Origin: Eledone cirrhosa
Lineage: Eukaryota > Mollusca > Cephalopoda > Octopoda > Eledonidae
Reading direction: 5' to 3'
Assembly: GCA_964016885.1 (NCBI GenBank)
Contig: OZ024743.1
Coordinates: 182,807,218-182,871,217, forward strand
DNA: 64,000 nucleotides
The notes below the pieces were generated by a model. It was not told where the DNA came from. It ran no database searches and worked only from the letters and a program-made list of their open reading frames with translations. The stretch's first letter is position 1. The number at the start of each line of letters is the position of its first letter. The translations under genes were made by a program, and so were the position numbers. Shown in pieces: positions 1 to 64,000 of the stretch.

Positions 1-514
1 ACAATCGGATAATTTTGTACAAGTAGAGACTATTTTTTTAGCTAACATTTCCATTGTAGGGTGAACATAAAGCAACACAGGAGGCAGGCCTGTCTCTGTC
101 CGAGTTTTATATTTTTCTGGATTCATTTTATATTATATTTTAGTTGCAGCCCTTAAGTAAAGTCTAAAGAGAAAGTTTCGCAACTGATCCGTTAATTAAA
201 TATAGTTGAAGATATTTACATTAGTTTCTTGCAGGGGAAATAACAACTTTGGACATATCTAAGTTTCATTTTCACTTGTAAATTCTTTGAAAGATAACAT
301 TTTTTTTTCTTTCGAACTTGTGAATTCCTGAAAAAATAATATTTTCACTTTACTTAGAATATTCATGATGTAATTAAGTGATATTTTCTGACATTGTACT
401 GTTATAATAATTTAACTAGAAGATTACTTTTAAAATATTACAAAGAACGGAGTTAATTTGAGTGAGAACACTCAATGTTTATAAGGTTGCTTAGATACTT
501 GTACTACATGTAGG

Positions 515-550
<36 letters not shown>

Positions 551-1199
551 AACCTTGTCGCGTGACTCGGAGTTGTGTAGATGTTATAATAAATGAATTG
601 ATCTACTAAATAATTAATAATAATAGCTTTAGTTACAATGTAAGTGGCTATTAATAAACCTAACAACTGTACCGAGAGCAGGAAACTAAATATAGAAATG
701 ATCCTAGAATACAGTTTTTATAATAATTTACCCAGTGGCTTTCTTCGGACCTTAATGCCGCATACCAACGAACTGGCTCCACCCCTCGACAGTTTAGTAA
801 ATATCTTTATTATTCACAATTGTCTAAATAACGTTACAATTTGTTTATAATTATTTCAGAAGGAAAATATACTCATAAATAATTTATACAATACTTAATT
901 ACATAAATATTCCACATTAAAATATAAATTCAAAACGAAATAAAATATATTATAATCATGATGTTTCACATAAAAATAGAATTTGTGGAACCTTATAAAT
1001 ATAATACACATGGAAATATAGAATCGAAGGGGGAAAAAAAACTATTCAATACTGGGTGCCTCAGTTGGTCATACACCACAAGGAGTGACAGAGCCTCCAT
1101 CTAATTTTTTTTAGATAAGCCAATATGCTCGCAGTAGTGGACTGGGGTCTGGAGGACTTATCTGGTGATGGGTAAAGTGTTAGGACATAGGTTGTGTAT
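1..1199. other. AT-rich intergenic DNA
   Basis: No gene recognised. The stretch is AT-rich and contains a (TA)n microsatellite at about 518-546. Short open frames at 472-666 and 644-850 have no recognisable domain and overlap low-complexity sequence, so they are not called as genes. Confidence 0.6.
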
Positions 1200-1455
1200 A
1201 GCAGGGAAAGGTAGTGCATACTAGATGTATGCTTCAACCCTTGCCCATGGGCAGGTGGGTCTTCTATATTACTGCATAACGCCAGAGATCATGATCCTGT
1301 TTTATCACCTTTGAGAGATGTAATTGTGCAAGGTCAACTTTTATCACCTCATCCCAAGTCTTCCTACTACATAGCTTCCATCAACTTTGAGTAACCTGCA
1401 CCTTTTTATACAGCTGTCATCCTTCATATGTATCTCATGTCCATATCACCACATC
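1200..1455 (-). mobile_element. LINE-1 family (this window) C-terminal fragment
   Basis: On the minus strand this resembles, with decay, the LINE C-terminal region also present at 29591-30060 and 49818-50102 (the part coding for an RWYGHVMRM-type motif followed by GRPKKTW). It is too damaged to code for anything. Confidence 0.6.
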
Positions 1456-1462
1456 TTCTCAC

Positions 1463-1592
1463 ATTATATCCTATCAACTCACCCAGCTACAATATATAGT
1501 ACCAGTGATACAGGAGGGGCATTATGTCCTATCAACTCACCCAGCTACAATATATAGTACCAATGATACAGGAGGGGCAATAATGCCCCTCC
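1463..1592. repeat. Two-copy direct repeat of about 60 bp with palindromic end
   Basis: A unit beginning cctatcaactcacccagcta and ending gatacaggaggggca occurs twice in tandem with few differences. The second copy runs into a perfect inverted repeat, GGAGGGGC-ataat-GCCCCTCC, at about 1571-1592. Confidence 0.75.
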
Positions 1593-1970
1593 TATCTACT
1601 TGCCCAGCTGCAAGAAAGATGCAATTGTCAATAAAACAGTACTGTTATTTTTATGAGTGCTAAACTGTGTAACTTCTGTTTACTTTATGGCTAGAAGCTG
1701 GCTATTGAGAGTTGTATGCTATCATAACAATGCTAACAGGATATAAAAGACTTGTTGATTTGGTCAGTTGCTACTCTGTCGTTTATTTACAATATTTTTA
1801 CCTCTATCTCTTCCTCACACAAACCAGTCTCATGAAATCAACAGGTTATTGACATCTTGATGTTGTTTCAATGAAAACATCTAAAATAGGAGGAATTTGC
1901 TTACTGAGTGGGACGGACCTTGTCGAATGTTTCCACTGCTGATACTATCTACAGGCAGCAACAGCAATAT

Positions 1971-2095
1971 GAAATAAAGTATCTTGCTCAAGGACATAAT
2001 GCATTACCCAGTCTGGGAATCAAATTCGCAACTTCGCAATTGCAAATCTAATTAACTAAGAGTTACTGACCTCTCAGATGGGCCGAGAGCCTACA
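1971..2095 (-). mobile_element. SINE-B head fragment
   Basis: In reverse complement this matches the tRNA-like head and central part of SINE-B (compare 4747-5090), including the segment around ttgctcaagg and the B-box-like region. The 3' tail is missing. Confidence 0.55.
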
Positions 2096-2255
2096 TCTCA
2101 CATATTTTCCTGCACGGGATACATTTTATCATGGCACCCACACTAAGGAGGCAGTTATGTCTTTGACACAGCTGAAAATCCTAACTGCCTAAAAGGTCAG
2201 TAGCTCTGCTTAAGTACTGATTGTGGAGACCCATCCAACTCAAGTAAAATGGACT

Positions 2256-2414
2256 TTAAATGATGATGATGATCACTACCACTTCTACTCTTGCCACCAC
2301 CACTATTGCTAATCTTGCCATCACTACTACTCTTACCAACACCAACACCACCACTACTCTTGCCACCATTACCAGCACCACTACTACTACTCTTGCCACC
2401 ATTACCACCACCCT
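2256..2414 (+). repeat. Trinucleotide-rich simple repeat
   Basis: A (gat)n stretch passes into a degenerate run of accact / cacc units. The threonine- and proline-rich open frames here are simple translations of the repeat. Confidence 0.8.
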
Positions 2415-2460
2415 ATTCATTTATAACAAGAAAAGAAGATATTTTCATCTCATCTGACTT

Positions 2461-2796
2461 AATTCATTTCATCATTTCATTTCATTTTACGTCCGCTTTT
2501 CCCTGCATGCAAGGGTGGGACGGGAACTGATTCTGGCTTGATTTCTACAGCTGGATGCCCTTCCTAACACCAACCTCATTTACAGTGAGTGCTGGGTGCT
2601 TTTATGCCGTGGCACCTCCACGACCACTTTGCAGTGGAATGATATGGACCCCAGTCCGATCATCTCATTTCTACAGCTGAGTAAACTGGAGCAATGTGAA
2701 ATAAAGTGCCTTGCTCAAGGAAACAACACATCACCCGGTCTGAGAATTGAACTCACAACCTTTCGATTGCAAGGCCAATGCTCTAACCACTAAGCC
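2461..2796 (-). mobile_element. SINE-B, near full length
   Basis: Read on the minus strand it starts with a tRNA-like head (A-box-like tggcttagtggttagagcat, B-box-like gttgtgagttcaattctcag), then a body, then a tail containing ggttggtgttaggaagggca and a cgtaaaatgaaatgatg-type end. The plus-oriented copy at 4747-5090 is nearly the same over the full length. Confidence 0.85.
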
Positions 2797-2879
2797 ATGT
2801 GCCTTATTTAAATAATATCATAATGAAACAACAAATTCCACTGATGACACATAGATGAAAATAAAAAAAAACTTTTCTT

Positions 2880-3255
2880 CTTCACCCACTTATTCCTGAG
2901 AGGGTCGTTGGGGTAGAGTCCTCAAACACTTCTTCCAGAGGGTCCTGTCAGAAGCAACCGTCTCCAACTGATCTGGCTGAATCCCCAAGTGAGACCAGCC
3001 AAGCTCATGGATGTTATCCAACCATCTAGCTCGGGGTCTACCCCTGGGTCTCTTGCCGGTTGGTTTTGCTCATAAAATCTCTCCAGCGATTCTTTCCTGA
3101 GATATTCTAACCACACGGCCATAGTATCTGAACTGTGATCTCTTAATTCAGAGAAGTAGTGGCTCTACCTGGAGTGACTCTCTGATCTCTGAGTTATACA
3201 CTCTCTTAAGTAACATTACTTCAAAGACCTTTCGGAGGAGCCCCATTTCAGCCAT
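2880..3255 (-). mobile_element. LINE-2 family (this window) C-terminal fragment
   Basis: The minus strand encodes a degenerate end of a non-LTR polyprotein, including a stretch reading ARWLDNIHELGWSHLG-like residues. Related pieces lie at 33530-33840, 40595-41105 and 44930-45295. It is a dead fragment with no upstream enzyme domain attached. Confidence 0.65.
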
Positions 3256-3422
3256 TTGTATGTAAATAAAAAAATTGAAAAATAAAAATAAAAATAATTA
3301 TTTTATTAACATAGATCCAGAAGATTATCATGGATTTATATATATATAATTTTATTTCATAATCAACATTATTTCATAATCAACACAAAAAATGACTAGC
3401 CACAGAAAAGATTTTTGGAAAC

Positions 3423-3449
3423 ATAGACATACATATTATAAACACAACG

Positions 3450-3483
<34 letters not shown>
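3423..3483. repeat. (CA)n-(TA)n microsatellite
   Basis: An acacac tract merges into a tatata tract immediately before the dispersed repeat that begins actagctgcagtacccgg. Confidence 0.85.
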
Positions 3484-4690
3484 CTAGCTGCAGTACCCGG
3501 TAAAGGTAGGGTTATTCGCAATTCCCAGAGTACGCCTGAAAATGCTAGTGACCCTGGGTGCCCATACTGGATTTTCAATAGCAACCTTTGCTAGGTGTTT
3601 ATGGCAGATCAATTTTTTGTGTGGAACTATCAATAGTTGTTTAAGCCATAAGTCCTTCTTCCAACCAGCTTTCTTATTCAAAGAGGGAATAAGCCAGGGA
3701 AGTTTGAGCTTATTCAACAAACTTATGTATAAGAATAACAAACTTACTGCCTTAGCGTTCAAGAACAAACAGAACAATTGAGGAAGTCATCGCAATTATT
3801 GAAGAAATTATAACCAAGTAAACATATTCAGGTACTGCTCAAGCAGCCTGTGTATCACTGTTTGTAAAGCCCTTCAAATGACTGAAGCAACTCAATAAAA
3901 CCATCCCGTTTTTCCCCTATAGTAGACATAACCCGAGAAAAACACACCATAAGTCGGATAAACTATCAGAAGTGTTGGCCCTAAAGAGGTCCTTGTAACA
4001 TTCACTGTTGCAAAGTGTCAATAATAGGGGAGAAGTTACATCTTAATTCGTGTTAATCTCCCCATGATCCGACACCTGGAAATATCGACAAAATAGACTT
4101 TACTCTCAAATATGGCATGTTACAATTGACATGCCGGGAGTACGACTAATCTCATGGTAAGCCAACTTCCAGGTCGTCATTGATCATCACACTTTTTTGT
4201 AACTTAACACTGATTCCTGCAGTTGACCTTAATGTGACCTAAGCATGTGCACATGTTCAGAATCCATATCAGTGGATGTGAGATATATATATATATATAT
4301 ATATATACAGAGACATCTGTTCAGTCGTCAACCAAAATTAGATTGTCGCCTGCTTTGTTTGGAATTTCTAATAAGTTGTTGCCTCGTTTTGGAGAACTGA
4401 GTTGTGGGAGGAGGAAGGAGAGTAGAGGGAGGGAGGGTTTAACATACAGTCGTAGTATCTCCTCTTCCCCATCTCTCACTGAAACGTCTTCTCTTTCCTC
4501 CTCCATTGTAAAGATGTCCCCAGGAGTTCCAGCATTGATTTTTATTGAAATCCAATTAGCCAGTCCTGTTTCTGAATATTAGCTTAATATGTGTGTAAAG
4601 TTTCATCAGGATCAGATCACTGGTGTAGGTGCCAACTGGTTATACACATTACACAGACAGACAGAAATTGCCATTTATATAGTAGATTAT
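3484..4690. mobile_element. Dispersed repeat with microsatellite-linked ends, unclassified
   Basis: The left part begins actagctgcagtacccgg directly after a (TA)n tract. The right part ends with acagacagacagaaattgcc followed by more (TA)n. Ends of this style are common for non-LTR retroelement debris, but no enzyme domain was found. A (TA)n tract at about 4281-4307 lies inside and may be an insertion border. Open frames at 3484-3777 and 4247-4582 are not recognised. Confidence 0.35.
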
Positions 4691-4746
4691 ATATATATAT
4701 AATCCATTTGCAACCACGCAGCATGCAATTTCTTCATATATTTATA

Positions 4747-5095
4747 TATGGAGGCACATGGCTTAGTGGTTAGAGCATTGGCCTTGCAATCGAAAGGTTG
4801 TGAGTTCAATTCTCAGACCGGGTGATGTGTTGTTTCCTTGAGCAAGACACTTTATTTCACATTGCTCCAGTTTACTCAGCTGTAGAAATGAGATGATAGG
4901 GACTGGGGTCCCTATCATTCCACTGCAAAGTGGTCGTGGAGATGCCACGGCAAAAAAGCACCCAGCACTCACTGTAAATGAGGTTGGTGTTAGGAAGGGC
5001 ATCCAGCTGTAGAAATCAAGCCAGAATCAGTTCCCATCCCACCCTTGCAAGCAGGGAAAAGCAGACGTAAAATGAAATGATGATGAATGAAATGA
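4747..5095 (+). mobile_element. SINE-B, full-length copy
   Basis: The 5' head looks tRNA-derived: A-box-like tggcttagtggttagagcat and B-box-like ggttgtgagttcaattctca. The body contains ttgagcaagacactttattt. The tail contains gtggtcgtggagatgccacg, ggttggtgttaggaagggca and an end rich in gatgatg. The tail matches the 3' end of the LINE at 49512-51660, so this SINE probably borrows that LINE's enzyme for mobilisation (inference). Confidence 0.88.
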
Positions 5096-5549
5096 TTTTC
5101 CTCCGCTGTGACCCATCTGTTTCTTTCTTACTGCTTCCCCTTTCTCTATATCTCTCACTTTCTTTTTACTCCCTCTGCCAGTCACTCTCTCAGTTAGCCT
5201 CTTCCTCACACTCACTCACTCTCTGATACTCCCTCTCCCTCACTTCCCCCCGTTTGACCTGTGTGAAATTTTTTTCTCGCTCACATTTCACCCAGGTTGG
5301 ATGGTCTTTATCTCTCGCCTACGATTTCACAGAACTTAAGTTCATCGATTTCAGGGACTTGACTCCTCCTTCCTCACTTTTCGTTGCATTACCATCTCTG
5401 TTTGTTTACATGTCTCGCTCGTTTCCCCCTATTTTACGTGTCCCAACGACTTTCTTTAGCCGTTGCTCGCACTAACCAGAGGTATATGGTCTTTAAAGCG
5501 ATGAAATACCAATGAAGGCTGGAAGATCACTGATGAAGGACTAATTTTA
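5096..5549. other. Pyrimidine-rich intergenic DNA
   Basis: CT-rich sequence with repeated tctctcact/ctccct words. The open frame at 5254-5475 shows no known domain. Confidence 0.5.
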
Positions 5550-5551
5550 TT

Positions 5552-5622
<71 letters not shown>
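5550..5622. repeat. (TA)n-(CA)n-(TA)n compound microsatellite
   Basis: About 10 TA, then about 9 CA, then about 16 TA dinucleotides without interruption. Confidence 0.9.
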
Positions 5623-5626
<4 letters not shown>

Positions 5627-5865
5627 ATAAATTGTGAGCTAATGATGGAGCTTCTTTGAGGTCACTCACCCTGCTGCTAGTAATAGCAGCCAAACCTCCC
5701 TCAATCCATACCCAATAGATCAGCTTCTTTAGAGGCTGACCTCAGTTTAAACAATAACAACAACAATAACATATTATTTATGTATATACATATGTAGATT
5801 GAGAAAAAAACATTAACTGAAATGAAATACTGATGTGTTTTGAACCCAAATGAATTTTTTTTTAC

Positions 5866-5882
5866 GGGGGGGGGGGGGGGGG
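5866..5882 (+). repeat. Homopolymer of 17 G
   Basis: An uninterrupted G run preceded by a T run. It could form a G-quadruplex, and its length is likely to be unreliable in an assembly. Confidence 0.85.
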
Positions 5883-5989
5883 TTCCTCCTCCCCAAGATT
5901 TTGTTTGATTGGAAAAATAAAGAACTACGAAGAACTGACAAAATTTCCCTACGTGGTTATTTTTTGTTTATGTACCACAGTTGCAACTT

Positions 5990-8050
5990 AGTGCTTGAGT
6001 CTAAATTCTGTCTCAAGCCAGGATGATCGTTAAGCCGCCACTTATCCCAGTTTCATTGCGTGAAGCAACTGAGAGTACATATCTCCCCTGAACAGGACAT
6101 CAGTCCATCGCAGAGTTAAACCCCCCAGGTACTCCTTCAGGTAAGTATACTGGAGCAGCATGAAATGAAGCGTTTTGCTCAAGAACACAAATCAGGAATC
6201 GAACTCATGACATTATGATTGTAAGTCCAACACCCTTACCATAATTAAAATGTTTTTTCATATAATTATTTAGTTTTCATTATTTTTGTGACTGGTTATA
6301 AGGGACAGATGCCAAAGGTCTCCTTCAACTGAAACAATATACAATGGACAAAATGTTAAATACCACCAGTGTTACATTTAAACTTAGTCCTTAACTCTTA
6401 ACATCCTGTAATGTTTTGGCAGAAAATATCTTAAAATGGGTTCGTTAATTCAAATGTTTATAGTATCTTTAGTGGTTGAGCAGATCGTTGTGAAAATTTG
6501 CACTATGAGAGTAAACACTTTGAATTTTTAATGCAAGCCTAGAAAAGTGGATATATGATGATGTCCACTTTTCCACGCCAGTACGGTTGAATGGGTCTAG
6601 ACCAAATCAGTTCCGAAGCAAAGCCACTGATCTCCAGGCAGGCCAGGGACCTGAAACTCGCTTTACATACGGTCGATGCTCCACCAAGTGCACATTAGAG
6701 GTTGTCTCGGTGGTGTGTTAAAATAATCGTTATATTAAAAATAAATAATTTTTCATAAACATATTCCATGGCAGATATTGCACTTTTAGTTTTAAAAGTT
6801 CAGTTTTTTTTATAAAATCTTCTTATCCAGAAATGAATAAAATAATTAAACTCTAAACGACATCAAGGTAATTTTACTTAATATCTATATCACTGTTAAC
6901 ATAACAAAATTTACCTGGGAATGGAGTCTGTCTGACTCTCTGTGAGTGTGTGAGTGTTAAATATGTACATACTAGCCTAGAACCTGTCAAAAATTAGAGT
7001 GTATAGTAAAAAAAAATTCAATTTAATAATTTCTTGATTACAACATTGAAGATGCTTAAATCTTCAAGTTTTCCTTCATCTTTGTAAACTTCAATCTACC
7101 TTTTTTTCTTCTTCTTGATGGTAGTAGTAGTAGTAAAAACTTTTCTTTTTTTTTCAGAAGAGAGAAAACTATGTAACTATTTCCTAGACTGCTAAACATA
7201 CAATTTCTTGTGTTCTATTTTTTCAGAAACATTAAATCGATTTTATTATCTCATACAGGCTTCTATGTGTAATTACCTAATACATTAATTTACATATTTT
7301 TTACACAAGAGAGAGAGAGACAAATAGACAGACAGACAGAGAGAGGGAGTCCATTATCTAATTCAATGCCACCTTTACAATAAGTTCATTCACATGAGAA
7401 TTTAATCCAGAAAAATATCTGTTAGATTGCTTTCATACATATTTTACATGTCAAATGTTATTCATAAGTCTAAAAAGCAAGTAATAAATATGATTTTAAC
7501 AAGTCAGGAAGCCTGGTAAATTTAATAGAGTTAGAAAAGAAAATATTGTTATAATCTTGGCAGAAATAAAGTCACTGAATATACAGTATAACTAAATGGA
7601 AGCTTCAAGGGAATTTGTTGCTTTACCCCCCACCCCCACCATCAAAATACCAAACAGTAAATGTAATTATGTATGAATGAAACATGAGACTCTTTCAAAT
7701 AGCCATACAAAAACAATATATATAAATATTATATAGACTGTCTGTGGTACAAAGACTGGGAAGACCACAAATAAGAGTAATATTCAATGCATGGCTTGAA
7801 GCAGAGTCGGTATATTTGTGAAATGGAGTATCGACTGCAAGATTGAGTGTTTGTGGTATGGAGACTGGGAAGACCACAAATCAGAGTAGTACTCTATACA
7901 TAGTAAGATATAGAGTCGGTATATTAGTGAGGTAGAGAATCAACCGCAAGCTGAGACAGTTTCAGCTAATAACCTCTTCAAAAAAGGTAAGAATCTCTCA
8001 AGAGAGCTGGATAGCTTGCAGTCAATAGTAGTCTACCTCATTAAATATTT
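5990..8050. other. Intergenic DNA with decayed repeat pieces
   Basis: Holds a SINE-B-like minus-strand fragment around 6145-6245, a repeat fragment around 6555-6720 that resembles 12925-13090, a (GA)n/(GACA)n patch near 7309-7345, and the 7738-7965 duplication listed separately. No gene was recognised. Confidence 0.5.
7738..7965. repeat. Two-copy tandem duplication of about 113 bp
   Basis: Both halves carry gactgggaagaccacaaat, then agagta, then agagtcggtatatt and a tcgactgcaag/tcaaccgcaag ending. Divergence is moderate, so the duplication is not very recent. Confidence 0.7.
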
Positions 8051-8550
8051 TATATATATAACCCATGCTAGCGTCGAAAATGGACGTTAAACGTTAGAGA
8101 GAAATATCCTGTTATTTGTTTTCAAAACACTAGTCACTACCTGAAAACAACGTTGAACCTCACACAGATGATGATGAAAGAAACACAATAAGTGGATGGA
8201 GGCTGTGTTGCAAAAGACCCTTCCAACCCATGCAAATATGAAAAAAATGCACATAGTAAAATAATACTGGTGATCTATTCACCTTTAATCAGGATTTAAT
8301 CATTCATTATGAAACATTGTCATGCCCAAGTCTATTACACATCTGTTTGTTAATCATTGGTGTGTCAACATTATAATTTATACACAGACCAGTAAAGAAA
8401 AAAATATTAAATTCCCCAAATTATATAACTCTTTCACAGATTTACTTATTAGCACCTAATTAGATTCACATAAAAATACATTTAAAAATAATTATAGCAG
8501 TTCAAAGAAATAATGTTCCTTTTCTTTTAAAACAAAAAGTTTAAGAAATA

Positions 8551-9030
8551 TTACGTATCAAGAACTACACAATTATTTGATACATTACTATTACAGTCTC
8601 CATTTATGGTTGGTTTTGTTGAAATAGTATCTGTCCAGTGGTTTCGCCATTTTAGATAGAGGATACTGGGCCAGAGCAAGGCAAAGCTTAGTCTTGGATC
8701 TGGTTTTGTACATGCCAATAGTAAGAAGAAAACTTGGAAATATGGTATCATGAATAAGATAATCCAGATCAACAAAGGAATATCGGTCAGGTGGGAAAAT
8801 ATGCGGTACAGCATTGAAGTCTCAGGAGAAGAGGTTTCCATAATGGTATTCTTTGCAACTCCAACCTTACGTCCCAGTTTCGGGTCCAAGTGGAATTTTG
8901 ATGAATGATCAAAGGCATATTTAGTATATTTCTCATGAATCTCAAAGATATAATATGTCAAAGCACAGGTTATACTGAGGTAAGCAACAATAGCAATCCA
9001 TGCAATTCTTTGGCGGAATTTCATTGTCAT
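8551..9030 (-). CDS. LYSET: LYSET/TMEM251-like lysosomal enzyme trafficking factor
   Basis: A 159-residue protein. In vertebrates this Golgi membrane protein (LYSET, formerly TMEM251) retains GlcNAc-1-phosphotransferase, so lysosomal hydrolases receive mannose-6-phosphate tags. Visible here: the N-terminal FRQRIAWI segment, a first hydrophobic helix at about residues 9-29 ending YYIFEI, a second at about 84-107 (WIILFMIPYFQVFFLLLACT), then KPDPR and a C-terminal VLDT, all in the order of the human protein (131 aa as I recall it). The loop between helices and the C-terminal part are longer than in human. The start chosen is the first true ATG (9028-9030); a second Met lies two codons on. A good minus-strand splice acceptor (tattttcag) puts the exon start at about 9063, so an upstream non-coding exon is likely. 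Identification is from residue patterns. Confidence 0.85.
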   Translation of the reverse strand: MTMKFRQRIAWIAIVAYLSITCALTYYIFEIHEKYTKYAFDHSSKFHLDPKLGRKVGVAKNTIMETSSPETSMLYRIFSHLTDIPLLIWIILFMIPYFQVFFLLLACTKPDPRLSFALLWPSILYLKWRNHWTDTISTKPTINGDCNSNVSNNCVVLDT

Positions 9031-9063
9031 GTGACACAATCATAATTCCAGCAGTCTTTTACA

Positions 9064-9073
9064 CTGAAAATAA
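9064..9073 (-). other. Splice acceptor before the LYSET coding exon
   Basis: Minus strand reads tattttcag immediately before the exon, 33 bases upstream of the ATG. It implies a spliced 5'UTR. No donor was identified with confidence. Confidence 0.6.
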
Positions 9074-9204
9074 TGACGGGAAACAATATTAATATCTTCT
9101 TTGGTTAAATTAAATCATAAATGACAAATTAAACAAAAAAAGTATCAGTATTCTTAAAAACAATAGAAGAACAAACTAACAACTTTGAAATATTTAACTT
9201 TGTT

Positions 9205-9735
9205 ATTTCATTTTTCCACACTAGCATGGGTTAGATGAGTTGTCCCATTGTGAGACGAGTCAGATCAGATAACCGTGACTTACTCATACATAACCGATTT
9301 GGGCTTGGTTTCTACAGCTGGATGCCTTTCCTAACACCAACCACATTTACAGTGAGTACTGGGTGCTTTTTGTTGTGACACCAAACCAATCAACTGACAG
9401 ATTGGACTGGGTGCTTTTTGTCGTGTCACCATTATGATCACTTTACAGAGTGGACTGGGCGCATTTTGTCATGTCACCAATCCGACTACTTTACAGGGTG
9501 GACTGTGAGCTTTTGTGTATATTAACGGTGGTACCCTGAGAAAAGAAATTCAGTAGACGCTGTGAAGTGGTTGGTGTCAGGAAAGAAACAATGCCAAAAT
9601 GGAATGTAAGAGCAAGACACAGTGACCTGACTGGACTGTTTAGCCAGAGAATTGTCATGACCCAACATTGTCATCTAACTGACCTGTTTTGCCAGAGAAT
9701 GTGATGACCCAACAACCATGGAAGATAGATGTAAA
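9205..9735 (-). mobile_element. LINE/SINE shared 3' tail with internal repeats
   Basis: In reverse complement it contains the ggttggtgttaggaaagg tail and two or three imperfect copies of a roughly 65-bp motif with gacaaaatgcgcccagtcca-like sequence. This is the tail shared by SINE-B and the LINE at 49512-51660. Confidence 0.65.
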
Positions 9736-10871
9736 ACAGTGATGATGATGATTAGCAATAAAACATCACTTTACAATGATCATCCTAGATATTAAAATCA
9801 TCAATTTCGGACTAAACACAGCAACAATCAGTCAGCTTCTTTCTACTTTTTGTCTTAATAAAATGCAGCAAATGCACTCTTTATGGTGGTTATGCTGGTG
9901 CCATGGTAAAATTAACCTAGTACACAATAAAATATTCCCAATACACACTGTAAAGTAGTTGGCAGTAAGAAGGGTATCTAGCAGTAGAAACCATGGAAAA
10001 ATGAGAATGGTGTGGTCCTCAGATGTATCTAGTATTAGACTATGACAACCTGTCATAGAAATTAAGCCAAAATACAGTTCCGTATGAGCAAGACATGGTC
10101 ACCTGACCTGACTTGTCTCAATATGACATGTCTAAGCGATGAACAAGTGGAAAATGGACATTAAATTATGAAGTATGTATTTGGTAGTGAACAGAATAAT
10201 ATATTAGTAAAGTATAATTGTCAAAAGGAGTAAAAAAAAAAACAGTTTGTCACTTGGGTAAACATTTTAAAAAATCTATATAAAAGCTATAATTTGAATC
10301 TAGCACATTTGTCCTTCATGAGAAGTACCAAGATATATTTGTTGTTATTAAAAGGGTAGACAACTTCCAGTTTGTCAAAATGAATATAGGTATGTACATA
10401 TGGACTGAGTGGGGCATGTGCACGAAAACAAACAAATGTGTATATATATATACAAGAAGATCAGAAAAACAAGTCCTACCAGACGACACATCTGCTCCAA
10501 TTAGCAAACTGAATTGAAATTAAGACACGTGGTTTAGTAGTTAGGGATGGTCTCTTCTAGAAGTTAAGGCCGTGAAATTGGTTGTAGACAGCGTGTTGTG
10601 TCAACATGAATTATACCTGTAATTCAAAGGACTAAGCTTTTGTCACACACTACTATATCATGCTGAATCTCCCTGAGAAATACGTTAAGGGTACTCGTGT
10701 CAGTGAAATGCTCAAACACTTGCTCATTAATATCGGGAACAGGTTGTTGTGTTGGCCAACTCGCACACTCATCGTCACAACTGATGGACGTCCAACACAT
10801 ATTAAACAGCTGTTTATCGACACACATTCATTCTATTATAGTCTATTATATCCGTCTCTAATATCGGTATA
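9736..10871. other. Intergenic DNA, no recognised gene
   Basis: Open frames at 9776-10056 and 10624-10872 show no domain I recognise. The 10660-10872 frame has a gene-like composition but no splice context or homology that I can see. Confidence 0.45.
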
Positions 10872-11120
10872 ATAATTGTTTCTTCTTTTTGGCACAAGGC
10901 CAGCAATTACCCAGTGCATTACTTTATTTTATTGACCTCCGTAAGGATGAAAGGCAAAGTTAACCTCGAATAATGGTTTATGATTTAGGCACAAGGGCAA
11001 CAATTTTGGGAGAGGAGAAAGTCGATTAAATCGACCCCAGTATTTTATTTTATTTTATTTTATCGACCCTGTAAGGATGAAATGTAAAGCTAGCCTCGAC
11101 GGGATTTGAACACAGAAGAT
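10872..11120 (-). mobile_element. SINE-A fragments, two in tandem
   Basis: The first piece (about 10872-10970) reads attgtttcttctttttggca through aaggatgaaaggcaaagtta. The second (about 10981-11117) has a variant middle (tcgattaaatcgaccccagt) and ends gggatttgaacacag. Both are antisense to the tRNA head of SINE-A. Confidence 0.75.
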
Positions 11121-11930
11121 AAAAAGCCATAATTATATTTCCCTTAATTTTAAAGTCTTGCTACACGACACTTTTTGGAAAGTGTCTTCTACTAAAGTAT
11201 CGGCTTGACCAATGTCTTGTCATAGGAATTTGGTAGACGGAAACTGTATAATAAGCCCGTCATGTGAGTGTAAGTGCACGCGTGTCAGTATCTGTTTATG
11301 TCACGTACCCTAGGGGTTCGATACAAAAGAGATCGATAAAATAATTACCAAACTTGAAAAGTAAGTACTGGGGGGTCGATAATATCGATCTAACCAAGAC
11401 GGTGCCCCCGTATGGCCGCAGTCTAATGACTATGCAAGTTTCTAATGCATTCCTTTTCTTTCCATGCCTCTCATTAAATTTAACTCACCAAGATTACAGT
11501 CATTCCTTATTATTATTTCATTACTATCACTCTTAATTGCTATTACATTGGAAAGACTGGAATTATTGTTATACAGCGAAATCACTCTTTATAGCAAAAG
11601 ATGGCCAATACATGGAGTTAGTTTGTTATATAACTTTTAATTTTTATTGCAATTATTAAATATTATTTAAATAAAATAATAACAATTAGTATATATATAT
11701 ATTAATAATTTGTTTAGTTTATCGTTGTTTTTAAAAAAATCAACAAAAAATACGATAATTGAGAGGAGTCTGTAATTCCAAGCTTAATTCATTTTAATTT
11801 ACTAAACAGACAAAATTAATTAACATTTCAGGAAGAGAAAACAAAATAATTCGTAAAAACCAACCTCAAAATTACGACATTTCCTGGAGGACAACATTTA
11901 CTAAACTACTGAAAACAACTTCACTTCCGC
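11121..11930. other. Intergenic DNA, no recognised gene
   Basis: AT-rich, with one short open frame (11354-11536) overlapping a decayed repeat. Nothing further was recognised. Confidence 0.45.
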
Positions 11931-11939
11931 TTAGTACCT

Positions 11940-12155
11940 TCCCATACAAAGGTAATAACGACTGTATATTCCAAACAAAGGTAATATCGAAAGGGCTAGC
12001 CCCAAAGATATATTGAAAGTGTCCCCCAAACAAAGGTAATATAGAAAGTACCAGCCCCCAAACAAAGGTAATATCGAAAGTGCCACTCCCAACAAAGGTA
12101 ATATGGGAAGTGTCACACCCCCAAACAAAGATAATATTGAAAGTGCCGCCCCAAT
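11940..12155. repeat. Minisatellite, unit about 30 bp, about 7 copies
   Basis: The core aacaaaggtaatatcgaaag recurs with variable cccc-rich spacers. The two overlapping minus-strand open frames here are translations of the repeat. Confidence 0.85.
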
Positions 12156-12235
12156 CCCCACCCACTCAAAAAAAAAACAACAACGGTACTGTTGAAAGCT
12201 GTATTGATTTATTTATTCATTTAATTATTTAATAA

Positions 12236-12460
12236 ATTTAAATGTCCGTATAGAGCTAGTAAGCCAAGACAGACTAGGAGAAGTATTGAGTACTTCTTAT
12301 AGTGGAAAAACAAAACAAGTTATACACAGATAATCATCATCATCATCATTTTACGTCCGCTTTTCCCTGCTTGCAGTGAATATAAAACATCAATTTAAAC
12401 GTCTGTATAGAGCTAGTAAGCCATGACAGACTAGGGGAAGTATTGAGTACGTCTTACAAT
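12236..12460. repeat. Direct repeat of about 65 bp separated by a tail fragment
   Basis: The segment around tatagagctagtaagcca and ctaggagaagtattgagtac (12246-12300) recurs at about 12402-12456. Between the copies lie a (atc)n tract and a ttttacgtccgcttttccct remnant of the SINE-B/LINE tail. Confidence 0.7.
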
Positions 12461-12479
12461 TGAGAACCCCCCCCCCCCA

Positions 12480-12920
12480 ATATATATACACAGAGATACG
12501 CGAATATAAAGATAGAATTAAAATTAATAAAACAAAATAGAATTAAAAATTAAACAGGGAAGGGTAACATGAGGTAAAATAAACATAAAATAAAATGAAA
12601 AATAAAATATTTATTACATAGAAATAGTGTCTGTATTTAATACAAACGACAGGACAAGATAAAATGAAAAAGGAGAAAATAAACGGGCTTTTTCGTTAAT
12701 ACACTTCATTTCAAATTGAAACTAAAATTACATAAGTTAAGATTAGATGAAGTTTGTTTTAATTTGAAATGCAGCATAATAATGAATAAGAGTGGAGTAT
12801 TTATTTAATAAGTGTTGCACTCCTTAGTTAAATGTTCACTGCGGAGAGGACACAACACAATCTCTTGGCTTATTGTTAATTCTCAATTTAAAATACTTGA
12901 GAGGTCTTTTTTTGTTCACT
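12480..12920. other. AT-rich intergenic DNA
   Basis: A-rich on the plus strand. No gene or repeat was recognised apart from simple-sequence bias. Confidence 0.5.
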
Positions 12921-12924
12921 TTCC

Positions 12925-13480
12925 CTGCTAGCAAGGTTTGGACAAGTCTACATAGACCCAGTCAGTAAGTCAGTGCTGAAACAGAGTTACTGATCTCCCA
13001 GACAGGCCAGGGGTTCTGCACCTTGCTTGCATACAATCATACGTTCTGTCGAGTACACATGAGTTGTCGTGTCTTTTGACACAAACTTAAGAGTACTCTC
13101 AACCCTTTGTTTGGCAAGCTTTCTAGAGCATGAGACCTTGTGAAAGGCCTTCTCCAGATCAATGACTATGAAGTATAGGGGCTTATTCTTAGCTAAGGAC
13201 TTCTGATGGTATCATCAGCAGTATTTCTTTCTGCTAAAAATTTGAACTGCATCTCATCTATTTTCATTCTACTTCTGATCAATTTTGTAATAGTTGTTTC
13301 TGTAACTTTCATAACCTCTAGCAGCAATTTAATGCCTCCATAGTTACCTAGTTCTGAGGTATCATCTTTGCCCTTGTAGTAATTGAGAATGTGCTGCTAT
13401 ACTTTCCTGTATTAACTTGTTGACAATGCTGCCCTAATACTCCAGATGTTTTAAACAACTGTTTCTCACAAGACAGCTGC
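12925..13480 (-). mobile_element. LINE reverse transcriptase relic
   Basis: The minus strand holds a decayed version of the RT palm region seen intact-like at 50542-51135 (the piece around an AFVDLEKAF-type motif), with many stops. An adjoining fragment at 12925-13090 resembles 6555-6720. Confidence 0.55.
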
Positions 13481-14240
13481 ATTCATACAGACTTGATGTT
13501 TTCATATCCTTGAACCCTTCATGACCACAATTCTAATGAAATACACTATTTTAATTAGTTAATGAAGAATTTTGAGGGATTTGCTAAAATTACAAAAATA
13601 ATAACTTAATGTAAGGTTCTTATATAAAATTATATTAGAAGATTTTAATAAAATTGGAAAATCTTTAAAACGGCTTGTTTTATTTCATAGACCCTCTTTT
13701 TTCCTTGCATTCTCCATACCTAGCAACCTCCCATATTAGCATTTCCATTATTTTTTTTTTTTTTATTCATTTGTTGTCAGTAAAAGCAAGTATCCAATAT
13801 TATTCCATAAACACTTCTCCCAAATGTATTGATTCTCTCTAGTATACTGCTTTACAATTAGATACACTTCACACTTCTGATTCCCACGTCATAGAACATA
13901 TGTAAACCTCTTTCTGTCCCTCCTCCTCTTCTGGAGTAGTATACTTCATGTTTAGGTTCTGTTTTAGTTACTTCATATTTGTCGACAATCTTTTAGGCTT
14001 TCTAAATCTGTCTCAGCTTTTATAGTTCTATATCCAGCACTATTCTATCACCATGTCACCATCCCTCTGGCTTGAACCTTGATCACCATCCATCTGGCTT
14101 GAACCACAGATCTGATCTGTAGCTTTCAGCAGATTCTCCTATAGAAACTTCCAGTTGTCCTCAATGTTATATATTTTTTAGCTCCTCCTCCTTGATACAC
14201 ATCAATTAGATCTTCTCTGAATCTATAACAAATCAAGGCA
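13481..14240. other. Intergenic DNA, possibly LINE debris
   Basis: Holds a T-rich tract near 13750 and a stretch with LINE-like flavour, but no clear motif. No gene was recognised. Confidence 0.4.
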
Positions 14241-14247
14241 TCTTTAA

Positions 14248-14441
14248 CCCTTTAGCATTTAAACCAGCCATATCCAGCCAGAATTCTTTCACATTATTCT
14301 CTTTAAACTGGTCATAACAGGCCACGCATACTTATGTTCTCAAAATAAATATCAAAATCTCATAGATTCAATATTATGCAAGATGAAGCCTTTACCATAA
14401 AAATATAATAGTAAATATAGAGTAATGTAAATGCCAAAGGG
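14248..14441. mobile_element. piggyBac-like MITE, copy 1
   Basis: 194 bp flanked on both sides by TTAA (14244-14247 and 14442-14445). Termini are CCCTTTAGCATTT at the left and AATGCCAAAGGG at the right, which are inverted copies apart from one base. Length, TIR and TTAA duplication fit a non-autonomous piggyBac-type element. There is no coding capacity. Confidence 0.75.
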
Positions 14442-14538
14442 TTAAACTTCCATATCTTCCTTCTTTACCATAAAAATATAGTAAATACAGAGTAATGTAA
14501 ATGCTAAAGGGTTAAACTTCCATATCTTCCTTCTTAAT
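14394..14538. repeat. Tandem duplication of the MITE 3' end
   Basis: About 72 bp (from ccataaaaatata to catatcttccttctt), which include the TIR and TTAA, are repeated directly with few differences. Confidence 0.75.
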
Positions 14539-14634
14539 ACCATCTCATACTTCTGGGTTTTTAGCAAGTTTGTAGTAATGATAATATTATTTGTATTTAT
14601 ATCAACAGAGGTCACCGATATAGCAGACATTTAA

Positions 14635-14840
14635 CCCTTTAGCATTCACATTACTCTATAAATACTATTATATTTTCATGGTAAAGGCTTTACCTCACAT
14701 ATCTCAAATAATATCGAATCTATGAGATTTTGAAAGTATTTATTTTGAGAACAATACCTTAACATCAGTTTGAGCGAGTAGTTACAGCCAGTTTCAACAG
14801 AAAGAGGTAGTGAATTCTGGCCGGTTTGAACATTAAAGGG
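14635..14840. mobile_element. piggyBac-like MITE, copy 2, inverted
   Basis: 206 bp flanked by TTAA at 14631-14634 and 14841-14844. It begins CCCTTTAGCATTC and ends AACATTAAAGGG. The interior is the reverse complement of copy 1 with divergence (shared aaataatatcgaatctatga-type core). Confidence 0.75.
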
Positions 14841-14859
14841 TTAATAGTCACCAGTTTAG

Positions 14860-16315
14860 CTGTTAAATAATATCAACGACAATAATAATAATGATGTATT
14901 TTGTTGTAACAGGAAAGGTATGGTTTGTTATATCAATAAATCTAAGTTGAATTGATGTTCGGCTGTAAGTCTCGGGTTATGTTGCTGCTGTGATAATAAC
15001 TCTGGAAAGAATCTTTCCATATCACATTCAAAGGCTATGGCTGTGGTAATAGCATCACAAGACTTTACAATGGTTTTACATATTTTATTTACAAACCGAT
15101 TACAAAGATTGAGCTGGGTTGAGCTGGCATGCCAAACAAATGAATAAACACATTAAGAGTTTAGAAGGTACAGTCAACTGGCTGACGTTTTGGCCAGGCC
15201 TGTAGTTATGTTGTTGTCGTTACATGTTGGCTAGTGGTTTCACGACAAAAGGAAAATGTGTTTACATTTCCACAATCAAAGCTGCAAGAGATAGAGTTTA
15301 TCGAAAGTAGCGAGAAAATATCTGTTTGGGCAGTTGCAAATACATATCCGTGTGTGGCTCACGATTGGCCTCACTTAGCCAAATCACACATGAATAGCCT
15401 ATCAGTGCACCAAAGGAAAGTAGCTTGCTACAGGTTTGTCTTGATCTTACTTTAGGTAAAACAGCCCGTAGCATAGGAGAAAGGATAAGTGAACACTGGT
15501 AAGAACTCCAGGATGGGAAAAACTCATCAGTATTCCATCAATATGCCAAAATAGAACATAGGGGCACATTAGAGAACATAGAGATAAAAATTATATCCAC
15601 ACACAGAAAAGATGCAATGCTCAGATAAATCACAGAGGTGAAAAATATAAACGAACTCCAACCAAAATTAAACAGAAAACATGAATGGAATAGCAACATC
15701 ACAACTAGTAATTTAGGATAAAATGAAGACATACAGACACACACAAAAACCAAACTAACAAAACAAATCAGACACATACAGATAGAATAAACAACCAACT
15801 AGTGACAAGTAAATAAAAACATAAATAAAAACACACACACAGATGTAATGCATGCAACACACAACACACAAAAACAAGATGGTGTAGGACAGACACAAAA
15901 TAAAAACCTAATCACTGAGGAGGTCACAGAATGTGTGACGAAAGAGCTTTGACAATATATAAACGACCATCCAGTTATCGAACCAACCAACCAGAAATTT
16001 ATAATAAATTAAAGTGAAAACTAACAGGTACATATGTTTTTATTAGCAGCATGACCCTCCCAATGTATAAAAATATGTTTCAACACACATTTTCAGATAA
16101 GAAATCCTGCAAAACAAATTAAAATCAAAGTATTATATATATATGCATACATGTTCCCATAACTCTTGATGGAAATGTAGGGCACCGTATTGATATGCAC
16201 AGTTTCTTGGTCATTTTTAAACCTGGCAGTATCCATATCCTCTCCAGCTCTGACACAACAGATTTCTTCCAGATAGAGAGAGTGAGAGAATGGAAGTGAG
16301 AAAGAGATATAGAGG
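14860..16315. other. Intergenic DNA, no recognised gene
   Basis: The open frame 15234-15455 and minus-strand frames at 15538-15990 have no recognisable domain. The latter are hydrophobic translations of an A/C-rich tract. Confidence 0.45.
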
Positions 16316-16324
16316 AAGAATTGA

Positions 16325-16478
16325 TCCTAGTGGTAGACTGGTACTTTTTTTATTGACTTTGAATGGATGAAAGGCAAAGTTGACCTTGGCAGGATTTGAA
16401 CTCAGAGAGCAGAGAGCTGAAATGAATACTGCAAAACATTCTACCTGACGTACTAACGACTGCCAATTCGCCACCAAT
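16325..16478 (-). mobile_element. SINE-A fragment
   Basis: Contains tggtactttttttattgact, gatgaaaggcaaagttgacc and aggatttgaactcagag, with a degraded tRNA-derived end. Antisense copy relative to the tRNA head. Confidence 0.7.
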
Positions 16479-16754
16479 CTATGTATATATCATCATAATT
16501 TTTTTGTTTCCTCAGCATAGCCACTCTACTGGCTGAAGTGTGTTGCTATATCTTTATAGTAGCTAAGGTCAATGTAGTTAGTGTTGATATCAAATACAAC
16601 CAGAATTTGTACTTTGACTGCTATATTCATTTTTCTTTTTTTGTGTGACTGGTGTATATTGTCTTTATGTAATTGCATGATTTTAGACTTGCCTGGTGCT
16701 CAGAGTATAACTTCCACCATTAATTATGTATTTTTATGGCGGATTCTCTGTCTC

Positions 16755-16905
16755 TCTCTGATAATAAAGCGACTCACAGAACAGATGACGAAGGAACGCG
16801 GAAAGTGGAGAGATGCTATGTTGAAAAGAACCCGTCCAATCCATGCAAGCATGGAACAACGGACGTAAAACCGATGGTGGTGGTGGTAGTGATGATGATT
16901 GTGAT
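16755..16905 (+). mobile_element. LINE 3' end fragment with (GATGAT)n tail
   Basis: Contains aacccgtccaatccatgcaa and gcatggaacaacggacgtaa followed by ggtggtgg and gatgatgat. It resembles the end of the LINE tail in 45478-45668 (opposite strand). Confidence 0.6.
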
Positions 16906-16949
16906 GTTACTTCTCTGTAAATTTAACCAATCTATCACTCTCATTTGAA

Positions 16950-17985
16950 GTTAGTAGAATGGACATTGTTAGAACCAATGGCCCTGTTGTTTTGAAGCAA
17001 CTGAAGGAGCTTTCACACCTGGCATATATTGAGTAATTGTTGGTGAACCTGATTGAGTGGAAAGAAATAGTTTTGGGAGAGATTTATTTTGTGTATTTAG
17101 ATGGATACAAAACAGACAAGAAATATGATGGTGCTGCTTAGAGGATCTTGTGAGGGTGCTGTTTAGAGGACCTTGTGAGGGTGCTTAGAGGACCTAGTGA
17201 GGGTGCTGCTTAGAGGATCTTGTAAGGGTGCTGCTTAAAGAACCTTATGAGGGTGTTGTTTAGAGAACCAAGTGAGTATGCTGAACCTTGTGAGGGTGCT
17301 GCTTACAGAACCATCATGATGAAGAAGTTCTAGAGATCCCTTTGGCAAAAGACCCCCCACCCCACCCCCCTAAAAAAAAAGCTATAGTTTGGTCAGCAGG
17401 AGGGCTTGCAAGCTGTGCAATGCATGGAAGCATCATTTGTTGTTTGTTTGATGACCTTGTAGGAGTTGTAGTTCCTTGTAGATAAGGTTGGGCAGAGGGG
17501 TGATTGTCTTCAAACATTCTAGGCCATGTTCTTTCTTTACTTTTCATACATGTAGGAAGAGGTCAATAAATAATTTGTATCAACAATAACCTTCCCAATA
17601 TTTATAATTTTGTACTCATGTTGGAAATCAATTATATTGTGGAGGTAGATTGTAGAATTAACGAAGTGTTGGATTACATGCCTTGTTTGGGTATCTCCTT
17701 TCCAATGAGTTAGATATTATGTTGGCATGTAATATATTATTTCTAAGAACAGGGTCAGACTTTCACCTGCTGGGGCCCTAAGCTATACAAAATTTCAGGC
17801 CCTTCTCTAACATGAATATTATTCTTTATATTGATGTTAATGATAAAGGATAAATTATATATATATATATATATATAATTTTTGATGATTTATAGGTAAG
17901 CCCAATCAAGTCCTAGGGTACTTCTTCTAGTCTTTGTTACCCTTTACTGACCTGTTTACTTTTGTTTCCTTTTCAACATCTCTAA
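16950..17985. other. Intergenic DNA
   Basis: Apart from the 25-bp minisatellite listed separately and a (TA)n tract at about 17858-17877, nothing was recognised. Confidence 0.45.
17130..17312 (+). repeat. Minisatellite, unit about 25 bp, about 7 copies
   Basis: The unit is close to gagggtgctgcttagaggac plus cttgt, with one shortened and one lengthened copy. Confidence 0.85.
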
Positions 17986-17989
17986 ATGT

Positions 17990-18197
17990 TCATATTTTCA
18001 TGTGTTTAACTTGAGTTCATACCATCTGTTCATGTGTTTAACTTCAGCTCATACAATCTGTTCATGTGTTTAACAGCTCATACAATGTGTTCATATTTTC
18101 ATATATTTAACTATAGCTCATACAATCTGTTCAATACATCTAACAGCTCATACAAGCTGTTCATACATCTAACTGCAGCTCATGCAATCTTTCAGTT
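17990..18197 (+). repeat. Minisatellite, unit about 30-33 bp, about 6 copies
   Basis: Imperfect units of the type ttcatgtgtttaact followed by agctcatacaatctg. The open frame at 18034-18252 is an artefact of this repeat. Confidence 0.75.
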
Positions 18198-18574
18198 GAT
18201 TCTCTTCATGATGTTCATAAGCATTAGAAATAGTTTTAACTTCATTTGTTAACAATATTTTCATCTTTACATCATGCACAATAAATGTGATGTTAAGATA
18301 CTGAACTATAAACTATAGTCACTGTGTTGTGTGGTAAGTCAAGGCTTATATCTCTTTTTGCCTCAGCCTATCTGACTGACAAACAGGTTCCTTTCTTACT
18401 TTATGGTTGAGAGTATCTCGCTGTAATAAATTATTCAAACATTATGCAAAAATATCTCAATTTAAAATATAAATTAACCTGTACTCACAGAAGAAATGAT
18501 GCAAGTGTGTAAAAAGAAATTTGAAAACTTCAGATGAGATTAAATTAAAGTCAATTTATTGTTTTGATTTCTTT

Positions 18575-18692
18575 AACACTCGTGTAAGTGCACACTTTAA
18601 CACTTGTATAAGTGTACACTTTAACACTCGTGTAAGTGTACACTTTAATGCTCATGTAAGTGTACACTTTAACACTTATGTAAGTGTACAAT
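18575..18692. repeat. Minisatellite, unit 24 bp, about 5 copies, palindromic core
   Basis: Each unit contains a version of AAGTGTACACTT, which is its own reverse complement, followed by aacactcgtgt or a variant. Because 24 is divisible by 3, both strands stay open through the repeat (18521-18742). Confidence 0.85.
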
Positions 18693-18744
18693 ACAGAAAA
18701 TACTATGAAAGATAACATAGATGAGCAGAATCTCTCCAGCATGC

Positions 18745-19865
18745 TAATTACTTCTGGATTTTATTTCCACAATAACCAATTTTATCGTGATATTTATTAG
18801 TAAGTCATTCTTAATATTGATTTATTACATAAACACAAAGCCTCAACTTTATAAGAGGCTACTAAGAATGAGATTGTGTGAGGTTCATTCATACCTTACT
18901 CAAGAGTGACATATTTAAAGTGACATGTCAATACCTGGGAATTAAAACTGAATTGTAGATTTGGTTAGATTCCCTTACAGTTTATAACACTCACTCTTCT
19001 TTTTCACCAGAGACAAAAGCCCTATGATTTAGGTAGAAGAGATGAGGTGAATTTCTGACATAATATTAACAAGTTTTAGCATTAACATTTTCAATACGTA
19101 AAGTATATTTCTTGTTTTGTTTGTGTTTTTTGTTTCAGCAATTATTATTTTTTTTAATTATTTTTCTATTTTATAATTATCATAAAAAATATACTGATTG
19201 AACAATTTAAACTTTTTCAAAAACACCAAATTACAGGTAAACGATGACATGATAGCTAAGATGCAATAAAAAAAAAAAAGTCATCTCTCTCTCAGGTGAG
19301 TAGATATAAGAAAAATATTCATAAAGAAACAAATACAATGAAGATTATGAAAAGAGAGAGAGAGAGACTATATGGCGCAAAATACTGTAAATAATGTCAA
19401 AGAGGAAAAAAATATTTATCACAGAAACACACCGTCTGGCAAGAGGTGCTATAAAGTCTGTTATATTAATTGTTGTACTCAATACTTCCATACAAACTTC
19501 TCCAAACAGTTACACTTGAATAAATATATAAATAACAACTTGCAAACATCCATTCATGATTGAGGACATCCAAAAGCAGAGATTGACAACTACTAAGCAC
19601 ATTAAAAAAACTAAACTCTGTGTTTGTGTGCATGTGTGTGTGTATGTTTCTGTTTGTGCACGTGTGTATTTGTATGCATGTTTGTGCATTATATTCAAAA
19701 CTATGACCATCACGCTGAATTGAGGCTGGTTAAGTAACATGTATTATATATAGTTTCAGGTAGCTATATAGTTGCAAGCAGATACAGTCACCTTGCTGAC
19801 CCACCAGCCTTGACCTACCAAAACATCTAGGATATGATAGCTAGGACAGAGAGCCATACCATCAC
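18745..19865. other. AT-rich intergenic DNA
   Basis: No gene recognised. Includes a (GT)n-like patch near 19620-19690 and a (GA)n patch near 19352-19366. Confidence 0.5.
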
Positions 19866-19867
19866 TC

Positions 19868-19965
19868 AGATGGTACTTTCTTTATTGACACTGAAAGGAT
19901 GAAAGGCAAAATTGACCTCAGTGGAATTTCAACAGTCATTGCAATGCATTTTATCGATGCACTAT
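19868..19965 (-). mobile_element. SINE-A fragment
   Basis: Contains gatggtactttctttattga, gatgaaaggcaaaattgacc and a degraded tggaatttcaa-type B-box region. Confidence 0.6.
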
Positions 19966-20430
19966 CAATATATATATATAAAGGAAAGTATAAACATGAC
20001 AGTAACACCTAGCAGTTTTGGATTCCTTGAAAAGGAAGCCAAATACAAGCCAAAACTTCTAGGTGTCACAGTTGAGTTTATATCTTCCTTTATACCCACT
20101 CTGCTCCTTCCCATACAAAGAGTACTACCCTAATCATATAGTCTGACAAAATGATAGGTTAACCAAAGTGCTATATATAGTCACTATTAGAACCTAAAAT
20201 CAGCACGGTAAAATTTACGAATTTTCATTAGAAGCAGTAACATAATAATTTGTTTAGACAATCTCTCACCCTTGAATTATATATATATATATTATCCATC
20301 AACATTGAATTATTTCTCAACAATCCTTGTATTTATTTTATCAACCGCAGAAGGACTTGAACTCACAATTGTAATAGGCTGCAACTAAATAATGGATATC
20401 TGATAGTCTAATGATTCTGCCAATCCTTAT
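19966..20430. other. Intergenic DNA, no recognised gene
   Basis: The open frame 19912-20133 has no known domain. (TA)n tracts occur at about 20279-20290 and 20430-20447. Confidence 0.45.
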
Positions 20431-20447
20431 ATATATATATATATATA

Positions 20448-20845
20448 GTCAGTAGGCACCTCTTAACCAAATATACACCCCAATCCACTACCCCTACCCT
20501 ATCCTCCCACTCCCACCAACACCTCCCTCTCTCTGTAAAGTTGGTACCACAACATCCAGTCCAAATAAATGAGATAATGAGATCGAGATCGTGTAGGTGT
20601 CACGAGAAAAAAAACACACAGTCCACGTTGTAATGTGGCCGTGTAGGTAGCACGGTAAAAAGTTCCCAGTTCCACACTGTAAATGTGGTTGGTGTTAGGA
20701 AGGGCATCCAGCCGTAGAAAACCTGCCAGATAGTCTTATATGAGCGAATCACGGTCACCCGACTAACCTTGCCTCAAGTGGGACAACTCCCGTCTAACCC
20801 ATGCTAGCGTGGAAAATGGACGTTAAACGAAGATGATGATGATAT
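20448..20845 (+). mobile_element. LINE 3' UTR and tail
   Basis: Begins agtcagtaggcacctcttaa, as in the LINE end at 46420, and continues through ggttggtgttaggaagggca to ggaaaatggacgttaaacga and gatgatgat. It is the non-coding 3' end of the same LINE family as 49512-51660. Confidence 0.7.
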
Positions 20846-20861
20846 ATATATATATATATCA

Positions 20862-21035
20862 TTATCATCACTGTTTAATGTCTATTGTTCCATACTTGCA
20901 TGGGTTAGACGGGTCACCTATGTCATGAGACAAGTCTGGCCAGTTAGTCACGCCATATTTTGCTCAGATAGAACTGTATTTTAGCTGGGATTTTTACAGC
21001 TGGATGCCCTTCCTAACACCAACCACTATATATAT
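20862..21035 (-). mobile_element. LINE/SINE tail fragment, inverted to its neighbour
   Basis: In reverse complement this is the same tail as 20448-20845 (tccatacttgcatgggttag and tacagctggatgcccttcct visible on the plus strand). The two copies face each other across a (TA)n tract, tail to tail. Confidence 0.7.
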
Positions 21036-21039
21036 ACAT

Positions 21040-21989
21040 ATATATTCTGTATTTGAAGCTAAAGCTTTACTCCGTATTTCCTATTCTGTGCACATTCTTC
21101 AAGGCAAGAAATTGGCAGAGCCATTAGTGATAGATTAAATGCCCTATTTATTCCTGTGCTCTGAATTCAAATCCTGGCTCCTCCTCTCACTTATATGATA
21201 AAACTGAAGCCCCTATCATTAAAATACCCAAGAAACCATTTGTGAGATGCAACATCATAGGAGGCTGGTGTAAGCCCATCACCAGGTTCTGGTGTTCGAG
21301 GTAGGGGCTTCACATTTTCAGAGGACACCTCTTTGCAAGGAACATATTTCAGAGTTCTTTTTATAAACTTTACATATCCAACAAAGTTTGTTCACTTTTC
21401 TTACTATCAGTCATTATTCAAGAGTGGCAGCTTGATGAAAATATATAAAATTACTAAATTTCTTTTAGCTTAATTATATTGTTCTCTGCAAAATATTATG
21501 CGGTTTCTTATATTGGCAGTGTGTAACAGCTCTGAGGTTTTGGATTTTAGCTTTAATTATCTCATTGTGCGATAATAGAGTCATATGATTGTTATTTATT
21601 ATATATTGAACTCTTTATATTGATTCAATATATATATATATTGGCTGACTGGACACATACATGCTTTTTCAGCAAAAAGATATTTTTGTTTATTCCTCTT
21701 CTTACTCTCTATCTTTCTATTTCTTCTTTTATTTTTCATTCTATCTTCTGATGAAGGACAAATGTCTGAAACATAAAGACTCTTTTCCTACCATATCAAG
21801 CGTTAAACTAATATATTTATTTATTGTACTGTATTGCTTGCTTTGTTGTTTCCATTTACTTTTTGCATATATATGTACATGTATGTGTGTGTATATATAT
21901 AAATATAAATATATATATATCAGATAAGGTGTGGTAAAAACCAGCTAGACCATAACCCACTAGAGTACTCGATACTTGGGGGAGTGGGT

Positions 21990-22020
<31 letters not shown>

Positions 22021-22510
22021 AAAGAAACATATTTGTTGATTTTATTTAAAGAAAAAGATGGCATTAGTAGTTTGTTGATCTATAATGTAGGAGAAACATA
22101 TCAATCTTAACTAAATGATGTAAAGTATTCAGTAGTTAGAATTGTTATTGAAAATCACATATGGAAATTGAACAGTTAAGCAAAATTGTCAGCAGTTGAA
22201 AACCTTTGTATCAACTATTGGAACAAAGATAACTTCTGTTGCATCAACTATTGGAACAAAGACACACTTCTGTTGCAAGTTCACAGTGCAAAATGTAACC
22301 ATTTTTATATCGAGCAATGATGTGTGAATATGAAAGGGGGAAAAAAAAGATGGATTTTTTAAAATAAATAGCGAATGAATAATTTCACAATATATTCAGT
22401 ATTTTGTTTTGAATAAATCTCTCTCTATCTTTTTCTTTTTTTTTTTTTTTGTTTTAATTACCAATGCTTGACAACAGTGCTCAGATAGCATATATTCCAT
22501 AAAGTTTAAG
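21040..22510. other. Intergenic DNA before the PEX6 3' end
   Basis: No gene was recognised. The segment at about 21930-21990 (gaccataacccactagagta and neighbours) is related to 48176-48243, next to a hairpin repeat. The open frame 21661-21927 is low-complexity and hydrophobic. Confidence 0.45.
22453..22458 (-). terminator. Candidate PEX6 polyadenylation signal
   Basis: TTTAAT on the plus strand, ATTAAA on the coding strand, about 55 bases past the PEX6 stop codon, followed by a long A tract on the coding strand. A common variant signal; inferred by position. Confidence 0.4.
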
Positions 22511-22513
22511 AAT

Positions 22514-25500
22514 TTAGGTAGCATACGTATTCTGAAGATTTTTATAGTGTTCATGTTGACTTTCAGATACAGATGGAACTAGATTTGCTAAAGCTTCCAA
22601 AAAATCAGTCTCTTCAACAATTACTTTGGATGTATCTACATCTCGACCAACTTCGAGTTTTTGAATGAGTTTTTTTGTGGCATTCATCCAAGCATCTGAT
22701 GCTAAGGCATAAAAATCAGCCCCAGTCAAATCCATATCACATTTGTCCACAATAGACTTCAGTGAGAAATTACCAAGTATGAACTTTCTTGTGACAGCTT
22801 CAAGTATCTTTAATTGGAAATCTTTGTTTTTACAAACCCCCATGTAAAGAACTTTGTCAAATCTGCCAGGTCGAAGCAGGGCTGGATCCAGTAAATCAAC
22901 CCGGTTTGTTGCACCAATAACAAACACATTATGTGACTTGTGTAATCCATCAAGTTCAGCCAGTAACTGTGAAACAATACGGTCCATTACACCCCCTGTA
23001 TCTCCATTACGACCCCTATTGGGGGCTAATGAATCAAGTTCATCAAAAAAAATTACACACGGCACTGCATCACGAGCTTGTTGGAATACTTTGCGTACAT
23101 TTTCTTCACTTTGTCCAACATATTTGTTCATAAGTTCTGGTCCTTTGACACTGAAGAAATTCAAAGAACATTCTGTTGCAACAGCTTTTGCTATCAATGT
23201 TTTCCCTGTCCCTGGTGGACCATGTAAGAGTATACCAGAACGTCTTAGACCAGCTGCAAGAAGCTCAGGACGCAGAAGAGGCAATTGAATTGTGTCTAAA
23301 ATCTCTTGTTTTACCTCATTTAGCCCACCAATATCTTCCCATTTGACTTTAGGAATTTTTGGTGTTCCAAGTTCATCGGCGTGTGACGATTGTAAGCTGT
23401 CAAGTGCATTTTCAAAATCAGAATGTTGTATGACTACACCTGAAGTACAAAGATCATTATGCATTTCTTGCCACTTCTTGTCTTTAACTCCCAGAAAATC
23501 AGTCACTCGTTTATAGGCTTCTGCTTGTGCCCTTTTCACCAGATCCACCATATCCCCTAACACGTAACCTGCAGTACGTCGGCTGATATAAGTAGAAGAT
23601 ACATCACCAGAGAAATATATATCTTCTGTTAAATTGGTGAACATAATTGCACGGTCAGCTTCCGAGGGAACTTGCATTTTCATATGATGTAGAAATCCTT
23701 CTGGAATGTTAGGTTGCAATTCTTGTGCATTTTCTGTGGTGCCAACAATCAACATCGGGTAATCTAAAGCATAGCGTTTAGCTTGTTGCAAAATGTCAAC
23801 AAAGAATGTACCAATCTTCATATCAATGCTATGCTTTTCTGAACGACCCAAAAATTCTAAATTTTTCAACACTAAAATACATGGGGCATAATCTTTTGCA
23901 CTGCGAACAATATTTTTTATTTTCTCAATCATAGCAAATGGTGACATACTGCTGAGATGTTGACAGCTTACTTTGATGACCTGCAGACATAATGTCCTTG
24001 CTACAGCATCTATTACAGTTGTCTTACCAACACCACTAGGACCAGATATTAATATAGTGGGAGATAGAATTTCTTGAACTTTTGCATCCAATGTATCATT
24101 GAGAAATGGTAAGATCAATTTTAACAAATTTTCCACATAAAATTCCAATCCTGCAGGTCTAGACTGACACCAATAAGGTGGTGAATCATTAAGAAGATAA
24201 GGTACAAAGCTATGAGCAGTATAATTTTCTTTCAAAGTCCTAGTTGTAAACTTTGGATGTACAAGGTGTCTGTCACCATGTTCAAGACTTGGTTTAATAT
24301 TTTCAACCTTAAGATAGAAAATTGAGCTTTTTTCAAAGGAAAGGTCAGTCTGAGAGAAGTTGTTATTTTTTATTTTTATGCAAAAAATATCACCCTTTTC
24401 CATTAGACGGGGATATTCAAAATATTTATCAAGTTCTTTAGAAGGTAAATCCTCACTGCCAGGAGTTTTAATTAGACTGAATATGACCTTTTTAGCAATC
24501 ACTACATTCCATAGTTTTAAATTATCTAAAAACGAATCATTTGTTTGCTTTCCATTGACATTTTGTAGTTTCTTAATAACAATTGCTACACTTGTAGTAG
24601 GTAGATGTTGTGGATGTACTTGTATATTGAACAGCAGAATGGGAGAAATGAAAGCAAAGCGAGATTTATCATACCGTCTTCCAAGACATTTCACCATAGC
24701 CATCTTAGAGCGAACAATTGTGGTCCTTTTTGGAGAGGATTCAGGAACATTGTCAAAGACATCATCTCTTTCTCGGAAAAGCTCAACTTTATTCCCTATA
24801 CAATACACTTCAACAATACTGCTGTCAAACAGTTTGTTGGCCAACATCAATTTTCTAGACATACATATAATATAGTTTGGATCAAATTCTTGATCAGAAT
24901 CAGTTTGTATCATCACATCTCTTAGTCGTTTGTCACCAACAATTTTTGCAGGTACCATTATATTCTTAGCATCTAAACAGTTGTCCTTAGGTTTTTTGCT
25001 CCATGGACAGAAGCTTGAAAAGAATAAGCTGTCTTTAGATAAACAGTCCATACGAGGTTTATGTGGGTTTGAATTATTAGTCTCCTCGTGTACTGTAAAT
25101 ATTTCAGTTTTAGCTGTGAGTAGTCCCTGTCTAAAAGGACAACACTCAGTCACCACAATATGTTGATAATAATTCGGTACAGAAGAACTAACCTTCCCAG
25201 GCGACCACAATGCAAGAAACAAGTCATTTGTCCGCACCAAAACACCATGTTTACATACTTGCAGAAGAAGATGGTGAAAATCTAAGTTTTTTATAGCCTT
25301 ATACGTATCTAAATCTTTAACAGACAAAATAACTTTCTCCAGAGGAAAAGGTATTATTCTCCGGAAAACTATATTTTGAGATGGTTCCCAACCATAATGT
25401 TGTAAAAACTGGTTAGTACAGTATAGATAGACTTTCGTGTTGATTATACTTGATTTCTCATCTACTTCACTACCTTCATCTAACTCCAGATTTGTCGGGA

Positions 25501-25849
25501 AAGGTGAAGGGAGCAAGGTTTCATCAATTGATACAACACAAATTAAATTTGCATCTTCATCAACTTTGGGTTCTATATCTTGATCATCAGTGAGGGTGAA
25601 ATAAAGACCTCCAACTGGTAAAGTACTCTTCCTCACCTCAGGACGTCGGAAAGCAATAAAAAAATATTCACAATCATTTTCTAGAAACAGAATTGATGAA
25701 GCAGTTTTTTTATCGACATTTAAATGAAGTGGGTGTTTCGTTAAGAAAGATTCATCTACGCCCTCAACATTGTTTTGCTGTTGTGCTTTATCCTCCCGAT
25801 TGATAAATTCACCGAGAAACGATGATTGATACATATTTTTTATAATCAT
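22514..25849 (-). CDS. PEX6: Peroxisomal biogenesis factor 6 (AAA+ ATPase)
   Basis: An 1111-residue type II AAA+ ATPase. With PEX1 it forms the hexamer that pulls ubiquitinated PEX5 receptor out of the peroxisomal membrane. Residues 1 to about 570 are the divergent N-domains. D1 has Walker A GPSGVGKT at 603-610 and a degenerate Walker B (ILVLKNLE, about 658-665), typical of an inactive D1 in this family. D2 has GGLNEVKQEI just upstream, Walker A GPPGTGKT at 877-884, Walker B VIFFDELDSL (acidic pair at 936-937) and the second region of homology with LRPGRFD (Arg 993 and 996). The C-terminus follows a GADFYAL-type helical lid. PEX6 is chosen over PEX1, VCP or NVL from the degenerate D1 and the D2 wording. 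Human PEX6 is about 980 aa. The frame has no intron or break. The first Met (25847-25849) is used; another Met is 5 codons on. Confidence 0.93.
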   Translation of the reverse strand: MIIKNMYQSSFLGEFINREDKAQQQNNVEGVDESFLTKHPLHLNVDKKTASSILFLENDCEYFFIAFRRPEVRKSTLPVGGLYFTLTDDQDIEPKVDEDANLICVVSIDETLLPSPFPTNLELDEGSEVDEKSSIINTKVYLYCTNQFLQHYGWEPSQNIVFRRIIPFPLEKVILSVKDLDTYKAIKNLDFHHLLLQVCKHGVLVRTNDLFLALWSPGKVSSSVPNYYQHIVVTECCPFRQGLLTAKTEIFTVHEETNNSNPHKPRMDCLSKDSLFFSSFCPWSKKPKDNCLDAKNIMVPAKIVGDKRLRDVMIQTDSDQEFDPNYIICMSRKLMLANKLFDSSIVEVYCIGNKVELFRERDDVFDNVPESSPKRTTIVRSKMAMVKCLGRRYDKSRFAFISPILLFNIQVHPQHLPTTSVAIVIKKLQNVNGKQTNDSFLDNLKLWNVVIAKKVIFSLIKTPGSEDLPSKELDKYFEYPRLMEKGDIFCIKIKNNNFSQTDLSFEKSSIFYLKVENIKPSLEHGDRHLVHPKFTTRTLKENYTAHSFVPYLLNDSPPYWCQSRPAGLEFYVENLLKLILPFLNDTLDAKVQEILSPTILISGPSGVGKTTVIDAVARTLCLQVIKVSCQHLSSMSPFAMIEKIKNIVRSAKDYAPCILVLKNLEFLGRSEKHSIDMKIGTFFVDILQQAKRYALDYPMLIVGTTENAQELQPNIPEGFLHHMKMQVPSEADRAIMFTNLTEDIYFSGDVSSTYISRRTAGYVLGDMVDLVKRAQAEAYKRVTDFLGVKDKKWQEMHNDLCTSGVVIQHSDFENALDSLQSSHADELGTPKIPKVKWEDIGGLNEVKQEILDTIQLPLLRPELLAAGLRRSGILLHGPPGTGKTLIAKAVATECSLNFFSVKGPELMNKYVGQSEENVRKVFQQARDAVPCVIFFDELDSLAPNRGRNGDTGGVMDRIVSQLLAELDGLHKSHNVFVIGATNRVDLLDPALLRPGRFDKVLYMGVCKNKDFQLKILEAVTRKFILGNFSLKSIVDKCDMDLTGADFYALASDAWMNATKKLIQKLEVGRDVDTSKVIVEETDFLEALANLVPSVSESQHEHYKNLQNTYAT

Positions 25850-26779
25850 ATCCTTGATTAATTAAAATATTAAAATATGTGAAACCAAAGAAACATTCAA
25901 ATCTTGCCTTTTCTCACCTTTAGATCCATTTCTAGTTAAGATACAACATAATAAAAATGAATGTTTTCCATCAGTATATGAATGACGCAAAAGGAGAGTT
26001 ACCTCCTCTTAGTTAGGTGGTTTTGTCGGTAGAGGGCATCATATGTGGCCAATATAATATTTTCGTAATCTTTCAAATTCATATTTTATTTACTCTTTAC
26101 TATTTTTTCGACGTTAGGAAACTTTCATTATATTTCTCTTTATTCTTCCAAAATTATTTACAAAAGCTTGTTTCGTTAACAGGTGAATTCGATGGAAATT
26201 TTAGTCGGATTTTTTTTTGTAGTTGGAATAGGAGCATAGTCCTATTTGAGGGTTCTATTAAAGTGAACGTGAAATTTCCAAACAGGAAAATCGAAAACGG
26301 AAATGTACTTACTTTCTGATTGTATGGAAATAACGTAATGTCTATGTTTTGTGAATACACACCTCTACAATAATACGGATGCATTGACTTTCTGATTTTG
26401 CCACTGAAATGAAAACAACGAAATCTGAATAGTGTATTTTACAATTATGATATAATTATTTCTTACACAAAGACAATATATATATGGTATTTTGTGGATA
26501 CGAAGCTAAATAAAAGCGATGGTAACGGTAGTCAATCATACATAATAAATTTACTTCTATTTTCCACGTACCAATAACAAAAGATTACCTAATTTTGTTC
26601 CATCGTTTCTGTTTACGTTTCTATTTTTTATATGGAAATTTTACTTTCACTTTAATGGAACCTTCTAATAAGTATTTAAAAAAAATATTATTTATCATTT
26701 CAATAGAAAGTATACAAATAAACACAATTTAAATATATTCATATAAAAACAGGAATGAAGAAAAAAAGGATATTATCAT
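25850..26779. other. PEX6 upstream region
   Basis: Holds the presumed minus-strand PEX6 promoter, but no clear TATA box was seen. An open frame at 26017-26319 and its antisense are unrecognised. Otherwise AT-rich. Confidence 0.4.
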
Positions 26780-26912
26780 AGAAGAACATTCTGAGTTCAA
26801 ATCCCGCCAAGGTTAACTTTGCTTTCATCCTTACGCGGTCGATAAAATAAAGTACCAGTAATGCACTGAGTAATTGCTGGCCTTGTGCCAAAAGTAGAAA
26901 CAATTATTATAG
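26780..26912 (+). mobile_element. SINE-A, 3' part, sense
   Basis: Reads gagttcaaatcccgccaagg (B-box-like), then gtcgataaaataaagtacca, then ttgtgccaaaagtagaaaca and attattata. This is the sense orientation relative to the tRNA head. Confidence 0.8.
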
Positions 26913-26980
26913 AAGAACACACCCTTCGATTTCAGCGGGGAAAAAATATTTTTTCCTCTATTTTTTTTTTTTTTTTTGTG

Positions 26981-27105
26981 CTATCAACTAATCTGACCTC
27001 CAAGATGCTCGCAATCGAATTTTTCTAAAGATTAGGGTTTCTGTTTTCCGAGGAGGGGTGAGTCGATTGCGAGCATCTTGGAGGTCAGATTAGTTGATAG
27101 TACAC
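26981..27105. repeat. Hairpin repeat with arms of about 40 bp
   Basis: The left arm from gctatcaactaatctgacct through ccaagatgctcgcaatcga is mirrored by tcgattgcgagcatcttgg and aggtcagattagttgatag at 27062-27101. The arms are nearly perfect and the spacer is about 40 bp. Partial relatives of the right arm lie at 27330-27370 and 35885-35970. Probably a snap-back MITE. Confidence 0.8.
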
Positions 27106-27890
27106 CAAAAATCCGAAGAAAAATGATTATTTCCCACCAAACGTAAGAAGAGTGTAGATCTGCGTAACTCCGATGGTCTTTCCGCCACCTTTCCCTCACT
27201 TTTTCCAACAAATCCAGTCGTTTCTGACTGGTTTGGAGGTCATATTTGCTTTGATAACATGTGGAGAAAAAAAATTGTAGAGAAATCTCGAGGAGGGGAG
27301 GGGGCACTCAGTTTCCCTGGAAAAAAAGTTGATTGTGAGCGTCATGCAGGTCAGATTAGTTGATAGCACACGGGAAAAAAAAAAAAAGAAAGAAAAAAAA
27401 ACGAGGGAAAATTTTTTTTTCCCCAATGAAATCAAGGTGGATGTTCTATAACTTTACCGAAAATTAGGGGGAAAAGACTTGCAGACAACAAGGAACGCTG
27501 GAGTTTCCCCTCTTACAATTGTTTAGGTAAACCAAACACTCTTTGGCATTGCTGCAGTTGATAGCGAGACTAAGATGCTGGAATAGCCAAACACATTAGT
27601 GGACATCACATGATAGATATATCAAAAACGTGCTTTTCATTTAAGAAATAAACCAATTTTTCGTAAATTAATATTAATTAACATAAAATTTACTGAAATC
27701 AATATTTACCTATCTATAATTTAAAATTGAATGTTATCAATACATTTAATTACTACACTACTGAGACTGTGCTATATGGACTAATTGTGAATAAGTTGTA
27801 TCTTATATTGCCAAATGTGTGTGTCTTCCCTATTTCAGTTTTATGTGACAACTACCAGCTCTTCCACTGCTATCTTACTTAAATGACTCC
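27106..27890. other. Intergenic DNA
   Basis: Apart from a second arm-like segment at about 27330-27370 (gcaggtcagattagttgata) and purine/pyrimidine-rich tracts, nothing was recognised. Confidence 0.45.
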
Positions 27891-27894
27891 CTCA

Positions 27895-28990
27895 TTTCTG
27901 AGCTACACTCTCTATCAAGTAATGTTACTCTAAAGACCTTTCAGCGGAACCCTATATCAGCCACTTGTATTAGAAATTGTAAAAGTAGGCACGAATACTG
28001 AATTGAAGATAAAGAGTTTACATCCCTTTTACTGATGACTGAGTGCTAAAGTTGGTGAATTACTTACAGTCAATCACTTATGAAAACAGCCCTGAGATAT
28101 TTGAACTTCTCTACCTACTTCTGTGTGACTCCATTCACATGCACAATGTACTGGACAAGTGTCTTAGTCTTCACATACTGATTTTCATTTCTGCCATGCC
28201 ACACTTGCCTGCAAACCTATCCAGTACATGTTAGAGATCACCTTTCAGCAATTTAAGTAGTACCATGTTGTCTACAAATTCCAGCCAATTTATCCTATAA
28301 CTGTAGACTTTGAAACCCTTTCCAGCCTGGCTGCTCGTGTCAATCCTGTTCATGAAGATTATGAATAATAGAGATAACCATACACACCATTGGCAGAGTC
28401 CAACACCCACCTTGAATGGTTTTCACATAGCACCATTTACCTGAAAACAAATGTTTTGGCATTCATATAAGGATTTCAAGGCAACAAGAAACTGTCCATT
28501 GATCCCATACTCATGCAGAAACTTTTACAAGTTGTATGTTTTGTCAAAGTCCATGAAACAAACATACACCACTTGGCAATACTCCTATGACTTTTAGAAG
28601 ATCTGACACAGTGTGAATATTTGGTAGGTTGTACTGTACCCAGAGTGAAAACTATACAGTTTGACAGCAAGCTTGGACTTGACAATATACCTTCATCTCT
28701 TTGTCAGACACTTAACATAGACTTTACTGGGGAGGTTCAACAAGGCGATCCCTCTACAGTTAGAGCAATTTCTTGTCTCCCCTTTTGAAAATTGGGATTA
28801 TCACTCCCGATTGCCATTGCTTAGGTGCCTTTCCAGAGATCCAGGCCACCCGGCTCATATGAATCAGCCAGAGAATACCTTCTCTATCTTAGACTTTTAA
28901 CAACTCAGGCTGAATTTCATCTTCCCTAGAGGCCTTGAGCACTTCATTTGCCCTGACATCCGAGAGATTAGTTTTCGCTCCTAGATGCAC
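27895..28990 (-). mobile_element. LINE-2 reverse transcriptase relic
   Basis: The minus strand is a long decayed non-LTR polyprotein: the C-terminal wording of 2880-3255 lies at the left edge (ctttcagcggaaccctatat), followed by RT-like segments full of stops. No intact frame exceeds about 70 codons. Confidence 0.5.
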
Positions 28991-29439
28991 CTAATGTACC
29001 TTTTATGTTCCCTGATTCTTCCATATTTCCTTTTGTTGATATTTCCATACCTTCTCTCGCATTTCCAAATCATTTATGTCTAATATTTCTTGAAATTACA
29101 TTTTGTTTTCACTTTTTCTTCACCTTATAACTTCAGGTCAGCAGCAGACAGTTAATAATTTCATTCTACGAAGCTGTGTAGCTTCTTATTTTATTTTTTT
29201 TAAACTTTTATAAAAAAAATGTTTCCCTCAAATTTTTAATACTAAAATATTTCATACTAAAATATTTCACATTATGTTGTAAAACAGGAGAGAACACTTA
29301 CTAAATTTCTTTCTCTTTGACTTACCATTTATGGCTCTCCAATGACATGAGACTAATGGTTAAACAGTTTATGCCACATGTCATTGTGGTAATTATTATT
29401 GCTGGGTGTATCAAAGGAGAGAATTCCACTGTTTTTTTT

Positions 29440-30060
29440 TTTTCGTGACACCTACACGATCTCATTTATTTCGGCCTGGATTTTGTGGAACCAACATAAC
29501 TTTACATTGAAAGGGATGGGGTGGGGGTGGTGGGACAGGGGTGTATTTTGTTAGAGATGCCTACTGACTGTAGTAGGTTTTACTTTGTATTTAGGTAACG
29601 CGGGTCTTCTCTATTACTGAGTACCGCCAAAGGTCTCGGTCCAGTGACATTGTCTTGGTGAGGTGTAAGTGTGTGAGGTCGGAGTTTATCAGCTCGTCCC
29701 AGGTTTTTCTGGGTCTGCCTATTCCGTGGCTACTGTCTATCTTTATTGCCCTGCACTTTGTTATACAGCTATCGTCCTTCATGCGCATCACGTGACCATA
29801 CCAACGTAGCCTTCTCTCTAGTAAACAACATCTGATCCCTCTTATTTCTAATTTTTTCCTTAGTTCGTTTATGCTTTGTCGTTCACGTATATTACTAATA
29901 CACATCCAGCGGAGCATGCAAGCTTCGTTTCTCTCTAGTCTGCGTATATCCTCTGCACACAATGCCCAGGTCTCACTGCCATGCAACATTGCTGTTCGTA
30001 TGCAGGCATCGTACAGCCTGCCTTTCATTTTTAGGGAGAACCCTTTAGCGGCTAAGATAT
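29440..30060 (-). mobile_element. LINE-1 family C-terminus with 3' UTR
   Basis: The minus-strand open frame (29591 to about 30060) encodes a typical non-LTR C-terminus: GSETWALCAEDIRRLER, RRLRWYGHVMRM, then GRPRKTWDELI and DRDLWR. The 29440-29580 part is the reverse complement of the agtaggcacctcttaac 3' UTR seen at 20448 and 46420. It is truncated upstream at a (TA)n tract (about 30058-30075), so there is no RT domain. Confidence 0.8.
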
Positions 30061-30084
30061 ATATATATATATATACACACACAC

Positions 30085-31330
30085 ATATACACACAAATTT
30101 AGAAACCCTTCCTATTTAGCAGGAAATATTCGCTACACACATCCTGTCCTAACACAAGTTATATGATAAATATGACTTAATATTCAGTTACCAAATTTTA
30201 GCTAGATACAGTAATTCTGTATTCGATTCTTTGAAGTCGCCTGTTATAATTTCAATCAACAACACCACTGCTCTCTCTCTATGTCTCTCTTTTAAACTAC
30301 TCCCTCACAACCACTATCTCTTTATCTCTTTCTATTTATGAAGGTATTCAGAAAAAGTCCGCATCTTGGGAACCCATGCTCCGATTTACACGAAACTTGT
30401 TTTATTCCATTTGTATTCCCATTTCAGGGGCAACTTCCTTTCATATTTCCCATTATGCGCCGTTTTGACTGTGTTAAATTACAGACAAGCACATAATCAC
30501 AGAGTTTTAGCAGTATATAGATAGATAGATAGATAGATAGATACATACTTGAATTTGTATAAATAATTGACACAACATGGTGTCAGCCGGATGGCTGAAC
30601 AAGTAAAAGAGTAATCAAATTTTGAAATATACTGTTCATATTAAGTTTGTATCTGTAGGACAATGTCTTAGACAGGACAGGACTGCTAAAATGTAGTGGA
30701 AAAACATTTCATTTCTTACATGGCAGATAACGTTTCAAGAGAAATCAAAACCTGTTCTATTAAACCAAATATATCTCCATTATATAAAACTCTGGGTTAT
30801 TTATGGCTAGTTTTCTGTTTTGGCAAATTTTGTACACTTGTACTTATGTTGCTGTTAATATGAGATGGGTTAAGCCAGCTTTAAACAGTGAATCTACAAC
30901 ATTGTATATATAAGATGTATGGCATACATTGTATATATAACATGATTGTCAACCAATCATTGAAAGCAATGATGGATACCACCGTTAGCTATTGTAATTC
31001 CCAATAACATGGTGTAAGAGACAAGCTGAGATCTGTATGGTTCATGTAATTTATCTCATGTTCATAGGTTATACTGACACTGTTGTATTATTGAAGACGA
31101 GATGTTTAGATTCCCATCTATCATATTCCGGGCAATCACTTGTTAATTCCTACATTAGACAAACATTAGAGTGTGTCACATCCCTTAAAAGAGACACCTC
31201 TCTAAACCTACCAATCACCAAGTTGGAGGGAGGTCATAAGATGCTTAACTTTAGTATAAGCACTTCACTGCTATGGGCTTGTGATCTGTCATGGGAGGCA
31301 TGAGATGGATACACAAAGGCTATGTTTCTC
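30085..31330. other. Intergenic DNA
   Basis: A repeat-like segment at 30340-30540 ends in a (GATA)n tract (tagatagatagatag). No gene was recognised; open frame 31037-31303 is unassigned. Confidence 0.4.
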
Positions 31331-31334
31331 AAGG

Positions 31335-31480
31335 CCCCAAAATAGGGTCCAGAAGCGAGCAACCTTGACAATTGGAACCTGGAACATTACAACCCTTACA
31401 AGTAAGGAACAGTAACTTGTAGAGGGGGCTAGATGCTACCAGCTAGATGTAGTCCCATGGTTCTGGTACTATAGATTTAG
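31335..31480 (+). mobile_element. LINE endonuclease-domain fragment
   Basis: The plus strand translates to a TIGTWNITTLTSKEQ-like stretch, followed after a stop by LVEGARCYQLDVV-type residues. This is the start of the apurinic endonuclease domain of many non-LTR elements. Only a remnant. Confidence 0.5.
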
Positions 31481-31720
31481 ATCAGAGGTTCTCAAAGTGG
31501 GCGCCCCACCAGGGAGGCATTGAGATCTAAGGGGATGCTGGGGCCTAAGACAGCGAGAGATGATATAATAGTATATTAAATAACAAATGATACATATAAA
31601 TAAATGTAGTAAAGTAAAAACATATATATATTTATTTATACATAGTATTTATTATATATATATTAACGATTTTATTTATTGTATGTTATTTACAATTTGC
31701 GTGTAGGCAGATAGATACCT

Positions 31721-31905
31721 CTGGAAATAATTGTTTCTACTTTTGGCACAAGGCCAGCAATTATCCAGTGCATCACTGGTACTTTATTTTATCGACTCCG
31801 TAAGGATGAAAGGTAAAGTTAACCTTGGCGGGATTTGAACTCAGAATGGCAAGAGCCGTAACTGTATGCTGCAAAGCATGGCGTCCGACTGTCTAATAAT
31901 GATGG
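31721..31905 (-). mobile_element. SINE-A, near full length
   Basis: Plus strand reads attgtttctacttttggcac through cgggatttgaactcagaatg to gcaaagcatggcgtccgact. This is the reverse complement of a tRNA-headed SINE. Confidence 0.85.
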
Positions 31906-32515
31906 TATTACATGGCCGTGAGGGAGGCGGGGAGAACCTTTGATTTAGATGGAGGATGGAAACTACTATTCAGGTGAGCAGGTCAGGTGCCAGAAATGAC
32001 TTGCACAGGCAGGAGTGGGGATACTCACAAGCCCCCCCCCCGATGTGAGAATGTGTTATGGACTGGATCCTATTGTGAGGGAGGATTTGCCTCTTGAAGC
32101 TTAAGCTGAAAGAAAGGTGTCTGTGGGGAGTGCAAGTTTGTGCGAAATAGGGAGTCCGAATACAGATCCCTCCTTGATGAAGTCATAGCAGAGATAGATA
32201 TAGTTAAGACAGTAATAATAAAAAATAACTTCAAAAATTTATTTTATAATTAAAAATTCATTTTATTTTTTTTTAAAGATTCTGAAAATCCGAAGACCGT
32301 TGGCCGTTGGAAAATATATGAAAAATAAATGCATTTAAAAAAATCTACATTGAAACGAATAAATGCCGGATAACGTAGTCTTATATGCATATAAAAAAGT
32401 GAGGATGGTCACGTCTGGAATACTTTTCATCATAGGCCGGCTCGATCAGCGTTAATATGGAACGAAACATCCTTAAAAAATGAAAGTATTAAAGTTTCGA
32501 AGTCTTTTATCATCT
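31906..32515. other. Intergenic DNA, no recognised gene
   Basis: Contains a C run (about 32033-32041) and possible LINE debris around 32060-32210. Nothing firm. Confidence 0.4.
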
Positions 32516-32517
32516 GA

Positions 32518-32628
32518 CGTCGAGGTTAACTTTGCCTTTCATCCTTACGGGGTCGATAAAATAAAGTACCAGTAATACACTGAGTAATTTGCTGGCCTTG
32601 TGCCTAACTTAGAAACAATTATTTATTA
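32518..32628 (+). mobile_element. SINE-A 3' part, sense, upstream of RPLP0
   Basis: Reads cgaggttaactttgcctttc through aataaagtaccagtaataca to ttagaaacaattattt. It ends about 165 bp before the RPLP0 TATA box. Confidence 0.8.
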
Positions 32629-32791
32629 AACGATAACATATATTTATGATATCTATAAATTATATTAGATTATTGCTCTAAAATGAAAGATTAAATTTAC
32701 TTAGTCTCGTTTTAGAATACAGTTAATTGAATACGAGTTATGTCCCCTCAATGTGTATATTTTGTCGATAGGTGGCAGCAGAGTATTAGGC

Positions 32792-32798
32792 TATATAA
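32792..32798 (+). promoter_or_regulatory. RPLP0 TATA box
   Basis: TATATAA within ggctatataaggcct, 23-29 bases before a pyrimidine-rich candidate start at about 32821 (cctctta). A C followed by pyrimidines at the start is the 5'TOP signature that puts ribosomal protein mRNAs under growth-dependent translation control. The start site is inferred. Confidence 0.65.
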
Positions 32799-32820
32799 GG
32801 CCTCAAATTCCCGTTTACGG

Positions 32821-32869
32821 CCTCTTAGTTGCCATACTGTTCTGACAGGCGGCCTAGAAATTATCTCAG
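32821..32869 (+). other. RPLP0: RPLP0 non-coding first exon (5'TOP)
   Basis: Runs from the pyrimidine start cctcttagttgcc to a donor ctcag/gtgag at 32869/32870. No ATG is used here. It is joined to the coding exon by an intron of about 1.7 kb ending tttctcag at 34588. Confidence 0.6.
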
Positions 32870-33218
32870 GTGAGAAAACTTTCAAATTTACATTTTTACT
32901 CATTTTTATTTCGTTCAAAATTCAATCGAATGAATCGAATGTTGTTTCATTAGTTTTAGTTTATTACAAAAAAGTCAATAATTTCATTTTTTTTACACAG
33001 ATGAAAGAGGATTACTACACGAGGTCAACCTAAAAATATAAGATATATACCATTTTTTAAATATCTTAAAAGATAGAGTGTATAGTTTAAGATAATTTTG
33101 TAATATATACATACAGAAATTAGAATATTGAACTCTAACTTTAGAAATAAATTAAAATAGCTTCAGTTTTTTAAAAATAAATTAAAATAGCTTCAGTTTT
33201 TTTTTTTTCTCCAATTTT

Positions 33219-33449
33219 CGACATGATTACAAGATCATTGCTGAAATAATCTTGTAAGTGGCAAACGGGAGCTGACTACTGTAGTCTTCGGAATACAGTT
33301 CTGTTGTGCAGTGAAATCCCATTCCACTATGTCGTACATTAAACTTGTCCCCTGTTTTTTACAGGCGAGGGCTAGAACACGGTATATTCCATAACTTCTG
33401 GTAGTCCCTGTGACTATTAACTGGGAGTTAGACCATACTCGGTACATTA
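33219..33449 (+). ncRNA. SNORA73: U17/E1/snR30 H/ACA snoRNA, copy 1
   Basis: Sits in the RPLP0 5'UTR intron. A 5' hairpin has arms ACAAGAT/ATCTTGT (33229-33255). A middle hairpin has a 9-position stem with one mismatch, closed by a C(UUCG)G loop (33278-33299). Box H is AGAACA at 33374-33379. The 3' hairpin starts with m1-like ATATTCC (33384-33390), has a long upper stem AACTTCTGG/CTGGGAGTT, then m2-like AGACCAT (33430-33436), then ACA at 33444-33446 with 3 nt to the end. U17/snR30 is unusual among H/ACA RNAs: it is needed for early 18S pre-rRNA cleavage, not pseudouridylation, and its conserved motifs are AUAUUCCUA (m1) and AAACCAU (m2). Order, motifs, spacing and length (about 230 nt) agree. 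From memory, vertebrate U17 shares AAGTGGC and CCTGTG at matching places. Confidence 0.88.
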
Positions 33450-33529
33450 CTTTTATTAGTTCCTGATAAATTTTCATCTATATCAATTAAATATTTTAAG
33501 GGGGATCGGTGTAAAAACCAAACTATCTA

Positions 33530-33840
33530 GTTCAATATTAGTTTCAACCCTTATCTATGGTCATGAACCTTGGGTAAGGACCGAATACAAGCGACCAAAA
33601 TGGGGTTCTTTGGAGTAATGTTACTTAATTGTGTAGCTCAGTGTCGTATAGTTGAAATGTCTCGAAAGAATCAGCAAGATGGTTGGATAGCATGTGAGTT
33701 CGGCTGATCTCACTTGGGGTCCTGTTGATGGTTGCTTCTGATAGGACCCAGAGAATAAAGTCTTTGTTCCTGATAGTACATCTAGTTTGGTGTGGGCCAG
33801 ACAGTAGATTTCTCATTTACTCAAGCTGGGGTCTAATAAT
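33530..33840 (+). mobile_element. LINE-2 C-terminal fragment in RPLP0 intron
   Basis: The plus-strand equivalent of 2880-3255, with aatggggttctttggagtaa and gctgatctcacttggggtcc, decayed. Confidence 0.6.
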
Positions 33841-34363
33841 TGTCCCCCTCACCTATTTGCAAATTTCATTCCTGCGACCCTTTTAAACATACATTAGAAT
33901 TCCCTATATAAAATAAATAGGATGGGTTGGGATCTCAATAATTAAACAAAACGACTAATTCTGCTTTTAAAAAATAAATCAACCTCCACTATTGTTTGGG
34001 ACCCGGGAGTAGATCAGTATTTCTCTAGACACGGAGAGATTTAGCAACTCAAGACCTCTGTCGGTACCTAATTCCTATACAACCAAATTCGTCTTTTTGA
34101 TGATACTTTCCAATCAATCCATCCATTCCAGAGCAATATAGCAATTACCTCCCAAATTGGTAATTGAAAAAAAGATTTCAGTAAATTCTGTCGAATAGGA
34201 GGCCTCGTATTTGAAATATTTTGTCGACACGTGGTCTCAATATATTACTGGTTAAAAATAAAATACGAAAGTTTTTGAATCCTGATGTCCGGGCTTCTGG
34301 TTTCCCAGACAAAAACCGTCTCAGTAAATATGGATTAAAAGAAAAAAAAAGCTGGTTATATTT

Positions 34364-34545
34364 TATAATTGTTTCCACTTTTGGCACAAGGCCAGCAATA
34401 ACCCAGTGCATTACTGGTACTTTATTTTATCGACCCCGTAAGGATGAAAGGTAAAGTTAACCTCGGCGGGATTTGAAATCAGACCGCAAAGGGACGTAAC
34501 TATGCTGGAAAGCATGGCGTCTGATCCTCTACCGATATTTTAAAA
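34364..34545 (-). mobile_element. SINE-A in RPLP0 5'UTR intron
   Basis: Plus strand reads attgtttccacttttggcac through gggatttgaaatcagaccgc to gaaagcatggcgtctgatcc. It ends about 45 bp before the acceptor at 34588. Confidence 0.85.
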
Positions 34546-34627
34546 ATGAAGTGATTTTCTTTCAATTATTAAATATTTTCTTTCTCAGGTTTATCTTTAA
34601 ATTGCTTGCAATCCCTGATCCACCACG

Positions 34628-37600
34628 ATGGTCAAGGAAGATAAATCAACATGGAAAGCCAATTATTTCATCAAAATCATTGTAAGTATTTATTTCTATC
34701 CATTAATTAATTTTTAACAATTTTTTTCGACATGATTACAAGATCATTGCTGAAATAATCTTGTAAGTGGCAAACGGGAGCTGACTACTGTAGTCTTCGG
34801 AATACAGTTCTGTTGTGCAGTGAAATCCCATTCCACTATGTCGTACATTAATCTTGTCCCCTGTTTTTTACAGGCGAGGGCTAGAACACGGTATATTCCA
34901 TAACTTCTGGTAGTCCCTGTGACTATTAACTGGGAGTTAGACCATACTCGGTACAATTCACTTTTAGCTTGCTTTTATAAATATTAACATTTCATGTTGA
35001 AGTATACTTAGCTGAAAATCAATGCCAGCATTAGCTGGGGATTTCCCGCTGAGGTGGATTACTGCCCTGGGGGGGTGGGGGATAGACACCTTTCCGATGA
35101 ACCTCCGGACTTTAGTCATTTTACATAGTAATTGATTGTTTCTACTTTAGGCACAAGGCCAGCAATAACTCAGTGCATTACTGGTACTTTATTTTATCGA
35201 CCCCGTAAGAATGAAAGGCAAAGTCAACCTCGGCGGGATTTGAACTCAGATAGATTTGAACCGATACTGCCAATCCACCGCCCTCTAGTAATTAATTGTT
35301 TCTACTTTTGGCACAAGGCCATCAATTTCTCAGTGCATTACTGGTACTTTATTTTATCGACCCCGTAAGGATGAAAGGCAAAGTTAACCTCGGTGGGATT
35401 TGAACTCAGACCGCAAAGGGACGTAACTATGCTGGAAAGCATGGCGTCCGACCCCCTACCGATACTGCCAAGCCACCATCTAGTAATTAATGCATCTTTT
35501 TCATATTTCCAGCAACTGCTAAATGAATATCCCAAATGTTTCATCGTCAATGCCGACAATGTTGGTTCAAGGCAGATGCAGACCATCCGTATGTCTCTTA
35601 GGAGCCATGCAGGTAAGAAATATTTTCCTGATATTTAATGGTGTGATGATGAAAAGCCTGTAATTGAGTGTCCAGCTGTTGGCACTAGTAACCGAAAGGT
35701 TGAACCCACTAGTGTTTGTTGGTCACCATGAGAAAGTTTAGCCATGTGGCTGTCTGAACACCATTTAAAAATAATTTTTGGTAAATTTATAGAATACCAC
35801 TCGGTTTCACTGCGGAGCAATTTTTTCCTCTTGGGAGATTGAGCGGGGTAGCCCCCCCCCCCCCCTTTAAAAAAAAAAAAATTTTTTTTAATTATCAACT
35901 GATCTCCAAACATGGACTTTGTAAGGTTTACACCCCCATCCTGTGGTGGGGTCAGATTAGTTGACCACACTGAAACCAAGAGCGGTGTCCTATAATAATT
36001 TCACCTGATTAAAAATATTTTGTTCCCTTTCAGTTGTCCTCATGGGTAAGAACACAATGATGAGGAAGGCCATTAGGGGTCATCTTGAACAAAATGCAGC
36101 CCTTGAAAGGTAGGTTATACATTTTTTAGATAGAAATTGATCCAGTATAGATTAAAGATAGCTTTTGGTTATTCTTAACCAGAGTGTAATCTAACTGGTA
36201 AAGTAATCCGGTCACTCTTTTGCCTTGTAGGTCTTTACTATTTGACACTACAACTTCCTTACCGGTGATACAATTGAGGTTTTCATTAAATAATTGGCTG
36301 ATCAAGAAAAGCATTCATAAAGTTTTGATATTAAATATCTTTAGATGCCACAGTTAGTGTCTGCTAAATATGTATATTGTAATTTGTTGCATGGGTTACA
36401 GTTTATGGACTGTCAATATTTAATTGCAGCTGCTCTGATGGTGTTAGGGACCATGTATAGCTTTATAGTATGGTTTATACCACTGACCTTCCTAATGCCA
36501 TTTAAGCCACCAGTCCACACTATATTTACAACTTATATGTATTTTGTAATGGCTTCAATTTTAGGTTAGGTATCCTTGTTTTAATCGTGGGAAGGAAGTT
36601 TAGATTGTGTGTGAAACATGAAAGCTTAATGGGTGAAGTGGGAGATAAAAGGGTTGTGCTGGGATGGTGGCTTTGATATGGCCTCTCACTTATAGGGTTA
36701 CTGCTTTTAAGGTGTGAAAGAGGTAATAATAAAGGGTGGTAACTGGAGGATAACTATTTGCTAAATAATTTACCTACGTCCTTCCATATTTTAGGTTGCT
36801 ACCACACATTAAGAACAATGTTGGTTTTGTGTTCACTAAGAATGACTTGGCTGATATCCGAGACAGGTTGATGAATAACAAGGTTAGTGGCAACATTTTC
36901 ATTTAAGATTAGATTACAGGTCAGTTGTGGGACCTGCTTTAGGGTGGGTTTGGAATAGACATCATAACTAGGATTTGGGGGCTTCTGTATTTGAAACGTA
37001 ATTGCCTTAGTGAAGTAAAATGTATTGTTCGATATATTGGTAGAGAAGGAAATTTTCGTTTTAATCCCTTTGAAGCTAAAAATAGAAGTTTGTATATCTG
37101 ATATCTAAAAGACAATTTTTCTGTCAGAACTGTTATAAAATTATATTCCAAGTGCCAGCTTAATAAGAAAATTCTTTTAAACCCTTCATCTAATTATTTT
37201 CAAAATGACTGAAAAATGTTTTATACTATTTTCAACTATTTATTTGATTTTCTTATATTTGTAGGTGAAAGCTCCTGCTAGAGCTGGTGCTATTGCTCCT
37301 TGTGATGTATCGATACCTGCTCAAAATACAGCTCTTGGTCCTGAGAAAACTTCTTTCTTCCAGGCTTTGTCTATCCCAACTAAAATTTCCAGGGGTACTA
37401 TTGAAATCTTGAATGATGTTCGTTTGATAAAGGAAGGTGATAAAGTTGGAGCTTCTGAGGCTACATTGCTAAATATGTTGAATATCTCACCATTTTCATA
37501 TGGTTTAGTCATAGAGCAAGGTGTGTGTCAAGTTTTTATTTAGCCCTTAAGAATGATGAGAAACAAATGACTTTCGCTCTACTGAAAACAATGTGGAGAC

Positions 37601-38331
37601 TTTGTTTACTGACTTAAGTAAAGGGTTTATCTTTGGTTAATGAATTAACTGTTTTATTTTTAGGAAATAAGATTTATTTGAGGTTAATTAAAAACAAATT
37701 TTTTTCCTTTATGTAGTGTATGACTCTGGAACCGTCTTTGCACCTGCTGTCTTGGACATCACAGATGATGATATCCGAAAGAAGTTCATGGCTGTAAGTA
37801 ATAGTGTTTTTTATTTTTATTCATTACACGATAACAATCGATCTTGATATCTATTACTGTTTAGTTATCTTAATATTTTACAAGATTATATTCAACTATC
37901 TTTACAGGGTGTGAATAATGTTGCTAGTTTATCTCTGGCTATTGGTTACCCCACTTTAGCTTCTGTACCACATCTCCTCATCAATGGTTTCAAGAACCTG
38001 GTTGCTATATCTTTGGAAACAGAGATTGAATTTGAAGAAGCCAAAACAGTAAGTTTCCTTTTTATAACGCCTTCCAGTTTATTTCAGTCATGTATTAATT
38101 TCTTCTATTAAATCTGTTGGTTTAATCAAAATGTAATGAATGGGTTTGTATTTTCAGATCAAAGAATTGCTGTCTGATCCTGAAAAGATGGCAGCAGCTC
38201 TTGCAGCATCTGCTGCTACCACTGCTGCTCCAGCAGCTGCAGCAGCTGCTCCTGCTGAGGAAAAGAAGGAAGAAAAGGTTGAATCTGAAGAGGAATCTGA
38301 TGACGACATGGGTCTTGGCTTGTTTGATTAA
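34628..38331 (+). CDS. RPLP0: 60S acidic ribosomal protein P0, eight coding exons
   Basis: Coding exons are 34628-34681, 35513-35612, 36034-36109, 36795-36882, 37265-37520, 37717-37793, 37908-38048 and 38158-38331. They total 966 nt, giving 321 residues (human 317). Junctions are GT-AG and the frame stays open. P0 anchors the ribosomal P-stalk on 28S rRNA and holds P1/P2, which recruit elongation factors. Visible: start [26 protein letters not shown] and [99 protein letters not shown]; then an alanine-rich hinge and the acidic tail [13 protein letters not shown] that binds factors. AATAAA follows at 38339. The transcript is TOP-type. Introns host the RNA candidates listed around it. Exon edges were placed by eye. 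Confidence 0.95.
34728..34958 (+). ncRNA. SNORA73: U17/E1/snR30 H/ACA snoRNA, copy 2
   Basis: Lies in the first coding intron of RPLP0, 47 nt after the donor. Same RNA as copy 1, shifted by 1509 bp. The matching block is 34724-34955 against 33215-33446, 232 bp with a single difference (a/t at 33343). Box H AGAACA is at 34883-34888, m1 at 34893-34899, m2 at 34939-34945 and ACA at 34953-34955. Similarity stops right after ACA on the 3' side and just before the first hairpin on the 5' side, so the conserved block equals the expected RNA. Such identity beside diverged introns points to recent duplication or gene conversion. Confidence 0.88.
35133..35285 (-). mobile_element. SINE-A in RPLP0 intron, first of two
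   Basis: Plus strand has attgtttctactttaggcac and ggcgggatttgaactcagat, then gaaccgatactgccaatcca. Part of the tRNA head is lost. Confidence 0.85.
35294..35482 (-). mobile_element. SINE-A in RPLP0 intron, second of two
   Basis: A nearly complete antisense copy directly after the first, reaching gtccgaccccctaccgatac and ending about 30 bp before the acceptor of the next exon. Confidence 0.87.
35637..35765 (+). ncRNA. Candidate long C/D box RNA in RPLP0 intron 2
   Basis: Terminal stem AATGGTGT (35637-35644) pairs perfectly with ACACCATT (35758-35765). Just inside are C box ATGATGA (35646-35652) and D box CTGA (35754-35757). The interior has a 7-bp stem CACTAGT/ACTAGTG enclosing AACC-GAAA-GGTT. 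At 129 nt it is long for a guide RNA, and no D' box or rRNA match was recognised. It could be a chance structure. Confidence 0.45.
35885..35975. repeat. Relative of the 26981 hairpin repeat in RPLP0 intron 2
   Basis: Contains aattatcaactgatctcc and ggggtcagattagttgacca, partial arms of the hairpin family, next to long C, A and T runs. Confidence 0.5.
36138..36275 (+). ncRNA. Candidate H/ACA snoRNA in RPLP0 intron 3
   Basis: Hairpin 1: lower stem CCAGT-a-TAGATT (36142-36153) against AATCTA-ACTGG (36188-36198), 11 bp with one bulge; upper stem TGGTTA-ttct-TAACCA (36166-36181). Box H AAAGTA (36200-36205) fits ANANNA. Hairpin 2: lower stem CCGGT/ACCGG (36208-36212 with 36261-36265), upper stem TTGTAG/CTACAA (36225-36230 with 36248-36253). 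ACA is at 36270-36272, 16 nt after the upper stem, with 3 nt left. Unpaired strands beside the upper stems would be the guide pockets; no target is assigned. The size is normal for the class. Confidence 0.65.
36400..36522 (+). ncRNA. Weaker H/ACA-like hairpin in RPLP0 intron 3
   Basis: TGGACTG (36406-36412) pairs with CAGTCCA (36511-36517). ATGGTGTTAGG (36438-36448) pairs with CCTAATGCCAT (36491-36501) with two wobbles. ACA at 36517-36519 is 15 nt after the upper stem. No convincing box H or 5' hairpin was found, and the 5' internal loop is large. Confidence 0.3.
37546..37618 (+). ncRNA. SNORD59: C/D box snoRNA in RPLP0 intron 5, U59-like
   Basis: A 73-nt unit. Terminal stem CTTAAG (37546-37551) pairs with CTTAAG (37613-37618). 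C box is ATGATGA (37553-37559), D' box CTGA (37582-37585) and D box CTGA (37609-37612). The sequence before D' is aaatgactttcgctcta. As I recall, human U59 has nearly the same guide (ATGACTTTCGTTCTT), directing 2'-O-methylation of 18S A1031 in AAGAACGAAAGTC. The octopus guide differs at two positions, so the target base depends on the local 18S sequence. The host intron is 196 bp, usual for such RNAs. Confidence 0.72.
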
Positions 38332-38338
38332 AGATGAC

Positions 38339-38344
38339 AATAAA
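38339..38344 (+). terminator. RPLP0 polyadenylation signal
   Basis: AATAAA seven bases after the stop codon, so the 3' UTR is very short, as usual for ribosomal protein mRNAs. Confidence 0.75.
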
Positions 38345-38364
38345 CATTGCTTTCATCTTTTACT

Positions 38365-39925
38365 TTGATTGTTATTTGATTTTATAGCTTCACAATTCCT
38401 GCCCACCAGCAGCCATATAGTAGTGCCTTTTAAATAGCCTGGAGTTCAAATTTATCCTGGTTCAGTAGCATATTTTTTTCTTGCCTGTTGGATACAGCAA
38501 GTAGATCTGATTAAAGGCATAGCTGATCTTTAATGATATGAGAGGTGAGATTAGACTAATTAATTGCGAGGGACTGAAAAACCTGCTTCCAGTGAGATGC
38601 AAGAAGTGCAGTTTGGGTTAGCCTATAGAGCCCAACTATCAAATCATTGACTGATTCAGAGAAGCCCTTGTTCTGTCTGCTGTAAATGATCTGCACAGAT
38701 GGTTAGAGTGGGAGTTGTCAGGATGAAGAAAGGGATGTGTGCATTGATGGAAGGGCTGACACCTTGTTTGTAAGGCTAAATAGCAAGTCTTATTACTCTG
38801 GATTTTCGCCTGTTTATCAAAGGGTCATCAGCCTTAATAATATATATTCATCTAGATAACATTTAAGACAGCTTGTTGCTGAAGGTTGGGAAATCACTGA
38901 ACAGTGAAGATTCTTCTTGCTCACATAATAGCAATTTGCTAAATCGTAGAGCTCTGGGACATGACCATCTTTATTGAAAAGTTATGGCTGTGATAAACTA
39001 TTTTGTTTTACAATATTGAGATTTGTATAGACAGCAATAACTGGCAGTATAGAAACGAGCAATCTAGTAAAAGTGACAAGAATGGCAAAAATCTGGGGGT
39101 CAATAGCTTCACTCAAGTACTGACATTCAACTATACCCATAATTCCTGAAACAAAGTAAACCTAGCAATCTTCCCTTCTCACCACCCTGTCATCAGCAAT
39201 GACTGCCTTTTTCATCAACCATCTTACAATGTTTATCCTGTACATCTCAAACACTAGAGAAGTCTTGCTCTTGACACAACTGAAAGGCCATCTTAACTCT
39301 TGGCATTTCTAAAGGGGTGTGCCTCCTCCTAACACCAACTGCATTACTGCATTACCAGCACGAGAGGTTGGTCATTGACTGGAAAGTCATCTGCCCTACA
39401 GCAGGGAGTGAGTGATAATTATGATATAGGAAAGGGGAGAGTGATTACTGGATGTGGTGGTGAGAATAGTTACTGATGGGAGCATACTCACTGGTGTGGT
39501 AAGAGTAACTAACAGGTGACTTTATTTTTGTATAAAAACCATGTAGTTTTACATGGTTTTTATGTAAGAACCTTTGTTAAACCGAACTCTAAAACACTGG
39601 TTTAATAGAGGAAATTAATATTACTAAATTCTTTATTAAAGAAACAACTTTATTTGAAAATATTAGCATCTTCATTATAAATATGGTAACGAATGGGTTG
39701 TTGATAGGATGTGAACTGGCAGCACATTGGTTGATAGAACCCCATCAAATTGGCTAACTTAGAAATATATTGGTTTTTGCTTGTTTCATGAATCACATGC
39801 ATGCATAGTCCTGTAACTGTTGGAGTGGTAGGGGCACTGTATTGGCAGTGTTTCTAGGGTATTTTCTAGACCTGGTGAAGCCCATCTCTCCAGTTCTGAA
39901 AACAAGCAGATTTCCAGAGAAGGAA
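38365..39925. other. Intergenic DNA downstream of RPLP0
   Basis: No gene recognised. Some of it (38520-39400) has the feel of decayed retroelement sequence but no diagnostic motif was found. Confidence 0.4.
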
Positions 39926-39929
39926 TCTA

Positions 39930-40020
39930 CTAGACTGGTACTTTTTAAATTGACCTTAGATGGATAAAAGGCACACAAAGCATTCTATCTCATGTTCTGA
40001 TGACTAAATTTGTGGTGAAT
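39930..40020 (-). mobile_element. SINE-A fragment
   Basis: tactagactggtacttttta and ttgaccttagatggataaaa with degraded surroundings. Confidence 0.45.
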
Positions 40021-40186
40021 CAAAAACTAAAAAAACAGGTAATTGCCATCTTGTACTTATAAGAAAGAAGTAAATATATATTGTTTAAAAACCTTCAATA
40101 AGTATTGAATGGTTAAATAAACAATCTAAACTAAAGAATGAATATTTTGTATGCTGGAAGAGGAAAATAGATGTTAGTCTCAGTAA

Positions 40187-40365
40187 TAATTGTTTCTACT
40201 TTAGGCACAAGGCCAGCAATTAAACTACATTACTGGTACTTTATTTTATTGACCCCTGTAAGGATGAAAGGCAAAGTTAACCTCGGTGGGATTTGAACTC
40301 GGACTGTAAAGGGACGTAACTATGCTAGAAAGCATGGCGTCCAACCCTCTACCGATAATGTGAAG
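40187..40365 (-). mobile_element. SINE-A, near full length
   Basis: Plus strand attgtttctactttaggcac through gggatttgaactcggactgt to gaaagcatggcgtccaaccc. Confidence 0.85.
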
Positions 40366-40594
40366 TTCCTGTCTAAAAAGCATTTACAGGGCAACAGCAT
40401 TTCCTGTAGTGAATGTATTCAGTTTCTATTGATCTATCATAAACAAATTATAGCTTGCTAAATGGAAATGAAATAAACTACCTTAGTAATGAAATACAAT
40501 GTTGTAAATATAAAAATAGGTTTTGTTGAACTTGAAAAGTAGAAAATTATAAACACTAAAATTTAAAGGTTGCTTGATTAGCCTTGCAAAGAAT

Positions 40595-41105
40595 CTGAGG
40601 TTCGCCCACTTATTCCTGGGAGTGTCAGCAATGCTTTCATGTGGGGCCCAGTCAGAATCAACTGTCTTCAATTGATTTGGATAGATCTCGCCAAACTCAT
40701 GGATGCTATCTAACCATCTTGCTTGGAGTCTTGTTCTGCTTGTAAAATTTGACCAGTGATTCTTTCCTGATACATTCTAACCACATGCCCATAATATCAG
40801 AGCTGTGATCTCTCAATTTGGAGAACTAACAGCTCTACCTGGAGTGACTCTGATCAATTTACTCTATTGGGTAATGTTACTGCACTAGCTCCTACAATTC
40901 TTGCACTTAAATTCAGCTTCCTGCCTTCCATCACTCATGAACACAGCCCAGAGACACTTGAACTTCTCCACCTGCTTCAGTGGAACTCCATAGCCTTCTT
41001 TGAGGGGGGACAAGTGTCTTCGTCTTCAAAGCACTGATTTTCATTCCCACCATCAAATGCCATGACAGAGATCACTGTCTAATGAGTTAAACAGTACCAG
41101 GGGCT
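40595..41105 (-). mobile_element. LINE-2 C-terminal fragment
   Basis: Same family as 2880-3255: ttcgcccacttattcctggg, tgattctttcctgatacatt and gtgactctgatc wording. Decayed. Confidence 0.6.
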
Positions 41106-41979
41106 TGATCGACTGCTTCCTCTTTGAATTGGTCTCTGCACTGTTGATTTCTCCATAATATCAAAAAATAGTGGCCTACTTGGGGTGGGTGTCTGGCAAT
41201 GCCATCCCAAACGAGGGTGTAGTGTTTGCCCTTCCCCCTCTTTCTTTCGTCCTTCCAGTGGATTAACCAGACCCTACAGCAACCATGCTTAGCACCACTT
41301 CCAAACAGGTATGTCAATCATGCCCTTAAAAATCATTAAAAGGTAAATCAATTTGTCTAATTAATTCTATCATTTTATACAATTTAACCGGGCGCCGTGC
41401 TAAATGAGCGACAGCTGCCACCGGTTGTTAAAAATTACGTCTCCGAAATCTCTTGATTGTGATTCCGCCCAGACGCTCGCAAATCGGCAACTGGGTGCCA
41501 CTGACGACAAAGACCCTTTTAATGAATTTAACGCTTTGCAGATTATATATATCATTTTTGAAAAACATATTATATGATCTTGCAATTTAATTTTCTCATA
41601 AACATTAATTATATTTCTTATAAAACCAAATATAACTGCATTTTCTAGTTTTTACAAAATTTATTTAATAGTTTCCTTTCAACATTTTACTGTTTCTAAT
41701 TTGAGATAAAAAAGAAATTATTAAAAAACTATTTATTGCTTTGTATTTCTAGATATTTTATTTTTAGTAGTTCCATGCAAGGGAGATAATTGCTGAGGTT
41801 TCGTGTTCACTGTATTGTTTTGATTATCGAGAAGAGAAATTAGTCATTCTGTTGGTGAGGGTGTCACATGAAGAACTGTCATGTTTTATTTGATTATCAT
41901 AATAATTTATATTTTATTTGGTCTATTAATATGACTTGTACACGATAGCAACACAATAATATGCAGTTAACAACTGTTT

Positions 41980-42960
41980 TGTTCGTTCTCACGTCCAAGG
42001 TGAAGGCTACCACATCTATGGTCGAACGGAATAAAATTCTAAAATACCAGGAATTATCGGAAAATTATTATTTTTCCCCAGCCTATGACGTTCGAGACGT
42101 TTAGGGGCGCTAAGCCGCCGACAAGGATGTTTTTGTTGTCGGTGGCTCGCCTTACCGATGTATTTGGTGATGTCCGTGAGGGTACTTGGTTATTCCAACC
42201 TCTCAGCCACGCTATCACCCGCAGCAATACTAGTAATGTGTTGGTTTACCTAAAAATGTATTGGAGGGAAACTTCAGCGCCCGGCGTGTGATTGAGTGTG
42301 TGTATGTATTCTCTCACTTGTATATTTTAAAATATAAATTGTATTTATTTGTATTATTATATATAATGTCATTACCGGTATAACGACCCACCTCCTAAAA
42401 ACCCCACTTTTCAATAAAAGAGAAAAAAAATTAAGTTAACAATCGGTGACCCCCCCTCCCCACTTCATGTTACTATATTTTTCTCTCTATTTACCTTTGT
42501 AAATAACGAATTAAAATGTTTTATTTGCTGAACATAAAGAAAAAGAAAGCAGTATTGGAAAGGACTATAAATGCCGTAAATAAGAGGAAAGGGAAGAGCA
42601 AAGACTGCTAGACAAAGGAAAAAAGAAAGGGGGGAAGGTGACAGACTACACCGAGGTAAGAGTGGTGTTTAGGTCGTGGACAAAATGGCGAAGCCATATC
42701 CGTGGGAAATGGCCAGCGACACCTGCTGCAACAGCCACCCCAGCTCATGGGGCTCCTTCTCCAGATGAGTTGCTATCGATACGATTTTTACGGAGGAGGT
42801 CAGCAGTTCGGTGTCCGAGGACGGCTGAGGTCTCGACGGCGACCAATGCTAAGAGGAAGTGGTCAGAAAAGCCCCGATATTTGTCTTCCTATCCACTGTA
42901 TTGCGAGTTACTATTATCCATCGTGTCTTTATTTCGTGGATTTGTTATATAAATCCTGAT
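41980..42960 (+). mobile_element. Possible LTR retroelement remnant
   Basis: A GC-richer island (42070-42290) leads into a TATA/polyA-like segment (ttttcaataaaagag at about 42411), then ttaacaatcggtgacccccc. An LTR end followed by GGTGACCCC-like primer-binding sequence is usual for some Gypsy-type elements. The following region (42500-42960) has unrecognised frames (42638-42952, 42702-42959), part of which resembles 45350-45430. No gag or pol motif was seen. It could instead be an unknown host exon. Confidence 0.3.
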
Positions 42961-43003
42961 AAAATTCGACGGATCAAACTTTAATACTGTACATCCAGTG
43001 TTG

Positions 43004-43195
43004 AAATAATTGTTTCTACGTTTGGCACAAGGCCAGCAAGAACCCAGTGCATTACTGGTACTTTATTTTATCGACCCCGTAAAGATGAAAGGCAAAGTTA
43101 ACCTCGGCGGAATTTGAACTCAGAATGGCAAGGGTCGTAACTCTATACGTCAAATATGGCGTCCGACCCTTTACCAATACTGCCAATCCACCGCC
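43004..43195 (-). mobile_element. SINE-A, near full length
   Basis: Plus strand attgtttctacgtttggcac to gaccctttaccaatactgcc. Confidence 0.87.
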
Positions 43196-43357
43196 AGTGT
43201 TGAAATAATGGTTGTTCATGTTAATTAATTGTTTTCAATATGTAAACTAAACGACTAATTCTCGTTTAAAAAAAAATCAGCTGAGACAACCTAAAAAAAT
43301 TACCGATTTTCCACCCCCACTTTATTATTTGGGATCCGAGAGTATAAAAAATATAAT

Positions 43358-43510
43358 AATTATTATTTCTACTTTTGGCACAAGGCCAGCAATATACTCA
43401 GTGCATTACTGGTACTTTATTTTATCGACCCCGTAAGGATGAAAGGCAAAGTTAACCTCGGCGGGATTTGAACTCAGAACGTAAAGGTGTTATAACTATG
43501 CTCAGGTGCA
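43358..43510 (-). mobile_element. SINE-A, truncated
   Basis: tatttctacttttggcacaa to gcgggatttgaactcagaac; the tRNA-head end is replaced after aactatgctc. Confidence 0.83.
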
Positions 43511-43689
43511 CTACAACTCATCAGAGGTATATGTATAGTACTAGGGTTGATTTAATCAACTTTACCCTTCTCTCATCTTCGCTGGACTTATGCCTAAATT
43601 AGAAATCAATGTTACAGAGTTTTCAACGCAAATATTCAGTTTCATATTTAATGCAAACAGTTGATGACTCAGATTAGATAATTTCCTTT

Positions 43690-43875
43690 GGCAGTATCGG
43701 TAGATTGTCGGGCGCCATGCTTTGCAGCATAGAGTTACGGCCCTTTATGACCTGAGTTCAAATTCCGCCGAGGTTAACTTTGACTTTCATCCTTACGGGG
43801 TCGATAAAATGAAGTACTAGTAATGTACTGGGTAATTGATGGCCTTGTGCCAAAAGTAGTAGAAACGATTATTAT
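43690..43875 (+). mobile_element. SINE-A, near full length, sense
   Basis: Reads ggcagtatcggtagattgtc (A-box-like), cctgagttcaaattccgccg (B-box-like), gtcgataaaatgaagtacta and ttgtgccaaaagtagtagaa with an attattatt tail. The clearest sense copy for deriving the consensus. Confidence 0.87.
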
Positions 43876-44149
43876 TAAGTTATCACCATTGAATATATAG
43901 AGAGAACTCTTCCGTTGTGTTAAGGACATGGCAATCTCTCTAGGTTTGATGATACAACAAATGTACCCAGTACACTCTGTTCTTCACGGCAATATTTTCA
44001 CCATCTTGACTACGGGGCACAGCTGCAAATAATATACTGTCCAGCCAAATGTGCAGAGTTTGCATCACTCCCACTTAAATTATTTATTGTTTCTCTCTCC
44101 TCTTTTCTCTATTTTCTCTCTTCCTGTTTCTGTGGATTGGAAGAGCATC

Positions 44150-44290
44150 GTACAATATGCTTTGTGGCATAGTTACGGCCCTTTACGTTCTGAGTTCAAA
44201 TCCCACCAAGGTTAGCTTTGCCTTTCATCCTTACAGTGTCGATAAAATAAAGTACCAGTAACATACTGAGGTAGATTTAATCAACTCTCC
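44150..44290 (+). mobile_element. SINE-A, sense, truncated
   Basis: gagcatcgtacaatatgctt, then gagttcaaatcccaccaagg and gtcgataaaataaagtacca, then a variant gtagatttaatcaac end. Confidence 0.75.
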
Positions 44291-44920
44291 TTTCTCCAGA
44301 AAAAAACATTTAATCCTTAAATGTTTTAGATATTTTCCTCATTGTATATTTCTATTGAATTACAATAAATTCTATCCCTTTCCATTTAAATCTACGCAAA
44401 AGACTCAATCATATTCATTGTATCCCTCGTCATTTAAGAATTTCTACTCCTAACCTATTTTATATCAGAATTATCTCCCCTGCATTATCCAAAGTGTTTA
44501 TAAACAGGAAGAAACTCGGTTGCTCTCCCTCCTTTATCCTCGTTCTTTAATTTCTTACATTTTATTTCTTTTACTTTTCTTCTATTCTTCATTTCCTTAT
44601 TGTTTTGTATATATAAAAAAAGGTTTGAATGTTAAAGTTGTGCAAGCTGGGATAATTAAAAAACATTTATTTTGATGTTATATAAAAGGAAAGAGCAAAA
44701 ATGTTTATTCTCGTTGCATAAAATAATATTTACAATTAAAAGATAATAATATTTAAACGAAACAAAAACAAAAAAACAAGAAGAAAGTGAAAGAAGAAAA
44801 AAAGAATTGTGGAATGAATCAGAAGGGAGGTAGGTGTAAAAGTCAAACTTGCTATCCCCAATTTGGTATTTGTGACAGCCCTTACCTGTGGTCCTAAAAC
44901 TTGTGTAAATAACCGAAAGA
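44291..44920. other. AT-rich intergenic DNA
   Basis: Pyrimidine-rich then A-rich; no gene recognised. Confidence 0.5.
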
Positions 44921-44924
44921 ATTC

Positions 44925-45295
44925 AATTGTGGATACAAGTGGCTGAAATGGGGTTCCTCCGAAAGGTCTTTGGAGTAACGTTATTCAATAGAGTCACTAC
45001 AGGTAGAGCCACTACTTCTCACCAAATTGAGAGATCACAGCTCCGATACTATTGGCATGTGGTTAGAATGTCTCAGGAAAGAATTACTGGACAGATTTTA
45101 GGGGGCAAAACCATCAGGTACGAGACCCAGGGGTAGACCCACCCCAAGCAAGATGGTTGGATAACATCTGTTAGCTTGGCTGGTCTCACTTGGGGATCCA
45201 GCCAGATCAGTTGGAGACGTTTGCTTCTGAAAGGACCCACTGTTTTTGAGGACTGCCCCCATGACCCTCTCAGGAATAAGTGGGTGAAGAAGAAG
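44925..45295 (+). mobile_element. LINE-2 C-terminal fragment, plus strand
   Basis: The frame 44927-45136 encodes WIQVAEMGFLRKVFG and LRYYWHVVRMSQERITGQIL, the end of a non-LTR polyprotein. The rest is out of frame (agatggttggataacatctg, ggtctcacttggggatccag). Confidence 0.65.
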
Positions 45296-45477
45296 GGATA
45301 GACAGACAGACCCCAGTCTGAGTGGTGATTTAGCTGTATCCCACAGACAAAATGGTGAAAGCATTGCTAGGGAGAATGGCCAATGACCCCTGCTGCTACA
45401 GCCACCTTGCTTCACAAGGTCCCTTCCTCAGGAGGACTACTGTCTTTCTGATGTATGATGATATTATATCTAGTTGA

Positions 45478-45668
45478 ATCATCAGCCTCCTCGTCATCAT
45501 TTTTTATGTCTGTTTTTTCCACACTTGCATGGGTTGAATGGGTCCTTCTCAGCACAGTATCTCTTCAATCGCTGCATTTCTTCATCATCTCCTCTGTGAG
45601 TTTCAGTGATCTGAGGTCAGCTCTCACAACCTCTGACCAGGTCTTTTTTGGTCTACCTCTACTGTAAC
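45478..45668 (-). mobile_element. Third LINE tail fragment
   Basis: In reverse complement it has a GRPKKTWSEVV-like coding remnant (gaccaggtcttttttggtct on the plus strand) followed by a ccatgcaagtgtggaaaaaa tail. Confidence 0.5.
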
Positions 45669-45669
45669 A

Positions 45670-46262
45670 TGCTTCCACTAGGATTACTTGGAAAGAAATT
45701 ACATTGGCATATTTACCAAACACGCATTGTTAGACTTTCAAATGACCAAACATATTTCTTATTTGTATTTGTATCTCATATTTCACAATGCTTCAAGTAA
45801 ACTACAACACCTTATAGTATTAGGGCTTAAATCTCATCCTTTAACTTTCCCACCATCACAAATAAGGACTACTGAATAAATAAATTGTAATCCATTGGGA
45901 ATTTATACACACACAATAGAATGGGTTTTTTATTGGGAGTTTATACACATAAACTAGAAAGGGTTTTTTATTGGAAATTTATACATATAAAATAGATACG
46001 GTTTTTATTTATTATCCACAAATCAAGAACAACGATCATTTGAGGTTACCATTACTATTTCCATCTACATATACACTATAGGAATATCATACAAGGATAT
46101 CAATGTAAAACACTATCTTTAAGATAGTATGTTTGCACTTGTATATATATATATAGTTTAGAATAAAACAATAAATAAGGGTAGGCGAAGAAATTATTAC
46201 AGCTCAAAATATGAGATTCATTACAGTAATTAACAGTCTTTGGTCTTCTTTTCAATGTTATA
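45670..46262. other. Intergenic DNA with short repeats
   Basis: A segment of the type gggttttttattgggagttt recurs three times between 45895 and 46005 (unit about 50 bp). No gene recognised. Confidence 0.45.
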
Positions 46263-46264
46263 TA

Positions 46265-46747
46265 TATGGGTAGACCAAGGAAAACCTGGGACAAGGTGAT
46301 AAAAACTAACCTTGCTCACTTATACCGCTTTAAGACAATGTCACTGGATCGAGATTTTTGCCGCTATGCAGTTATACAGAAGACCCGCCTTCCCTTACAT
46401 ACAAACTTAAACCTACAGCCAGTAGGCACCTCTTAACCCAATATACACCACACATCACACCCCCTACTCCATCCTCCCACTTCTGTCTACTGTAAAGTGG
46501 TCATGTAGGTGACATGACAAAAAGCACCCAGTCCACACTGTAAAGTCGTAGTGTAGGAGACACGGTAAAAAGGCTCCCAGTCCACACTGTAAATGTGGTT
46601 GGTGTTAGGAAAGGCATCCAGCCATAGAAAACCTGCCAGAAACAGTTCTATACAAGTGAGACACAGTCACCCGACCAATCTTGCCTCAAGTAGGACAAAC
46701 CCGTCCAAATCATGCTAGCTTGGAAGAAGGACGTTAACCGATGATGA
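46265..46747 (+). mobile_element. LINE-1 family 3' end, 5'-truncated
   Basis: Begins in the GRPRKTWDKVIK-type coding end (gggtagaccaaggaaaacct), passes the stop, then agtaggcacctcttaaccca, ggttggtgttaggaaaggca and ends ggacgttaaccgatgatgat-(TA)n. Confidence 0.75.
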
Positions 46748-46848
46748 TATATATATGTGTTGTGTGTGTGTGTATATATGTATGTGTGTGTAGGTGTATA
46801 CACATATATGTATATATACATATATATGTGTATTCACACACAAATATA

Positions 46849-48124
46849 CGGGGTGGGGCATAAAAACTGTTATAAAATAAAATGCAAATAGTTCTTGAAA
46901 AAAACATTTATTTCAAGATCTGACTTCAACAAATAGTAAGTAATATACTATTAAACAACTGCCCCAAAATTTATTCGAAATGCTTTCCTCTAGCTCTCAC
47001 TACTGCTCGAAGTCTTCTAGGAAAGTCTTCGATGGCTGCATGAACAGTTTCCATGGGTATTTTCTCCCATACTTTATTCAGTTTTGATTTTAGAGTTTCA
47101 ATATTTTGGCTAGTAGAGCAGGCTTCACTCTCAAGAATTGACCATAAAGAAAAATCGAGGGGGTTGAGATCTGGTGATGTGGGAGGCCACTCTTCCTTAC
47201 TGATCCATGCAGGACAATGGTCTCTACACCTCTGTTGTGTTACGGGAGCAGTGTGGCTCATCGCTCCATCTTGTTGGAGAGTCCAAATGTCATCGCCATA
47301 AACAGATGTGCACCATGAGATCAGTGCTCCTTCCAAAATATCCTTTATGTAAAGTTCTTTGTTAATTTTAACTCCTTGAGGCACAAAAATCAGAGGAGAC
47401 TTTCCTCTTTCAGAAATGGCTGCCCAAACTATCACTGATGCTGGTTTCTGAACACTTTTCCTACACTTGAAGGAATTGATTTGAGACTTTTTGCAAGTAC
47501 TCGATCATTTTGATGATTGTGAATAACTTCTCATCTGTAAAGATGATGTTTTGCAGCGTGCCATCCTTGATACGGTTCAATAACAGTTTACTTATGGAGA
47601 GCCTCTTTTCAATTGTGGCTGCAGAAAGAAGCTGCCTCTTTTGGAACTTATAGGGTGAGATCCCCAGATCATCTTGACATATCCTTCGCATAGTTCTTGG
47701 CGATGTTTCTGCTTCTTCTGCCATTTTTCTCATGGACCTTGGATTACGTCTTATTTTTTCCCTCACACTTTTAATGCGTTTTGGTGTTCTTGAGGTGCGA
47801 GGGCGTCCGGATAGTGGTCTGTCTTTGGTCGAGGAAGTTTCCTTAAATCGATCGATTGTCCTTTTGATCAACATTCTATTGATCTTAAGAGCTTTCCCCA
47901 GTTTAAATATCTCAGGTGGAGTCAGGCCTGTTTCATGCTTCTCTATTATGAACTTTCTTTTCAATTCTATGGACATTGCAAATTGTTAATGGAGTAATGT
48001 TCTGAAAAATAGTTAATATGGCTATAGTGCATGGATTTGATACAAATATATTAGTGATATTAACAACATAATTTATTTTTAAAATTGATTTAAAACTTTG
48101 TAACAGTAATTATGCCCCACCCTG
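46849..48124 (-). mobile_element. mariner transposon relic, DD37D, with TIRs and TA duplications
   Basis: 1276 bp. The left end CGGGGTGGGGCATAAAAACT and the right end (reverse complement) CAGGGTGGGGCATAATTACT agree at 24 of the first 28 positions. TA flanks both ends (46847-46848, 48125-48126). The minus-strand transposase has a paired helix-turn-helix N-terminus with GRPRTSRTPKRI between (47461-47976), first catalytic Asp in IIFTDEK, second in WTLQQDG and third in SPDLNPLDFSLW, with 37 residues between the last two. Length and structure fit mariner (maT-like spacing). The coding region is broken by at least two frameshifts between about 47420 and 47520, so it is not autonomous. Confidence 0.9.
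46971..47976 (-). pseudogene. mariner transposase, frameshifted
   Basis: Two frames: 47461-47976 (DNA-binding half, through the first catalytic Asp) and 46971-47435 (second and third catalytic Asp). Between them a short third-frame stretch is needed, so there were at least two small indels. All three catalytic residues are still present. Confidence 0.85.
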
Positions 48125-48175
48125 TATATATATACATACACACACACAAATATATATATATATAACGAAGGAATT

Positions 48176-48243
48176 GTGGTAAGGAACCAGATGGACCATA
48201 ACGCATCAGAGTACTCAATACTTAGAGTAGTAGAGTGGGTAAT
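48176..48243. repeat. Dispersed segment related to 21930-21990
   Basis: Shares gtggtaaggaaccagatgga, agagtactcaatactt and gtgggtaata with the earlier copy. It directly abuts the hairpin repeat. Confidence 0.6.
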
Positions 48244-48363
48244 AGGAAAAAGTATGACCCCGACGGCAGAGCTCAAGCCATTTCGACGGCTATTTCTAGA
48301 CGCGTCTAGAAATAGCCGTCAAAAAGACTTGAGCTCTGCCGTCGGGGTCATACTTTTTCCTAT
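48242..48363. repeat. Near-perfect 61-bp-arm palindrome
   Basis: Arms 48242-48302 and 48303-48363 meet at TCTAGA-CGCG-TCTAGA with no spacer. The outer arm is ataggaaaaagtatgacccc; the arms differ only in a short patch (ccatttc against gtcttttt). The whole would fold as a snap-back hairpin. Confidence 0.9.
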
Positions 48364-48556
48364 ATATATATACACACATATATCTCCATGCTTGTATTTA
48401 GATAGGATAAAACAAGCAGATATAGAATGTCCAATGTCAACAGAGTTGACCACCTGTTAAAAGATTTCACTAATCAGGAAATGTCAAACAACCTGTTATT
48501 TGTGACACATACACACACATGCATATGTATACATGTATATATATATGTGTGTGTGT

Positions 48557-48835
48557 AAAAGCATGTGGCTTGTGGTTAGAGCATGGGATTTACAGTCTTT
48601 GAGGTTGTGAGTTCGATTCCCTGGCTGAAGGTTGCATTGTGTCCTTGAGCAAGATTCTTTATTTTACTTTGCTCCAGTTTACTCAGCTGCAGAAATGAGT
48701 TGCAATGTTTCTGGTGCCAAGCTGTATCGACTATTGACTTTCACTAAGAGAACACATCACCTGATCTGGGAATTGTCCTCATGATTGCAAGCCCAGTGCT
48801 CTAATCACTATCATCTTCATCATCATCATTGTTTT
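48557..48835 (+). mobile_element. SINE-B variant, plus strand
   Basis: Head catgtggcttgtggttagag and ggttgtgagttcgattccct, then ttgagcaagattctttattt and tactcagctgcagaaatgag. The 3' half differs from 4747-5095 and ends in (atc)n. Confidence 0.75.
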
Positions 48836-48989
48836 TACATCATACTTTCCATGCAGAGCCGTTATATAGTTACAATTATCTTACAAATCAAAAATTAAAA
48901 GTTCAAGACATTTAATTACTGACAATTCTTTCTTCCCACAGTAATATACCACAGTTAGCAGAGACTATGGGCATTATCTGAGTTTAATT

Positions 48990-49050
48990 AAAATACCAAT
49001 ACTAATACCAATACTAATACCAATACTAATACCAATACTAATACCAATAC
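48990..49050. repeat. 12-bp microsatellite
   Basis: Unit aataccaatact repeated about five times. Confidence 0.85.
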
Positions 49051-49511
49051 TAATCACTCCAGAAAAAAACCAGATAATATATATCACTTATCAAAATATC
49101 AAAATAAAAATAAATCACAGTTACAAATATAGTTCAAAGAATATCATAGTCCACAAAATATGGTGTCAGTTGAGTTAAAGGTTATGTAGAAGTATATTGC
49201 CCAGAATGAATTGGAATTTATAGTTTTAAAAATGGTATAATTTGTATTAAAAGTTTGATGGATTGTCCGGGCTAACTATAAATATTGCTTTGTTTAAACT
49301 CTATAAATAGCAATTAATTTTAATACCATCTGGTTATCAAACTAACCAACAGAAAATTATAATAATAAATTGAAGTGAAACTAAACTGGTGCATGTGATT
49401 CTATTTGTAGCATGACCCTCCCAAAGTATAACAATATATGTTTCAACACACGTTTTCACATAAAAAATCTTGCAAAACAAATACAAAAACGAAGTATATA
49501 TATATTTATAT
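49051..49511. other. AT-rich intergenic DNA
   Basis: No gene recognised. The segment near 49330-49500 resembles 15960-16140 (aaccaacagaaaattataat and catgaccctcccaa wording), a weak dispersed repeat. Confidence 0.45.
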
Positions 49512-51660
49512 ATCATCATCCTCATCATCACCGTTTTACATCCGTTCTTCCATGCTAGCATGGGTTAGACGGGTTGTCCTATTGTGGGCAGTGTTCGGTC
49601 GGCTGACCTTGTCTTGCTCATATGGGAACTGATTCTGGCTTGATTTCTACAGCTGGATGCCCTTCCTAGCACCAACCTCATTTACAGTGAGTGCTGGGTG
49701 ATTTTTTTCCGTGGCGCCTATACGTCCACTTTACAGTGTGGGCTGGGTGTTTTTTTGCCGTGGCACTTCCACGACCACCTTGCAGTGGGGGGTGTGGGGG
49801 CATATTGTCTATATGCTTCAGCTTGTACCCATGGGAGGTCGGGTACTCTGTATTAGTGCGTGACGCCAGAGGTCACGGTCGTGTGTCATCGCCTTTGAGA
49901 GGTGTAATTGGGTAAGGTCGGCTTTTATCCCCTCATCCCAGGTCTTCTTGGGTCTCCCCACTCCGCGGTTACCATCGACTTCTAGTGCTCTGCACCTTTT
50001 TATGCAGCTGTCATCCTTCATACGCATCACATGTCCATACCAACGCAACCACCTCTCCTGCACACAGCATTTGATTCCTCTTATGTTCAATCTCTCTCTC
50101 AATTCATTTATGCTTTGCCGTTCGCGTATTACACATCCATCAGAGCATGCAGGCTTTGTTTCTTTCTAATCTGTGTAAGTCTTCCACAGACAGCGTCCAG
50201 CTCTCACCACCATGTAACATTGCTGTTCGTATACATGCATCATACAATCTGCCTTTCATTTTGAGGGAAAAGCCTTTTGCAGCTAGCAGTGGCAGTAGCT
50301 CCCTGAACTTCTTCCATCCCGTTCTTATGCTAGTTATTCTACTTTCCGAATACCCACCTCCGCTGCTAATTCGGTCACCTAGGTAGCAGAAGCTGTCTAC
50401 TGTTTCTATAGAGCCCTCCTAGTGTTTGGTGGTACTTGTTTCCTGTGGCTGTTTGCTGCTTGCTGTCCCAGCACAAATGCTACATGTGAAGCCTACATTC
50501 TTAGTTAAGCTTCCTGAGATTCTGCTACATCTCTTGTGTACCTATTGTTTGCATTTGGGGCAGAGAATGGAGTTCCTACCTACACCTTTCCTACATACTA
50601 AGCAAGACCATTTCCCCGAGGGGATCTGGGTTCTGTTTTCTTGTCTACTTACAAGGACCTTAGTCTTTGTCAGGTTGACTTTGAGACCCTTTCTTTCTAG
50701 TCCCTGCTTCCAAGTTTGGAATTTCTTCTCTAGTTCTACCATAGATTCAGCTATAAGTGCGAGGTCATCTACGTACAGGAGTTCCCATGGGCATCCGGTC
50801 TTAAACTCCTCCGTTATTGCCTGTAGGACTATGATGAACAGGAGAGGGCTAAGAACAGAGCCCTGGTGGACACCGACCTGTACGCTAAATTCCTCGCTAT
50901 ACTCATTGCTAATCCTAACTTTGCTGACTGCTCCCCTATACATGGCTTGTACAGCTTTCACAAGCCATTCATCTACTAGTTTTCTAAGAGCCCACCAGAT
51001 TATAGCACGGGGAACTCTGTCAAAGGCTTTCTCGAGATCGACGAATGCCAGGTAGAGTGGCTTACTTTTCCTGTAACCACTCACAAGGAAGAGGGCATCA
51101 ATGGTGCCTCTTCCTGGCACAAACCCAAATTGCATCTCATCTGGTCCCTAATCAACTGTGCTATAACTCTTTCTGTTACTTTCATGACCTGGTCCATCAG
51201 CTTTATACCTCTATAGTTTCCTCTATGTAGTGCATCACCTTTGTAGCAGTTGACAATGATGCTACTGCACCAATCCTTTGGTATGACACCTTCTAGTATT
51301 ACCTGGTTAACAATACGTGTGGTTATGGTGTGACCTACCGACCCAGATGCCTTCAGCATCTCGGCAGCTATACCCGATGGACCGGTTGCCTTCCTCGTCT
51401 TCATATCTTTGATTGCCTTACTTACTACGCTGTTGCTGACTTGTACTGCTGGCCCCTCTATAGGGTCTACTTGGGGTAGGGTCTCTTCTTCCCATGCATT
51501 CTCCTCATTTAGTAATCTATCAGCACTTGTGAGGGCAAGCTCACCTTTATCATTCCGGATACACTTCTCTCCAATGACATCACAATTCTCTCTGACACAC
51601 TGCCTTGCAATCTTGAACACCTCCAGTTTCTGGTCCTCACGTTGCGAAACATGCATTTAT
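49512..51660 (-). mobile_element. LINE (non-LTR retrotransposon), 5'-truncated, with RT domain
   Basis: Minus strand, about 2.15 kb. RT fingers at 51081-51656: KATGPSGIAAEMLK, NYRGIKLMDQVMKV. A frameshift leads to the palm at 50542-51135: FGFVPGRGTIDALF, AFVDLEKAFDRVPR, GVHQGSVLSPLLF and the catalytic YVDD, then KGLKVNLTKTKV. A CxxC-type end (CLVCRKGVGRNSILCPKC) follows, then RWYGHVMRM and GRPKKTW at 49818-50102. The 3' UTR contains ggttggtgctaggaagggca in reverse complement and a (GATGAT)n tail at 49512-49540. Endonuclease is missing, as expected from incomplete reverse transcription. Confidence 0.88.
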
Positions 51661-51664
51661 TTAT

Positions 51665-51785
51665 ATATATCATCATCATTATCGTTTAACATCCATTTTC
51701 CATGCTAACATAGGTAGGATGGTCTATCCCATTGTATGAGATCAGGTTGGAGGACTGTGTTTTGCTCACACAGAACTGATTTTGG
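51665..51785 (-). mobile_element. LINE/SINE tail fragment at the edge of the satellite
   Basis: catcatcattatcgtttaac and ttttccatgctaacatagg, ending cagaactgattttggc and running directly into (atac)n. Confidence 0.7.
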
Positions 51786-51786
51786 C

Positions 51787-51803
51787 ATACATACATACAT
51801 ACA
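51787..51803. repeat. (ATAC)n at the satellite border
   Basis: Four to five atac units lie between the tail fragment and the first 40-bp unit. Confidence 0.8.
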
Positions 51804-54800
51804 TGCACAAACACATACACACACAAGTGTATATAAACTCTCTCACACAAACACATACACACACAAATGTATATAAACTCTCTCACACAAACACATACCC
51901 ACACAAGTGTATACACACTCTCTCACACAAACACATACCCACACAAGTGTATACACACTCTCTCACACAAACACATACACACACAAATGTATACACACTC
52001 TCTCACACAAACACATACACACACAAGTGTATACACACTCTCTCACACAAACACATACACACACAAGTGTATACATACTCTCTCACACAAACACATACCC
52101 ACACAAGTGTATACACACTCACACAAACACATACACACACAAGTGTATATAAACTCTCACACAAACACATACACACACAAGTGTATATAAACTCTCTCAC
52201 ACAAACACATACACACACACAAGTGTATACACACTCTCTCACACAAACACATACACACACAAGTGTATATAAACTCTCTCACACAAACACATACACACAC
52301 AAGTGTATATAAACTCTCTCACACAAACACATACACACACACAAGTGTATACACACTCTCTCACACAAACACATACACACACAAGTGTATATAAACTCTC
52401 TCACACAAACACATACACACACAAATGTATATAAACTCTCTCACACAAACACATACACACACAAGTGTATATAAACTCTCTCACACAAACACATACACAC
52501 ACAAGTGTATATAAACTCTCTCACACAAACACATACACACACAAGTGTATATAAACTCTCTCACACAAACACATACACACACAAGTGTATATAAACTCTC
52601 TCACACAAACACATACACACACAAGTGTATATAAACTCTCACACAAACACATACACACACAAGTGTATATAAACTCTCTCACACAAACACATACACACAC
52701 AAGTGTATATAAACTCTCTCACACAAACACATACCCACACAAGTGTATACACACTCTCTCACACAAACACATACACACACAAGTGTATATAAACTCTCTC
52801 ACACAAACACATACAAACACAAGTGTATACACACTCTCTCACACAAACTCATACACACACAAGTGTATATAAACTCTCTCACACAAACACATACACACAC
52901 AAGTGTATATAAACTCTCTCACACAAACACATACACACACAAGTGTATATAAACTCTCTCACACAAACATATACACACACAAGTGTATACACACTCTCTC
53001 ACACACACTCATACACACACAAGTGTATATAAACTCTCTCACACAAACACATACACACACAAGTGTATATAAACTCTCTCACACAAACACATACACACAC
53101 AAGTGTATATAAACTCTCACACAAACACATACACAGACAAGTGTATATAAACTCTCTGACACAAACACATACACACACAAGTGTATACACACTCTCTCAC
53201 ACAAACTCATACACACACAAGTGTATATAAACTCTCTCACACAAACACATACACACACAAGTGTATATAAACTCTCTCACACAAACACATACACACACAA
53301 GTGTATATAAACTCTCTCACACAAACACATACACACACAAGTGTATACACACTCTCTCACACAAACTCATACACACACAAGTGTATATAAACTCTCTCAC
53401 ACAAACACATACACACACAAGTGTATATAAACTCTCTCACACAAACACATACACACACAAGTGTATATAAACTCTCTCACACAAACACATACACACACAA
53501 GTGTATATAAACTCTCTCACACAAACACATACACACACAAGTGTATACATACTCTCTCACACAAACTCATACACACACAAGTGTATATAAACTCTCTCAC
53601 ACAAACACATACACACACAAGTGTATACACACTCTCTCACACAAACACATACACACACAAGTGTATATAAACTCTCTCACACAAACACATACACACACAA
53701 GTGTATACACACACTCTCACACAAACTCATACACACACAAGTGTATATAAACTCTCTCACACAAACGCATACACACACAAGTGTATATAAACTCTCTCAC
53801 ACAAACACATACACACACAAGTGTATATAAACTCTCTCACACAAACAAATACACACACAAGTGTATATAAACTCTCTCACACAAACACATACACACACAA
53901 GTGTATACACACTCTCTCACACAAACTCATACACACACAAGTGTATATAAACTCTCTCACACAAACACATACACACACAAGTGTATACACACTCTCTCAC
54001 ACAAACACATACACACACAAGTGTATACACACTCTCTCACACAAACTCATACACACACAAGTGTATATAAACTCTCTCACACAAACACATACACACACAA
54101 GTGTATATAAACTCTCTCACACAAACACATACACACACAAGTGTATACACACTCTCTCACACAAACACATACACACACAAGTGTATATAAACTCTCTCAC
54201 ACAAACACATACACACACAAGTGTATACACACTCTCTCACACAAACACATACACACACAAGTGTATATAAACTCTCTCACACAAACACATACACACACAA
54301 GTGTATATAAACTCTCTCACACAAACACATACACACACAAGTGTATATAAACTCTCTCACACAAACACATGCACACACAAGTGTATACACACTCTCTCAC
54401 ACAAACACATACACACACAAGTGTATATAAACTCTCTCACACAAACACATACACACACAAGTGTATATAAACTCTCACACAAACACATACACACACAAGT
54501 GTATACACACTCTCTCACACAAACACATACACACACAAGTGTATATAAACTCTCTCACACAAACACATACACACACAAGTGTATATAAACTCTCTCACAC
54601 AAACACATACACACACAAGTGTATACACACTCTCTCACACAAACTCATACACACACAAGTGTATATAAACTCTCTCACACAAACACATACACACACAAGT
54701 GTATACACACTCTCTCACACAAACACATACACACACAAGTGTATACACACTCTCTCACACAAACTCATACACACACAAGTGTATATAAACTCTCTCACAC

Positions 54801-57800
54801 AAACACATACACACACAAGTGTATATAAACTCTCTCACACAAACACATACACACACAAGTGTATACACACTCTCTCACACAAACACATACACACACAAGT
54901 GTATATAAACTCTCTCACACAAACACATACACACACAAGTGTATACACACTCTCTCACACAAACACATACACACACAAGTGTATATAAACTCTCTCACAC
55001 AAACACATACACACACAAGTGTATATAAACTCTCTCACACAAACACATACACACACAAGTGTATATAAACTCTCTCACACAAACACATGCACACACAAGT
55101 GTATACACACTCTCTCACACAAACACATACACACACAAGTGTATATAAACTCTCTCACACAAACACATACACACACAAGTGTATATAAACTCTCACACAA
55201 ACACATACACACACAAGTGTATACACACTCTCTCACACAAACACATACACACACAAGTGTATATAAACTCTCTCACACAAACACATACACACACAAGTGT
55301 ATATAAACTCTCTCACACAAACACATACACACACAAGTGTATACACACTCTCTCACACAAACTCATACACACACAAGTGTATATAAACTCTCTCACACAA
55401 ACACATACACACACAAGTGTATACACACTCTCTCGCACAAACACATACACACACAAGTGTATACACACTCTCTAACACAAACACATACACACACAAGTGT
55501 ATATAAACTCTCTCACACAAACACATACACACACAAGTGTATACACACTCTCTCACACAAACTCATACACACACAAGTGTATATAAACTCTCTCACACAA
55601 ACACATACACACACACAAGTGTATACACACTCTCTCACGCAAACACATACACACACAAGTGTATATAAACTCTCTCACACAAACACATACACACACAAGT
55701 GTATATAAACTCTCTCACACAAACACATACACACACAAGTGTATACACACTCTCTCACACAAACTCATACACACACAAGTGTATATAAACTCTCTCACAC
55801 AAACACATGCACACACAAGTGTATACACACTCTCTCACACAAACACATACACACACAAGTGTATATAAACTCTCTCACACAAACACATACACACACAAGT
55901 GTATATAAACTCTCTCACACAAACACATACACACACAAGTGTATATAAACTCTCTCACACAAACACATGCACACACAAGTGTATACACACTCTCTCACAC
56001 AAACACATACACACACAAGTGTATATAAACTCTCTCACACAAACACATACACACACAAGTGTATATAAACTCTCTCACACAAACACATACACACACAAGT
56101 GTATATAAACTCTTTCACACAAACACATACACACACAAGTGTATACACACTCTCTCACACAAACTCATACACACACAAGTGTATATAAACTCCCTCACAC
56201 AAACACATACACACACAAGTGTATACACACTCTCTCACACAAACACATACACACACAAGTGTATACACACTCTCTCACACAAACACATACACACACAAGT
56301 GTATATAAACTCTCTCACACAAACACATACACACACAAGTGTATATAAACTCTCACACAAACACATACACACACAAGTGTATACACACTCTCTCACACAA
56401 ACACATACACACACAAGTGTATATAAACTCTCTCACACAAACACATACACACACAAGTGTATATAAACTCTCACACAAACACATACACACACAAGTGTAT
56501 ATAAACTCTCTCACACAAACACATACACACACAAGTGTATATAAACTCTCTCACACAAACACATACCCACACAAGTGTGTACACACTCTCTCACACAAAC
56601 ACATACACACACAAGTGTATATAAACTCTCTCACACAAACACATACACACACAAGTGTATATAAACTCTCTCACACAAACACATACACACACAAGTGTAT
56701 ACACACACAAGTGTATACACACTCTCTCACACAAACACATACACACACAAGTGTATACACACTCTCTCACACAAACTCATACACACACAAGTGTATATAA
56801 ACTCCCTCACACAAACACATACACACACAAGTGTATACACACTCTCTCACACAAACACATACACACACAAGTGTATATAAACTCTCTCACACAAACACAT
56901 ACACACACAAGTGTATATAAACTCTCTCACACAAACACATACACACACAAGTGTATATAAACTCTCTCACACAAACACATACACACACAAGTGTATATAA
57001 ACTCTCACACAAACACATACACACACAAGTGTATATAAACTCTCTCACACAAACACATACACACACAAGTGTATATAAACTCTCTCACACAAACACATAC
57101 CCACACAAGTGTATACACACTCTCTCACACAAACACATACACACACAAGTGTATATAAACTCTCTCACACAAACACATACACACACAAGTGTATATAAAC
57201 TCTCTCACACAAACACATACACACACAAGTGTATACACACTCTCTCACACAAACACATACACACACAAGTGTATATAAACTCTCACACAAACACATACAC
57301 ACACAAGTGTATATAAACTCTCTCACACAAACACATACACACACAAGTGTATACACACTCTCTCACACAAACACATACACACACAAGTGTATACACACTC
57401 TCTCACACAAACACATACACACACAAGTGTATATAAACTCTCTCACACAAACACATACACACACAAGTGTATACACACTCTCTCACACAAACACATACAC
57501 ACACAAGTGTATATAAACTCTCTCACACAAACACATAAACACACAAGTGTATACACACTCTCTCACACAAACTCATACACGCACAAGTGTATATAAACTC
57601 TCTCACACAAACACATACACACACAAGTGTATACACACTCTCTCACACAAACACATACACACACAAGTGTATATAAACTCTCTCACACAAACACATACAC
57701 AGACAAGTGTATATAAACTCTCTCACACAAACACATACACACACAAGTGATATACACACTCTCTCACACAAACTCATACACACACAAGTGTATATAAACT

Positions 57801-60800
57801 CTCTCACACAAACACATACACACACAAGTGTATATAAACTCTCTCACACAAACACATACACACACAAGTGTATATAAACTCTCTCACACAAACACATACA
57901 CACACAAGTGTATACACACTCTCTCACACACACTCATACACACACAAGTGTATATAAACTCTCTCACACAAACACATACACACACAAGTGTATATAAACT
58001 CTCTCACACAAACACATACACACACAAGTGTATATAAACTCTCACACAAACACATACACAGACAAGTGTATATAAACTCTCTGACACAAACACATACACA
58101 CACAAGTGTATACACACTCTCTCACACAAACTCATACACACACAAGTGTATATAAACTCTCTCACACAAACACATACACACACAAGTGTATATAAACTCT
58201 CACACAAACACATACACACACAAGTGTATATAAACTCTCTCACACAAACACATACACACACAAGTGTATACACACTCTCTCACACAAACTCATACACACA
58301 CAAGTGTATATAAACTCTCTCACACAAACACATACACACACAAGTGTATATAAACTCTCTCACACAAACACATACACACACAAGTGTATATAAACTCTCT
58401 CACACAAACACATACACACACAAGTGTATATAAACTCTCTCACACAAACACATACACACACAAGTGTATACACACTCTCTCACACAAACACATACACACA
58501 CAAGTGTATATAAACTCTCTCACACAAACACATACACACACAAGTGTATATAAACTCTCACACAAACACATACACACACAAGTGTATACACACTCTCTCA
58601 CACAAACACATACACACACAAGTGTATATAAACTCTCTCACACAAACACATACACACACAAGTGTATATAAACTCTCTCACACAAACACATACACACACA
58701 AGTGTATACACACTCTCTCACACAAACTCATACACACACAAGTGTATATAAACTCTCTCACACAAACACATACACACACAAGTGTATACACACTCTCTCG
58801 CACAAACACATACACACACAAGTGTATACACACTCTCTCACACAAACACATACACACACAAGTGTATATAAACTCTCTCACACAAACACATACACACACA
58901 AGTGTATACACACTCTCTCACACAAACTCATACACACACAAGTGTATATAAACTCTCTCACACAAACACATACACACACACAAGTGTATACACACTCTCT
59001 CACACAAACACATACACACACAAGTGTATATAAACTCTCTCACACAAACACATACACACACAAGTGTATATAAACTCTCTCACACAAACACATACACACA
59101 CAAGTGTATATAAACTCTCTCACACAAACACATACACACACAAGTGTATACACACTCTCACACAAACTCATACACACACAAGTGTATATAAACTCTCTCA
59201 CACAAACACATGCACACACAAGTGTATACACACTCTCTCACACAAACACATACACACACAAGTGTATATAAACTCTCTCACACAAACACATACACACACA
59301 AGTGTATATAAACTCTCTCACACAAACACATACACACACAAGTGTATATAAACTCTCTCACACAAACACATGCACACACAAGTGTATACACACTCTCTCA
59401 CACAAACACATACACACACAAGTGTATATAAACTCTCTCACACAAACACATACACACACAAGTGTATATAAACTCTTTCACACAAACACATACACACACA
59501 AGTGTATACACACTCTCTCACACAAACTCATACACACACAAGTGTATATAAACTCTCTCACACAAAACACATACACACACAAGTGTATACACACTCTCTC
59601 ACACAAACACATACACACACAAGTGTATACACACTCTCTCACACAAACACATACACACACAAGTGTATATAAACTCTCTCACACAAACACATACACACAC
59701 AAGTGTATATAAACTCTCACACAAACACATACACACACAAGTGTATACACACTCTCTCACACAAACACATACACACACAAGTGTATATAAACTCTCTCAC
59801 ACAAACACATACACACACAAGTGTATATAAACTCTCTCACACAAACACATACACACACAAGTGTATACACACTCTCTCACACAAACACATACACACACAA
59901 GTGTATATAAACTCTCTCACACAAACACATACACACACAAGTGTATACACACTCTCACACAAACACATACACACACAAGTGTATACACACTCTCTCACAC
60001 AAACTCATACACACACAAGTGTATATAAACTCTCTCACACAAACACATACACACACAAGTGTATATAAACTCTCTCACACAAACACATACACACACAAGT
60101 GTATACACACTCTCTCACACAAACACATACACACACAAGTGTATATAAACTCTCTCACACAAACACATACACACACAAGTGTATATAAACTCTCACACAA
60201 ACACATACACACACAAGTGTATATAAACTCTCTCACACAAACACATACACACACAAGTGTATATAAACTCTCTCACACAAACACATACCCACACAAGTGT
60301 GTACACACTCTCTCACACAAACACATACACACACAAGTGTATATAAACTCTCTCACACAAACACATACACACACAAGTGTATATAAACTCTCTCACACAA
60401 ACACATACACACACAAGTGTATACACACACAAGTGTATACACACTCTCTCACACAAACACATACACACACAAGTGTATACACACTCTCTCACACAAACTC
60501 ATACACACACAAGTGTATATAAACTCCTCACACAAACACATACACACACAAGTGTATACACACTCTCTCACACAAACACATACACACACAAGTGTATATA
60601 AACTCTCTCACACAAACACATACACACACAAGCTGTATATAAACTCTCTCACACAAACACATACACACACAAGTGTATATAAACTCTCTCACACAAACAC
60701 ATACACACACAAGTGTATATAAACTCTCACACAAACACATACACACACAAGTGTATATAAACTCTCTCACACAAACACATACACACACAAGTGTATATAA

Positions 60801-63800
60801 ACTCTCTCACACAAACACATACCCACACAAGTGTATACACACTCTCTCACACAAACACATACACACACAAGTGTATATAAACTCTCTCACACAAACACAT
60901 ACACACACAAGTGTATATAAACTCTCTCACACAAACACATACACACACAAGTGTATACACACTCTCTCACACAAACACATACACACACAAGTGTATATAA
61001 ACTCTCACACACAACACATACACACACAAGTGTATATAAACTCTCTCACACAAACACATACACACACAAGTGTATACACACTCTCTCACACAAACACATA
61101 CACACACAAGTGTATACACACTCTCTCACACAAACACATACACACACAAGTGTATATAAACTCTCTCACACAAACACATACACACACAAGTGTATACACA
61201 CTCTCTCACACAAACACATACACACACAAGTGTATATAAACTCTCTCACACAAACACATACACACACAAGTGTATACACACTCTCTCACACAAACTCATA
61301 CACAGCACAAGTGTATATAAACTCTCTCACACAAACACATACACACACAAGTGTATACACACTCTCACACAAACACATACACACACAAGTGTATATAAAC
61401 TCTCTCACACAAACACATACACACACAAGTATATAAACTCTCTCACACAAACACATACACACAAGTATACACTCTCTCACACAAACACATACACACACAA
61501 GTGTATATAAACTCTCTCACACAAACACATACACACACAAGTGTATATAAACTCTCTCACACAAACACATACACACACAAGTGTATATAAACTCTCTCAC
61601 ACAAACACATACACACACAAGTGTATACACACTCTCTCACACAAACACATACACACACAAGTGTATATAAACTCTCTCACACAAACACATACACACACAA
61701 GTGTATATAAACTCTCTCACACAAACACATACACACACAAGTGTATATAAACTCTCTCACACAAACACATACACACACAAGTGTATACACACTCTCTCAC
61801 ACAAACACATACACACACAAGTGTATATAAACTCTCTCACACAAACACATACACACAAGTGTATATAAACTCTCTCACACAAACACATACACACACAAGT
61901 GTATATAAACTCTCTCACACAAACACATACACACACAAGTGTATACACACTCTCACACAAACACATACACACACAAGTGTATATAAACTCTCTCACACAA
62001 ACACATACACACACAAGTGTATATAAACTCTCTCACACAAACACATACACACACAAGTGTATACACACTCTCTCACACAAACACATACACACACAAGTGT
62101 ATATAAACTCTCTCACACAAACACATACACACACAAGTGTATACACACTCTCTCACACAAACACATACACACACAAGTGTATACACACTCTCTCACACAA
62201 ACACATACACACACAAGTGTATATAAACTCTCTCACACAAACACATACACACACAAGTGTATACACACTCTCTCACACAAACTCATACACACACAAGTGT
62301 ATATAAACTCTCTCACACAAACACATACACACACAAGTGTATACACACTCTCTCACACAAACACATACACACTCTCACACAAACACATACACAGACAAGT
62401 GTATATAAACTCTCTCACACAAACACATACACACACAAGTGTATACACACTCTCTCACACAAACTCATACACACACAAGTGTATATAAACTCTCTCACAC
62501 AAACACATACACACACAAGTGTATATAAACTCTCTCACACAAACACATACACACACAAGTGTATATAAACTCTCTCACACAAACACATACACACACAAGT
62601 GTATACACACTCTCTCACACAAACACATACACACACAAGTGTATATAAACTCTCTCACACAAACACATACACACACAAGTGTATATAAACTCTCTCACAC
62701 AAACACATACACACACAAGTGTATATAAACTCTCTCACACAAACACATACACACACAAGTGTATATAAACTCTCTCACACAAACACACTACACACACAAG
62801 TGTATACACACTCTCTCACACAAACTCATACACACACAAGTGTATATAAACTCTCTCACACAAACACATACACACACAAGTGTATACACACTCTCTCACA
62901 CAAACACATACACACACAAGTGTATATAAACTCTCTCACACAAACACATACACACACAAGTGTATACACACTCTCTCACACAAACTCATACACACACAAG
63001 TGTATATAAACTCTCTCACACAAACACATACACACACAAGTGTATATAAACTCTCTCACACAAACACATACACACACAAGTGTATATAAACTCTCTCACA
63101 CAAACACATACACACACAAGTGTATATAAACTCTCTCACACAAACACATACACACACAAGTGTATACACACTCTCTCACACAAACACATACACAGACAAG
63201 TGTATATAAACTCTCTGACACAAACACATACACACACAAGTGTATACACACTCTCTCACACAAACTCATACACACACAAGTGTATATAAACTCTCTCACA
63301 CAAACACATACACACACAAGTGTATATAAACTCTCTCACACAAACACATACACACACAAGTGTATATAAACTCTCTCACACAAACACATACACACACAAG
63401 TGTATATAAACTCTTCACACAAACACATACACACACAAGTGTATACACACTCTCTCACACAAACTCATACACACACAAGTGTATATAAACTCTCCTCACA
63501 CAAACACATACACACACAAGTGTATACACACTCTCTCACACAAACACATACACACACAAGTGTATATAAACTCTCTCACACAAACACATACACACACAAG
63601 TGTATATAAACTCTCACACAAACACATACACACACAAGTGTATACACACTCTCTCACACAAACACATACACACACAAGTGTATACTCACTCTCTCACACA
63701 AACTCATACACACACAAGTGTATATAAACTCTCTCACACAAACACATACACACACAAGTGTATATAAACTCTCTCACACAATACACACACAAGTGTATAT

Positions 63801-64000
63801 AAACTCTCTCACACAAACACATACACACACAAGTGTATACACACTCTCTCACACAAACTCATACACACACAAGTGTATATAAACTCTCTCACACAAACAC
63901 ATACACACACAAGTGTATATAAACTCTCTCACACAAACACATACACACACAAGTGTATATAAACTCTCTCACACAAACACATACACACACAAGTGTATAT
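51804..64000. repeat. 40-bp satellite array, more than 12 kb, continues past the window
   Basis: Unit of 40 bp: acaagtgtatataaactctc then tcacacaaacacatacacac, about 300 copies. Two main variants differ in the core: type A gtatataaactc and type B gtatacacactc. A sub-variant of the following segment reads aaactcatac. Length variants are 38 bp (one tc lost) and 42 bp (one extra ac). The plus strand has only two G per unit. No other sequence interrupts the array. Reading frames on both strands are artefacts: 40 is not a multiple of 3, and only type A has a TAA, in one frame. Confidence 0.97.

Follow-up and report, generated by a model that had tools for sequence, protein, structure and literature searches.

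In the RPLP0 gene of a cephalopod, introns 1 and 2 very probably each contain a U17/snR30 H/ACA snoRNA gene that is functional or recently functional, and we put the probability of this reading at about 90%. They lie in the window, by which we mean the whole 64-kb stretch of DNA analysed, as two nearly identical copies of one block. Three lines of evidence, namely a full-length match to the SNORA73 family, the anatomy of the RNA and the host gene, support the core of an earlier sequence-only reading of this DNA, which had placed U17/snR30 genes in consecutive RPLP0 introns.

The host is defined by eight coding exons on the forward strand, which when joined encode 321 amino acids followed by a final stop:

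34628..38331, forward strand: RPLP0 (uL10) coding region, eight coding exons
34628-34681, 35513-35612, 36034-36109 and 36795-36882, forward strand: RPLP0 coding exons 1-4, in the joined frame
37265-37520, 37717-37793, 37908-38048 and 38158-38331, forward strand: RPLP0 coding exons 5-8, in the joined frame
32870..34588, forward strand: RPLP0 intron 1, in the 5'UTR, bounded by CAG/GTGAGA and TTTCTCAG/G, with borders placed from splice consensus alone
34682..35512, forward strand: RPLP0 intron 2, GTAAGT...TTCCAG, flanked by exons that preserve the RPLP0 reading frame

The product carries Pfam domains PF00466, PF17777 and PF00428, and its best sequence match in the PDB is the P0 protein of solved ribosomes (E 9.8e-148). 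Among the 120 matches listed, the highest identity is 94%, P0 of Argonauta hians reaches 92%, that of Octopus bimaculoides, aligned over 86% of the query, reaches 85%, and several further proteins are 83-87% identical. These identities place the window in a cephalopod, probably an octopod.

A repeat search of the window recovered the block that the two introns share, with a spacing of 1509 bp:

33215-33446 and 34724-34955, both forward strand: 232-bp direct repeat, copies 1 and 2

Comparison of the copies revealed a single difference in 232 sites, A at 33343 in copy 1 and T at 34852 in copy 2, and both are in the sense orientation of RPLP0, one in the 5'UTR intron and one in the first coding intron. 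The size, spacing, single mismatch and intronic placement given by the sequence-only reading are thus borne out. When both copies and their flanks were searched against the 64-kb window with blastn at E up to 1, no third copy was found, and the remaining alignments were of 35 nt or less.

Comparison with Rfam assigned both copies to the same family over its entire length:

33218..33449, forward strand: U17/snR30 (SNORA73) H/ACA snoRNA gene, copy 1, in RPLP0 intron 1 (the 5'UTR intron), found by cmscan with RF00045
34727..34958, forward strand: U17/snR30 (SNORA73) H/ACA snoRNA gene, copy 2, in RPLP0 intron 2 (the first coding intron), found by cmscan with RF00045

Copy 1 scored 68.7 bits (E 2.3e-14 in 64 kb, 5e-15 in 14 kb) and copy 2 scored 69.8 bits (E 1.1e-14 in 64 kb, 2.4e-15 in 14 kb), each aligned to positions 1-219 of the 219 in the model. 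Both nevertheless fall 4-5 bits below the RF00045 gathering score of 74 bits, which is a curation line and not a biological property, and an Rfam run at curated cut-offs accordingly returned U11 as its sole entry and neither U17 copy. The earlier reading had staked the identification on a SNORA73 hit above threshold, and on that test the copies fail (68.7 and 69.8 against 74) even though E is ~1e-14. We accept the U17 identity because the low E-value and the full-length match are joined by an independent anatomy, and regard the missed cut-off as a counterpoint.

The anatomy consists of the boxes that define an H/ACA RNA and the two motifs that characterize U17, together with a UUCG sequence:

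33336..33341 (copy 1) and 34845-34850 (copy 2), forward strand: H box ACATTA, of the form ANANNA, unpaired and 3' of the closed 5' domain
33384..33390 (copy 1) and 34893-34899 (copy 2), forward strand: m1 motif ATATTCC, six bases of which pair with yeast rm1
33430..33436 (copy 1) and 34939-34945 (copy 2), forward strand: m2 motif AGACCAT, one base off AAACCAU, which pairs with yeast rm2
33444..33446 (copy 1) and 34953-34955 (copy 2), forward strand: ACA box, 3 nt before the modelled 3' end
starting at 33287 (copy 1) and 34796 (copy 2), forward strand: UUCG, from a motif scan

Each copy therefore has an ANANNA H box and an ACA 3 nt from its 3' end, if the modelled end is taken as the mature one, and the H box, ACA, m1-like ATATTCC and m2-like AGACCAT described previously are all in place in both. 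The final hexamer is ACATTA in copy 1 and ACAATT in copy 2, the latter being identical to the end of the Rfam consensus. From the start of m2 to the ACA is 14 nt, and in U17/snR30 RNAs the distance from the top of the pocket to the ACA is given in a review as 14-16 nt (PMC7601244). A pattern combining m1, m2 (any base allowed at its second position) and a correctly spaced ACA, composed after the copies had been inspected, matched twice in the two introns and had no match in 2000 single-base shuffles of them, on their other strand, or on either strand of the rest of the window.

Both copies are predicted to fold on the vertebrate-type U17 plan, with a closed 5' domain of two hairpins, the H box, an internal hairpin, a 3' hairpin and the ACA; an arrangement of this type is described for human U17 (PMC7601244). 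Stability was compared with shuffled sequences for copy 2, in which the 5' domain (z -3.15) exceeded all 300 shuffles and the complete RNA (z -2.5) exceeded 298 of 300, and the 3' hairpin showed no excess stability (z -0.61; 72 of 300 shuffles were as stable). The basal stem of this hairpin contains two non-standard pairs relative to the Rfam model. Free-energy folding of the naked RNA pairs four of the seven m1 bases and five of the seven m2 bases, leaving the pocket partly shut, and opening both motifs together costs 5.6 kcal/mol in each copy; with both kept open, the upper stem stops at the start of m2, 14 nt from the ACA. The pocket is mostly open in the Rfam alignment. Its partial closure left our estimate unchanged, because the fold of an RNA without its proteins does not settle how it is structured within an RNP. 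The UUCG-capped hairpin proposed earlier can form, with seven pairs around a G.A mismatch, and is the best fold of its isolated 20 nt, but it is absent from the minimum-energy fold: in full-length copy 2, a structure that includes the hairpin lies 1.6 kcal/mol above the best one, which omits it.

In yeast 18S rRNA the sites contacted are rm1 (801-806) and rm2 (836-841), for which the primers printed in one study give GGAAUA and UGGUUU, respectively (PMC9176245). Taking these yeast sequences in place of those of the octopus, the window m1 can form six of six pairs with rm1 and m2 six of six with rm2, one of them G-U; 6 of 200000 random pockets paired with both. The six-pair core of m1 and m2 thus appears to survive, yet the motifs are non-standard. 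In a review table of 14 organisms, m1 is AUAUUCCU plus one base and m2 is AAACCAU in all 14 (PMC7601244). Both window copies read AUAUUCCAU in the m1 region and AGACCAU at m2, and their m1 lacks the U after AUAUUCC that is present in 14 of 14 entries of the same table (PMC7601244). Variation in m1 and m2 is, according to that review, always matched in rm1 and rm2 (PMC7601244). In cephalopods, m2 could have changed from AAACCAU to AGACCAU together with the base after m1 AUAUUCC, with a matching change in expansion segment 6 (ES6) of octopus 18S rRNA, as snoRNA-rRNA covariation. We consider this unlikely; if true, it would be a natural co-change of an essential snoRNA and its rRNA, fixed in both of the RPLP0 twin copies.

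We infer the expression, processing and function of the two genes as follows. The RPLP0 pre-mRNA would be spliced and each excised intron trimmed by exonucleases to an H/ACA RNP containing an RNA of ~230 nt, so that the two U17 introns would supply up to two U17 RNAs per RPLP0 transcript. Through m1 and m2, the U17 RNP would pair with rm1 and rm2 in ES6 of the pre-18S rRNA and would stop ES6 from folding too early, after which the cleavages that release 18S rRNA could proceed. As members of the U17/snR30 family, the RNAs would be stable, nucleolar, associated with the four H/ACA proteins and required for 18S rRNA cleavage. In a reported structure, yeast snR30 bound to rm1 and rm2 prevents premature formation of ES6 (PMC12095548), and it is by homology that this ES6-holding mechanism would extend to the window U17.

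A recent cis-duplication into the neighbouring intron is the most likely origin of the second copy, with little beyond the snoRNA itself being copied. Identity at 231 of 232 sites combined with largely unlike flanks is explained most simply if hardly anything except the snoRNA was duplicated, and recently. In chicken, duplication within a gene is termed cis-duplication and is described as underlying almost all snoRNA paralogs (PMC2653536). Homology of the flanks was assessed with 12 shuffle tests (six lengths on each of two sides), in DNA so rich in A+T that flank matches are weak evidence. The 5' flank showed no similarity at any of the six lengths (p 0.448-0.802), and the 3' flank gave p 0.026-0.244, under 0.05 at three of six lengths, which in A+T-rich sequence is weak; we gave these tests no weight in either direction. 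The blastn alignment runs on to 33455/34966, at 98.35% identity over 243 columns, indicating a weak likeness for ~10 nt past the 3' end of the block. From the better conservation of the RNA than of the introns, the sequence-only reading had suggested selection or gene conversion; this does not follow, because the snoRNA alone may have been copied, in which case its flanks need never have shared an origin.

An old U17 pair held identical by gene conversion or strong selection is a somewhat unlikely account of the same facts. The weak 3' flank similarity past the block would allow for an older duplication with conversion, but flank matches in A+T-rich DNA carry little weight, and the 5' flank is without similarity. 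Selection alone is unlikely to have held 231 of 232 sites, because the 5' part of snR30/U17 is, according to the review cited above, unconserved across lineages (PMC7601244).

It is possible, if on the unlikely side, that of two real U17 sequences just one works as a gene, its partner being a recent intact pseudogene or retrocopy in the neighbouring intron. A difference of 1 in 232 between largely unlike flanks would suit a very recent copy, and the two ends differ, ACATTA in copy 1 against the consensus ACAATT in copy 2; since copy 2 has the Rfam consensus end, copy 1 would be the derived one. Every box and motif is nevertheless kept in both copies, both are in sense orientation, and neither has a convincing target-site duplication or A-tail.

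Retroposition was also examined by searching for direct repeats, in each copy within 34 nt spanning its start and 49 nt spanning its end, and was not accepted. The longest flanking direct repeats were 7 nt for copy 1 and 6 nt for copy 2, in A+T-rich sequence; copy 2 has two such 6-nt repeats, one of them overlapping the end of the RNA.

That the block is instead a repeat unrelated to U17 or alike by chance, for example a piece of a mobile element, is extremely improbable, because although the scores lie under the Rfam cut-off and further dispersed repeats occur within the same introns, E is ~1e-14 across the full model, the boxes and motifs are in register, and a third copy is absent from the 64 kb.

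Two U17 genes in introns 1 and 2 of RPLP0 thus remain our preferred reading, and candidate C/D box snoRNAs were detected in two further introns of the gene:

35638..35763, forward strand: candidate C/D box snoRNA, SNORD22-like, in RPLP0 intron 3, found by cmscan with RF00099
37547..37618, forward strand: candidate C/D box snoRNA, SNORD59-like, in RPLP0 intron 6, found by cmscan with RF00273

The SNORD22-like candidate scored 30.8 bits against a gathering score of 50 (E 0.015 in 64 kb) and has a C box, a D box and a terminal stem of 5-6 bp; the SNORD59-like candidate scored 27.3 bits against 45 (E 0.23 in 64 kb) and has C and D boxes and a 6-bp terminal stem. If both are real, RPLP0 would be the host of four snoRNAs.

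U17 is found in varied ribosome-related host genes and multiplies within them; the pair described here would extend this picture to a mollusc and to another host, and would link the expression of ribosomal protein P0 with that of an RNA for small-subunit processing through one transcript. The m2 change, being fixed in both copies, offers a ready test of how strict U17-18S pairing is. Beyond the host, m2 and transcript, these genes are a matter of routine annotation.

Known systems differ from the window in size, host and motif sequence. Yeast snR30 is 606 nt long and has its own transcription unit, whereas the window U17 is 232 nt and intronic. Human U17a and U17b are SNORA73A and SNORA73B, and their host U17HG is SNHG3. 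As in the window, a single human host gene holds two copies, spread over two introns (PMC7601244), with m1 AUAUUCCUA and m2 AAACCAU in human against AUAUUCCAU and AGACCAU here. RPLP0 may be an unreported host for this known RNA: a limited literature search found no report of it as a U17 host, which argues weakly for the absence of such a report. In Drosophila, snoRNAs are encoded in introns of 27 ribosomal protein genes, according to an account that, in the part relevant here, neither names nor excludes RpLP0 (PMC2246290), and the giant squid genome paper counts 41 H/ACA loci in a main text that contains neither 'SNORA73' nor 'U17' (PMC6962438). Elsewhere RPLP0 appears as a qPCR control (PMC7682050) and in a list of proteins with extraribosomal functions (PMC554972). 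It is already established that ribosomal protein genes can host U17 and that a single gene can carry it in two or more introns. In Fugu, going by the title of a paper cited in the review, U17 is likewise tied to a ribosomal protein gene, S7, in a host and a phylum other than those of the window (PMC7601244). The sequence-only reading had mistakenly given S7 as the frog host; S7 is the gene named in the Fugu title, and the Xenopus host is RPS8 (PMC7601244), which carries U17 in six introns. The human and Xenopus multi-copy hosts indicate that several U17 genes in one host are not unusual. U17XS8 of Xenopus laevis thus shares with the window the repetition of U17 across introns of one ribosomal protein gene, and differs from it in host and number, with six introns of RPS8 against two of RPLP0.

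Two introns of RPLP0 that lie beyond those holding the two U17/snR30 copies contain C/D box snoRNA candidates that score below the Rfam gathering cut-offs of their family models, and a match to the U11 minor-spliceosome snRNA is found approximately 3 kb downstream of the gene on the opposite strand:

41388-41521, minus strand: U11 snRNA match, full-length
35638-35763, plus strand: SNORD22-like candidate, RPLP0 intron 3
37547-37618, plus strand: SNORD59-like candidate, RPLP0 intron 6

The U11 match scored 96.4 bits versus a cut-off of 39, and a Sm-site-like AATTTTT stretch was found at the same location.

Introns 1 and 2 of RPLP0 also carry a repeat of ~170 nt, identified in a repeat search, of which partial inverted copies form arms upstream of the gene:

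34366-34537, 35133-35304 and 35293-35464: ~170-nt repeat
32502-32628: partial inverted copies

From its appearance, this repeat may be a tRNA-derived cephalopod SINE.

Other features of the window include two frames resembling those of mobile elements, a likeness judged by eye, a separate long open frame, and a tandem repeat that reaches the window end, within which many plus-strand frames of 131-203 aa are found:

46971-47985, minus strand: Tc1/mariner-type transposase-like frame
50542-51656, minus strand: LINE-type reverse transcriptase-like frame
51806-64000: 40-bp tandem repeat, ~306 copies, 93% matches
22514-25861, minus strand: single open frame of 1115 aa

The 1115-aa frame, which contains two AAA ATPase stretches, resembles the peroxin PEX6.
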